From contig NC_087082.1 in the NCBI RefSeq assembly GCF_026151205.1, positions 18,011,401 through 18,075,400 on the forward strand: a stretch of DNA of 64,000 bases, in the 5' to 3' direction. This stretch comes from Bolinopsis microptera (lineage: Eukaryota > Ctenophora > Tentaculata > Lobata > Bolinopsidae). Each line of letters starts with the position of its first letter. Within the stretch, counting starts at the first letter, position 1. Below are positions 1 through 64,000 of this stretch, piece after piece. A program made the position numbers and the translations under genes. The notes under the pieces are model-generated. The model saw only the letters and a program-made list of their open reading frames with translations. It was not told the DNA's origin and searched no databases.

Positions 1-173
1 TCTCATAACTAATAGTCACCTTATTGATTACAAATCTGAATCATATTCGTCCTTAATGCTAAAGCAGAGCAAAACGATTCCTGCAATGGTACAGACTTAC
101 AAGCATTAGTAGCAAGTTATTAAGATAAAGCTACAAAATCACATCTGTCACATGAAAATCTCCTGTTTTTCAG

Positions 174-1881
174 GTTTTCTGTCCTCTAAGGTGGCAGGAA
201 GTGGGAGGAAGGTAGTGCAGGCTGCTATAGCTGTTGCTCCGGTTTCTAGTTTCAGGTTCTATGATACTATCTACACTGAGAGATACATGGGTCTTCCTGC
301 AACCAACAAGGTATGTGGTCTGGTCTGTAACTGGTGATGGTGTCTGGACAATGCCCACTGGATATCTTGCAAATACATAAAGCTTCTTTATCTAAAATCA
401 ATGTAAACTATTACCAAATAGCTCTAAACTGCGACCTACCAAGGTTAGTTAGATAATACCAAATAGCTCTAAACTGCGACCTACCAAGGTTAGTTAGATA
501 ATACCAAATAGCTCTAAACTGCGACCTAGCTACTAAGGACCCGCTTATAACTGAACTTCTCAAGGTGTACGATGAGGGTGACTGTCTCCACGAGGCAGCT
601 AACTTCACGGGTACCAACTATCTCCTGATACACGGTACCGCCGATGACAACGTGCATTACACCAACGCGGCTCGTCTTGCTTTCGAGCTAGTAGAGAACG
701 ATATTCAGTTCAGGATGCACGCTTACACTGGTTAGTTTATTAACTTATCATTTTAAAACTACTTTAGTTCAAGTGCATAAGTACTTAGCCGTGATTATGG
801 GTACAACTTCTCAGTTTTCTGAACTTGAAGGTTAACGTCATCCTCTTATTTTTACCCAATTACACGGTACTGGAAGTTGGATTTACAAGGATTCTGTAAT
901 AAATGACATAACCCTCCCGTTAAATTACTTGATCGCCACCACGTTACCCTCCTTCTCGGTAACTTGATGGCCACTTTCAGTCCCAGAAATTATCAAGCCC
1001 ACCAGCAATAATTGCAAATTTGCAGTTGCAATCCAGGATTATAAGCCGGACTGCTTAAAGAGTTAAAGTGCAACGCATGTTGGTGGTAGCAGCTAGATTA
1101 TCAAAAATTGTACGCTTCGATGCCCCGCCACAATTAACATAAGTTGAATTAATCGCCTGCAAGGAAGGATGTTCGTGAAACTATGCGCATTGCGCACGAA
1201 CACATGATCGTGAAACTATGCGCATTGCGCACGAACACATGTGAAACTATGCGCATTGCGCACGAACACATGATCGTCAGTCGTTGGAAATATGATTTGC
1301 CACTAAATCAGCAATTTGTTCTGAAGCTAGTGCAGCTTGAAGCTTGACTCAAAGTGCAAAAGCTTCAATCTGCAACCTTGCCCAGCTTGTTGATTAGCAG
1401 CATAGTGGACAAATTTCTGCACTCTTACTTTAACCATTACTTTATTCTATAAAGTCTTGTGAAATCAAGCTCAGTCAGTGTACCGATTCATAATTCATAA
1501 CGATACTGGAAACTTCTGGGGTTTACACTTTACATGTTATCGTTCTGTATCATTAATTATAGGAAAATGAAGAACTTATAGTCTTCCGTAACGGCTACGA
1601 TCACCTTCGGATTGCATTCACCATGTCGAGTCAGAAAACGGAAAACTTGCAGGATACCACCTAGTTCACAATGGCATACAATACAATACCTTAACCGTTA
1701 TAGATAAGTTTGTTACAATAGGCTAAATTACAAGGATAATATGTGCATACTTTCAGACCGAGCGCATTCCCTGAAGGGGCTGCACACCCGACGTCATATG
1801 TACACAATGATGAGGGATTGGCTGTTCGACGTTCTCAACATGAAGGATGACTATTTGGGTACCTACAAAACAGACTTTTAG
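174..1881 (+). CDS. Dipeptidyl peptidase 4-family (S9B) serine peptidase, C-terminal three exons
   Basis: Three exons are visible: 174-310, 538-730 and 1757-1881 (stop TAG 1879-1881). Exon 174 starts after TTTTTCAG; donors are GTATGT at 311 and GTTAGT at 731; phases 0 then 1 join without a break. The translation follows the C-terminal alpha/beta-hydrolase domain of DPP4/DPP8-10/FAP proteins: AIAVAPVSSFRFYDTIYTER, then LLIHGTADDNVH with the catalytic Asp (second D of ADD), then YTDRAHSL with the catalytic His. The nucleophile Ser (GWSYGG block) must lie in the exon just upstream, outside the window, so whether the enzyme is active or a DPP6/10-like inactive form cannot be judged. Family members cut Xaa-Pro dipeptides from peptide N-termini, usually as membrane-anchored dimers. 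The choice among S9B paralogues is open. Confidence 0.9.
411..530. repeat. 45-bp tandem repeat filling a DPP intron
   Basis: About 2.7 copies of a 45-bp unit (ACCAAATAGCTCTAAACTGC...) begin at 413, 458 and 503. They occupy about half of the 227-bp intron 311-537. The last copy runs to within a few bases of the AAG/GAC splice acceptor at 537/538. Confidence 0.9.
1174..1277. repeat. Three-copy short tandem repeat with a TGCGCA core
   Basis: The unit GTGAAACTATGCGCATTGCG followed by CACGAACACATG occurs three times in the last intron of the DPP gene, with a 4-6 bp difference in spacing between copies. Each unit contains a short palindromic ATGCGCAT core. No function is evident. Confidence 0.85.
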
Positions 1882-2565
1882 GAATCTTTATAAATTACTA
1901 ATCTAATTCACCTGAAAAACTCAAATTTTAATAAATTTAATTAGTTTAATTAATGAGTTTCATGATTTGATAGGTTTAATAATGTTGATATCCTACACTT
2001 TTAACAAATTTTGTACTATGAACTGGGGAATAACGATTAATTGCTAATATAATAATTTATTGGTTTGAAGTTTGCTGAAAGTAAGTCTTTTTCAGTCTTA
2101 CCGTATGCTTCAAAAACCAAATTGCCAGAAGATTTAGTATTTTCGGTTGGCGATAAGAGCCGCGAGATTATTCTTTAACCAGGTCATATCGCTCATTTGA
2201 CTCTGGGACTTTAAAAACATTTATACATATAATAAGTTGGTTGACTAATGTAAATGACTATTCCTAAATGTAATTTTGTACCGTTTATTATCTTGGCTAG
2301 CTGTTTTACTTGTTTCATCGAACAACAATAATTATAAACGTTTCTATCATTTAACCATACCACTTGCTTGTTCATCAGATTCAGAACGGATAAACATTAC
2401 AGTTGGTCGCGGTTTCTCGAATCAAAGTATATCAACCTGGAGCTATTTGAGTATTTTGTGAATTGGAGGTGCTTATATTTCCATTTTCTTGGCGAAACAT
2501 GGAGGGTGTTAACAAATTGAATCTTTTTTGATCCCTCCAATTTAGCAGGAAGGAAGCGTCTTGTA
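1882..2565. other. 3' flank of the DPP gene, nothing recognised
   Basis: AT-rich sequence holding the presumed 3' UTR of the peptidase gene. No convincing exon, RNA gene or repeat was seen. Confidence 0.5.
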
Positions 2566-2584
2566 GTTTCATGGTGATGAGAAA

Positions 2585-2693
2585 CATGTTTGTAGGTTTA
2601 CAACCTACCAGGACGCGCGCCGAGTTGGACTCGTCGACGGTCCTGGAACAAATATTCGGAACAAATATTTTACGAGTATCACCCGTTAAGAAA
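2585..2693 (+). mobile_element. Interspersed palindrome-headed repeat (MITE/SINE-like), copy 1
   Basis: This copy starts with the palindromic stretch GTAGGTTTACAACCTACC, followed by GGACGCGCGCCGAGTTGGAC, a GTCGACGGTCC block, and an ending near TTTTACGAGTATCACCCGTTAA. The same order of blocks recurs at 18403-18501 (reverse), 32536-32662 and 39263-39353. No coding capacity is seen, so this is a short non-autonomous element whose superfamily I cannot assign. Confidence 0.7.
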
Positions 2694-2868
2694 CATGTCA
2701 GTTCCGGCGAGACAGGTGACAACCATGATGACCGTGATTGTTTTATTGACTACGAGAATATATCACTTGTGCTCCACAGATCATGGTATCGTTGTGTTAA
2801 TCGCAGTCCGGGCTTGTTTTATTAAATACTTTTCAAATTTTACAGAGTACATCAATAAATTAATATAA

Positions 2869-3039
2869 AATAGAATCGTTCAAAATATTGCCCCTATCTA
2901 TAAAATAAGATGGGCACCCAAACACGGTAAACGCATGGTGAACTATGTCCGCAATTACTTGGACCCAATACATCAAATCAATCTAAATCCAAAACTTATC
3001 GAAAATCTATTTAAGGACAAACAAATCAATGGTGAATAA
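2869..3039 (+). other. Short open frame, possible transposon fragment
   Basis: A 56-codon frame open from a TAA at 2866 to TAA at 3037-3039. It encodes a basic peptide containing IRWAPKHGKRMVNYVRNYL. The composition looks protein-like, but I do not recognise the family and there is no good start. It lies next to a LINE-tail-like sequence, so a degraded element is the best guess. Confidence 0.25.
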
Positions 3040-3149
3040 CTGTGGATATACAGATAAAATTGGTATTTGAATTCGTCAAATTTCAGATGTTTTATAATGA
3101 CATTTCTCAGAAATGTTTTCTTGTGCCATTTCTCAGACATTTTTTCTTG

Positions 3150-3245
3150 GGTAAATTTCTATTGATCCCGTTTGATGCGACAAGGAAAAGGTTCTTATCA
3201 GGAAAGGAATTATTCAACGTTTCAATGTGACAACATCGTATTAAT
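3150..3245 (-). mobile_element. LINE 3'-tail-like fragment
   Basis: This stretch (CAACGTTTCAATGTGACAAC, then ATCGTATTAATGATCT) closely resembles 29518-29612, which lies directly 3' of a LINE reverse-transcriptase ORF on the minus strand. Both are in the same orientation, so this is probably a short 3' remnant of the same family. Confidence 0.55.
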
Positions 3246-3774
3246 GATCTACAAATATTTCTATCAAATTCCTATCCAAGAAAAATGTCAACTATGCAAC
3301 TCATAAATAATATTCCAATCCGGATTTTAAATTTCTCAGAAACCTCAGGATAATATCCACCCTTTATTAATATTATAGCTCATATTTATTAGGGAGCATC
3401 ACGTTCTTACTAACTCACTTATGTTCAAACTTACCTGATTTACAATCAGACATTGTACTTTTCGACCAGATTTCTATCAGTATTTCAATCGATCGATGGA
3501 AACACATGGGCGACGAGCGTAATTCTTGTATACCTTATGCTTTATCGACATCACTGATGTTTTTACTGATGTCATCAGTAAAAACACAACTCATTCCTAC
3601 TTGATTCTTGATTAAAGTACATTTAATACCCCTTATCATGAGCTGTTGTGATCTTTTGTAACTCACACTATTAATTTATGCGGCCACCACTAAACCCTTT
3701 GAAACTGATAGTGTCTATATATGATAATACACTAATAATAGCAAATGTAATCAAAGTGCGTTTAATGCTCGGAT

Positions 3775-3948
3775 CTCTCTCTCTCTCTCTCTCAGATAAG
3801 AGTTGACACACGTTGCAACCCCTTATCGGCGGCCTCCTCGTGTAGCAAGATAAGAGTCATTTGTAGTCATTTGTAGTCATTTGTAGTCATTTGTAGTCAT
3901 TTGTAGTCATTTGTAGTCATTCGTAGTCATTTGTAGTCATTTGTCGTT
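3775..3948. repeat. (CT)n microsatellite followed by a 10-bp minisatellite
   Basis: A CT run at 3775-3794 is followed from about 3853 by nine or more copies of the decamer AGTCATTTGT, one carrying a T-to-C change (TTCGT). Between them is a short unique stretch. Confidence 0.9.
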
Positions 3949-5820
3949 CCTGTAGAGCGCCCAGTTGCCAACTATTCTGATTAAACAAGGCGACCCCTGT
4001 TGTAGTAGAGTCATACAGAGTAGACTAATGACACACAGTATTAAGCTACTGATAAAACTAGCGCAAAAAACTAAATATATACACCCTGGTATTATATATA
4101 CTGCATTGGATCCACCGTAGATAGCCTCATAATCCAACAACAATCGTTATTTACAAGACTTGCTCTTTGCCTATACCTGCAAAACTTGCTCTTTGCCTAT
4201 ACAACCTGCCTCATGATTTTACTGAGCCCGGAAGAATGAAAGAGCTGAGGACCTCTGCTCAGGACCTCTGCTCCTGGCATGATTATCTACAAGTGTCACG
4301 TGACATATTGCTGGATTGTATAGGGAGTGTAGGAGCAGCTGACTGGAATCACTAGATCTTTACCCTCATCGCAATCCATTAATGAATGCTACATAATGTT
4401 TGGTCGGCAAGTTATGGTTATTCGTTATGTTACAGGTACCTCCTCGCCTTTGATTACTGTCTTGAAATTGGCGTATACGAGAGATTTGCAGGTTTTATCG
4501 TAACATCTCGGGGATGTTACGTTTACTTGTGTCAACGCGAGGTTTGTGGTTGTTTATACTTTTATAAGCCCCCCACTTTCGAAGCGGTAATGAGCGTTGT
4601 AAATACACCCCTGGCAGCTGATCTGCTCGCTTAGGAATAGTGTGAGTAGTAGTAACTGGTCCTCCAACTAGTATACTCGGTGTTAAAGCTAGTTTATAAA
4701 CATCTCAACATCTGTCTATACTTTATATGGATACACTCTGCTGCGTACCTGGTTTATAAACCCCGCAGTTTGCACGTGCACAATAAGGTTCGGTTGTTTG
4801 CTCGTGCATAACTATTATAGTTGTCAGGGGAAACCAATGGCAGAGTTAACTTTTTCAAAAGTTAATGAGATAATTGTTGTCTCTGAAATACACGTGCAAT
4901 ATTAAACCTTGTAGACATGGTACGGTATATGTGTCTTACTTCTAGCGCTGTTAAAGTTTAGACTGCAGCATTTCCTTATGCTCTTATATAATAGAGTAAT
5001 AGGGACAGCTGCTGCTGCAGAGGCGTCTTATTTCGTTCACGTTTTGGCGGCATGTGCGTGCTATTACGATGAAATTAGGACATGTCCTAAGAGTAAACCA
5101 AGCTTTACATAATATTAGCAATTAGGCTACACGCAAAGCTCTGGTTGTACTTATATTGTGACGTTCTCTGCGTACTTCCATGTCATGTTTTTAAATAACC
5201 AAGGTTTTGTATAATCATACTTACGTGACAGTAAGTAATTCCTACTGTATACAATATACAAATTATTATACATGTTGATGTTGTAAAACTTTGAAGGCCA
5301 TGCATATATTTCAGTGATGGACACGTGACCAATTAACCCAAAAAAAGAGTTTTTTCTATTTCAAGAGCTCGCAAGATTCATATGCCAAAATTAGACTTCC
5401 ACTAAGTTTGCTGCACGCTAGGACCAGCTTTATACAGCTGTAATATTGTAACTATTGTACTATTGTACTATTGTAGCACTAGCAGCCCACGCATCATAGT
5501 CCCACTAATATGGATAGCAGCATATTTTGGTCTTTGCAAGGCCAAACGATTATTTATTCTGTATCGCAAAGAGTATATGCCGATGCGTTTATTGTTTGCC
5601 GATCATGATATGAATTTAAGGATTTTATTTGCATCCTATAGTCTATACCTGCATCAACTCTGAGACGCATTACTATTTATCACGTCGTGTTATTATCGTT
5701 AATCCGGCTAATATAACGTAATTTATGGCACATGTAGTGATGCAGTGCTTTTAATTAAATAAAGTGTAAATTATATAAAGAATGAAGAAATTTGCGTATA
5801 GGAACATATTGGGTAGCATA
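3949..5820. other. Intergenic, no gene recognised
   Basis: AT-rich sequence with a local partial duplication (CTTGCTCTTTGCCTATAC occurs twice at 4160-4201). Open frames here are short, lack splice or protein-family support, and were not called. Confidence 0.5.
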
Positions 5821-5837
5821 AATAATATTGGTGTGCA

Positions 5838-6030
5838 GTTATTAACTATACGATCGTATGAAATATGAATACGCAGTATGCAGTATGAATAATAGTGGGG
5901 TTCAGTTATTAACTATACTATCGTATGAATAGGTAGTATGAATAGTAGTGGTGTGCAGTTATTAACTATACTATCGTATGAATAGGTAGTATGAATACTG
6001 AATAGTAGTGGTGTGTAGTTATTGACTACT
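5838..6030. repeat. Imperfect tandem repeat of about 60 bp
   Basis: About four copies of a unit containing GTGTGCAGTTATTAACTATA followed by CTATCGTATGAATAGGTAGT. Copy lengths differ by small insertions of GTATGAATA-type sequence. The flanking sequence from 6031 to 6940 shows nothing recognisable. Confidence 0.8.
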
Positions 6031-6949
6031 GAAGTATGACAGGTTCATGTATACTTGCTGACAACCATGACGTCACGACCCAATAACAGAGCCATCAGAA
6101 CAGCTTGTGCAATTCACTATAATCATATAATAATATAGTGTTATTAGTATTTCCCGCAACCAGATGATCCAGTTGCTGTTGTTTGCAGCCAGCAGCTGGT
6201 TGAGTTGTAGCCACGTTGTAGCCAAGTTTGTGTGATTGATATGAAAATCGTATTTTTTAAATAATTATCTCTAATTTAGGAAAATATTGTTTGTGTAAGT
6301 TTGAATATGCTTCTTCAGAATCTTGTATTGAAATTATATATTGATTTTTAGTGAAATCTTTATAAAGTTTAATAAGATTCTCATGTCAGAAAAACACATA
6401 AATTTTAAATATTTGTATAGTCCTATTAAATATACACATAACTATAAGTTCCTTGCATAAAATCAGTTAAGTAAAATCATGTAAAATGTCAAATTATAAC
6501 TTAATAAAGTTTGTTAAGACATCAAACTTTCAATTTCGCAGCAATACTTGATTTTATTTCAATCGAACCATCAAATTTGTGCGATCATTTTTAATTTAGA
6601 AATTCTAGGAAAAGTAGTTGATATCATGATACCTGGGGGTTTTTGATATATATCAGGATAGTTCACGTAATACCACTACCAGATGTTTCAGTTTCACAGT
6701 AATTTATTGCTGTCCGAATTAACTGACCTAAATCATATAATGGCCTAACGACATGACCGCGTTATTCTTTCCCAAGCTCGTAAATTGAGGTCTTTACTCA
6801 TTTAATTCGTATCATATTCTCGGGATATTTAGTTTATCGCGGGGAGTTTTGCTCTGTCAGTTTTGTGATTACCCGTCACTCGATAATAGGTTTTACATTT
6901 ACTGCACTATAAAGTCGATTTATTTGGTTAAACATCTGCATCAGGAGTA

Positions 6950-7612
6950 CAGGCTGGGGTGTAGGAAGCGGGGGGGGGGGGGGGGGGCCATCGCCCCCCC
7001 CATAAAATCTGGGCAAGGGGCCAAAAAGGGCCAACTTTTTTATTTAGGTTTCAAAAAATTTTGAAATATTTTTTCGGTTTTCGAAAAGGGTCCTACCCTT
7101 CGCTATACGATTTTAGACTCGATGGTTCCCCTTTGTAATGCGATCTCGGAAGGCAGGCCTTCCTTTCGCAATACGAGCTCGGAAGCGGGAGCTCTGCATT
7201 CAGATAAAAGGTACGTATCAAGAATGACTGGGACCAGACATTTTCTAAGTCAACATTTTCAAAGTTTTTCTAGAAACTACTTTTGTTCATGTTTCATGCT
7301 ACCTTGATCATTATGACTATGAGCTGAAAATATTTTGATTGGTTTCATTATATACTTATATAGAACGCGTAATAATTGGCCCGCGACCGCAGATTTGAAG
7401 GAAAATATGCGACTTTGGTCCCCAGATTTAAAGGAAAATGTGCAATTTGTCGCGAGGATCTGAGAAAATCGCAATTTGTCGCGGCAAATAAACGTGAAAA
7501 TCGCAATTTGTCGCGGAGAATGGGAAAAATCGAAATACCGTACGAGCCGCAATTTCCTTTTGTCCTTGCCCAAAATTTTTTTGTAATTTAGTCTTAGGTG
7601 CGAAGCCCCCCG

Positions 7613-7645
<33 letters not shown>

Positions 7646-7676
7646 ATGAAGAAAATCGTTCCTACACCCCTGAGTG
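6950..7676. mobile_element. Foldback/MITE-like element with G/C homopolymer ends
   Basis: GGGGTGTAGGAA followed by a G run at 6957-6987 is mirrored by a C run and TTCCTACACCCC at 7603-7672, giving inverted termini about 0.7 kb apart. The interior holds diverged tandem blocks built on GCAATTTGTCGCG (7440-7520). No transposase is visible. Open frames that read through the homopolymers (for example on the minus strand) are artefacts of the G/C runs. Confidence 0.65.
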
Positions 7677-8482
7677 CAGTACTTTGAACTGCAATTGGAT
7701 GATCTCCCCGATAAATCACACTTCTTGCCACAATTTTTATGTTCGGTCATTTAATCTAGAGTCAAGATCTTCCTGTCAAAATTTAAATTTAATGAGTTTG
7801 TCTATTCCAGACAAAATTAATCAACTTCCGATGAACGAAATTAGTTGATCAACGGATGAAAGTTGATTTATGCCAGCGGACTTCACAGAATCTGACTGTT
7901 AGCAAGATTCAAATGAAACTTTAACTTTGTAATGAGCTCAGTCGGCTTCCAGTTTCTTAGTTTCTTATAGAGATTAAATGAGCTGATTAAAATATACTGA
8001 TCGTATAAAGAGGATCAGTTATAAACCTTCAGGCCGGGTTAACTCATTATACCGGCGTTTAGTTCTGCTACAATCAACATGGTCACAGATACCAACTTGA
8101 ACTAGAACACTAACTAGTTCGACTGACCACTGTCATGATGGCCATGTGACAACTTTAGAACGAGTTGCGAGCCTATATAATTGTGCGGGACGCATTCGTA
8201 TCGCAATATGAAATTTGGCAACTCGCGAATTTGTTTCAGTTAAATTGTACCCATATGTTCAATATCTTTGTTTCTTTGATCTCAACGCAATGAAAAGTTA
8301 GTGGGCTCATAAATTTGAAAATAGCATGTTATAATAAGTCGGAAAGAGTTTTTGGCTGGTACTGCTTATAGTTATAATTATATATGTGTTCAGTAATTTT
8401 GAATTTTCTAAAATTGTTGATTCGAAAAAAAAAACCCCAATTTTATGGCTAAGCCTTAATTCCATGTGGACATTCCTGTCCA
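7677..8482. other. Intergenic, no gene recognised
   Basis: AT-rich sequence without supported exons, RNA genes or clear repeats. Confidence 0.5.
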
Positions 8483-8555
8483 CTTACCACTCACCACTCA
8501 CCACTCGCCACTCACCACTCACCACTCACCACCCACCACTCACCACTCACCATGG
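8483..8555. repeat. CACTCACCAC minisatellite
   Basis: About seven imperfect copies of a CCACTCA-type short unit (ACTCACCACTCACCACTCGC...), strand-asymmetric in C. Confidence 0.85.
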
Positions 8556-8729
8556 AGCTAATAATTTTACAATGAGTTGAAATTCCAAATAATGGTTGCA
8601 ATGCCTAAAAAGGTCATAATTCTGAAATTTCAGAATATTTTACCAGGCTCATTCTTTAGAGGGATCAGGGTAGATCCATGACTCGGATGATAATTTGCAA
8701 TTAAAATCAAACTTAACGAGTCTCGGGGC

Positions 8730-8829
8730 NNNNNNNNNNNNNNNNNNNNNNNNNNNNNNNNNNNNNNNNNNNNNNNNNNNNNNNNNNNNNNNNNNNNNNN
8801 NNNNNNNNNNNNNNNNNNNNNNNNNNNNN
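8730..8829. other. Assembly gap (100 N)
   Basis: Exactly 100 N, the usual placeholder for a gap of unknown size. It lies downstream of PI4K2 on the minus strand, so missing C-terminal exons of that gene could fall here. Confidence 0.95.
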
Positions 8830-9449
8830 GCAAATAATGTATACTTTGTGTGCAGGGTAAGGTTGTACTGCAGTCTTGCAACTCTGACATGTAATGAGTA
8901 ATGTTATAGTTGCAGAAGTGCAATGTATATAGATTATAGAAAGGGAGATGTTATCTAGGAGGGAATTATACATCTGAATAATCATGGAGTTTGAATTATG
9001 TTAGTTGTGAGCAACTGCTCGGATCTCAAATAACCCTCACAGTTTTTGACATTATTTCCTGTTGCATCTCAGAAAAAAAAGTTCAGATTTTTAATTCTTT
9101 GATAAGTAAGCAAGATCCTACAGTACAGAGAAAGATATATTCTATAGAATATCATTTAAAAAGTGAATGTATAGCAGCTATTTTTGGCAGCAATTCTCTA
9201 AGATATGCAGATAAGGGGTCATATTCTGCTTAATGCTTTCAGCGTGCAATATTACGTTATCTGTGTATTGTATTTCAGAATGATAAGAACCGGCACTGGA
9301 GTGCAAGTGGTTCTAAATATTCTACCGCTTCATACTTTATGGAAATTGATAAAAACCTGTTAATGGAATGTTGCCTAAACAGGATACAGCTGAATTTACA
9401 ACACGAAACTGGAAATGAAACAGAAAAATAAGCACCCGGATTATCTTAC

Positions 9450-15287
<5,838 letters not shown>

Positions 15288-15475
15288 ATGAGACTTTTCA
15301 GTCTCAACCTAAATTATATTCAGCTGTGATTATATTTTTTACAGTTTGATGGCGAATTTTGAACGTACGATGGTTGTTTACAACAACCAACAACTTAGAA
15401 AATTTACCCAGTAAATATTCCAATGAAATAACCTTACAACCTCAATGCAAAGTGCTTGTCCAATGTCCATGTTTA

Positions 15476-15622
15476 GTGGCATAACAAAGGGCCCTGCTGA
15501 CCCTGCTGTCAGCAGAGGTGGCACCATCTTAGGGGGTGCCAAGTTGCCATTTGAATGAGGGATAATTTTGAAAAACTGAGGTAGTACTAGCAAAACTGCG
15601 CATGCCCTTTGTTACGCCACTG
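15476..15622. mobile_element. Short hAT-like MITE
   Basis: The left end AGTGGCATAACAAAGGGC pairs with the right end GCCCTTTGTTACGCCACTG, giving inverted repeats of about 18 bp with one or two mismatches around a 110-bp interior. CAGTGGCGTA-type ends are common in hAT-like MITEs. No target-site duplication is clear. It lies upstream of PI4K2 exon 1. Confidence 0.6.
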
Positions 15623-16663
15623 TCCCCCCTCCCACCCCCCTGCCCGGCTCTCATCATTCAATAATCACTCAATTCATGGTCGCATAATCCTAATGATGTC
15701 CTTAGCTAACATCAGGAATCAATGGCACATCTTCTCCTTGGTTGACTCAGCCGAATGATAGGAAACTTAATTTTGGGTTAAATGAGGAGGGGTACCTGTT
15801 AAAAGTTCAAGAAACTTCCTAGGATACCCCTTCAGTGCATACTGTAAACATAATACTATTAACTATTGTTAATACTATTGAATATCATCAAATATTCTGT
15901 ATTCTTCTTTGAATGGATTTTTTCAAAAATGAAAATTTACTGTCCATTGAGCTAAAGATTTATAGCACCACTGACTTCTAAAATGTTTCGAAATATTTAC
16001 CAAGTTAAGCTTCACTGTACAAAAGATAGAGAGTCCCTTTACCCTGTTTTTTAAATCAATATTTAGCTAAATTCTTTGTGCTTGACCACTTGCAATACAA
16101 CTTTGGACTTGGATTCACAAAATATTGATGTCACTTTCAATTTTATCAAATACATTTTTAATTTTAAAAGATTTTATAAGTAATTGTTTTTTGCACGCAT
16201 TAAGTTGCATTACACACTGCGTACAACAAATTAAATCTATAAATAAAATAAAATTTATAAATAAATAAACTATAATTAACAAAGAAAGAATATGCATTAA
16301 CTAGCTTGCCAGTTGTTAGTTTATGGCTCGCTTCTCTCATCACGATCGATATGCATGTGCACATGCAAAAAGTGGGAAGAGCGCTCCACGGCGCATGAAA
16401 GGGAGTGACGTGCCAGGTAAAATATAAACCCTGCTTGTTTGAATAATTAAAAAATTTTAGGAGCTGGAAAATTAAGTTTGGCTCGCTATTTATACCCTGC
16501 TCAGCATTAATTTAGTTTATTTAATTTTAATTTAAGGTGAGCAGCATGAAATTGAGAAGCAAACTTTTTATACTACTTTCATGTTTAACTGCACTGCACT
16601 AATTTAACTGTCAACTGTCATGAAGCTGAAGATGCATTAGCTAATATAGGTGAAACCAAGCTT

Positions 16664-18405
16664 ACTGGGCCGCGCTCAGCCTGTCATTCCACAGCTAATC
16701 TCTATTCTTTATGTTTATGAACATGATAGCCTGAGGTCCCCAGGTATGACCGAGCTTGCTTGATCTGTCCAGAGCCCTTGCACTTGTAGTGGGACGCGCG
16801 GCGCCCGCCTCCCGGCGGTAAACAAGCGCGCCCGCAGTGGTGCGAACGCACATGGTTAAATGAACGATCGAGCTAATATAGTAGAGGCTCTTACGGGCAT
16901 TGTCTGCTCGATACGTTAGGGACCCCAGATACACCTTACTAGACGTATTTTTGACCGTAGAATCGATTGAAAGTGGTTTCAAGATGATTGGACTGATTGT
17001 TCTGGGGTAAAATCGCAAAAAAACCGATTTTTGGGCCAAAAATAGGCCAAAAAACCATGTTTTTTGATATTTTGAGCAAGTTAATTTTGTTGGCATGTCG
17101 GCAAAACTTGCATAAAGATAGCTAAAAGACAGCCGCACAAGATTGTATAAAAATAAAACAAATCCCTCTATTTGTTCTGAGGTAAAAATCCAAAAAAGTG
17201 GTAAAAATTTTGACTTTTTTGCTTTAAGTTTGAATAATTTTTTGCAGTTGTATTAAATCAACCCAAAAATAGTCACATCGTGTTTGCCTAAATTTTTCCT
17301 TTCCGAGAAGTACCCACTTCATATACTTAATCGAAGTTTGAATATTGTCACTCCGCAAGCGTTTTTGCCAAATTTTCGACGCGCACTACGCGCAAAAGCA
17401 TTTAGTTGTTATCAATTGGCACCCGCGCGTTCATCATAAATTTCAAACAGCTATAACTCAGCGAGATTATGTCCGTTCTAGCTCATATTTTCACACTAAA
17501 TAGAAAATAATGTGATCTTATTGCTGACAAAATATGGATATAATTACTTTATTTGCCTTAGAGTAATAGACTGTCAAAGTTTAAAACGCGCATTGGTATA
17601 GCACGTGACTAATAAGGCCAAATTTATACTTCTTAACATATTATCGATCCTTAGACATCATACTATTGTGTCCAATTAGCGGTTAGGTCTCTAAACTCGT
17701 AGCAGAAAACACGTCTTTTTGCCCGTAAGAGCCTCTACTAATATGTAATATAATATAATAAGTGAAACTGAGTTAATAGTCATTACCAGTGCGCGGTTTC
17801 ACTTGTAGACTACAGGTAAAGCCGCGCACGTACGTACTGTTAACTACTATTAGCTCGGTTTTACCTGTTAGCTCGGTCTCAACTTTCATTTAGTTCATAT
17901 GTAGTTACATGATTTTAACACAATAAGCTATTAAAGCTGTTCAAAAATAAATGAGTGCGCGCGCGAAACTAGAGGTTATTATATATTTACTATATATATA
18001 TAGTAAAACTGTACTAATAGTAAAACTGTACACTTTGTATTATTATATTAATGATTAAGTTACGTTTGTCATTTGTGTTTTGGGCGTGCGGGCTCGCATG
18101 TTGTTAGCCAGTAGCGCGGTCCGATTCTATCAACTGCAGTTTGGCTTCGCAATTCGCATCGCATGGTTCACCATACACGATGCCCCCTCCGCGCGTAGTA
18201 ACACTTTACTTTGCATGTAGCTAGTGCAGCCGCTACAGCGAGGAGCCGAGGCATGTGCATGCTGGTGTTTTAGCAAAATTGTAAACATTTCGCCCCGGCC
18301 CGGTTTATTTTTCAGGATTGTAAGCAAATGTTGCAAAAATTTACCTGGGGACCTCAGGCTATCATGTTTAGGCGGAATGACAGGCTGATCGCGGCCCAAT
18401 ATTAA
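16664..18405. mobile_element. Composite repeat bounded by inverted 70-bp blocks
   Basis: GGGCCGCGCTCAGCCTGTCA...GATAGCCTGAGGTCCCCAGG at 16664-16745 recurs inverted at 18342-18405, and a third copy lies at 33600-33674. The pair brackets a separate TA-flanked MITE. Local GC is raised near the ends (cgcgcggcgcccgcc at about 16795). No transposase frame was recognised. Confidence 0.55.
16881..17738. mobile_element. 858-bp MITE with TA target duplication
   Basis: The left end TA|GTAGAGGCTCTTACGGGCA and right end TGCCCGTAAGAGCCTCTAC|TA form a perfect 19-bp inverted repeat flanked by TA on both sides, as in Tc1/mariner-type non-autonomous elements. Weaker inverted similarity continues inward (GACC blocks). 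The interior has no long open frame. Confidence 0.8.
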
Positions 18406-18501
18406 CGGGTAATACTCGTGAAATATCTGTTCCATATATTAGGACCGTCGCGCGGACGAGTCCAACTCGGCGCGCGTCTTGGTAGGTTGTAAACCTACAA
18501 T
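18403..18501 (-). mobile_element. Interspersed palindrome-headed repeat, copy 2
   Basis: Reverse-orientation copy of the family at 2585-2693. Read on the minus strand it goes GTAGGTTTACAACC, GACGCGCGCCGAGTTGGAC, and ends near ACGAGTATTACCCGTTAA. It abuts the inverted block that ends at 18405. Confidence 0.65.
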
Positions 18502-19119
18502 TGGCCCAGTAACGCAAAAATCTCATCAGACTGCATCAGCATGTAATTTGAATGTTAAAGGACTTCGCCGCTTCGACGCGCCGCGCAAACTAGCATTCTT
18601 GCTTAGCTTCGCATCGTCGATCGTTGCTTTGCCTTGCCCTTGCAGAGCAACGATTTCGATGGGTTGACATTGTCAATCACAAATCAACATGTAATTTATA
18701 AGATGTTTTTGCAAAATTGTAACATTTGCGTAGGCAGTGCGCCATTGACAATAAGACGCGCGCTCTGACCATTGAATGGTTTTTAAGCTCTTATTTCGGC
18801 CAGCACATTATTTTGGAAACAATCGAAAAGTTATAATACTTCCCATATAACAATTTTGTTGAAATTTGGTCAGCTTACGTAAACACTTAAGTTCTACTGA
18901 ACCTAATTTAGTTTGAGCAATTTTGATGCTCAGAATTTGAGTTATCAACGAATTTATACCTATTTTGTCATTTCCCTGCAGTTTCTTTTCGTTTAAATCG
19001 TAAATTCGCGCGCAAAAATTTCACCGGCGCGCCTTCCATTAATGATGCATTAGACGCATACATTATAAGCATCGAGTGTGTTTAACGGACGGTCACTTGC
19101 GCCGCGCGAAATATGAATA
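18502..19119. other. GC-patchy repeat-derived sequence
   Basis: Contains GCGC-rich islands and a CCCAGTAACGC block that resembles 63703-63713. No gene is recognised. Confidence 0.4.
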
Positions 19120-22100
19120 GCATAGCGATCAATTATGTGTCAACACTCACAATTTAATAATATATTGTGTTGTAAGATTTTTTTGTATAATGAGCCAATT
19201 TATGTTTTAAATTGACACCCCGGCGAAAGCCGCGGGCTTCATATTGCTGCGCGTGTTAAAACAAATTTTCGACATAAATTTGTCAGGAGATCGACTGTAA
19301 TTCCGTTTACGAACCTTTTAAAGATATTTGACAGTGCCGATTCTATCCCTTAAAGGATTTTCAATAGTGCCGTGGAAAAATAAAACATCAAATTCATTCA
19401 TCTGAACATTAGTAAAGGTTATAATGATATCAAATCAAGATTTCAAACGCGTACAATCATTAACCCTAATCAAGTATTGTCAACTGTGATTAAAGATCAG
19501 AGCAAAGTATGCTATCCTATATGTAAGCTACAATGAGAAAGAAACAGCATTATACAACAGTATTACAATAATAAATATAGGTATAATACCAAAATGTAAC
19601 TATTACTGCTAATAAATACAGTTTAAAGATAAACTTATCAAATTTAAAATTGACACGAAACTAATACGCGGTTTATATTAGAATGCAACACAAACACTAA
19701 ACACATCAAATAGAAACAAAAAAAGATATCTCGCACTGTCAGTCATTACATATTACAATTATATAAATAACACCGAAGAACTCATATATCAACAGCTCGA
19801 GTAGCGCACACTACTAGTACTAATCTCGAGTGTCTGACCGTGGCAGGGGAAGCGTCCAGGGTTCGATGCCGCGACCGTGATCTTTTAAACATTTTGTGAA
19901 AGTCGTCTTTGTTTAAGAAGGTCCACTTCCAGTAGCCCATTTTCTCCCCACATAACATTTCTTCATCCTCAGCAAGACCTGTTTTATTTTCCATTACAGT
20001 AATTCCATGTTCCAATGAAATCTAACTCTTCAATTTTAATATCAGCAGTCGGATCCTGAAATATGGAAGTGAAACTCAGTAAATTTTTACAGTCAAGTAA
20101 TACTATAACTTCTATTCGTAAAATTTTACAAGATTTGTTTCCAGTTTCGGACAAATTCACAATATTACTACATAACAACTTAGTAATGTAAGCAGTAAGG
20201 GCCCTCTCCTAATTTTAATCTGTAGAAGTGCACGTGCAAATAACGCGCGACTTCAATGCAAAAATACGCGTGTGATCTCGGCGCGCGCTAAAACTCTGCG
20301 CTGAAAATATTGGTTTGGTACCACAACGAGAGTTTTAAAATTCCCGCCAATTCCAAACTCCAGAAAAAGAATCCGAAATTTTGGGACAGCCAAAAACATA
20401 TTTTGATTAATGCTTTTCGACTTTATTTGTCCGTAAACTGACAACTACAGTAAATCTATTTTCTCTACGAACTGGGCACGAGTAACTTGTTTTAAAATAC
20501 AGCAAATCTATCTTCTCGGAGTGGGCACGAGTAACTTGTTTTAAAATACAGCAAATCTATCTTCTCTGCAAACTGGGCACGAGTCACTTGTTTTAAAATA
20601 CAGCATATCTATCTTCTCTGCGAACTGGGCACGGGTAACTTGTTTTAAAATACAGCAAATCTATCTTCTCTGCGAACTGGGCACGAGTAACTTGTTTTAA
20701 AATACAGCAAATCTATCTTCTCTGCGAACTGGGCACGAGTAACTTGTTTTAAAATACAGCAAATCTATCTTCTCTGCGAACTGGGCACGAGTAACTTGTT
20801 TTAAAATACAGCAAATCTATCTTCTCTGCGAACTGGGCACGGGTAACTTGTTTTAAAATACAGCAAATCTATCTTCTCGGAGTGGGCACGAGTAACTTGT
20901 TTTAAAATACAGCAAATCTATCTTCTCGGAGTGGGCACGAGTTACTTGTTTTAAAATACCGCAAATCTATATTCTCTGCAAACTGGGCACGAGTCACTTG
21001 TTTTAAAATACAGCATATCTATCTTCTCTGCGAACTGGGCACGGGTAACTTGTTTTAAAATACAGCAAATCTATCTTCTCTGCGAACTGGGCACGAGTAA
21101 CTTGTTTTAAAATACAGCAAATCTATCTTCTCTGCGAACTGGGCACGAGTAACTTGTTTTAAAATACAGCAAATCTATCTTCTCTGCGAACTGGGCACGA
21201 GTAACTTGTTTTAAAATACAGCAAATCTATCTTCTCTGCAAACTGGGCACGAGTCACTTGTTTTAAAATACAGCATATCTATCTTCTCTGCGAACTGGGC
21301 ACGGGTAACTTGTTTTAAAATACAGCAAATCTATCTTCTCTGCGAACTGGGCACGAGTAACTTGTTTTAAAATACAGCAAATCTATCTTCTCTGCGAACT
21401 GGGCACGAGTAACTTGTTTTAAAATACAGCAAATCTATCTTCTCTGCGAACTGGGCCCGAGTTACTTGTTTTGAAATACAGCAAATCTATCTTCTCTGCA
21501 AACTGGGCACGGGTAACTTGTTTTAAAATACAGCAAATCTATCTTCTCTGCGAACTGGGCACGAGTAACTTGTTTTAAAATACAGCAAATCTATCTTCTC
21601 TGCGAACTGGGCCCGAGTTACTTGTTTTGAAATACAGCAAATCTATATTCTCTGCGAACTGGGCACGAGTTACTTGTTTTAAAATACAGCAAATCTATCT
21701 TCTCTGCGAACTGGGCACGAGTCACTTGTTTTAAAATACAGCATATCTATCTTCTCTGCGAACTGGGCACGGGTAACTTGTTTTGAAATACAGCAAATCT
21801 ATCTTCTCTGCGAACTGGGCACGGGTAACTTGTTTTAAAATACAGCAAATCTATCTTCTCTGCGAACTGGGCCCGAGTAACTTGTTTTGAAATACAGCAA
21901 ATCTATATTCTCTGCGAACTGGGCCCGAGTTACTTGTTTTGAAATACAGCAAATCTATATTCTCTGCGAACTGGGCACGAATTACTTGTTTTAAAATACA
22001 GCAAATCTATCTTCTCTGCAAACTGGGCACGAGTTACTTGTTTTAAAATACAGCAAATCTATCTTCTCTGCAAACTGGGCACGAGTTACTTGTTTTAAAA

Positions 22101-24130
22101 TACAGCAAATCTATCTTCTCTGCAAACTGGGCACGAGTTACTTGTTTTAAAATACAGCAAATCTATCTTCTCTGCAAACTGGGCACGAGTTACTTGTTTT
22201 AAAATACAGCAAATCTATCTTCTCTGCAAACTGGGCACGAGTTACTTGTTTTAAAATACAGCAAATCTATCTTCTCTGCAAACTGGGCACGAGTTACTTG
22301 TTTTAAAATACAGCAAATCTATCTTCTCTGCAAACTGGGCACGAGTTACTTGTTTTAAAATACAGCAAATCTATCTTCTCTGCAAACTGGGCACGAGTTA
22401 CTTGTTTTAAAATACAGCAAATCTATCTTCTCTGCAAACTGGGCACGAGTTACTTGTTTTGAAATACAGCAAATCTATATTCTCTGCGAACTGGGCCCGA
22501 GTTACTTGTTTTGAAATACAGCAAATCTATATTCTCTGCGAACTGGGCACGAGTAACTTGTTTTAAAATACCGCAAATCTATCTTCTCTGCGAACTGGGC
22601 ACGAGTTACTTGTTTTAAAATACAGCAAATCTATATTCTCTGCGAACTGGGCACGGGTAACTTGTTTTAAAATACAGCAAATCTATCTTCTCTGCGAACT
22701 GGGCCCGAGTTACTTGTTTTGAAATACAGCAAATCTATATTCTCTGCGAACTGGGCCCGAGTTACTTGTTTTGAAATACAGCAAATCTATCTTCTCTGCA
22801 AACTGGGCACGGGTAACTTGTTTTAAAATACAGCAAATCTATCTTCTCTGCGAACTGGGCACGAGTAACTTGTTTTAAAATACCGCAAATCTATCTTCTC
22901 TGCGAACTGGGCACGAGTTACTTGTTTTAAAATACAGCAAATCTATATTCTCTGCGAACTGGGCACGGGTAACTTGTTTTAAAATACAGCAAATCTATCT
23001 TCTCTACGAACGGGGCCCGAGTAACTTGTTTTAAAATACAGCAAATCTATCTTCTCTGCGAACTGGGCACGAGTAACTTGTTTTAAAACACAGCAAATCT
23101 ATCTTCTCTACGAACGGGGCCCGAGTAACTTGTTTTAAAATACGACAAAGTTAACTGCTGAATGTTCCCGGTCAAAAATTAATTATAGTTTATATTAAAA
23201 TATTGTCTATTGTCTATGTTTTACTATAATACTGGGAGCCTTGTTGTAAAAAATAGGGTACATACCATTACTTGAAAGTCGTTATTTCGGAGTGAGCAAC
23301 CATTTTGTTGACTAGCGAATCTAAATTGAAATAGTCGAATATCACTCAATTTCAGTTGCAGGTCGTCATCCTTAAAATTAGAGAGCAAATAATTTCATTT
23401 TGTACTCGACTTAAGTCAATATAAATAGAAATTACAGCAATTTGAAGTAACAGCATATCAAGCTATATCATACATATTACATAATTATGAAAGCCTCGCA
23501 AAGATCTCGATTAAATCTGTAAACGTACATTTAACGGTAAGATATGTAGATAGCGCGCAATAGTTGCGCACGCACAAAACCAATATGGCTGCCACACAAA
23601 GCAACAAACTGTAACAAAAAATGAAAATTGTGAATTCAACCAGCTTATTCACTATTATCCAACGCGACATTGGTTTGGGCGCATTATCGACACGTTTTAA
23701 ATGCGCGGAACATTTTTGTGCGCGGCACTAGCATTTTAAATTTTCAAAATTTAAATCATAGCCAGAGTTATGGTTATTTTTCAAAACAAATTTTGAGGCA
23801 AATTTTACGTGTAAATTATCCATTTTTTATTCATGATCACTCATAGTTTGAACAATTTTCCTTGAATTGAATTGAACTCTTCGATATTCGATTATTGAGA
23901 CAATTATCTAAAGAACAAGATTACTTTAAAACTAAACATACGTGATTTGACTTAACATGAAGCTTGAGGAGATTTTAAAAGTGAAATTCAATCATTTTGT
24001 GCGACGTATGAAGCCCGCGGCGTTCGCTGGGGTGTTGATGAGTAATAATAGTTTTTGTTATTTGTCATATTGACAAATACGCGTTCAATTTAATGTTGTG
24101 TGTTGATAAATATGGTAGTAATATGATTTT
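19120..24130. mobile_element. Possible 5-kb element with diverged inverted ends and an internal satellite
   Basis: ACACCCCGGCGAAAGCCGCG at about 19215 is matched in inverted orientation by CGCGGCGTTCGCTGGGGTGT at about 24017. Weaker inverted similarity extends outward (TCAACAC...TTTAAT blocks). The 52-bp satellite lies near the middle. A B-box-like GGTTCGATGCC occurs at 19859, perhaps from an inserted SINE. The boundaries and the element class are uncertain. Confidence 0.4.
20445..23150. repeat. 52-bp satellite array, about 52 copies
   Basis: Head-to-tail units of 52 bp (CTTGTTTTAAAATACAGCAA ATCTATCTTCTC TGCGAACTGGGCACGAGTAA) run for 2.7 kb. Variants alternate: TGCAAACTGG or TGCGAACTGG, GAGTAAC, GAGTTAC, GAGTCAC or GGGTAAC, GCAAATC or GCATATC, and shorter units with CTCGGAGTGGG (about 20515, 20875, 20925). 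Blocks of variants recur in the same order (for example around 20566, 20977 and 21236), so higher-order structure exists. There is no unique spacer and no coding potential. Confidence 0.95.
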
Positions 24131-26560
24131 AAATGTATGACACGAGTATCATTCTTACATTACATTAGAATTATATAAATATATAATTCTGGTTTTGCAT
24201 CAAAAAGGAAGTAACAAATGTTTTTCTGCAATCATATTTAAGTTACAAATCACTAAACTGTAAACTGAAAACACAAAGCCACGCGCCGATTTGTACGGCA
24301 TTTTGTCATTATAACAACTTCTTAAATACCACAAATTCTACCCAGTTCATTTTTCTTATAATTAATATTGAACATAACTTTTGTGAAATAATAATTTGAT
24401 ATTAACTCCAAGTATCATTCGTTAAATTTTAGTCCAAGATTGGTTTTTTATTTTCAGATGCGCGCATGTTTTGCTTGATTTTACAATCTGCAATCTTTGA
24501 ATATTCTCCGCATAACTTCGGCTTGGAATTTACAAAAGTGTGCTGCTAACTGTATAGTAGCAACGAATTTAAAACCTGTTTTGTCAAACACAAATTTGAT
24601 TAAATTCATTTTAACTGCGTTTGTTGTTTTTCAATAATTATTTCTATTGACTTGACAAGTCAAAACGTTAGTTAAATATCGGTTTTATGAAAATTTTCAA
24701 GTATTGCTACAGGGCCTTTGGAATGACTTTAGATGGTGCAAATTTAAACTATTGCCAGGAACTTCATGTGTTTGGTCAGTTTGGACTGTCAAATTTAAAT
24801 TCTTTGCAGCTTCCCTATTTTGATCGTTTTTTGCTCATTAATGGTCAATGACTAAAATCCAGATACATAAAACGGATTTTAATTTATATTTCATTAGTAA
24901 AACTAAGTAATAGTCTGTCGAAAGACTGTTACTCATTGCAATAAAGTTGTAATTCTACTAACGTGTACAAATGGCTCTGTTCTGTAATTTTATTATCTTC
25001 AGCTGTATGTGTGCAGCTGGTTATGAAAAGTTGAGAACCGTTTGGTGTTGATTTAATTTACGGGATCAACTCTATTTTAGGATTCAAATTCATTCATGCC
25101 CTTGTTAACTACATTTAATAAAGATCAATGTGGCAAAAAAACTTAAGTGCTTTTAATTTATTGTAAAACCAATAAATCTTCAATTAGAATGAACACACGA
25201 CCGGCACTTCACACGGTGAAAGACAACCTTGGCATTCATCAGCAGATAACATGCATCAGCAGATAACCCTTACTCTTCAGATTATTTAATAATTATGAGG
25301 TATTTACTAATCACTTATAACTTATAATTATAATTCGTTTCGTTTATACTTTGATCTATGAAAAGCTCTGTTACTATAACTTTCATAAAAATTTGCTTTT
25401 AAACCTTACCTAATTTGGCACATGATATCATGAATATTGGATAATTTGTATTTTAACATAAATATAATCTATCTGTAATTCTGTATTTAATCCAATATAG
25501 TCTTTACAAACTTCAATTCTTGTAAAAATTTTGCATCAGGAAAATGTCAATAAATTAAACTTTTGAGAACAGAGCGCTTTAACTGAGTCAATGAGAACCT
25601 ATGATAGCTTCATTGATCCAGCTGATCTGCAATACTAATGGACATTTTTTTCAGAACGAATACCGACGGTTTTAGCCTTGAAACACTCTCCCATGTGACT
25701 TATGTTAGTGTAGGTAAGTACTTGGCATTTTAAAAAAATTGCAACTGTACGACAGTTCATAGCAGTGTATGTTATGTCGAAAGTTAGTTATTTTTGGTAA
25801 CTGGAAACAACACAGCAATAGCAGCAAATCTGGGGAAACTTAGTGGACATTGGCTAACTTGTCTAGACTTGCCTTAAATTTTGACAGTGAACCTTGTGAT
25901 CTCTATCAGTGGTTAATCTTTAGTGGTAATGCCATGAATTTTACAATATATGCAGATAAATGGTTTATTTTTGGTGGTTAACAATTGGTTAAGATAACAC
26001 TAATGTGCTAAAAACAGCTGTTAATGTGCGAAAACGTGTATTAAACATGCATATGTAATCATATTTTAACATTTGAAATAGCCTATTATACCCCATCATA
26101 CTTAAGCTTGCACCTGCACAGTGGGCACAAGCCCCAAATAACATAGCTTTAGCCGATAAATTGGTAAAAAATCTGCAATTTAAAAAAATGCCCAAGATGA
26201 TTTTTTTTGTATATTGTAGGGAATACTCTAGGCTTTTAAATGGAGTTATATATGGAATAGGGCGGCAAATGCCGGCAACACAACTATATTTGGGCTGGAA
26301 GGCCAAAAATTTGCCTAAAAATGGGGCAAAAACTCAGGTTCATGTCAAAAATCAGCTAAATTAGATAGCCTATTAAGGTTTTTTCAAATAAATTAAGATT
26401 TGAGAGTTGTTTGGAGATATGAAAGGAGTCAACTTACTATATTATCTCATTTGTGTAACAGACATAGAGTAAGAGCTATTTTTCGCTGCCAAAAAGCCAA
26501 AAAATTGGTTTGCGAAAAATCGCAAATTTCGCGGCCGCGTAGCAGTTAAACGGTAAGGAA
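24131..26560. other. Intergenic or intronic, no gene recognised
   Basis: AT-rich with scattered GCGCG patches. No exon, RNA gene or clear repeat could be supported. Confidence 0.5.
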
Positions 26561-26562
26561 TT

Positions 26563-27115
26563 TTGGTCATAGATCAGACAAGGCTGGTTGGTCGGAGGTC
26601 GGTCGGGCGCCGGTAGGTGAACGCCGGTCGGAGGTTGGTCGGAGGTCGATCGGGCACCGGTCGGGCGTAGGTCGAGCGCCGGTCGGAGGATCCATTACTG
26701 TCAGTCGTATCTTATTGTACAAGTCTATCGAACTCTGCACTACATCGCTTCGTGAGAAGGCGGCTGGCCGGGATAGTGGAGCTGGACCTGGAGCTGGACC
26801 TGGAGCATGAAGCGGAAGGGCTTGACCAGCACTGGTGTTCATCGTCCTGTTGGCAGTTGGAAACATGATGGGCTGTGTCGGAGAGGACTGCGGCTGGAAG
26901 GGATTAAGAGGGCCAGGGGCTGCATGGACATCTGCGAGGTGGACAACACACCTCTGACCGGCGCCCGACTGACCTCCGACCGACCGACCTCCAACCAGCG
27001 CTCGACCGGCGCCCGATCGACCTCCGACCAACCTCCGACCGGCATTCACCTACCGCCGACCGGCGCCCGACCGACCTCCGACCGACCAGTCTTGTATGAT
27101 CTATGACCAGAATTT
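26563..27115. mobile_element. GC-rich foldback element with coding-like interior
   Basis: The left arm 26563-26690 and right arm about 26957-27115 are inverted copies beginning GGTCATAGATCA and built from a minisatellite of GGTCGGAGGTCGGTCGGGCG type. The roughly 270-bp core is not repetitive. On the minus strand it reads as a Pro/Ala-rich peptide (PTQPIMFPTANRTMN, APGPAPGPAP, then VVQSSIDLYNKIRL). The frame stays open for 160 codons through both arms. This resembles a transposon that has captured a host exon, but I do not recognise the source protein. Confidence 0.6.
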
Positions 27116-28250
27116 TTCATTTTGGTTTTTGCATTTTGTAGGGAGCCAGTTTTCCTATCAGATCATTTTAAATGCATCTTAAACTGACAAACTCAATTTT
27201 GAGCCTAAAGTAGCCTGGTATCAATTATTATGGCGTAAGTGGCTGTTTTAGTGGTTTATTTGATTGCTATACCATAGTCATAGCAGCTTCATAATTGATT
27301 ATTACTGTAAGTTCTAAGGTGTCGATAATTGGTGGTTAATATTGATCAAAACCGACCATTTGTTAACAATTAGTCACATATTTTATTCAATTTATTGTAA
27401 TTCGTGTACCAAATGTGGTTTAAAAGATACGATATATGTGCTGAAAACAGCGGTTAAATTGGTTTGAAACGTGCAATTACCCACATATATGAAGCCACGT
27501 ATCTACATTTGATACGTATCTAGTATCCTCCCTTAACAATTATTCTGACGTACTGAGTTGAATTTCAGAGCTTAATCATCGCTTGAATGACTTAAATGTA
27601 CATCTTTGTTGGGTATATTTTAATGTCGAAGCGTGTAATAAATGTTAGAATTTATTTATTTATTTATTAAAATATGGCTATTTAGGTGGTTTATCTATCT
27701 GTATACTCACATGTCATGATACGAGCTTCATTATTCATTTGTACTGATAATAATGAAGTGCTGTAAAATGGTGGTTAATAATGATCCAGAGAGATATTAT
27801 TCTATCATTTATGTAGAATGTAGATCATTGTTTAATAAGTCTGAATGGATGTACAAAATTTTGTAAATTTGCAGCCGTCTCACATGTCACTATAAAGTGC
27901 TTGTCACTATATAGTCCTGTCCCTATATAGTGCAGCAATCCTCAAATGTATCTAACCATCTCATTATAGCTTGTTGTGCTCTCTTTAGTACTGTTTGGCT
28001 ATTATGGCAAGTGAACTCCAATCCGTAGCAGAATCTACGGTAAAACTTTTCTTGTCAACTAATCTTAGATTTTAGTACTGCCAAAATGAGTATATCTTCA
28101 ATATTCTGCTTCTCAATTTGTAAGCAGTAAATTCTAATGTAGGAATCAACATTATCATAGAAGTGTTGAAAGTAAACCCTTTTAATGCTTTCAACACAGC
28201 TGTGATCTAAACCAGGTATTATCTGGCAAGCTAATAACCTGATGTTTCAG
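27116..28250. other. Probable intron or intergenic sequence
   Basis: AT-rich, no repeats of note apart from a TTTATTTA run (27650) and CACTATATAG copies near 27890-27930. No exon could be supported. Confidence 0.4.
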
Positions 28251-28376
28251 AAATGGAAGATGTTCTTCCCAGTGACCTTCATCATGTCCATCCTGTGGAT
28301 CGCAGTATTCTCCTACCTCATGGTTTGGTGGACTGAGACACTCGGCCGAACTCTTGGCTTGGGAGAGAAACCAGAG
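28251..28376 (+). CDS. SLC24/NCKX Na+/Ca2+-K+ exchanger, single internal exon
   Basis: A 42-codon, phase 0-0 exon between GATGTTTCAG and GTTTGT. It encodes FIMSILWIAVFSYLMVWWTE, which matches the conserved transmembrane segment just before the second alpha-repeat of K+-dependent Na+/Ca2+ exchangers (SLC24A1-5), where the FSYLMVWW block is diagnostic. The exon ends at GEKPE, where the family continues with the VMGLT...AAGTSIPD ion-binding motif. That next exon was not found within the window. Flanking DNA is repeat-rich. It is either one exon of a gene with very long introns or an orphaned fragment. Confidence 0.8.
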
Positions 28377-29514
28377 GTTTGTCTACACTTCAAATAGTTT
28401 GTTAAACTCTTACTTTTTTGTGTGTGTTCTTTACACAGTGAACACACAAGTTCAAGTCATTACCTTCGAAGGTCTAAATTAGATTAGTCTCATGAAACTT
28501 AGATTTGAAACAAAAGAAAACAGATGCGATTTTGACGTCACAATTCTTGTGACCTTATATAGTGCAGAGAGTACAGAACATTCTATAGTTATTACAATGT
28601 ATGTATAGTGTATACATCAATATCCTTGGAACACTCCGACTTATTGTAATATTTCCATGGTTAGGTTCGCAAATCAAGTTCCCTGATTATTTTTTCCATC
28701 CTAACATGCACTTTTTAGTCTGGAAAGTAGACGTAAATTCTACGTCTACTTTCTAGTAGATGTTTCTAGTAGTTACTTTCTGCTACCTCCATGCCAACTT
28801 TACCCAGCTGCCACTGCACCAGCACGTTATAATTGTAGTAACCTCTGAATGGTACCCTCTGCTTGTTGGTAATTGTAAGAGATACTAGTCAAAAGCTATA
28901 CTCGGGAAAATGTAAAATCAGCTATTATCTAATCTTTCTGCTACGTTAACAGCATCTTACTATTATGTCAATATAATGAAGTAAGTAAGATTTAGGTCTT
29001 CATTTCCTTGAAGGCACTGCCTAGTGTTTAGTTGTGTTCCCAGGTTCGTCATTGTGGGCAATCTTACATCTACAAGATTTAACTTGTGGTTGTGCATCTT
29101 ACCATCTCATTATAGCTAACAACATGAACAATCGTTAAACATTGTCAGATTTGAACCTCTCATGGCAACACCCCTGTCACAAACCCACTGGCAGGGAGTC
29201 ACCAAGAGCTATAAGTTTAAGTTTAAGAGCTATTATAATTTCACTTACTTTACATTGCAGACCAATAATTAGAACAGTGTCCATATATATTACGAAAAAT
29301 AACGTGATTAAGACTTCGGTATATGGCAAATATACGGAATAAGGGATGTAAGGTACATTATAGGGTACAGGATAATGTGAATGTAGGTATTTATAACATA
29401 AGGTTATAATAGATGTAAAGTATATTGTAATGTTAAATATAGATTTAAGATACAAGGTAATGACAATGTTAACTCCAGATGTGAGACACAAGGTAATGTA
29501 TTCTGGGTAAAATT

Positions 29515-30262
29515 ATCTTTATCCCGGTTGTTGCGACAAGTAAAAATGCTCTTATTAGGGAAAGGAGATTACTCGACGTTTCAATGTAACTACATCGTAT
29601 TCATGATCTCAAATTATTTGTTATATAGTAGTGTTGAAAGTATTAAAACAAGGTAATGTTATCGAGTTAGAGTTTTCTGCACTGTATCCAGGAGTAGGGG
29701 CTTGTCTGGTAGGGTGTCTAGGAAGTTTCCAAGAGATGTCTTGAAGCTTGTCAAAGTCCTTTGAGTATTGACAATTTCGGGGAGAACATTCCAGAGTCTT
29801 CCAGCTCTCACGGCGAATGAGTGGTCGTAGGTGGACTGTGGAGCGTGCACCAGCTGATGCTTTTTTTGTGAGAGAAGGGAGTATAACTTTAACTCCCAGT
29901 CTGGCATTCTCTCTGAACTGTACATCTAGGTCATTTGGACATATACCCTGGAGAACTTTCCACAGAATATGTATCATGGTGCAGCGTTCTCGGCGTCTTT
30001 GCAGTGATGTAAGTTTCAGTTCCTTCAGTCTATTCCAATAATCGGTGTCTCTGAGCCCTAGAATCCGTCTAGTGAACTGGCGTTGTATGATCTCGATAGA
30101 CTGGATATTATAGATCTTGTTTGGATTCCAAAGCGGGCAGCAGTACTCCACTCTGGACCTTATCAGGGATTTATAGAGCTGGAGCATTACAGGTGTTGTC
30201 CTGTCTTTGAATACTCCAAGAACCCAAGATGCCATCTGACGTCTTCTCAACTCGAAATCTTT
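29515..30262 (-). mobile_element. 3' end of a LINE (CR1/Jockey-like), 5'-truncated
   Basis: The minus-strand frame 30250-29621 contains VMLQLYKSLIRSRVEYCCPL followed by WNP, the conserved region C-terminal to the RT of CR1/L2/Jockey-type LINEs, then a degenerate tail in which a second frame (29925-29659) takes over after a frameshift. The 3' UTR continues to about 29515. No RT catalytic core is present. Confidence 0.8.
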
Positions 30263-31685
30263 CCTTCATAAGCCCGCTCATTGGATGTGAACTAGAGGCT
30301 TCGTTATTCGCCAGAACGAATCTAGGTTTATTACGCGCAAAAATTGTACACGCCGTATTTGTGATAATATGCTACAGGAAAAAGTTTGGATTTGGCGGGA
30401 AATTGATGATCCTTGCACACTCAATAATTCCAGAACATTCCAGGATTTAAGGCAGAGTTTTATAACATGTATGTTGGTCACAGTTATTTTTTTGCCGAAT
30501 GAAAGAAAATTGTAAGCAATAATTGCGCGAGCATAACACGCGCATTTCTGAGCCGCGCGTCATTGAGCAAAGATTTTTAAAATTTTAGCCTTTTCAAGCT
30601 TTAAAGTCAACCATAACTTGACTTCTGATGATAACTTTACTAAGTAATTAATACTATTGTAGAGGTAATCGTTTATACTTCAATTCAGTTAAAAATTCAG
30701 TCCGAAAGAAGGTAAATTTTGTCTCAAATCGCTACTAAAGAGAAAAATTCGGATTTGTGTATTTTTTGGACAACTTTCTGAGTCTTCAGCATTCTCTCTG
30801 GTATTGAACTGTTTGATTTCTCAGGTTTATACAACCTCCGGAAGTACAGAGAACAGAGCATGTGGAATCTCGATAGCCTCTTAAGAGGACGTAAAAGCAA
30901 CTCTGATCTTGGAGGCGGGAATTATCAAAGATTTCAACAATTCCAGGTCACGATTTTAAAACAGTAAGCCAAGTTTAGCAGTTTGAGATGCACTGGATTT
31001 CTCTCGTTACTGCACTCAAGTGTCAGATTTAATTTTACTGAAACTTAAGTCTCACCCGTATTATTAATTAGTTGCTTATATTAAAATCTGTTTCAGATGT
31101 CGAAGGTAATGGATAGCAGCGTCTAGAAATGCCCACTGTACAACTGAGAAGTGCTCCTTCGTTGCCCTCCTTCTCCAGACACTACATGTCAATAGACAAT
31201 ACTCCGAACAAAAAGTTTTAATATAAGTAACTGCTAAGGAGGGATTGTCGTTGAGAAAGGCATTTAAAAGACCAATCCAGAGCTTCATTTCACAGCAGAC
31301 CATCAAGTTTTACAACAGATAGAAACAGAATCCTTAGCAAACTGTGCCCAGCCCAAAACCTACCAAATCAGACTGATAAAAGCTGCTCATATCTGCTACA
31401 GCATCAATTAAAAATCAATGTTATAGCTGAATATAGCGACGACTCCGAACTAATCGATGAAGATGCGATGCTGGTCGCTTCTTGTATTAAAAATAATCTG
31501 AGACAAACAATGTAATTACTATAATATTGTAGCATAATGACGCTTTGCGTTTAGCTGCTTTCCAATTTCTAATTATGCATTTCATCCTATAGTACAACTT
31601 GTAATATGATTAACTAATCAATATTAACCTAACACTAGAGAAGCTTTTTGATGAAAATAGTAAACAACTTATTTCAGTTCAAACT
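30263..31685. other. Mostly non-coding; one exon-like stretch
   Basis: On the plus strand 30827-30946 has an acceptor-like TTTCTCAG, about 40 open codons (containing NLRKYREQSMWNLDSLLRG) and a GTCACG donor-like site. It may be an exon, but no family was recognised. The rest shows nothing clear. Confidence 0.3.
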
Positions 31686-31689
31686 AAAT

Positions 31690-31765
31690 TAAAGGTCAGA
31701 CCGGGATTCGAACCCTCAGCTAGCACGGTCAATCGCCCTCTTAGCCAACTAAGCTATCGTGGCGG
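31690..31765 (-). mobile_element. tRNA-like SINE head (or tRNA pseudogene)
   Basis: Read on the minus strand, an A box-like TAGCTTAGTTGGCTAAGAGG is followed about 35 bp later by a perfect B box GGTTCGAATCC. The acceptor-stem halves (GCCACGA and GGTCTGA) do not pair well and no CCA-type tRNA fold is convincing. A tRNA-derived SINE promoter or a decayed tRNA is more likely than a functional tRNA gene. Confidence 0.6.
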
Positions 31766-32535
31766 GGGCCGAAAATCAATATTAAATATCATATTCTCGT
31801 GCTCGCGCATTCCCTTCGCAAAGTTATTCTACGACGGTGTAAATTTTTAGCCATTTTGGGGCTATTGCGCGGCGCGGAAGCTTTAAACTGTCATAACTCT
31901 GTCCAGGAACATTCCCCAGAACTGATTAAACTTGTGATTTCCTAGTCAGAGGACGTACTTTACGAAAATATATGATTTGTCATACCTGCGTCCACACAGT
32001 GGAATCACAAATGGGTATAGTCGCGAACGCAAAGAAACCGCAGGGTTTTAGACCTCTTAATCAAGGCCAATCTCTCCCAACTAAATTAGGTTCGGTAGTT
32101 AAGTATGATTGGAAGGTTCTGACAAATTTTCAGCATGATTCAAGTTCAGGAACCGAAAATATGACAGAATAATACGACAAAAATCAACGAATTTCGTCAA
32201 ATTACGCGACTTTTACACCTAATTTTGCTCCAAAAGCCGCGCACCATCAAATATGGCACCTAGGCGAAACTCACTGATCATTCCAAAAAGGTATAATAAA
32301 TTTGGTACTGTGAAAATTCTCACAGTCTCTAGAAAACGATGGTACAAAAATTTTTAAAATCCGAGCAAGTTTATTTTTATCGTGCACCGCCTAATTTGCG
32401 CATACGGAGCAGCTTATATAACTTTTGCGCCATTTCACATTTTGTGTCTGATCTTGCTACACGTTGTATATACCTCTCTCGTGTACTCGAAGCGTGCACT
32501 CCAGCCGCGGTCTGCTTTCAGCGTGTGTCAAGTCT

Positions 32536-32662
32536 TGTAGGTTAATAACCTACCAGGACGCGCGCCGAGTTGGACTCGTTAATTGCAGACGGTTCGAGTT
32601 GGACTCGTTGACGGTCCTAATATTTGAAACAAATATTTTACGAGTATCACCCGTTAACAGTT
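32536..32662 (+). mobile_element. Interspersed palindrome-headed repeat, copy 3
   Basis: Starts GTAGGTTAATAACCTACC, then GGACGCGCGCCGAGTTGGAC, and ends TTTTACGAGTATCACCCGTT. It carries an internal duplication of the GAGTTGGACTCGTT block that is absent from copy 1. Confidence 0.7.
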
Positions 32663-33027
32663 AAGTCAAGTCTGAACTGAGAGTGGGGCGACATTCGCTT
32701 ACAATTTTGAAAAGAAAACATTTACTGCATGTCGCATGAGTGCATCTCAAATAGCCGAAAACAAAATCGACAAAAATGTATTATATCGCGCGTAACATCA
32801 ACTGGCAGCACAATAAACAATAAAATGACTAGCTCCTATTAGTATTACTATTAGTATTACGGTTATATAAAGCACAAGCTAGCTTTACCATGCCTAGCTT
32901 GAGCTGCACGGTTTATGGTTCTACTTCTAAAATGTGAATGCTCATGTTTCTCTTATATATATTATATACGTAGGCTAAATACTAATAGAAGCTAAGTAAA
33001 ACGAACACAAACTGCAAACAAAAGGAT

Positions 33028-33160
33028 TCAAGTTGGTTTCAACTGTCGAGGGCCCTTGATTTTATATTAGAAACATCTCAAAGTTCGATCGTGTACATTG
33101 CATTGTACATTGTATATTGTACATTGTACATTGTACAGTGATTTAGCACACTCGCATAAA
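33028..33160. repeat. Microsatellite-expanded repeat fragment
   Basis: GATTCAAGTTGGTTTCAACT at 33028 and TGATTTAGCACACTCG at 33139 also occur close together at 39028-39080. Here they are separated by a TTGTACATTG/TTGTATATTG array (33095-33137). Confidence 0.6.
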
Positions 33161-33599
33161 AACGTCGATTGCAATTCAAAACATGGCATGATAACCGAAA
33201 AATGTAATAAAAACGTGTCTGCTCCTTTATAATATTTATAAAACTTCGCAGAAACTTTTATGCTATACAACTATTATGGTTTATGAAACGTAACTACGTA
33301 ATAAGTAGCACTACGTTTTATTCCGCAAAAAACATTAAATTAACTTTGGAACAAACCCGGTAGTTTGGAACGGTACCATGTAAAACTGATAGCTACTGAA
33401 AATACGAATACTCCACATGCAACTGCAAGGCATTGAAAGTAATACCATTGTAAATGTGATCGAATTGTTGCAGCCAGAAATACTTAATATTGTGTAATGT
33501 GTGGTATCGTACTTTAAGAACCCGTTGGGCGTTGTTCTCTATACAATATATTATATGTAGTGCTAGAATTAAAATAGTTCAGACTCTTGGGACAAAATT

Positions 33600-33674
33600 A
33601 CTGGGCCGCGCTCAGCCTGTCATTCCGCCTAATCTCTATGTTTATGAACATAATAGCCTGAGGTCCCCAGGTAA
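33600..33674 (+). mobile_element. Third copy of the CCGCGCTCAGCCTGTCATTC block
   Basis: Closely similar to 16664-16745 (ACTGGGCCGCGCTCAGCCTG ... CTGAGGTCCCCAGGTA). It stands alone here, a few hundred bases upstream of a Penelope-like ORF. Confidence 0.6.
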
Positions 33675-34059
33675 GGGACAAAATTAATCTGAACAAAGAA
33701 TCATTGTTGGGATTGCATGCATATGATGCAGGTGAAGAGAACTTCAAAACAGATTGCATCTAAATACCTGGTGTCCGGCCCCGTGATTACAGTCAGAGTC
33801 AGATTCCATTTCCACACTTGCTCTGACGTCACTTTTTATACTGTTGCCGTACACGCCGAAGAAAAAGTTCGTTTGCTCCTCAGTTTGTTTACTAACTTCG
33901 TATCTGATCAATGTGAATTTATACCCGGTGTCAAAAAGGGTCTATATATCCAACGATATTCAGTTGCTTATTAAAACCTTGCAAAATCTAGAATTTGCCA
34001 CAATCAACGCACAACAGGATCTTTGAATATTTTAGATTATTAAACAGTTTCATTGATAA

Positions 34060-36432
34060 TTGATGATATCGTTAGATGTCAAAAATGATTTACTTCTCCT
34101 GGAGGATTACTGGATAGAGAAGCTTGGGACAGCATTCCCTCTTGGTCTTAATGACAAGAAGAAAGGAACGGGCAACATCTCCCAAGATCGGGTTATGAAT
34201 TATTTTAGTGGACAGATTGCTCGATACAAACGTGGCAGAGGGAATGGAAAGAAGAAAGTTCAGCCTAAGAAGTCTCTGGATACCATAGAGTCTGATATTA
34301 ACAGGCTGAAAGATAACATCTCTTCAGAACATTCCATATACAAAACATTAAAATGTTATAGCTTATCAGATTTAGACACTCTCTACTCTTTGAGTCAAAA
34401 TAATTCAGGATTGATTTACAACGTATGTTCCTCTTTCTGTTCAACATTTTCCCCCAAATACCATCAGAACAAATCTGAATCCAGTAATAGAGAATTTATA
34501 ATTGTTCCATTTAATTGCAAATTCATTGATAATCTTAACCTAAAATCTATTTTCTCTGACACTTCAGTCATTGATTTGCTTCCCATTTTGATTCAGTCTT
34601 TTACACCATTACAGATTTATTATGAGTATAATGATCCTATAAGTCTTTCTATTTGTAACTATGCTTCATTCTTAAAGAAACTTTCTATTTCTGATATTAA
34701 ATCTATTTTAGGTAGTCCATGCGATTGTCACTCCTCCCCTTTCAATTATCCTCCTCATGGACATGTAGTTACTGGTAATTTAGATATTGTTGATAATGTT
34801 GAACTTAGGGAAGTACTTTCCTACGGTTGTAAATACAGAATTCCCACATTTAAATCTCCAGATGAGATATATATGTCAGTTACCGAAGCTGTCGATAAAT
34901 TTATAAAATCAAAAAGTAGAAAGTACTGTCAAAAAGAAGTAAAGTTCAGCGATTGGAAGGAAAAAGTGTTATCAATAGTTTCCAATCGTATTGAATATTA
35001 CAAGAAAAACTTTCCTGAAACATTTGAAATAAAAGAAAACACACTGGAAAAAGATGATGTTAAAAGAAGTCTTAAAATGCTGAAAAGTAAATACATTATT
35101 TGTAGTATCGACAAAGCTTCTGGTAATTTTTCATTTATTTGTAAAAAGTTTTATGTAAAAATTCTTGTCAATGAAATGGGTTTTGATCCTAATACTCTAG
35201 AATGTATAGGTAATGATACATATAAACCCTGTAGCGAAGACGAGACTCATTATGTCAATAAAATATCTGAGAGTCTAAAGGAGAGATTTAATGTACAAGT
35301 TGAAGATAAAAACTTGCGACTAGCACGCATCTTCTGGAACCCTAAGCTTCATAAGAACCCTTACAAGGCGAGGTTCATTGCAGGTGCCCGTTTTTGCGTT
35401 ACGAAACAACTTAACGTCCAAGTTAACTGTTGTCTGAAACTTTTGAGGAAATACTTCAAGAAATACTGCGAGGCAATCTACAACAACAGCGGTATAAACA
35501 TGTTTTGGAGCATAGATTCCTCAAGTGAATTCCTTGAAGCTATCAAAAATAGCGATGTTTATAATATACAAGTATATGATTTTACTACTCTTTATACCAG
35601 ATTAGACTTGATTGAAGTAGAGAATATGATTAATGAAGTTGTTGATTTAATATTTTCAGACCGTAATAGATATATTTGTATTTCTAAAAGAGACAGTAAT
35701 ACATGTTTCTTTTCCAATAAAACCTATGATTGTCATGCATGCTTTAGTCAAGATGACCTAAAAGAGGCTGTTAAATTTATTATTTATAACACTTATGTCG
35801 TCTTCGGTGGGATTGTATTCATACAAACCAAGGGTATTCCTATGGGTGGAAATTCAAGTTCCCCTATAGCTGATCTCACTGTTGGCAAAAAGGAATTTAA
35901 TTATATGAAACGTTTACTTCAGGAAAAGAAAATGGGATTAGCAAAGATATTATCCAATAATAAACGATATGTTGACGATTTATCTATTATTAACTACCTT
36001 TACTTTCATAAATTGATTAAAGATATTTATCCTAATTCATTGGAGATGGAGCGAGCTGGTTCCAATAATAAAATCATTAACTACCTTGATTTAAATATTA
36101 ATATTTCCACAGAAGGACTAGAAATATCAGTGTATAACAAAACTGATGATTTTAATTTGCATGTTGTATCCCTTACATTTCCTCACAGTAACATCCCAAC
36201 CGAGGTTGGCTACAACGTTTTTTCAAGTCAAGTTCTTAGATATGGTAATGTTTGCACTAGATTGGATATCTTTACCTCCCATCTTCACAAAATATTCAAA
36301 ATTCTAATTGATAGAGGATATAGCCGTGATAGACTGATTAAAGGCATTAAACGTTGTCTGAGGAAATATGATAACGTTTTCAGGAAGTTCGGTATTCTAG
36401 ATGACCGTAACATTATTAAAGAACTCCCCTGA
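34060..36432 (+). CDS. Penelope-like retroelement protein, Naiad-like type (RT with N-terminal nuclease remnant)
   Basis: A 790-residue intact frame. Residues 17-31 (DYWIEKLGTAFPLGL) resemble the end of a GIY-YIG nuclease domain, which sits N-terminally in Naiad-type Penelope-like elements. Next come a Cys/His-rich stretch (CDCHSSPFNYPPHGHVVTG at 221-239), the RT block FWNPKLHKNPYKARFIAGA (425-443), VYDFTTLYTRL (505-515) with the first catalytic Asp, KGIPMGGNSSSPIADL (591-606) and YVDD at 637-640. No C-terminal GIY-YIG follows. Upstream sequence (33717-34026) has broken frames, so the 5' part of the nuclease appears lost or frameshifted. The start codon given is simply the first Met of the open frame. 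Its 3' flank (36433 to about 36715) has no repeats I could define. Confidence 0.85.
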   Translation: MMISLDVKNDLLLLEDYWIEKLGTAFPLGLNDKKKGTGNISQDRVMNYFSGQIARYKRGRGNGKKKVQPKKSLDTIESDINRLKDNISSEHSIYKTLKCYSLSDLDTLYSLSQNNSGLIYNVCSSFCSTFSPKYHQNKSESSNREFIIVPFNCKFIDNLNLKSIFSDTSVIDLLPILIQSFTPLQIYYEYNDPISLSICNYASFLKKLSISDIKSILGSPCDCHSSPFNYPPHGHVVTGNLDIVDNVELREVLSYGCKYRIPTFKSPDEIYMSVTEAVDKFIKSKSRKYCQKEVKFSDWKEKVLSIVSNRIEYYKKNFPETFEIKENTLEKDDVKRSLKMLKSKYIICSIDKASGNFSFICKKFYVKILVNEMGFDPNTLECIGNDTYKPCSEDETHYVNKISESLKERFNVQVEDKNLRLARIFWNPKLHKNPYKARFIAGARFCVTKQLNVQVNCCLKLLRKYFKKYCEAIYNNSGINMFWSIDSSSEFLEAIKNSDVYNIQVYDFTTLYTRLDLIEVENMINEVVDLIFSDRNRYICISKRDSNTCFFSNKTYDCHACFSQDDLKEAVKFIIYNTYVVFGGIVFIQTKGIPMGGNSSSPIADLTVGKKEFNYMKRLLQEKKMGLAKILSNNKRYVDDLSIINYLYFHKLIKDIYPNSLEMERAGSNNKIINYLDLNINISTEGLEISVYNKTDDFNLHVVSLTFPHSNIPTEVGYNVFSSQVLRYGNVCTRLDIFTSHLHKIFKILIDRGYSRDRLIKGIKRCLRKYDNVFRKFGILDDRNIIKELP

Positions 36433-37870
36433 TATCTTTTGATTTATTGAAACACGGGTACTAACTCTGCTAAACTGAACAAATTCTGAAACTTAGGTGA
36501 ATAAGTGTACAACGTGCTAAACCGAAGTTCAGACTGACCAGTGAAAATGGGCGAGCGTACCAAGTGTCATTTTAATTAGAAGTTTTAGTCAGTGATTTAT
36601 TATTGAAGCTTGTAATTACAATATCTAATGCTCCTATAAATACTTTAATTAATTGTTTGTCCCGTTATTCTTTTTCCTTCCTCTTTTCCTTGTCATCCCC
36701 TTTAGTTTTAAGATTCTTGCTATAAATGGCTACAGCTAACACTATTAATGCTAAGTACCAAACAACAAGTGGGAGGTGGATCGTTGGTACCATTAAATCG
36801 ATTTAACACCGCAATTCCAGTCGCAAGCCTGGGACCACTACTAGCATAGTCACAACATCTACAAAGCTGCCATATAGCCTGACTGACAATTTTCTCGACT
36901 GACTGACAATGTTTCTTCTTTTTCCCCATTTAGAATACAAAGATTAGTACATTTTAGCTTATGATTAATATTATATTTTTACCTATAGTTTACTTAGATG
37001 CAATACAATTAAAATAATGCTTTGGCAAAAGCAATAGTGCGTCTCATAGTAAATAAATCATTGGCAGCCAAAATTGAACGAGTTCGGATTAAAAAGACTG
37101 GTAGAGTCCGTAGGCCAACTTTAGTAACGGACCCACTATAAGTAACAATAACATAACGTTTTACAAAAAGCAAAAGAATCGAAAACTTTGGACAGCACGG
37201 GCTGCAACTTCATGTTTATCAAACTTTTCTTATCACCAGACCGGCCAGAACTAACAAAGTGTGTGTTACTCAAGATCAAGTCAATAACTTGTCAGAATTA
37301 TGGACTGAGGACTCCATGTTGTTTGTGTGTGTAGAAGAAATTTTAAACTGTTAATAACTAACTTTTCAGTTGGGCCAAGAGCTGTAATTGTATTGATAAG
37401 GGTTTAACTTTATTGTGTTTATCTTTAATGTTGATATCTGGGTACGTAGTTAATAGGTATAATTATAGGTATAATTATAGGGAACTGGTAATAATAATAT
37501 AACTGTAACTGGTAAAGTAGGTATTTATTTTTAGTTGCTTCTATTATTTTTTTTCTTAAAAGTAGCTGGAAATCCGGACGTGCGGGGGAGGGGTGGTTTT
37601 TGAAAATTCGGACAAACCCGGTCAGGGGGAGAGGGTGGTCTGAAAATCTGCGATTTTGGCGGACGTCGTAAGTAGATGGCCCCTAAGTGGTAAGCAGCAA
37701 TCAATACCTCACCGTGTCACTAACGGGTTATAATGATGGCTGGAACATTCCAACTATTCCAATACATTATTGGTTGCACTGACTTCCTAAACTAATATAG
37801 GACTACAATTACCGTAACTATTTGTACCACTATAGGACTACAACCGTAACTATTTGTACCACTATAGACA
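36433..37870. other. 3' flank of the Penelope-like element and intergenic DNA
   Basis: AT-rich. It includes short local duplications (AGGTATAATTAT twice at 37457-37479; ACTATTTGTACCACTATAG twice at 37818-37867). No gene is recognised. Confidence 0.4.
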
Positions 37871-37970
37871 NNNNNNNNNNNNNNNNNNNNNNNNNNNNNN
37901 NNNNNNNNNNNNNNNNNNNNNNNNNNNNNNNNNNNNNNNNNNNNNNNNNNNNNNNNNNNNNNNNNNNNNN
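37871..37970. other. Assembly gap (100 N)
   Basis: Exactly 100 N, gap of unknown true length. Confidence 0.95.
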
Positions 37971-38812
37971 AAACCAGAATTGATTGATTATTTCGGGATC
38001 AAAAGCTTTGAATGTTCACGTATTTGAATGACAGAAGAGAGAGAGGAAGGATTTTATGGAACGCGCAGAACGTTTTAAATTTTATAAAGTAATTTATGTC
38101 CAGTACTTTTATGCGCGCTGTTTTTATCCTAACACGAGGTATTGAAAGATGAAGGAGGAATGTTGTGACTTGTGAATTGTAATATTATGCAATATAATGA
38201 TTATTAACCATTTCTATCCTTAGCCTAGGATTCAAGTCCAAGTTATAACAAGTGTATCAATTCTCTGAAGAACTCACGAATTATAGATAGAATATCAAAT
38301 CATAACAATAACTAATATAAACTTAAAGTACTGAGTATATCAGGATTCCTATCGCAAAGTTATACTGGGGAACCTAGACTGGGAGTTGAGGAGGTAACTG
38401 TTAGGTTTGAAAAGCTGTCAGATGGCTGCCAAGTCTAAACGTGAATATTCAGTTTATATTTTTGAAACTTTTTCTGTACTATTTGTTTATTTCTCGAGTT
38501 CTCTGTTGAAAGCCTTTTTGTCTATTATATCAGGTTATTGGTCATAAGTCGATGAAAATTTCCCCCGAAAGGCTGACACAGACCTCATTTTAAAACGATC
38601 TCTTGATTAAAGGTTTAAAGTCCTCGATACTATTTGAACCTACACTTACTTACCACTCAATTCTCACTATTTTCTAACGTTAAATAAAATTATTATCAAT
38701 AATTTGTAAGGATTCGTATCAGGGGTGAGATATTAGTGAAGCACCAGTAACTCTTAGATAAAGTAACTAATAGTAATATCTCACCTGAAGCACAGATTTT
38801 TCGAATCTAGCA

Positions 38813-38983
38813 ATGTCAGAGCGGGGTTCAGGTTTAGGGGACGTTTCTCCGGTGAACATTGAACATGGCCAGTTTCAATTTCTTATGTCGATAGGGGAGG
38901 ACGGTGGAGACTTGGAGCCTGTACACTGTACAGAGACTCCAATATCACCTCAGGGGAGAATTTTAACCCTATTAAGCTATTAG
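38813..38983 (+). other. Small open frame of 56 codons
   Basis: ATG at 38813 to TAG at 38981-38983. It encodes an acidic peptide (contains LGDVSPVNIEHGQFQFLMSI and GEDGGDLEPVHC). An acceptor-like CACCTCAG lies near its end, and GC is higher than in the surroundings. It could be a first exon or an element fragment. No family was recognised. Confidence 0.3.
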
Positions 38984-39027
38984 TATTATGTCATGGGGGT
39001 GATTCGGAATTGAATCAGCGTCCGAAA

Positions 39028-39080
39028 ATACATCGATTCAAGTAGGTTTCAACTGTCTTTTAGAGTGATTTAGCACACTC
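39028..39080. repeat. Repeat fragment shared with 33028-33160
   Basis: GATTCAAGTAGGTTTCAACT followed by TGATTTAGCACACTCG. It is the unexpanded form of the copy at 33028. Confidence 0.55.
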
Positions 39081-39262
39081 GGTTTATTTTATTTACCAGA
39101 AAAATAACAACTTTTTGTTAATTAATATTAGAAGTTTAATCAAATAGTACAGTAAAACTTAAAATTGTAATTTACAAAACTTTCAGCTGAAAACGCACAA
39201 AACAAAAAATAAAACAGAAAACATGGTTTTAGCGCAGTTTACATGTTTTAATTTTACAAAAT

Positions 39263-39353
39263 TGTAAGTTTATAACCAACCAAGACGCGCACCGAGTTGG
39301 ACTTGTCGACGGTCTTTGAAAAAACATTTTACGATTATATCAGTGGTTAAATA
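39263..39353 (+). mobile_element. Interspersed palindrome-headed repeat, copy 4 (diverged)
   Basis: ACCAACCAAGACGCGCACCG followed by AGTTGGACTTGTCGACGGTC and TTTTACGATTATATCAGTGG. The same block order as the other three copies but more mutated, so it is an older insertion. Confidence 0.6.
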
Positions 39354-39797
39354 AAAAAAAGTACAGTTCTGACTTCTGTCTGTTAAACCAATCTGAATCA
39401 CAAATAAAAAATAATTTGCCATCATAACATTAACACATATAATAACACTAACAGGATTAATTCATTTTCAAAAAATTGTACCACTACCTCAACCTGACTA
39501 CCAGTACCAGGGTGACGACTAATGTTAGATTGCAATTGTTTTGATTACCTCAGGCTTTTGTGTTCATGAGCTGCACAGGACCAATTGAATATAAGGATAA
39601 TGGCAAGCTGAGCGCTTGTATCACGTTGCGACCCCCACTGCCCACGGTCGTTTCACTATCGTTCTGACGATACAGGGGGATCGGGAGCCGCGCACAACGT
39701 ATGACAACTGAGCGCCGCTCAATATTGTTTTGAGAGTTTTATGATAAAATAAAAACTACCTCAAGAATAAAATTAGCTCCAACATTAAAACAAGAAT

Positions 39798-40140
39798 AAA
39801 AATATGATCTATGATTTGAACCTTGCAGTTGCAAGTTGCAATCCCAGTTTATGTTTCACAGAGTCAATGCTCAAGGGTAAATTTGTTCAATGACTCTCAG
39901 ACAAGGACTAAGATCAATCTTAGTGTGATATGAGCCAGTAGATGTGTTGCAGATCACTTCCTTCGCGTTTTCGTTCATTAAGACAAGGTCTTCGTTAATG
40001 CACGTGACAACATATTTGTAGTCGTCGGATTCAGCAATTTCAACCTGAAAATAATATCCTTGACTCACTGAGTGTGGATAGAAAATGGACTAATCTGTAA
40101 GTCAAAGTGTAATCAATTCGAGAAGAAGAACATATTTATA
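39798..40140. repeat. 343-bp direct repeat flanking the Penelope-like insertion, left copy
   Basis: Near-identical to 43502-43844 (offset 3,704 bp). It contains a second copy of the terminal exon of the Ig gene with its acceptor and stop. The copies differ at AGAAGAAGAA versus AGAAGATTAA near the right edge. Confidence 0.9.
39871..40044 (-). pseudogene. Duplicated terminal exon of the Ig gene
   Basis: A 58-codon copy (VEIAESDDYKYVVTCINED ... CLRVIEQIYP, stop) of exon 43748-43575, preceded by an intact TTTTCAG acceptor. It lies on the far side of the Penelope-like insertion from the gene. The frame is unbroken, so it could still be spliced as an alternative last exon, but the nearer copy would be expected to be used. 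It is called a pseudo-exon because it has no body of its own. Confidence 0.75.
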
Positions 40141-40505
40141 GTTCTTTTATTCAAATTTCTGATTGTTTCTGAATAGACTCAGTGAAGACAAATTCTAATG
40201 GAAATAAATAGCTGAATAACGTATTGACATTTCTACGTCATACTCATATTCTGAAATAGTATTAATTCAATTATAACGATCAATATTCACATTAAAAATT
40301 TGACGACGAAATTTATTTCAAACAAAATATATAACTGTAAAATAGTTATCAACCGTAAATAGTTTTTAACGAAATCGGAGCAAATATGAACATAAAACTG
40401 ACAAAATTGGGCTCATCTGAAAATTAACGAATAGCGTGACGTTATACAGGAGATAAAAGATTAAAAGAGATAAAAGAATTAAACGAGAATATTACTATTT
40501 ACACG

Positions 40506-42521
40506 TCACTCAACTAAAAACTGTGTTAGATTGTTCAACTCTATTTTATCGTTGAGTGTTGGTTTATTTTCAACTAAAAATCGGGCTTCTTTAATCTTTC
40601 TGTTGATGAGTGATGTTCCTCTATCTACGATTTGAAGTTTAAGCTTTGGGGGGCCTTTGTGCTGAGGGTGACTTTCCCTGTAGTGCTTTGCTAGTGGCTT
40701 GTCTTCGTAAGATTTTGCTGTTGGATTTGCCGCACTACGGTAATGCTCGTCGAACCTGCACTTGATCGGTCTGTATGTTTCCCCACCATAGTTCTCGGTA
40801 CAATTGTCTACTTCGCAAGTGATGTGGTAGACGGTATTAGTTGTGGTGCATTCTCCATCGGTTAAAGCTGCGCATGTTCTGCAGTTTGATGTTGTACAGG
40901 ATTTCTTGTCAAGGGGTCTGGAGTCTGTAAGGAGATCCTTCAGTTTCCGTCCAGGTTTCTCGACAATTTTGATGGGGAGTCCACTATGTCTGACAGCATC
41001 TCTGTATTTGCGACTAGTAGCTTCGTTGACATAGGGTAGTTTGAGAATCGCTCCGGCTTGGTCTTTGTTCTGTACGTTCTGATTAATTCTCTTTCTACGT
41101 TTTCTCTTATTCTTTATGGTTTCTAAGACTCTATCAGTGTAGCCGTTGTTGATGAGAAGTTTATCTATCATCTTTTCTGAGTACTTCTCGTTTTCTCTGT
41201 TGTTAGAGACTGCCTCTGCGGTGTTGTACATACTCTCAACAGTAGCATTCTTTGTACGTGTTGTATGATGAGAGTTGTAGTGGAGGGTGAGTGGCTTTTT
41301 CTGTGGTTTTCTGTAGAGTCTAGAATGTACTATTCCATCTGAGTCGATCTTTATTTCCGTGTTGAGGAAGGGAACAAAGTCGTTCTGATTGTCAGGGTAG
41401 TCTACAGTTAGTTTGATAAGTTTGTCAGGATCTTGTTGTTCGATGAGGTTGCACAGTTGCTGAGCTTTTCGTCTGTTGGTGGTGGCTCCGTTTAGATCGT
41501 CGTAAAACCTGCTGTAGGTGGGCAGTGTTATCCTCAGGTCTACGTAGACTGAAAGTTTTTCCAGTTTCCACATTTTGACAGTAGCTAGTATAGGTGCAGG
41601 GTTGGTTCCCATGAACAATCCAAGAAGCTGTAGGTAGACTTGATTGTTGTAGACAAAATATGACTTTCCTAGGGTTGTCTCTAGTAGTTCTTGTAAATCA
41701 GAGAGATGGAGACCGTATGTACTGATTGACTGTCTATTTTCTTTGGCAAGTTCCATGACATCTTCTAGTGCTGTTAGTACGTTGATATTGGTGTATAAAG
41801 CTTCGACGTCTGCTGTAAAGAAAGTAAGACTCTTCAGATCATTTGGTGTGATGTTTCTAATCCTTCGAAGAAAATCGTGAGTGTTTTTCAAATGAGAAGG
41901 TACTAGATTCATCAGAGGATATAGGATGTGACAGACGAACCAAAGGATTTTGTGGAAAGGGGAGTTGCAGCCTGAAACAATAGGTCTAGTTTTCATTGTG
42001 TCAGGGTTAAGAGTCTTGATCTCATCACTTGTGTACTTGTGTGTTTTAAGCATCACTCTTGCAGTAGCGAGGGTGGTGTGATGGCTCATTAACAGGTTAG
42101 TAACATCTTGAGGGAGATTACGACTCTTGGCAATGTTCTTGAATGTTGAGTTAACATCGTCTTCTAGAGTTTTAGTTAACTTGTTTATGTACTTTTGTTT
42201 GCCCAGTTTATCCTGTGGTATGTCGATCTTCTTGTAGACGTTTCCATTGTTGAGGTGAGTTGTAGTTGTCCTGATATGACCTTCTTTAGGCATTACTACA
42301 AACTCTGCTGTTTTGTCAGCGACGGAAATTTGAAGGTCTTCATTTTTCTTCAGGTTTCTGAGGGCAGTTCGTTGTTTTGGAGTGAGATTGGGTGTGACTT
42401 GAGCTGTCTTGGTGATGTTGATCAGATCTCGTCGAAGTGCACCCAATTTGTTCTCGACGGTAGTGTCTGCTAGAGGTGGAGCACGAGTGTAAGTTTGCTC
42501 GAATGGTGCAATGTTCTTCAA
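40506..42521 (-). CDS. Penelope-like RT with C-terminal GIY-YIG endonuclease
   Basis: A 671-residue frame. RT motifs: MKTRPIVSGCNSPFHKI at about 176-192, FTADVEALYTNINV at about 235-248 with a catalytic Asp, GLFMGTNPAPILA at 301-313, and FYDD at 339-342. After a basic linker (KNKRKRRKRINQ) comes a Cys-rich GIY-YIG nuclease: VYHITCEVDNC (the GIY strand), ENYGGETYRPIKCRFDEH (the YIG strand, Arg helix and Glu/His). This is the canonical Penelope/Poseidon domain order. The frame is intact and all catalytic residues visible to me are present, so the copy may still be competent. The start is the first Met of the frame. Confidence 0.93.
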   Translation of the reverse strand: MKNIAPFEQTYTRAPPLADTTVENKLGALRRDLINITKTAQVTPNLTPKQRTALRNLKKNEDLQISVADKTAEFVVMPKEGHIRTTTTHLNNGNVYKKIDIPQDKLGKQKYINKLTKTLEDDVNSTFKNIAKSRNLPQDVTNLLMSHHTTLATARVMLKTHKYTSDEIKTLNPDTMKTRPIVSGCNSPFHKILWFVCHILYPLMNLVPSHLKNTHDFLRRIRNITPNDLKSLTFFTADVEALYTNINVLTALEDVMELAKENRQSISTYGLHLSDLQELLETTLGKSYFVYNNQVYLQLLGLFMGTNPAPILATVKMWKLEKLSVYVDLRITLPTYSRFYDDLNGATTNRRKAQQLCNLIEQQDPDKLIKLTVDYPDNQNDFVPFLNTEIKIDSDGIVHSRLYRKPQKKPLTLHYNSHHTTRTKNATVESMYNTAEAVSNNRENEKYSEKMIDKLLINNGYTDRVLETIKNKRKRRKRINQNVQNKDQAGAILKLPYVNEATSRKYRDAVRHSGLPIKIVEKPGRKLKDLLTDSRPLDKKSCTTSNCRTCAALTDGECTTTNTVYHITCEVDNCTENYGGETYRPIKCRFDEHYRSAANPTAKSYEDKPLAKHYRESHPQHKGPPKLKLQIVDRGTSLINRKIKEARFLVENKPTLNDKIELNNLTQFLVE

Positions 42522-42572
42522 ATGTTGTTTAAGCGTCTTAGTTGAGTTGGTGTTAGCGAATAACTCTTTCCA

Positions 42573-43104
42573 ACGCTATGTCAACGAAGCTACTAGTCGC
42601 AAATACAGAGATGCTGTCAGACATAGTGGACTCCCCATCAAAATTGTCGAGAAACCTGGACGGAAACTGAAGGATCTCCTTACAGACTCCAGACCCCTTG
42701 ACAAGAAATCCTGTACAACATCAAACTGCAGAACATGCGCAGCTTTAACCGATGGAGAATGCACCACAACTAATACCGTCTACCACATCACTTGCGAAGT
42801 AGACAATTGTACCGAGAACTATGGTGGGGAAACATACAGACCGATCAAGTGCAGGTTCGACGAGCATTACCGTAGTGCGGCAAATCCAACAGCAAAATCT
42901 TACGAAGATAAGCCACTAGCAAAGCACTACAGGGAAAGTCACCCTCAGCACAAAGGCCCCCCAAAGCTTAAACTTCAAATCGTAGATAGAGGAACATCAC
43001 TCATCAACAGAAAGATTAAAGAAGCCCGATTTTTAGTTGAAAATAAACCGACACTCAACGATAAAACAGAGTTGAACAATCTAACACAGTTTTTAGTTGA
43101 GTGA
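42573..43104 (+). pseudogene. Truncated inverted copy of the Penelope-like GIY-YIG C-terminus
   Basis: Encodes the last 177 residues of the neighbouring element (from YVNEATSRKYRDAVRHSGLP to LTQFLVE, stop) with a single K-I-E to K-T-E change near the end. No RT domain is present. The frame upstream of 42576 is unrelated junction sequence. Confidence 0.9.
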
Positions 43105-43501
43105 CGTGTAAATAGTAATATTCTCGTTTAATTCTTTTATCTCTTTTAATTTTTTATCTCCTGTATAACGTCACGCTATTCGTTAATTTTCAGATAAGCC
43201 CAATTTTGTCAGTTTTATGTTCATATTTGCTCCGATTTCGTTAAAAACTATTTACGGTTGATAACTATTTTACAGTTATATATTTTGTTTGAAATAAATT
43301 TCGTCGTCAAATTTTTAATGTGAATATTGATCGTTATAATTGAATTAATACTATTTCAGAATATGAGTATGACGTAGAAATGTCGATACGTTATTCAGCT
43401 ATTTATTTCCATTAGAATTTGTCTTCACTGAGTCTATTCAGAAACAATCAGAAATTTGAATAAAAGAACTATCAAATCATGAGACTCAAAAACACTACAC
43501 G

Positions 43502-43844
43502 AAAAATATGATCTATGATTTGAACCTTGCAGTTGCAAGTTGCAATCCCAGTTTATGTTTCACAGAGTCAATGCTCAAGGGTAAATTTGTTCAATGACTC
43601 TCAGACAAGGACTAAGATCAATCTTAGTGTGATATGAGCCAGTAGATGTGTTGCAGATCACTTCCTTCGCGTTTTCGTTCATTAAGACAAGGTCTTCGTT
43701 AATGCACGTGACAACATATTTGTAGTCGTCGGATTCAGCAATTTCAACCTGAAAATAATATCCTTGACTCACTGAGTGTGGATAGAAAATGGACTAATCT
43801 GTAAGTCAAAGTGTAATCAATTCGAGAAGATTAACATATTTATA
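43502..43844. repeat. 343-bp direct repeat flanking the Penelope-like insertion, right copy
   Basis: The copy attached to the Ig gene, holding its in-phase terminal exon. Between the arm end (43472) and this repeat lie 29 bp without a counterpart on the left side. Confidence 0.9.
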
Positions 43845-46800
43845 TTCAAGTTTTAAACTGAGCTTTGTACCTAATATTAGTATTACATCTGTATAAAACT
43901 GACCTTTTTCAAAAGTGTATTCGGAGGCGTACGAGGTGGTTTACAGCGTAGTTTGATCTTTAAGTTCGTCTCGTCAGTACTGAATTCGAATCCAGTCTCC
44001 AACTTGATCCTGATAGTGATATGATGGGCCTTTGAATAAATTCAAAATATAAGTTGCTTGGCAATGGCCTTGACGGCAAAAGAATTAATGAACAAATCAT
44101 GTATAATCAAGACGAAATTTAAAATACGCCGTTGAATGGATCATTCAGGGAATTTCTAAGCTAGCGCAGTTCGAATGACTTAAACCTGAAACTGTAATGA
44201 CCACCGTCACAAAAGTAAACGTCCTCTAAACGATGTGAGATTGTGTAGGGGCCCGATACTGCAGAGAAGTCTGGAAGGGATACTGGAATATTCTTATTCC
44301 CTTCTGAGAAAGATTTCATTATAGTTACAAAACACAATTAACTTTAATTCTGTAAGAAACATATGTACATGAACCGACTGTCTCTAAATTTGTTATGCGT
44401 TATTTTACTTTATTAATATTATCAATTTATTTATAGTGTTGCAGCCAGCCGCAGCTATACTAGGCCTTCTGACTTCTGTTAGTATTCTCGTAGAAGTTCA
44501 AACTGCGGAACCATACGTCCATACAAATTAAATTTCTTAAAAAATACCAATGAATGTGAATTGTAACCGAAAAAGTACAACAAAGTACAATAACAAACCT
44601 TTATAGTGAAGGAATACACTCGATGGCTTTATGTCTCCAAGGACTGACATTGTAAAGAATGCAGTCGACCTTTCAAAAACGGCCTTTACTTTTGAAATTG
44701 TTGCTTGAGCTGACTTAATGCATATCATGTCACATGTTTGCTGTTGACCCGAAAGGAAAATGACTGCTCTGTAGTCTGGAAAAATAAAAATAAAATTGAC
44801 AAATTCAAATATAAAAACTCATTTTTTAATTTAATTTTGCATTCTGGGTTAAAACTTTATTAACTTATAAAGATATTTTATTTAATGTTCGATATAATCA
44901 AATAGGTCAAGTGCCTGTGAGCTGTGTAGATACAACGTACATAGTAAACAATAAAATTATACTAATTTAATTATACCTAACATCCTAAAATTAAATTATT
45001 GAAGAACCTATCGCATTTTTATACCTGCAACATCGCTAGAAGTCAATCTCTGAATGAAGAGTTTGGTAGACATCACACCTTTATCATCGATTGGAGAGAT
45101 AAGTGTACGGTACTGCCACTGGTGATCCGATGGAAGACTTTCCCAATTTATTGACCCTCCATCTTGAAGTGATTATTAAAGTTTTTCAGTTTTGATCATT
45201 CAAAAAGTATTATCATTAAAAAATTACTAACATGTAACTACGAACATAATTACTAATGTTGACTTAGATAACGCTTATTTACTTCTTTTCTGCCATGTGA
45301 TCCTGACGTCGGATAAGTCTCTGGCAGTGAAATAAGTTGTCAAAATGGCTGGTCGTCCCACTGTTGCCAAAACTGGTGTTATGACAACTGCTTCACCTAA
45401 ACGACGAGAAAGTTTACAAATGATATCCCAGAAAAAAGACATATATAAATATCAGTATTACTCGAATTCCTTTATATTGTATCAATTATGATAGTATTCA
45501 TAATATTATTAATCATGCAAATCAATATATTATTTATTTCGTTATTCGAATCTTTCTTTGATTATGGAACACAATATTGCAGGGAAATAATCGGAGACCG
45601 ATCGTGAAAGTGTAGAAAATTAAATTATTGATGGAAATATCGAGTGGGAATCATTTTGAGGGCGTTGTGTCATTTTCCAAAGCATTAGGTAGAAAAGTTC
45701 AAAATAGTGTAGTGCTGTAGGAACACAGAAATACTTGCCGAGCAACGAAAATTTCACTGTAACTGTAAGAGATTCTTGGACTGAATTCTGAATCCGAACT
45801 GAGTAATCACAAGTACCATGTTGTGAAACTAAATCATCTTTTGAGCGGGAGCCTCCTTCTATCATAGAATCAGAACTGAAAATAATTGAATCAATGATTT
45901 AATCACCCCTCCTACCCTCCCCCCCCCCCCTTCCCTATAAGATAATTAGGGAGGAATAATGCATCATAACACATACTTCATCAGCCTTAAATCAACTTAG
46001 GTTAATTGTGTCCGTAAAAACGAAAGTAGGATGGAAGCTATTTTGTTTACTGATAAATAATTTTAATCTTAACTTTTACTTTCTAAAGATGTTCTCACCT
46101 GCGAATGTGATAAACTTCGGTGAAGATTAACCCATCGGCTGAGATTTTTGAATCTGTCGATTTACTAACAGAGTTGACCTGAGATATCGATAGTTAGAAT
46201 TCAGTGTTATGTCTAGAACCTACGATCTTCACGAATGGTAGAACAAATGAAGCATGCCAGAAAATTTGTTTGAAATAATTAATTCTCACTCACAAGATCA
46301 AGAGAGCAATCCAAATTCCTTGACAGCGGTGCTGAAGGTGCATGAGTTATGAAAGTCACCAAAGCTCCTGTATCTGGAGTCAGAACTATTAAATCGAGGT
46401 CACTGTCTATCCTTATTTCGTTCAGATGACTCATTGGTGTATTAACGATTTGTCCTGGGTTCGAGAGTTTTTTTTAGTTAACAAAACTTTGAGGTTCTGC
46501 GTAGAGGTCATAAATCTTTAACTGACATGTTTCCACTTTAAAATGCTTTTATTTTTAATGAACTAATTTTAAAGGAAGCCTGTCTGAGAATTTCTTTCTT
46601 TACCTGAGCTGTACTGGGCCCGACAATAAAGATTTCCAACAGCTGCTGTGGAGTGAGCAACTATGATTTTCCACTGGACTTTTGTAGTGCCATAAACTTT
46701 CTCCATCATTTTGAAGATGATAACATCATGGTGCTTATTATAGGTAAAACCTTTATTGTTTACAAACTTGCCATCCAACTTCCACCTTCGTGTTTTGACA

Positions 46801-49074
46801 TTTTTAGTAAACATCGTATTATGATTTACCAGGACATTTAATTTGGATAGAAGTGAAATATAGATATATCTATCATGAAATTCTGGTAACCAGCATGAAA
46901 ACAAGCCACAATGTTTGGTCCATAATTTGTAAATGAGATTATTATGACTCACAAAATATTTTCCAATTAACTCTTCAGGCTGTCTAAGGCCTAAGCTCAT
47001 AGCATAAACTTACCGCAAATTATTCAAAATAGAATTAGTCATGTTAAATGGTACGGAACAGGTGACTTCTGATTCAGTCCCTGAAATGCCCCACACAGAA
47101 TTGGGATATTGAGTCCCACTGACATTCACTCCAATCAAAATCACTTGGTTGCTCTGTAGAATTCGCTCTGCGATATGTGAGTTGTCAGTGTTATTCACGG
47201 ATATGTAAACAAATGAAAATCTCTATTTTCAGTGAAATAATGTTTATACCATATAATTGCTGCACTCTGCAAAAACAGAATAGTATATAATTGACAAAAT
47301 TAAGCTTACTGCTCGTTGTTTCTGTGTAAAAGGATCTCCAGGCCCCAACTGTAGAGTTGCTTACAATGATGCTGATTACGGAGGTCTTTGGGGTGTTGAT
47401 AATATCCCTATGAGTAAAACATTTGAACAATGTTTGTAGTTAAATTCAAATCAGTTTATTTGTTATTTGATAGATATGGGTTAAAAACTATTTCAGTACA
47501 GCAAAATCCGCAGTAAAAGAAAAATACCTGCAAGTTTTAGTCAAACACAGAGAGTCATTGTGCTTCCACCAAAAGTGTCCATCAGCAAACGAGAAGAAGA
47601 AATAAGAAGATTTCAGGTTGACTGTTGCTCCGTTGAAAGCTCTTATCTCTTGTTCTGGTGTCAGCGCTAAACCTGTTGGTGGATGCTATTACATATATTG
47701 AAACTCTTGAGATGATCACACAATGTGCACTACCTAGTCGGTTTTAAAATTTACGGTCACAATAAAAAATAAACGCGCTCACGAACGAAGAGTGCATAAA
47801 TTTTATCATGCATATTCATAGCTCACAATTTAAACCGTTCAGAATCAGATAATTTTCAATGAAATATTCTTTATACTCTTACTTGTCAAATAAATCGTTT
47901 TTGAAATCGATAGTGAATACAACCGACTTATTTAAATCATTCTACGCCTCGACTGAGTCTAATAACAAAAAAAGGATGCAATGTCTCTTTGATTTGTAAT
48001 CTTGTTTCGAAATTAGGATGAAATATTATAATCTGTTGATTTAGATTACCATCGGTTTCTATTTTAACTTCCGAGTAAAAGTTATACTCTTGACCATGGG
48101 CGAAGACTATGCAAGTGTAAGAAGCAACTTCGTTGGGAGGGTCTAATCGTAAAATTGTTGTTGTTGTACTATTTTGTAAGGTTTCTTTTCTTGTCTCTGC
48201 AAAAAAAGTTAAAATGTTATATACGATATAATATTGATATCAATATTTACATAAGGGGGCACCAATGACCAAGCTCAAAGTAGTATTTCATAGAGTTACA
48301 CAAAAACTTGGAATTTAACCTTCAAATATAGTATTTTGGTGTGACCAAGCAACTATCAATGTGTCGGTAGGAAAGATCACAGTACACTTCAATACTGCTG
48401 GGTCTCCTGTTCTAACAAAATCATCGGTTGTACTGAAATAAGAAGTTGAATTAAATGGAAATTTAGGAAAATTGGAGTAGTTCAAAATTTAATACAACGA
48501 TATGAATATGATTGGTTGAATGGAGATTTCGGTTTAAGAAGGTATTATTTAATTCTACGAATTCTTTTATTTGCGCAATATTAAATAAGATTTTTGAACT
48601 ACATTATTAAACGTACCGAACTGTGAAGGTCTTCAGAAGCACCGAGGTATCATCATATTGATCTTTTTCTCCTACTGAAATCCTACATGTGAATAGTTGA
48701 TCGCCTAACAAAGTCACGTCAGCTAAAAGGATCATAGTCGACTCCTTCATCCCATCCATTAGTGCTCCATCACTGATCAATTGAAGGAGTAAGTAATCCA
48801 ACAACATCTACATTTTGCAACAAATTATAAAATAGCGATACATCATATATTTGTATTAGGATCTCAAATCTTCTATCATTTCAATTATCTGTATATTCCA
48901 GTAATATAAAAGATTACCTGACAGTCAAGTCAGAAATGTCTGAATCATGAGAGAAAAGTGTTCCTTTGTTGTCCACCCACTGAATATGTATCAGATTGGC
49001 AGCTGATCCTTTTATTGAACAAGTCAACGTTGATGCAGTACCTGCTAGCACGTCATAGCTTTTCACCCTTATCT
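43575..49074 (-). CDS. Diverged 3' portion of the Ig gene (17 exons)
   Basis: Exons (high-low): 49074-48918, 48772-48617, 48432-48320, 48196-48050, 47672-47528, 47407-47310, 47167-47014, 46785-46604, 46454-46294, 46178-46099, 45875-45739, 45396-45283, 45162-45025, 44775-44599, 44303-44186, 44009-43904, 43748-43575. Phases match at every junction. Several Ig-like domains are split: STLTCSIKG...IHIQW with DQLFTCRIS; AVLKCTVIF...IVAWSH with VASYTCIVF; SEVTCSVPF with GNLYCRAQY. Exon 45875-45739 ends at a GC donor (G|GCAAGT). The acceptors at 46785 and 44009 were chosen by phase and have weak pyrimidine tracts. The last two exons contain a Cys-containing basic stretch (KLRCKPPRTPPN), then a TCINEDLV segment. 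Confidence 0.8.
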
Positions 49075-52000
49075 CTGAAATTAATACATCCAAATATAAA
49101 ACAATTTGCAGTTACTTAAAATACTACAATTTATGATTTATAATCCACGATGATTTTTTGCTGCAAGATTCCAATACGTCCTTAAATAAATAACTGTATT
49201 GCAAAATGAGTAATGACACTGTTTGGCATTTCAAGAACATACCATAAACGTTTAGATTGACGGTGGTATCCGAGTGGCTGAAATTAGGTAATGAACCGGA
49301 AGTGACTCTGCAAGAGTAGGCAGTATCTTCGTTGACAAGGGTCCCGTCTACAGCAAGAGTTGATGTCTGTCTCCCTCCAGAGTGGCTTCCTTGGACAGGG
49401 GTGAACTTTTCAGCTGGAACTGGTCCCGTACTAGTCCGCCAAGTTACTGTTGCTGTTTCAATAATTCCAGTGATAACACAGGATATCGATGTGCTAGAAC
49501 CTTTCTTTGCTTCTTTGTTAACTGGTTCAACGTCTGAAGTAAGTTTTGGTAAATGTATATTTACAAATTTATAACTCTCGAATAATATAAATATGTTTTT
49601 GTTCTTATAATGACATCAATTGAAAGTTTGTTGTAAGACAAAAAATCGTATGGATACAAAAATTTGCCTTGCAAAATAACTTCACTTTCAGTTATGGAGG
49701 TTAAAGAACATACCATAAACGTTTAGATTGACAGTGGTATCAGAGAAATTGGAATCAGGTAAAGATCCGGAAGTGACTCTGCAAGTGTAGGCAGTATCTT
49801 CGTTGACAAGAGTTCCATCTACGGCAAGAGTTGATGTCTGTGTGCCTGCAAAGTTACTTCCTTGGGTAGGGACGAGCTTATCGCCTGGAACAGGTCCTGT
49901 ACTTGTTCGCCAAGTCACTAGTGCTGTTTCTGTTATGCCAGTGATGATACAAGAAATCGTTGCGTAAGAGCCTTTCTTCACTTCTGTGTTAACTGATTCA
50001 ACGTCTGAAATGAGTTTTGGTACATTTACAAATTCTACAATTTATAACCGACGGATCATGAAATCATTTTCTTGTACTGATGTGAATTGGAATATAGAGG
50101 AAGGATAGAAATTCGTTCATGAATCGAAAAATTGATTGTAAGATTTATACTGCATTAGCGTTTGAAGAACATACCATAAACGTTTAGATTGACAGTGGTA
50201 TCAGAGAAGTTGGAATCAGGTAAAGATCCGAAAGTGACTCTGCAAGTGTAGGCAGTATCTTCGTTGACAAGAGTTCCTTCTACAGCAAGAGTTGATGTCT
50301 GTGTCCCTGCAGAGTTACTTCCTTGGACAGGGGTGAACTTTTCAGCTAAAACTGGTCCTGTACTAGTTCGCCAGGTCACTGCTGCTGTTTCTGTTATGCC
50401 AGTGATGATACAAGAAATCGTTGCGTAAGAGCCTTTCTTCACTTCTGTGTTAACTGATTCAACGTCTGAAATGAGTTTTGGTACATTTACTAATTCCACA
50501 AATAATAATAATAATAACATAATAATAACAAAGTATTTATATCCCGCTCATATTAGCAACTAGTAACCAAGAATGGTACTAGCTACTAATGTCAGAGCGG
50601 CTGTCCAAACAAAGATAAAACTTTAATAATTTAGAATTCTCCAACAAAAAATTCTCAATTTCCTTTAAACCGCTTATTAGTAACACTAACGTCTAAAAAC
50701 TATATTATACGACAGACATGGTGGTACAATCAGACATCAGATGGAATAAACTATAAGAGAAAAATAATAATCTCGACACATAATGGTTACATTTATTTAT
50801 TCAAAAGAATTTAATTAATTGAACTTCATTATACACTCTTCTTTATTTGGAGATCAAAACAACAAACACAAACTGAGGCCTGCATCCCCGTCAATACCAC
50901 ACAATCATTTAATGAGTTGCTCAAGGTAGTAGACCAGGCCGACGGATCCCCAGTCCGATTTCCCTGAGTATTGTCGCACCCAATTAAGGGAACTCGCACA
51001 CTACATCACCCTGTACCCAACAGCTTGCAAGCAAGCTGCCGTTCACCCACCGGTTCACTGAGGTACAGGTAGATTGCCGAAGCATGTGCTACCAACTCTG
51101 CAATCATGTGGTACTGGCCAAAGATACAGGTTTATAAAAATAAAAAATAAAAACAAGCCAGGGCATGGCAAATGGCAGTCTAGTCTCTCCGGACTCCGTG
51201 TAAGTGTAACTATACACACAACTCATGACAGTTAAAAAATCCCATGGAATAATCTACAAACTAAGGCCAGGTTCTAGGAACTTTCTAAAAAAGAACACAA
51301 ATATAAATACGACTAGGTATGTTTATGATTATTGAAAAAATGGGTTTTTAAAGCCCGTTTAAAAGTATCAATGTTGTTAGCTTTTCTTACCGTATACGGT
51401 AGCAAGTTCCAGAGTTTTGGGGCTGCGTTGCTAAACCTCTTATCACCTAGCCTGATTTTACTGGGTCTACTAACCTTAAACCTTAAGTCATCACCAGACA
51501 GTTGCCGTGTTTTAGAATATGCTGCCTGGGAGTCAATCTGAAGAAGTTCAGACAGATATGGTGGTGCTTGGCTGTACATAACCTTATACGCCAGAAGACA
51601 AATCTTGAAACTTATTCGTTCTTCAATGGGGAGAATGTGTGCTTTTTTGTAGTATTCAAGAAGATCTACATCACGGTCATCGATGTTATAGATGAATCGT
51701 ATTCCAGCATTCAGTACAGATTTGAGCTTTTTCAGTGACTTTATCGGTAGGCAAACATACAGTGCATTACAGTAGTCAAGCTTCGATATAACCAGTTGCT
51801 TCACTAGCATAACTTTTAAACTTTCATCAAGATAACATCGTATTCTCTTCAGATTAGTTAATGCCCACATTGACTTCTGTTTAACATTGTTTAGCTGTCT
51901 TTCCATGGTAAGAGCTGGGTCTAGTTTGACTCCTAAACTCTTCCAATTGTCACCGACACATTCTGTTGGCATCACTTCCTACTCCCAAAATTAACAGAAA

Positions 52001-55000
52001 TTTGATTCTGTCCAAATTCTCTAAGAACCAAAGGCTTCCCAATGACTAGTAGCTCTGTTTTTGACTCATTAAGTTTCATATAATTTTCAAGCATCCAGGC
52101 CCTTATTTCATCAAGGCAGGCATTGATCTTAATTTTCATTTCACTTAGTTCTCCAGGTATTAGGGGTTCAAAAGAAATGTAGAGCTGCGAGTCATCTGCA
52201 TATTATAGCTGAATACGAATACCATATTTAGCAGCTATCTTCTGAAGTTGTTTAATGTACAGGATGAACAGAATCGGTCCAAGCAAAGATCCCTGAGGCA
52301 CTCCAAAAAGAAGACACATTACATCAGATACCTCCTGACCAACTTTGACATTGAACGATCTTGCATGAAGATAATCCTCAAACCAGCTGTTAGCTTTACC
52401 TGTGATTCCAAAATCAGCTAAGAGTTTTCTGATAAGTATCTTATGATCTATTGTGTCGAAAGCTGCTGAAAGGTCTAGCAGGACCAGTGTCACAATTCTA
52501 CCCTGCTCAATTTCCCCAAGAATGTCATCAGTCATTTTCACTAATAAAGTTTCACAGCTATGTTTTGGTCTATAACCAGACTGAACTGGACAATGAAGAT
52601 TTTCTGCATCCAAGTATTCGTTGAGTTGACTGAGTACGTACTTTTCAAGGATTTTGGACATAACCGGGAGATTTGAAACTGGTCTATAGTTTTTTAGACA
52701 GTCAGGATCTGCTCCATCCTTTTTGAGGGTGGGTCTGACCACTGCTCTCTTAAGATCTGATGGAAACTTAGCAGTTTCAATGGAAAGGTTGACGATGTAG
52801 CAGAGAAATGGTGCTAGTTCTTTAATGCAGTGTTTCAGGAGAAACATGGGTATTGGATCTAAGTCACAGAACTTATTTGACATACTTTTCACCAGGGTTT
52901 CCATCTCGGACACTTCTACTGCTTTAAAAGTCTCTAACTTTGACTCCTTTTTATCACCTCTTGGGTTTTCCTGGGGTTCGGCCGGTACATCACGAAGGTT
53001 TTCAATTGAGGACCGGATGTTTTCCACTTTTCCAGAAAAGAAAGCTTTTAGATCATCTGCAACTTCCTTGGGATTTCCAGATGGCATACTTGTTTGAGAA
53101 TTACCCAACAAGCGATTGACTTTCTTGTAAAGGGATTTAATATCACCTGATGAAGCTGTGATAGAGTTTCTATAACATCCCTTTCTTTTTTCAAACTCCA
53201 TACCCTGAAGTTTATCCCGAAGTCCTACGTACGCTGATTTAAGTCCTTTTCCAGACCTCCAAGCTCTCTTTGCTCTTCTTCTCTTTCTTCTCACTTCTCT
53301 CAGCTCTTCATCAATCCAGGGAGTTTCATTAGCTTTCACTTTCCTGTCCACTCCTGGGCAATGGGTGTCCATAAGGCTCGAAAGAACCTCATTGTACTGT
53401 GTAACAGCTTCGTCTAGTGACCAGTCAAAGTTTCCTTGGCACAGAGATGAGTTCTTCAAACTTTCTCTAAAAATGTTTTTGTCAAGATCTTTAAAATTTC
53501 GGTAATTGACCTTTTTCCAAATCATCTTGGGTTTCTTACCGCAGTGATACTCCAAATCAAAATGAACCAGAAAGTTGTCGGATAGTTGTTCCTGATTTGG
53601 TCACAGAAACTGGGCCCATTCTGGACCTAAGGTTTTCTGTAGAGAGTATAAGGTCAATTGTACCACCTTGTTCATGCGTTGGTACAATAGGCATGATTTG
53701 ATAAAGGTCAAATTCTACAATTTATAACCGACGGATCATCAAATCAATTCCTTGTATGCTGATGTAAATTGGAATATGGAGGAAGGATAGAAATTCGTTC
53801 ATGAATCGAAAAATGGATTGCAAAATAACTGCATTAGCGTTTAAAAAACATACCATAAACGTTCAGATTGGCAGTGGTATCAGAGAAGTTGGAATCAGGT
53901 AAAGATCCGGAAGTGACTCTGCAAGTGTAGGCAGTATCTTCGTTGACAAGAGTTCCGTCTACGGCAAGAGTTGATGTCTGTGTCCCTGCAGAGTAACTTC
54001 CTTGGACAGGATTGAACTTTTCAGCTGGTACTGGTCCTGTACTAGTTCGCCAGGTCACTGCTGCTGTTTTTGTTATGCCAGTGATGATACAAGAAATTGT
54101 TGCGTAAGAGCCTTTCTTCACTTCTGTGTCAATTGATTCAACGTCTGAAATGAGTTTTGGTACATTTACGAATTCGCCAAATTCTACAATTTATAACCGA
54201 CGGATCATCAAATCAATTCCTTGTAAACTGATGTAAATTGGAATATGGAGGAAGGATAGAAATTCGTTCATGAAGCGAAAAATGGATTGCAAAATAACTG
54301 CATTAGCGTTTAAAGAACATACCATAAACGTTCAGATTGACAGTGGTATCAGAGAAGTTGGAATCAGGTAAAGATCCGGAAGTGACTCTGCAAGTGTAGG
54401 CAGTATCTTCGTTGACGAGAGTTCCGTCTACAGCAAGAGTTGATGTCTGTGTCCCTGCAGAGTTACTTCCTTGGACAGGAGTGTACTTTTCAGCTGGAAC
54501 TGGTCCTGTACTAGTTCGCCAGGTCACTGCTGCTGTTTCTGTTATGCCAGTGATGATACAAGAAATTGTTGCGTAAGAGCCTTTCTTCACTTCTGTGTTA
54601 ACTGATTCAACGTCTGAAATGAGTTTTGGTACATTTACAAATTCTACAATTTATAACCGACGGATCATCAAATCAATTCCTTGTAAACTGATGTAAATTG
54701 GAATATGGAGGAAGGATAGAAATTCGTTCATGAATTGAAAAATGGATTGCAAAATTACTTCATTAGCGTTTAAAGAACATACCATAAACGTTCAGATTGA
54801 CAGTGGTATCAGAGAAGTTGGAATCAGGTAAAGATCCGGAAGTGACTCTGCAAGTGTAAGCAGTATCTTCGTTGACGAGAGTTCCGTCTACAGCAAGAGT
54901 TGATGTCTGTGTCCCTGCAGAGTTACTTCCTTGGACAGGAGTGAACTTTTCAGCTGGAACTGGTCCTGTACTAGTTCGCCAGGTCACTGCTGCTGTTTCT

Positions 55001-58000
55001 GTTATGCCAGTGATGATACAAGAAATCGTTGCGTAAGAGCCTTTCTTCACTTCTGTGTTAACTGATTCAACGTCTGAAATGAGTTTTGGTACATTTACAA
55101 ATTCTACAATTTATAACCGACAGATCATGAAATCATTTTCTTGTACTGATGTGAATTGGAATATGAAGGAAATAGGAATGATAGAAATTCGTTCATGAAT
55201 CGAAAAATAGATTGTACGATTTATACTGCATTAGCGTTTGAAGAACATACCATAAAGGTTCAGATTGACAGTGGTATCAGAGAAGTTGGAATCAGGTAAA
55301 GATCCGGAAGTGACTCTGCAAGTGTAGGCAGTATCTTCGTTGACGAGAGCTCCGTCTACAGCAAGAGTTGATGTCTGTGTCCCTGCAGAGTTACTTCCTT
55401 GGACAGGAGTGAACTTTTCAGCTGGAACTGGTCCTGTACTAGTTCGCCAGGTCACTGCTGCTGTTTCTGTTATGCCAGTGATGATACAAGAAATTGTTGC
55501 GTAAGAGCCTTTCTTCACTTCTGTGTTAACTGATTCAACGTCTGAAATGAGTTTTGGTACATTTACAAATTCTACAATTTATAACCGACGGATCATCAAA
55601 TCAATTCCTTGTAAACTGATGTAAATTGGAATATGGAGGAAGGATAGAAATTCGTTCATGAATTGAAAAATGGATTGCAAAATTACTTCATTAGCGTTTA
55701 AAGAACATACCATAAACGTTCAGATTGACAGTGGTATCAGAGAAGTTGGAATCAGGTAAAGATCCGGAAGTGACTCTGCAAGTGTAAGCAGTATCTTCGT
55801 TGACGAGAGTTCCGTCTACAGCAAGAGTTGATGTCTGTGTCCCTGCAGAGTTACTTCCTTGGACAGGAGTGAACTTTTCAGCTGGAACTGGTCCTGTACT
55901 AGTTCGCCAGGTCACTGCTGCTGTTTCTGTTATGCCAGTGATGATACAAGAAATCGTTGCGTAAGAGCCTTTCTTCACTTCTGTTATAACTGATTCAACG
56001 TCTGAAACGAGTTTTGGTACATTTACAAATTCTACAATTTATAACCGACAGATCATGAAATCATTTTCTTGTACTGATGTGAATTGGAATATGGAGGAAA
56101 TAGGAATGATAGAAATTCGTTCATGAATCGAAAAATAGATTTTACGATTTATACTGCATTAGCGTTTGAAGAACATACCATAAACGTTCAGATTGACAGT
56201 GGTATCAGAGAAGTTGGAATCAGGTAAAGATCCGGAAGTGACTCTGCAAGTGTAAGCAGTATCTTCGTTGACGAGAGTTCCGTCTACAGCAAGAGTTGAT
56301 GTCTGTGTCCCTGCAGAGTTACTTCCTTGGACAGGAGTGAACTTTTCAGCTGGAACTGGTCCTGTACTAGTTCGCCAGGTCACTGCTGCTGTTTCTGTTA
56401 TGCCAGTGATGATACAAGAAATCGTTGCGTAAGAGCCTTTCTTCACTTCTGTGTTAACTGATTCAACGTCTGAAATGAGTTTTGGTACATTTACAAATTC
56501 TACAATTTATAACCGACAGATCATGAAATCATTTTCTTGTACTGATGTGAATTGGAATATGAAGGAAATAGGAATGATAGAAATTCGTTCATGAATCGAA
56601 AAATAGATTGTACGATTTATACTGCATTAGCGTTTGAAGAACATACCATAAAGGTTCAGATTGACAGTGGTATCAGAGAAGTTGGAATCAGGTAAAGATC
56701 CGGAAGTGACTCTGCAAGTGTAAGCAGTATCTTCGTTGACGAGAGTTCCGTCTACAGCAAGAGTTGATCTCTGTGTCCCTGCAGAGTTACTTCCTTGGAC
56801 AGGAATGAACTTTTCAGCTGGAACTGGTCCTGTACTAGTTCGCCAGGTCACTGCTGCTGTTTCTGTTATGCCAGTGATGATACAAGAAATTGTTGCGTAA
56901 GAGCCTTTCTTCACTTCTGTGTTAACTGATTCAACGTCTGAAATGAGTTTTGGTACATTTACAAATTCTACAATTTATAACCGACGGATCATCAAATCAA
57001 TTCCTTGTAAACTGATGTAAATTGGAATATGGAGGAAGGATAGAAATTCGTTCATGAATTGAAAAATGGATTGCAAAATTACTTCATTAGCGTTTAAAGA
57101 ACATACCATAAACGTTCAGATTGACAGTGGTATCAGAGAAGTTGGAATCAGGTAAAGATCCGGAAGTGACTCTGCAAGTGTAAGCAGTATCTTCGTTGAC
57201 GAGAGTTCCGTCTACAGCAAGAGTTGATCTCTGTGTCCCTGCAGAGTTACTTCCTTGGACAGGAGTGAACTTTTCAGCTGGAACTGGTCCTGTACTAGTT
57301 CGCCAGGTCACTGCTGCTGTTTCTGTTATGCCAGTGATGATACAAGAAATCGTTGCGTAAGAGCCTTTCTTCACTTCTGTTATAACTGATTCAACGTCTG
57401 AAACGAGTTTTGGTACATTTACAAATTCTACAATTTATAACCGACAGATCATGAAATCATTTTCTTGTACTGATGTGAATTGGAATATGGAGGAAATAGG
57501 AATGATAGAAATTCGTTCATGAATCGAAAAATAGATTTTACGATTTATACTGCATTAGCGTTTGAAGAACATACCATAAACGTTCAGATTGACAGTGGTA
57601 TCAGAGAAGTTGGAATCAGGTAAAGATCCGGAAGTGACTCTGCAAGTGTAAGCAGTATCTTCGTTGACGAGAGTTCCGTCTACAGCAAGAGTTGATCTCT
57701 GTGTCCCTGCAGAGTTACTTCCTTGGACAGGAGTGAACTTTTCAGCTGGAACTGGTCCTGTACTAGTTCGCCAGGTCACTGCTGCTGTTTCTGTTATGCC
57801 AGTGATGATACAAGAAATCGTTGCGTAAGAGCCTTTCTTCACTTCTGTGTTAACTGATTCAACGTCTGAAATGAGTTTTGGTACATTTACAAATTCTACA
57901 ATTTATAACCGACAGATCATGAAATCATTTTCTTGTACTGATGTGAATTGGAATATGAAGGAAATAGGAATGATAGAAATTCGTTCATGAATCGAAAAAT

Positions 58001-60677
58001 AGATTGTACGATTTATACTGCATTAGCGTTTGAAGAACATACCATAAAGGTTCAGATTGACAGTGGTATCAGAGAAGTTGGAATCAGGTAAAGATCCGGA
58101 AGTGACTCTGCAAGTGTAGGCAGTATCTTCGTTGACGAGAGCTCCGTCTACAGCAAGACTTGATGTCTGTGTCCCTGCAGAGTTACTTCCTTGGACAGGA
58201 GTGAACTTTTCAGCTGGAACTGGTCCTGTACTAGTTCGCCAGGTCACTGCTGCTGTTTCTGTTATGCCAGTGATGATACAAGAAATTGTTGCGTAAGAGC
58301 CTTTCTTCACTTCTGTTATAACTGATTCAACGTCTGAAACGAGTTTTGGTACATTTACAAATTCTACAATTTATAACCGACGGATCATCAAATCAATTCC
58401 TTGTAAACTGATGTAAATTGGAATATGGAGGAAGGATAGAAATTCGTTCATGAATTGAAAAATTGATTGCAAAATTACTTCATTAGCGTTTAAAGAACAT
58501 ACCATAAACGTTCAGATTGACAGTGGTATCAGAGAAGTTGGAATCAGATAAAGATCCGGAAGTGACTCTGCAAGTGTAAGCAGTATCTTCGTTGACGAGA
58601 GTTCCGTCTACAGCAAGAGTTGATGTCTGTGTCCCTGCAGAGTTACTTCCTTGGACAGGAGTGAACTTTTCAGCTGGAACTGGTCCTGTACTAGTTCGCC
58701 AGGTCACTGCTGCTGTTTCTGTTATGCCAGTGATGATACAAGAAATCGTTGCGTAAGAGCCTTTCTTCACTTCTGTGTTAACTGATTCAACGTCTGAAAT
58801 GAGTTTTGGTACATTTACAAATTCTACAATTTATAACCGACAGATCATGAAATCATTTTCTTGTACTGATGTGAATTGGAATATGGAGGAAATAGGAATG
58901 ATAGAAATTCGTTCATGAATCGAAAAATAGATTTTACGATTTATACTGCATTAGCGTTTGAAGAACATACCATAAACGTTCAGATTGACAGTGGTATCAG
59001 AGAAGTTGGAATCAGGTAAAGATCCGGAAGTGACTCTGCAAGTGTAAGCAGTATCTTCGTTGACGAGAGTTCCGTCTACAGCAAGAGTTGATGTCTGTGT
59101 CCCTGCAGAGTTACTTCCTTGGACAGGAGTGAACTTTTCAGCTGGAACTGGTCCTGTACTAGTTCGCCAGGTCACTGCTGCTGTTTCTGTTATGCCAGTG
59201 ATGATACAAGAAATCGTTGCGTAAGAGCCTTTCTTCACTTCTGTGTTAACTGATTCAACGTCTGAAATGAGTTTTGGTACATTTACAAATTCTACAATTT
59301 ATAACCGACAGATCATGAAATCATTTTCTTGTACTGATGTGAATTGGAATATGAAGGAAATAGGAATGATAGAAATTCGTTCATGAATCGAAAAATAGAT
59401 TGTACGATTTATACTGCATTAGCGTTTGAAGAACATACCATAAACGTTCAGATTGACAGTGGTATCAGAGAAGTTGGAATCAGGTAAAGATCCGGAAGTG
59501 ACTCTGCAAGCGTAAGCAGTATCTTCGTTGACGAGAGTTCCGTCTACAGCAAGAGTTGATGTCTGTGTCCCACCAGAGTTACTTCCTTGGACAGGAGTGA
59601 ACTTTTCAGCTGGAACTGGTCCTGTACTAGTTCGCCAGGTCACTGCTGCAGTTTCTGTTATGCCAGTGATGATACACGAAATCGTTGCGTAAGAGCCTTT
59701 CTTCACTTCTGTGTTAACTGATTCAACGTCTGAAGTGAGTTTTGGTACATTTACAAATTCGACAAATTCTACAATTTATAACCGACGGATCATCAAATCA
59801 ATTCCTTTTAAACTGATGTAAATTGGAATATGGAGGAAGGATAGAAATTCGTTCATGTATTGAAAAATGGATTGCAAAATTACTGCATTAGCGTTTAAAG
59901 AACATACCATAAACGTTCAGATTGACAGTGGTATCAGAGAAGTTGGAATCAGGTAAAGATCCGGAAGTGACTCTGCAAGTGTAAGCAGTATCTTCGTTGA
60001 CAAGAGTTCCGTCTACAGCAAGAGTTGATGTCTGTGTCCCTGCAGAGTTACTTCCTTGGACAGGAGTGAACTTTTCAGCTGGAACTGGTCCTGTACTAGT
60101 TCGCCAGGTCACTGTTGCTGTTTCTGTTATGTCAGTGATGATACACGAAATCTTTGCGTAAGAGCCTTTCTTCACTTCTGTGTTAACTGATTCAACGTCT
60201 GAAGTGAGTTTTGGTATATTTACTAATTGTACAATTTATAACCAATGGATCATCAAAACAATTCCATTAACTGATTTGGATTAGAATATGGAGATTGTGC
60301 AACGCCATCAACCGAAGGAAAAGTAATTTAAAACTTATACCGCTAAAATCGCATTTATAGCTTTACCACGGCTTAATATAACCATAATTAGTAAATGCTA
60401 TGATAAAGACGGGTGTATTTCATGAGTCTTTTATATAGAAGATGGGGTAAAAGCATTCATTTATGAATCAATTTTTGCATCAATATCTTATGAACACAAT
60501 ATTTCAAAAAGCTTTTTTGTCAACTTTTTTAGAATGGTGGAAAATTATAAATAGAAATTAGTCTATGATATAAAATTGTACCTAGACTGATGAGTTCTAT
60601 ATCTCTTCCGATGATAACTATCTCACGTACCCAGAGATAGCTATAAGAAGCATAACCCCCTTTAATAACTACTGTGT
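43575..60677 (-). CDS. Large multi-Ig-domain gene (5' end missing in gap)
   Basis: Reading 3' along the minus strand I could chain 34 exons with consistent phases: a partial exon 60677-60582, seventeen 291-bp Ig exons (60198 down to 49243), then seventeen diverged exons to the stop at 43575. Each array domain has the Ig pattern: Cys in TISCIITG, Trp in VTWRTSTG, and EDTAYTC. All array exons are phase 1-1, the class usual for shuffled extracellular domains. No signal peptide is seen because the 5' end is in the 60678-60777 gap. No transmembrane helix is visible before the C-terminus (CLRVIEQIYP), so a secreted or matrix protein, or attachment by other means, is possible. I do not recognise an orthologue. 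An adhesion or recognition role is inference from domain type only. Confidence 0.82.
49243..50465 (-). repeat. Ig-domain exon units 15-17 of the array (diverged end)
   Basis: Exons 50465-50175, 50004-49714 and 49533-49243, each 291 bp and phase 1-1. They are the most diverged units in the array at its 3' end: the last has GSHSGGRQTS and GSLPNFSHSD in place of GSNSAGTQTS and GSLPDSNFSD, and its introns differ. They are cut off from the rest by a LINE insertion at 50502-53709. Confidence 0.9.
50502..53709 (-). mobile_element. CR1/L2-clade LINE inserted in an Ig-array intron
   Basis: Its 5' end falls at about 53709, within the last part of the endonuclease domain, and its 3' end has an (ATT)n tail (AATAATAATAATAAT at 50502-50516 on the plus strand). 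Array-intron sequence resumes on both sides, with the motif AAATTCTACA at the right border and a diverged form at the left that may be a target-site duplication. About 0.8 kb of 3' UTR (50520-51310) separates the ORF from the tail. Confidence 0.88.
51313..53555 (-). pseudogene. LINE reverse transcriptase, broken by a stop and frameshifts
   Basis: Frame 53555-52203 holds the linker and RT: KNYRPVSNLPVMSKILEKYV, LDLSAAFDTIDH (catalytic Asp), GVPQGSLLGPILF. A TAA at about 52204 sits directly before the catalytic YADD, which continues in the same frame. A further shift near 51980 leads into frame 51975-51313 (LVISKLDYCNALYVCLP, then the C-terminal region typical of CR1/L2). A third shift near 53560 separates the endonuclease remnant (PTHEQGGTIDLIL; SDNFLVHFDLEY). 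It is a dead copy. Confidence 0.9.
53854..60198 (-). repeat. Tandem Ig-domain exon array, 14 units with higher-order structure
   Basis: Exons (high-low): 60198-59908, 59729-59439, 59261-58971, 58793-58503, 58333-58043, 57865-57575, 57397-57107, 56937-56647, 56469-56179, 56001-55711, 55541-55251, 55073-54783, 54613-54323, 54144-53854. All are 291 bp (97 codons), acceptor TTTCAG|ACGTTGAATC, donor TTTATG|GTATGTTC (TTTAAG variants none). Domains differ at only a few residues (T/I/Y after AEKF or AEKY; TQTS or TQRS; NLNVY or NLNLY). Introns come in three types: A (169 bp), B1 and B2 (177 bp). Each type recurs every 1,396 bp: B2 at 55074, 56470, 57866, 59262; B1 at 56002, 57398, 58794; A at 55542, 56938, 58334, 59730. 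Confidence 0.95.
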
Positions 60678-60777
60678 NNNNNNNNNNNNNNNNNNNNNNN
60701 NNNNNNNNNNNNNNNNNNNNNNNNNNNNNNNNNNNNNNNNNNNNNNNNNNNNNNNNNNNNNNNNNNNNNNNNNNNNN
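60678..60777. other. Assembly gap (100 N)
   Basis: Interrupts the 5' region of the Ig gene. Long near-identical arrays next to it are a likely cause of assembly failure, so the number of Ig units may be underestimated. Confidence 0.95.
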
Positions 60778-61049
60778 TCAGAAATATCAGGAATACCTAC
60801 ATGAATAACTGAAAGATAATCATTTATCAGAAAGGCAAGCAATAATCAACTTATAAATGGAATGAATGTCATTATCATTACTTAATACTTTAAAACATTA
60901 TTTAAAGCATATAGATGATGTGATAGATTTGTATTAACAGAATCTATAAAAAGAACAGGTAATATAACGTAGTGATGTGGTAGAATTAGTAACATCATAA
61001 TTAGTAACATCCTAATTAGTAAGCTCCAAAGTTAACCAGCTAGAATTAC

Positions 61050-61297
61050 CTTGCACCCGTTCCCAGAACAACACCCACACTGCACATTCCACCAGACTTC
61101 TGACTTGAAGCCACGTGCAATCCATTGGAAAGCTTAGTTATCTGGGTTGCTTTAGAAAAAGCAGTGTTGATGTCTTCTGGTTTGAGAGATGCTACCCCAG
61201 GAAAAGGCTGGTCTAATGGAGGATGTCCAGTGACGCCTAATCCCCGCGGGATCAGGGAACTGAGAGAGCGGTTGAATACCTTCAAACCAGCTCTCAT
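61050..61297 (-). CDS. PMPCA: Mitochondrial processing peptidase alpha subunit, exon 1
   Basis: ATG at 61297 to a GT donor at 61049 (AG|GTAATT, phase 2), 82 complete codons. The N-terminus (MRAGLKVFNRSLSSLIPRGL) is rich in Arg, Ser and Leu without acids, as expected for a mitochondrial presequence. It is followed by PLDQPFPGV and TKLSNGLHVASSQKSGGMCS then VGVVLGTGAR, which match the N-terminal strand of MPP-alpha (family form: TxLxNGLRVAS...VGxxxxxGSR). MPP-alpha is the non-catalytic, substrate-binding partner of MPP-beta in the matrix. Later exons should lie at lower coordinates, but only the Ig gene is found there; they may be lost in the 60678-60777 gap, or the join may be wrong. Paralogy with UQCRC2 is less likely given the residues seen. 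Confidence 0.82.
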
Positions 61298-61322
61298 ATC
61301 CCTTTTTGAGCTGTTCTTCTAG

Positions 61323-63150
61323 AATTATCTGCTGGTTTTTATAACATGGTGGCCTGGAGGGTACATATTTAATATTTTATCACAGTATTAGCTTTAAGAG
61401 TAGAAAATGTCTACAATTCTTAAGATATTTTTCACGATAAGAACAGTATACTGTATAAAGTGTTAGTCAAATAAATAGTCATAAATAAATACAAATATTT
61501 GAACATTTGATTTAACAATAGAATACCAATGGGGTCCTGTGAATAGACAAGGTATAGAGCTTCCCGTTTGGGATTCCATTATTGGATTTATCTTAAATGT
61601 TTTCTATTGCATTGGGGCACAAGAGTTATGTTTTTAAAAAAATATTCATATCGTTTTTAGTTGTGTCATTTCATTTCCAATGTTACACTTTGTAGGAACT
61701 GATATTAACCGAGTTTCTGATTCAGGATGTTACTGAAGATAGTAATGAAAATGTTTTAACACCTCAGTACTGTGTTTTACTACAGCTCAACCTGCTCAGT
61801 CTGACTATTTGGGAATTTAAACTCTTGATAGGTATAGAGCTTATGACTGATCACTGAACGATATCATAATTGAAACGGTTATTATAGTCCCTTATCATAT
61901 ATATAGAACAGGAACCTGTCTAACCCTAAAGTGGTGTCAAGACTCAAGAGACTAAAATAATTATTACCTATTTAATTCACGTATTCGACACCACTTGGAG
62001 GTCACAATTTTCGGCACTAAAAGTCTTATTTCTTGCCAAAATTTTTATTATTTCATGCTGATTTGAAGGCCATTAAGGCATTTGACCCAGTCAAAAAAGT
62101 TTAAGTTTTATATCTTTTACGGTTTTTGTGGAACATTGTGTTAAAGTTGATGCCGTGTTGTCAGTAAAATGGTACAGATATACCTATATAATATATTGTC
62201 TCGCTTAATATATAGCAAGATTATACATTAGTTTATCATATTTTATTAATATAGTGAGGTGTAGTATTGCCAGATCCTAATTCAATTTCTAAAGGAGTTT
62301 TATATTGACAGAAAACGATGTAACAGATTCGATATATTTTAATGTTGCCGTAGGGTGGCAAGTCCACATTCAACGAAGTCCGATAGTTTCACTGTACCCT
62401 AATATATAGGTCAGCTGACATGCAGTCATGACAGTCATCAGTCATGTGACTGAGACTCAAAATATCGGACAAATCTCAGGAATATAAAACTAACTTAATA
62501 GCAGTTTTGTCCTTATGGAGTATAGACATATCTGACTTTTAGCTCAATGTTGAGCCATCTAGGCTACTCAAATACCCTAAAAGCCTCAAAATGCAAAAGT
62601 CAAAGGACAAATGTTATCAGTTTATATGGAACAAAACTACCAATATTTTAATGGCTGCTAATGGACCTCTAAGTTAATTTAATAAGTCAAGTACAGACTA
62701 CAGGTTGTTCACGGTGACAAAAGAGGTATTTTAAGGAATCTCAATAACAATCGAGGAATGTTTTTTGTGATAATGGGACATGGCCTATTAATCTCATGAT
62801 CTAAATTTTGAGTTGCAGTCGTACTATCAGTTACCTGGGGATTCAAATCCTAAAACTCTTCTTGCTGAAAACCAAAGTGGACACCATTTTTATTTTCATC
62901 CCAATTAGTTTGTCGATCAGTTACTGTGTCAAATAGAGATTCACAACAATTTCAGGCTGCACTCCCTCCCCCTCTACCTCTATAGAATATTTCAAAATAT
63001 AAAAAATTTTGTGACGAATTGGGAGTATTAAATGACTACTTGTACTATATATTATATGTATAAAATGCATAGTTGTATACAGGCCATTGGATTTATTCCC
63101 CTTGGGCAAAATTTGTATTGTAATTGTTCAAGTAAAAATGTTGCTATCTG
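61323..63150. other. Upstream of PMPCA, no gene recognised
   Basis: AT-rich sequence likely to hold the PMPCA promoter. No clear core elements, exons or repeats could be supported. Confidence 0.45.
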
Positions 63151-63204
63151 CTGCTAACTGCTGCTAACTGCTGTTGCGCGCGCGATATTTGCATAACATT
63201 TCGA

Positions 63205-63475
63205 AACATTTCGAGAAGAAAGCGGCGCACGCTACTTCGAAAAAATTTAGACGAGTAACATCCGTCAAAACGGACATTACTTGTAGCGCGATGCGTTACT
63301 GTGCCGCGCCGCGCACTCAATAAAACTTCTCACAGCGACATGATCGGCGAAATGCGCTACTGTAGCGCCGCGCGGAGCTGCCATGAATTGGCATCGTCAA
63401 TTAAAAACGTTACTCGTGTACATTTTTTCGAAGTAGCGCTAGTAGCTATAGCGCGCGTCGCTTTCTTCTCGAAAG
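63205..63475. mobile_element. Foldback repeat of about 270 bp
   Basis: CGAGAAGAAAGCGGCGCACG and CTACTTCGAAAAAAT with GACGAGTAAC at 63211-63259 pair with GTTACTCGTG, ATTTTTTCGAAGTAGCG and CGCTTTCTTCTCG at 63409-63471. The interior is CG-rich (GCGCGATGCGTTACTGTGCC). It could fold into a long hairpin. No coding potential. Confidence 0.7.
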
Positions 63476-63604
63476 AAATTTATTTGAGTACCGTTTGTTA
63501 AATTTAAAACGTTTGATTTGAAATCTTTAAAACAACAATGATTTCTTTCCGGGGAGACAGAAAGGCGAAATTAAATAACTTTGTGGATATAAAGAGTTTT
63601 AGAG

Positions 63605-63890
63605 TTTTAGTTGACGATGTCAATTTTTGCAGCTCGGCAAGGCCCAACAACGTATTTTGCCAATCTAACGGTTGCGAGAAGCGTTATTGAGTGCGCGGCG
63701 CAGCCCAGTAACGCATCAAACTACAACAAGTTTAAATTTAAACTTGGAGCTACAATGTACAAGGCCAAAGGTAAATTTTAAATGTTTCTGCTTTGTAGCG
63801 CGATGCGTTACTTTTTCGTTAAATCGGAAAAATGCGCTACTGGGCTGCGATCAAGATTTGACATCGTCAATTAAGTTTTTGCCAATTATT
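63605..63890. mobile_element. Second foldback repeat related to 63205-63475
   Basis: TTGACGATGTCAATTTTTGC at 63611 is matched inverted by GACATCGTCAATTAAG at 63860, with GCGTTATTGAGTGCGCGGC and GTAGCGCGATGCGTTAC blocks shared with the neighbouring element. It lies close to the window end. The rest (to 64000) is AT-rich. Confidence 0.6.
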
Positions 63891-64000
63891 TTAGTTGGAG
63901 AATATATTATATAAGAGAATATATTAAGGAAAACAAAATATATATACCAGTATCAATAAATGGACTGCCATTAAAATAAAAAAAATTTATTATATGCAAA

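Follow-up and report, generated by a model that had tools for sequence, protein, structure and literature searches.

The window, a 64,000-bp stretch of DNA (G000:C11:18011401-18075400), carries 17 immunoglobulin (Ig) exons in tandem on its minus strand, which by their anatomy form a coding variable-number tandem repeat (VNTR). Split Ig exons and retrotransposon ORFs indicate that the genome is that of an animal. We consider it probable that they belong to one minus-strand gene of a large family, whose array has been built by block duplication, unequal exchange and gene conversion, is kept under selection and is spliced to encode a rod.

Anatomy of the Ig-exon array

Positions 53854-60198 of the minus strand hold exactly 14 exons of 291 bp, each preceded by AG and followed by GT, with phase 1-1 borders and no in-frame stop. 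Their mutual identity is 94.5-100%, and exons 3, 9 and 12 have the same DNA. Start-to-start spacings along the series are 469, 468, 468, 460, 468, 468, 460, 468, 468, 460, 468, 460 and 469 bp, reflecting three intron classes (177, 177 and 169 bp) that recur as 468 + 468 + 460 = 1,396 bp. The three complete 1,396-bp blocks show 20, 15 and 9 differences per 1,396 positions (98.6-99.4% identity), and Tandem Repeats Finder reports 14.2 copies over 53709-60293 with a score of 11195. The array and its insertion comprise the following features:

59908-60198, 59439-59729, 58971-59261 and 58503-58793, minus strand: array exons 1-4, 291 bp each
58043-58333, 57575-57865, 57107-57397 and 56647-56937, minus strand: array exons 5-8, 291 bp each
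56179-56469, 55711-56001, 55251-55541 and 54783-55073, minus strand: array exons 9-12, 291 bp each
54323-54613 and 53854-54144, minus strand: array exons 13-14, 291 bp each
55711-59729, minus strand: three full 1,396-bp three-exon higher-order repeats (exons 2-4, 5-7 and 8-10), the last intron of the third copy lying just below 55711
54783-55541, minus strand: truncated fourth block with exons 11 and 12 (spacings 468 and 460 bp), one 468-bp unit absent
50500-53720 (ends approximate), minus strand: LINE-type insertion in intron 14/15, sequence read at both ends; its ORF 52203-53600 matches RVT_1 (6.8e-21)
50175-50465, minus strand: array exon 15, 291 bp
49714-50004, minus strand: array exon 16, 291 bp, with the second sequence cassette (VPGDKLVPTQGSNFAG)
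49243-49533, minus strand: array exon 17, 291 bp, the end unit, whose nearest relative is an end unit of array B

The first-pass annotation had described the 14 near-identical Ig exons, the three intron variants at 1,396-bp spacing and the absence of one unit between 54614 and 55542, and in all three respects the description holds. It had ended the array at 53854; the 14 exons are indeed there, but three more lie at 49243-50465, beyond the LINE-type insertion. The intervening intron 14/15 is 3,388 bp long and contains this element on the gene's own strand; a further ORF within the insertion (51313-51978) has no Pfam match. As the first-pass annotation had also recognized, the symmetric phases allow a unit to enter or leave the array without a frameshift.

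TTCAG precedes the exon in 17/17 units, and on this sequence pattern we take it as the true acceptor. The choice is not beyond doubt, as the intron is more conserved over its final 30 alignment columns than in its remainder and the frame is open for at least 12 codons ahead of the acceptor in 65 of 67 introns. An upstream acceptor (GTAG/AATTT), which would make the exons 30 bp longer, was rejected: it is missing in 3/17 units, and downstream exon a starts at a site of the TTCAG kind, which a stop immediately precedes in paralog G3.

The array contig and locus B

The window is interrupted by three runs of exactly 100 N, two of which enclose the array:

37971-60677, no strand: 22.7-kb contig between two 100-N runs, collinear with C11:18116021-18144389 (locus B)
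60678-60777, no strand: run of exactly 100 N, presumed scaffold gap

Collinearity with locus B extends from 337 bp inside the left end of this contig to its very right end. Outside the array, the window locus (W) and B are 95.7-99.4% identical; the longest alignment of the arrays themselves reaches 92.5%, some insertions are present in one copy only, and B has 18 units against 17 in W, with a different composition. No match of at least 250 bp continues across either gap of the contig. The 100-N borders, the collinearity and the absence of such cross-gap matches together give the contig the appearance of an unpurged second haplotype. Whether it does represent the second haplotype of B, retained on the scaffold by false duplication, in which case the array would be one of two alleles at a single locus and the W/B differences allelic, we regard as evenly balanced. 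PMC9516828 lists gaps that separate the members of a duplicated pair within a scaffold among the marks of false duplication; on the other side, genuine tandem duplicates can look alike, a non-coding divergence of ~4% would amount to high heterozygosity, and W and B lie 44 kb apart on the scaffold. The first-pass annotation had raised inflation of the array by assembly; that risk exists, though in a different form: the array contig may be a second haplotype. The difference of 17 against 18 units lends length variation indirect support. As alleles, W and B would give one individual 17 and 18 units of unlike composition and so be direct evidence of length polymorphism; as paralogs, they would record turnover from one gene to another.

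One insertion in this contig, at 39798-43847, is absent from the collinear B locus. It has inverted arms of ~906 bp at 99% identity (40131-41037 and 42573-43481) and a 347-bp direct repeat on both sides. Its ORF at 40506-42575 (689 aa), which we take to be Penelope-like from its appearance, matches no Pfam family above the cut-off.

Turnover of the array

The three-unit period recurs in array B, where identical units lie three apart (B_09 and B_12), though mean identity at a distance of three units (0.901) is only slightly above that at one (0.894). Array D has its greatest likeness at a four-unit distance (0.937), and no period stands out among the unit distances of array H.

Each of W units 3-13 finds its best match inside W. 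Mutual best matches between W and B are W1_01/B_01, W1_14/B_15 and W2_03/B_17, but this pairing of end units is not clean at the sequence level: the best B unit of W2_02 is B_04, units 15 and 16 are nearer to W units (0.874 and 0.864) than to B (0.851 and 0.860), unit 2 is nearer to B_07, unit 1 has an equally good match among the W units, and B_15 is marginally nearer to B_07 than to its own W partner. Since dS is lower inside W1, the first 14 units (0.030), than between the W and B 3' exons (0.045), much of the array middle appears to have been re-made after the W/B split.

For introns 2-12, divergence was compared with that at silent sites of the flanking exons. Between A and B it amounts to 8.6% in the introns (403/4,676; 28 pairs) and 2.2% at the silent sites (94/4,176), whereas the values are 1.5% and 1.7% for B1 against B2 (12 pairs) and 0.31% and 1.1% for introns of the same class (15 pairs). 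The introns had been called as conserved as the exons, which is correct within a class and between B1 and B2 but not between A and B. Exon 5 is a mosaic: it has Ile 6, found also in exons 7 and 10 (two of the four A-class exons), together with Leu 96, which it shares with exons 8 and 11, both of its own class. Such a mosaic, and A/B introns that have diverged beyond the silent sites, are expected if exon tracts are exchanged among units at a higher rate than introns.

The first-pass annotation had proposed that the array grew as blocks of three domains were duplicated, and the 1,396-bp blocks bear this out; recent exchange, which it had also proposed, agrees with the identity of the blocks, the best matches within W and the contrast between introns and silent sites. 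dN/dS among the 14 W1 units is 0.56, so constraint within W1 alone is weak.

Ig fold, family size and selection

A 25-mer of the exon, searched with up to three mismatches, occurs at 324 places among the 264,652,675 bases (232 contigs) of the genome, and the reversed control at 0. The translated unit forms an Ig sandwich in which strands B and F each carry a Cys and strand C the core Trp, which places it in the Ig superfamily. Against Pfam, a single unit matched C1-set, Ig_3, I-set and ig; for the one unit scanned, V-set gave no match at 0.01. Among 86 units examined (84 located by rule and two with ends fixed afterwards), every one is 291 bp long and open with a GT donor, and C19, W32 and C75 are kept in all.

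Over all pairs of the 86 units, pN/pS is 0.40, falling to 0.23 outside residues 39-54 and reaching 1.08 inside them, the last being an all-pair value over non-independent units without a significance test. Judged by these sequence ratios, protein selection is visible between arrays (0.40; 0.23 outside the segment), and diversifying selection at residues 39-54 is not claimed as proven. W1 and array H differ by 20.5% in introns and 9.6% in exons, with a dS of 0.19. Within the repeat, variable sites are more frequent in exons (19/873) than in introns (3/523; p 0.024). This excess was discarded as a sign of selection, as its significance is gone once edge unit 2 is removed (12/873 against 3/523; p 0.19).

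Residues 39-54, which link strand C to strand E in a modest structural model, occur mainly as two cassettes. One has AE at residues 41-42 in 48/86 units (VPAEKFTPVQGSNSAG), the other GD in 32/86 (VPGDKLVPTQGSYSDG); six units have others, and a few combine both. All 14 units at 53854-60198 have the AE cassette and exon 16 has GD. Both cassettes are common to arrays on different contigs, and a tree built without residues 39-54 requires at least 11 cassette changes, with 50 of its 78 inner branches weak. These changes on the segment-free tree indicate that the cassette moves between backgrounds.

The array could be a structural spacer that sets only the length of the rod and takes no part in recognition, its variable segment drifting. 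The near-identity of the middle units, the constraint in the remainder of the domain and the presence of titin domains among the fold matches of the unit are in keeping with this. Concentration of the replacements in a single segment argues against it, as do the sharing of two cassettes between contigs and their repeated change on the tree, and we see it as possible but rather unlikely.

Two further loci of the family were noted. At C11:19008513-19011590 (L044), four SRCR exons 0.6-1.1 kb apart lie upstream of an Ig array; they are 82-92% identical to an SRCR exon of array D and show another domain type, besides Ig, multiplied in tandem within the family. At G000:C13:996065-1009533, matches to the exon pattern ~465 bp apart run on one strand and then on the other, as two opposed arrays.

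Exons flanking the array

At least nine conserved exons follow the array on its 3' side, four of which pair into two Ig-like domains:

48918-49074, minus strand: exon a, first half of an Ig-like domain, ends placed at AG/GT
48617-48772, minus strand: exon b, second half of the domain begun in a (a + b: PF00047 9e-4, below cut-off)
48320-48432, minus strand: exon c, first half of an Ig domain (c + d: PF00047 1.7e-6, above cut-off)
48050-48196, minus strand: exon d, second half of the domain begun in c
47528-47672, minus strand: exon e, conserved in B3, G3 and H3
47014-47167, minus strand: exon g, conserved in B3, G3 and H3
46604-46785, minus strand: exon h, conserved in B3, G3 and H3
46290-46454, minus strand: exon i, conserved in B3, G3 and H3
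45283-45396, minus strand: exon l, tentative ends, conserved in B3, G3 and H3
60582-60677, minus strand: upstream of the array, lectin-like (F5/8-C-like) exon of which the 3' part remains, with a phase 1 donor that fits the array; the 5' part disappears into the N run

The ends of the downstream exons were placed by hand at AG/GT sites, those of f, j, k, l and m being uncertain. Phases fit from array exon 17 through a, b, c and d to e, and a second fitting chain leads from g through h to i. For the nine 3' exons, dN/dS is 0.42 against B3, 0.35 against G3 and 0.35 against H3, and it is 0.32 against J3 for exons a-d only. Among the compared paralogs, these exons contain one stop and 6 gap bases in H3, 2 gap bases in G3 and 3 in J3.

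Upstream, the frame of the lectin-like piece, intron included, is identical at 40/48 residues (83%) to a paralog ORF (L040:980-1522) upstream of array C, which resembles F5/8-C/NedA-like binding domains. Scored on this paralog ORF rather than on the 32 codons in the window, the F5/8 type C assignment stays below the Pfam cut-offs (PF22633, 19.6 bits against 27.8; PF00754, 14.2 against 28.2), and the exon is therefore named 'lectin-like' only; a sequence comparison of the same ORF with the PDB gave no match at 0.1. On the same strand, ~21 kb upstream of the window array at C11:18093228-18093665 (L033), lies a diverged lectin-like ORF (32% identical, E 6e-12).

No signal peptide was found for the window gene, whose 5' end lies beyond the gap. 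Upstream of arrays B and C (C11:18146282-18158502, L038-L040), three copies of a leader-like hydrophobic stretch lie close to lectin-like exons; they may be decayed remnants of gene starts or have been called in error. The leader peptide near array C was rejected as the signal peptide of the family, two of its three copies being frameshifted. In the search for a membrane anchor over 37971-44800, none of five hydrophobic stretches was backed by conservation or splice sites.

Other features of the window

On the minus strand at 61046-61318, an ORF is similar to the N-terminal region of mitochondrial processing peptidase alpha / complex III core protein 1 (best PDB E 0.0043); it was rejected as part of the Ig gene, from which an N run separates it. 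A 52-bp tandem repeat at 20446-23143 has 52 copies with 95% matches. A 769-aa open frame at 10742-13051 (minus strand) matches RVT_1 (1.9e-16). The 790-aa open frame at 34060-36432 (plus strand), presumably a reverse-transcriptase relative by its looks, has no Pfam match at 0.01.

Proposed gene and its alternatives

In the mechanism that we propose, three-exon blocks of 1,396 bp duplicated in tandem and the array grew. Unequal exchange turned over its middle while some end units retained partners in array B, and exon-centred gene conversion carried sequence between units. Selection on the protein holds the Ig fold, with residues 39-54 varying between the two cassettes. All units would be spliced together into a long extracellular Ig rod, which may present or space an N-terminal binding module, and alleles would be predicted to differ in length and cassette order. 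From the domain make-up, the likeliest reading of the function would be adhesion, or recognition of self or of microbes. In a bolder version, which seems improbable to us, W and B would be allelic forms of a single, highly variable locus in one animal, and the family would serve recognition. Its specificity would reside in a long, recombining Ig chain built from the two interchangeable cassettes, with exon-centred gene conversion setting the number and order of domains that label the individual.

The exons might instead be alternatives in the manner of Dscam, with one or few used per transcript, and the equal length and symmetric phases of all 17 units would permit it. Such a choice is very unlikely here, because among units as close as the first 14, three of them the same in DNA, choosing adds little. 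That the array is a satellite or pseudogene that has lost its coding role, as its high exon and intron identity and the retrotransposon inside it might suggest, is slightly less likely still, given 86/86 open units of one length, a pN/pS of 0.23 outside one segment, retained splice sites and 3' exons with dN/dS of 0.32-0.42.

Significance

Coding domain VNTRs such as that of LPA have mostly been discussed one gene at a time. In the present genome, closely similar Ig exons number in the hundreds and are spread over many arrays, with different modules, namely lectin-like, SRCR and TSP1, at the N-terminal side, and the data tell apart block duplication, unequal exchange and exon-centred conversion. 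An array family of this kind is a testable candidate for a source of heritable receptor variety in an animal. It also cautions that assemblies can easily get the copy number of such arrays wrong.

Comparison with known systems

Our literature search returned no account of such an array, most subscription papers having been outside its reach, and this is not proof of absence. Long rods of repeated domains with higher-order repeats are found in titin, in the repeat regions of nebulin and in the long repeats of complement receptor 1, which differ from the window array in domain types, cellular place and family size. Dscam alternatives are mutually exclusive. They are diverged and chosen, whereas the window units are near-identical and most simply joined; the likeness lies in tandem Ig exons inside one gene (PMC11999971).

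The accessible parts of PMC11999971 and PMC12065747 describe Hydractinia Alr and Botryllus fuhc/fester, which are likewise diversified Ig-superfamily gene clusters in animals without antibodies. The Botryllus proteins named there have one to three Ig domains, Alr has V-set and I-set domains, and both systems are tied to allorecognition; an array of near-identical Ig exons is not among the features described in those parts (PMC11999971, PMC12065747). By analogy, Alr and fuhc/fester are candidates only for a functional comparison.

The closest anatomical counterpart is the kringle IV type 2 (KIV-2) repeat of human LPA, and by its anatomy the window array, with near-identical domain exons repeated in tandem with their introns and a frame kept on copy change, is a coding domain VNTR of this known type in an unusually large family. 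According to PMC7613587, KIV-2 exons are 98-100% identical, its unit types A, B and C differ at >100 intronic positions, and its introns have LINE insertions. Both systems repeat whole-domain exons together with introns that differ between unit types, and both have intronic LINEs. LPA encodes a kringle with two exons per domain in units of ~5.5 kb, whereas here one 291-bp exon encodes an Ig domain in units of 460-470 bp; and LPA is one gene with about 40 documented alleles (same source), whereas the present family occupies 324 places in one assembly.
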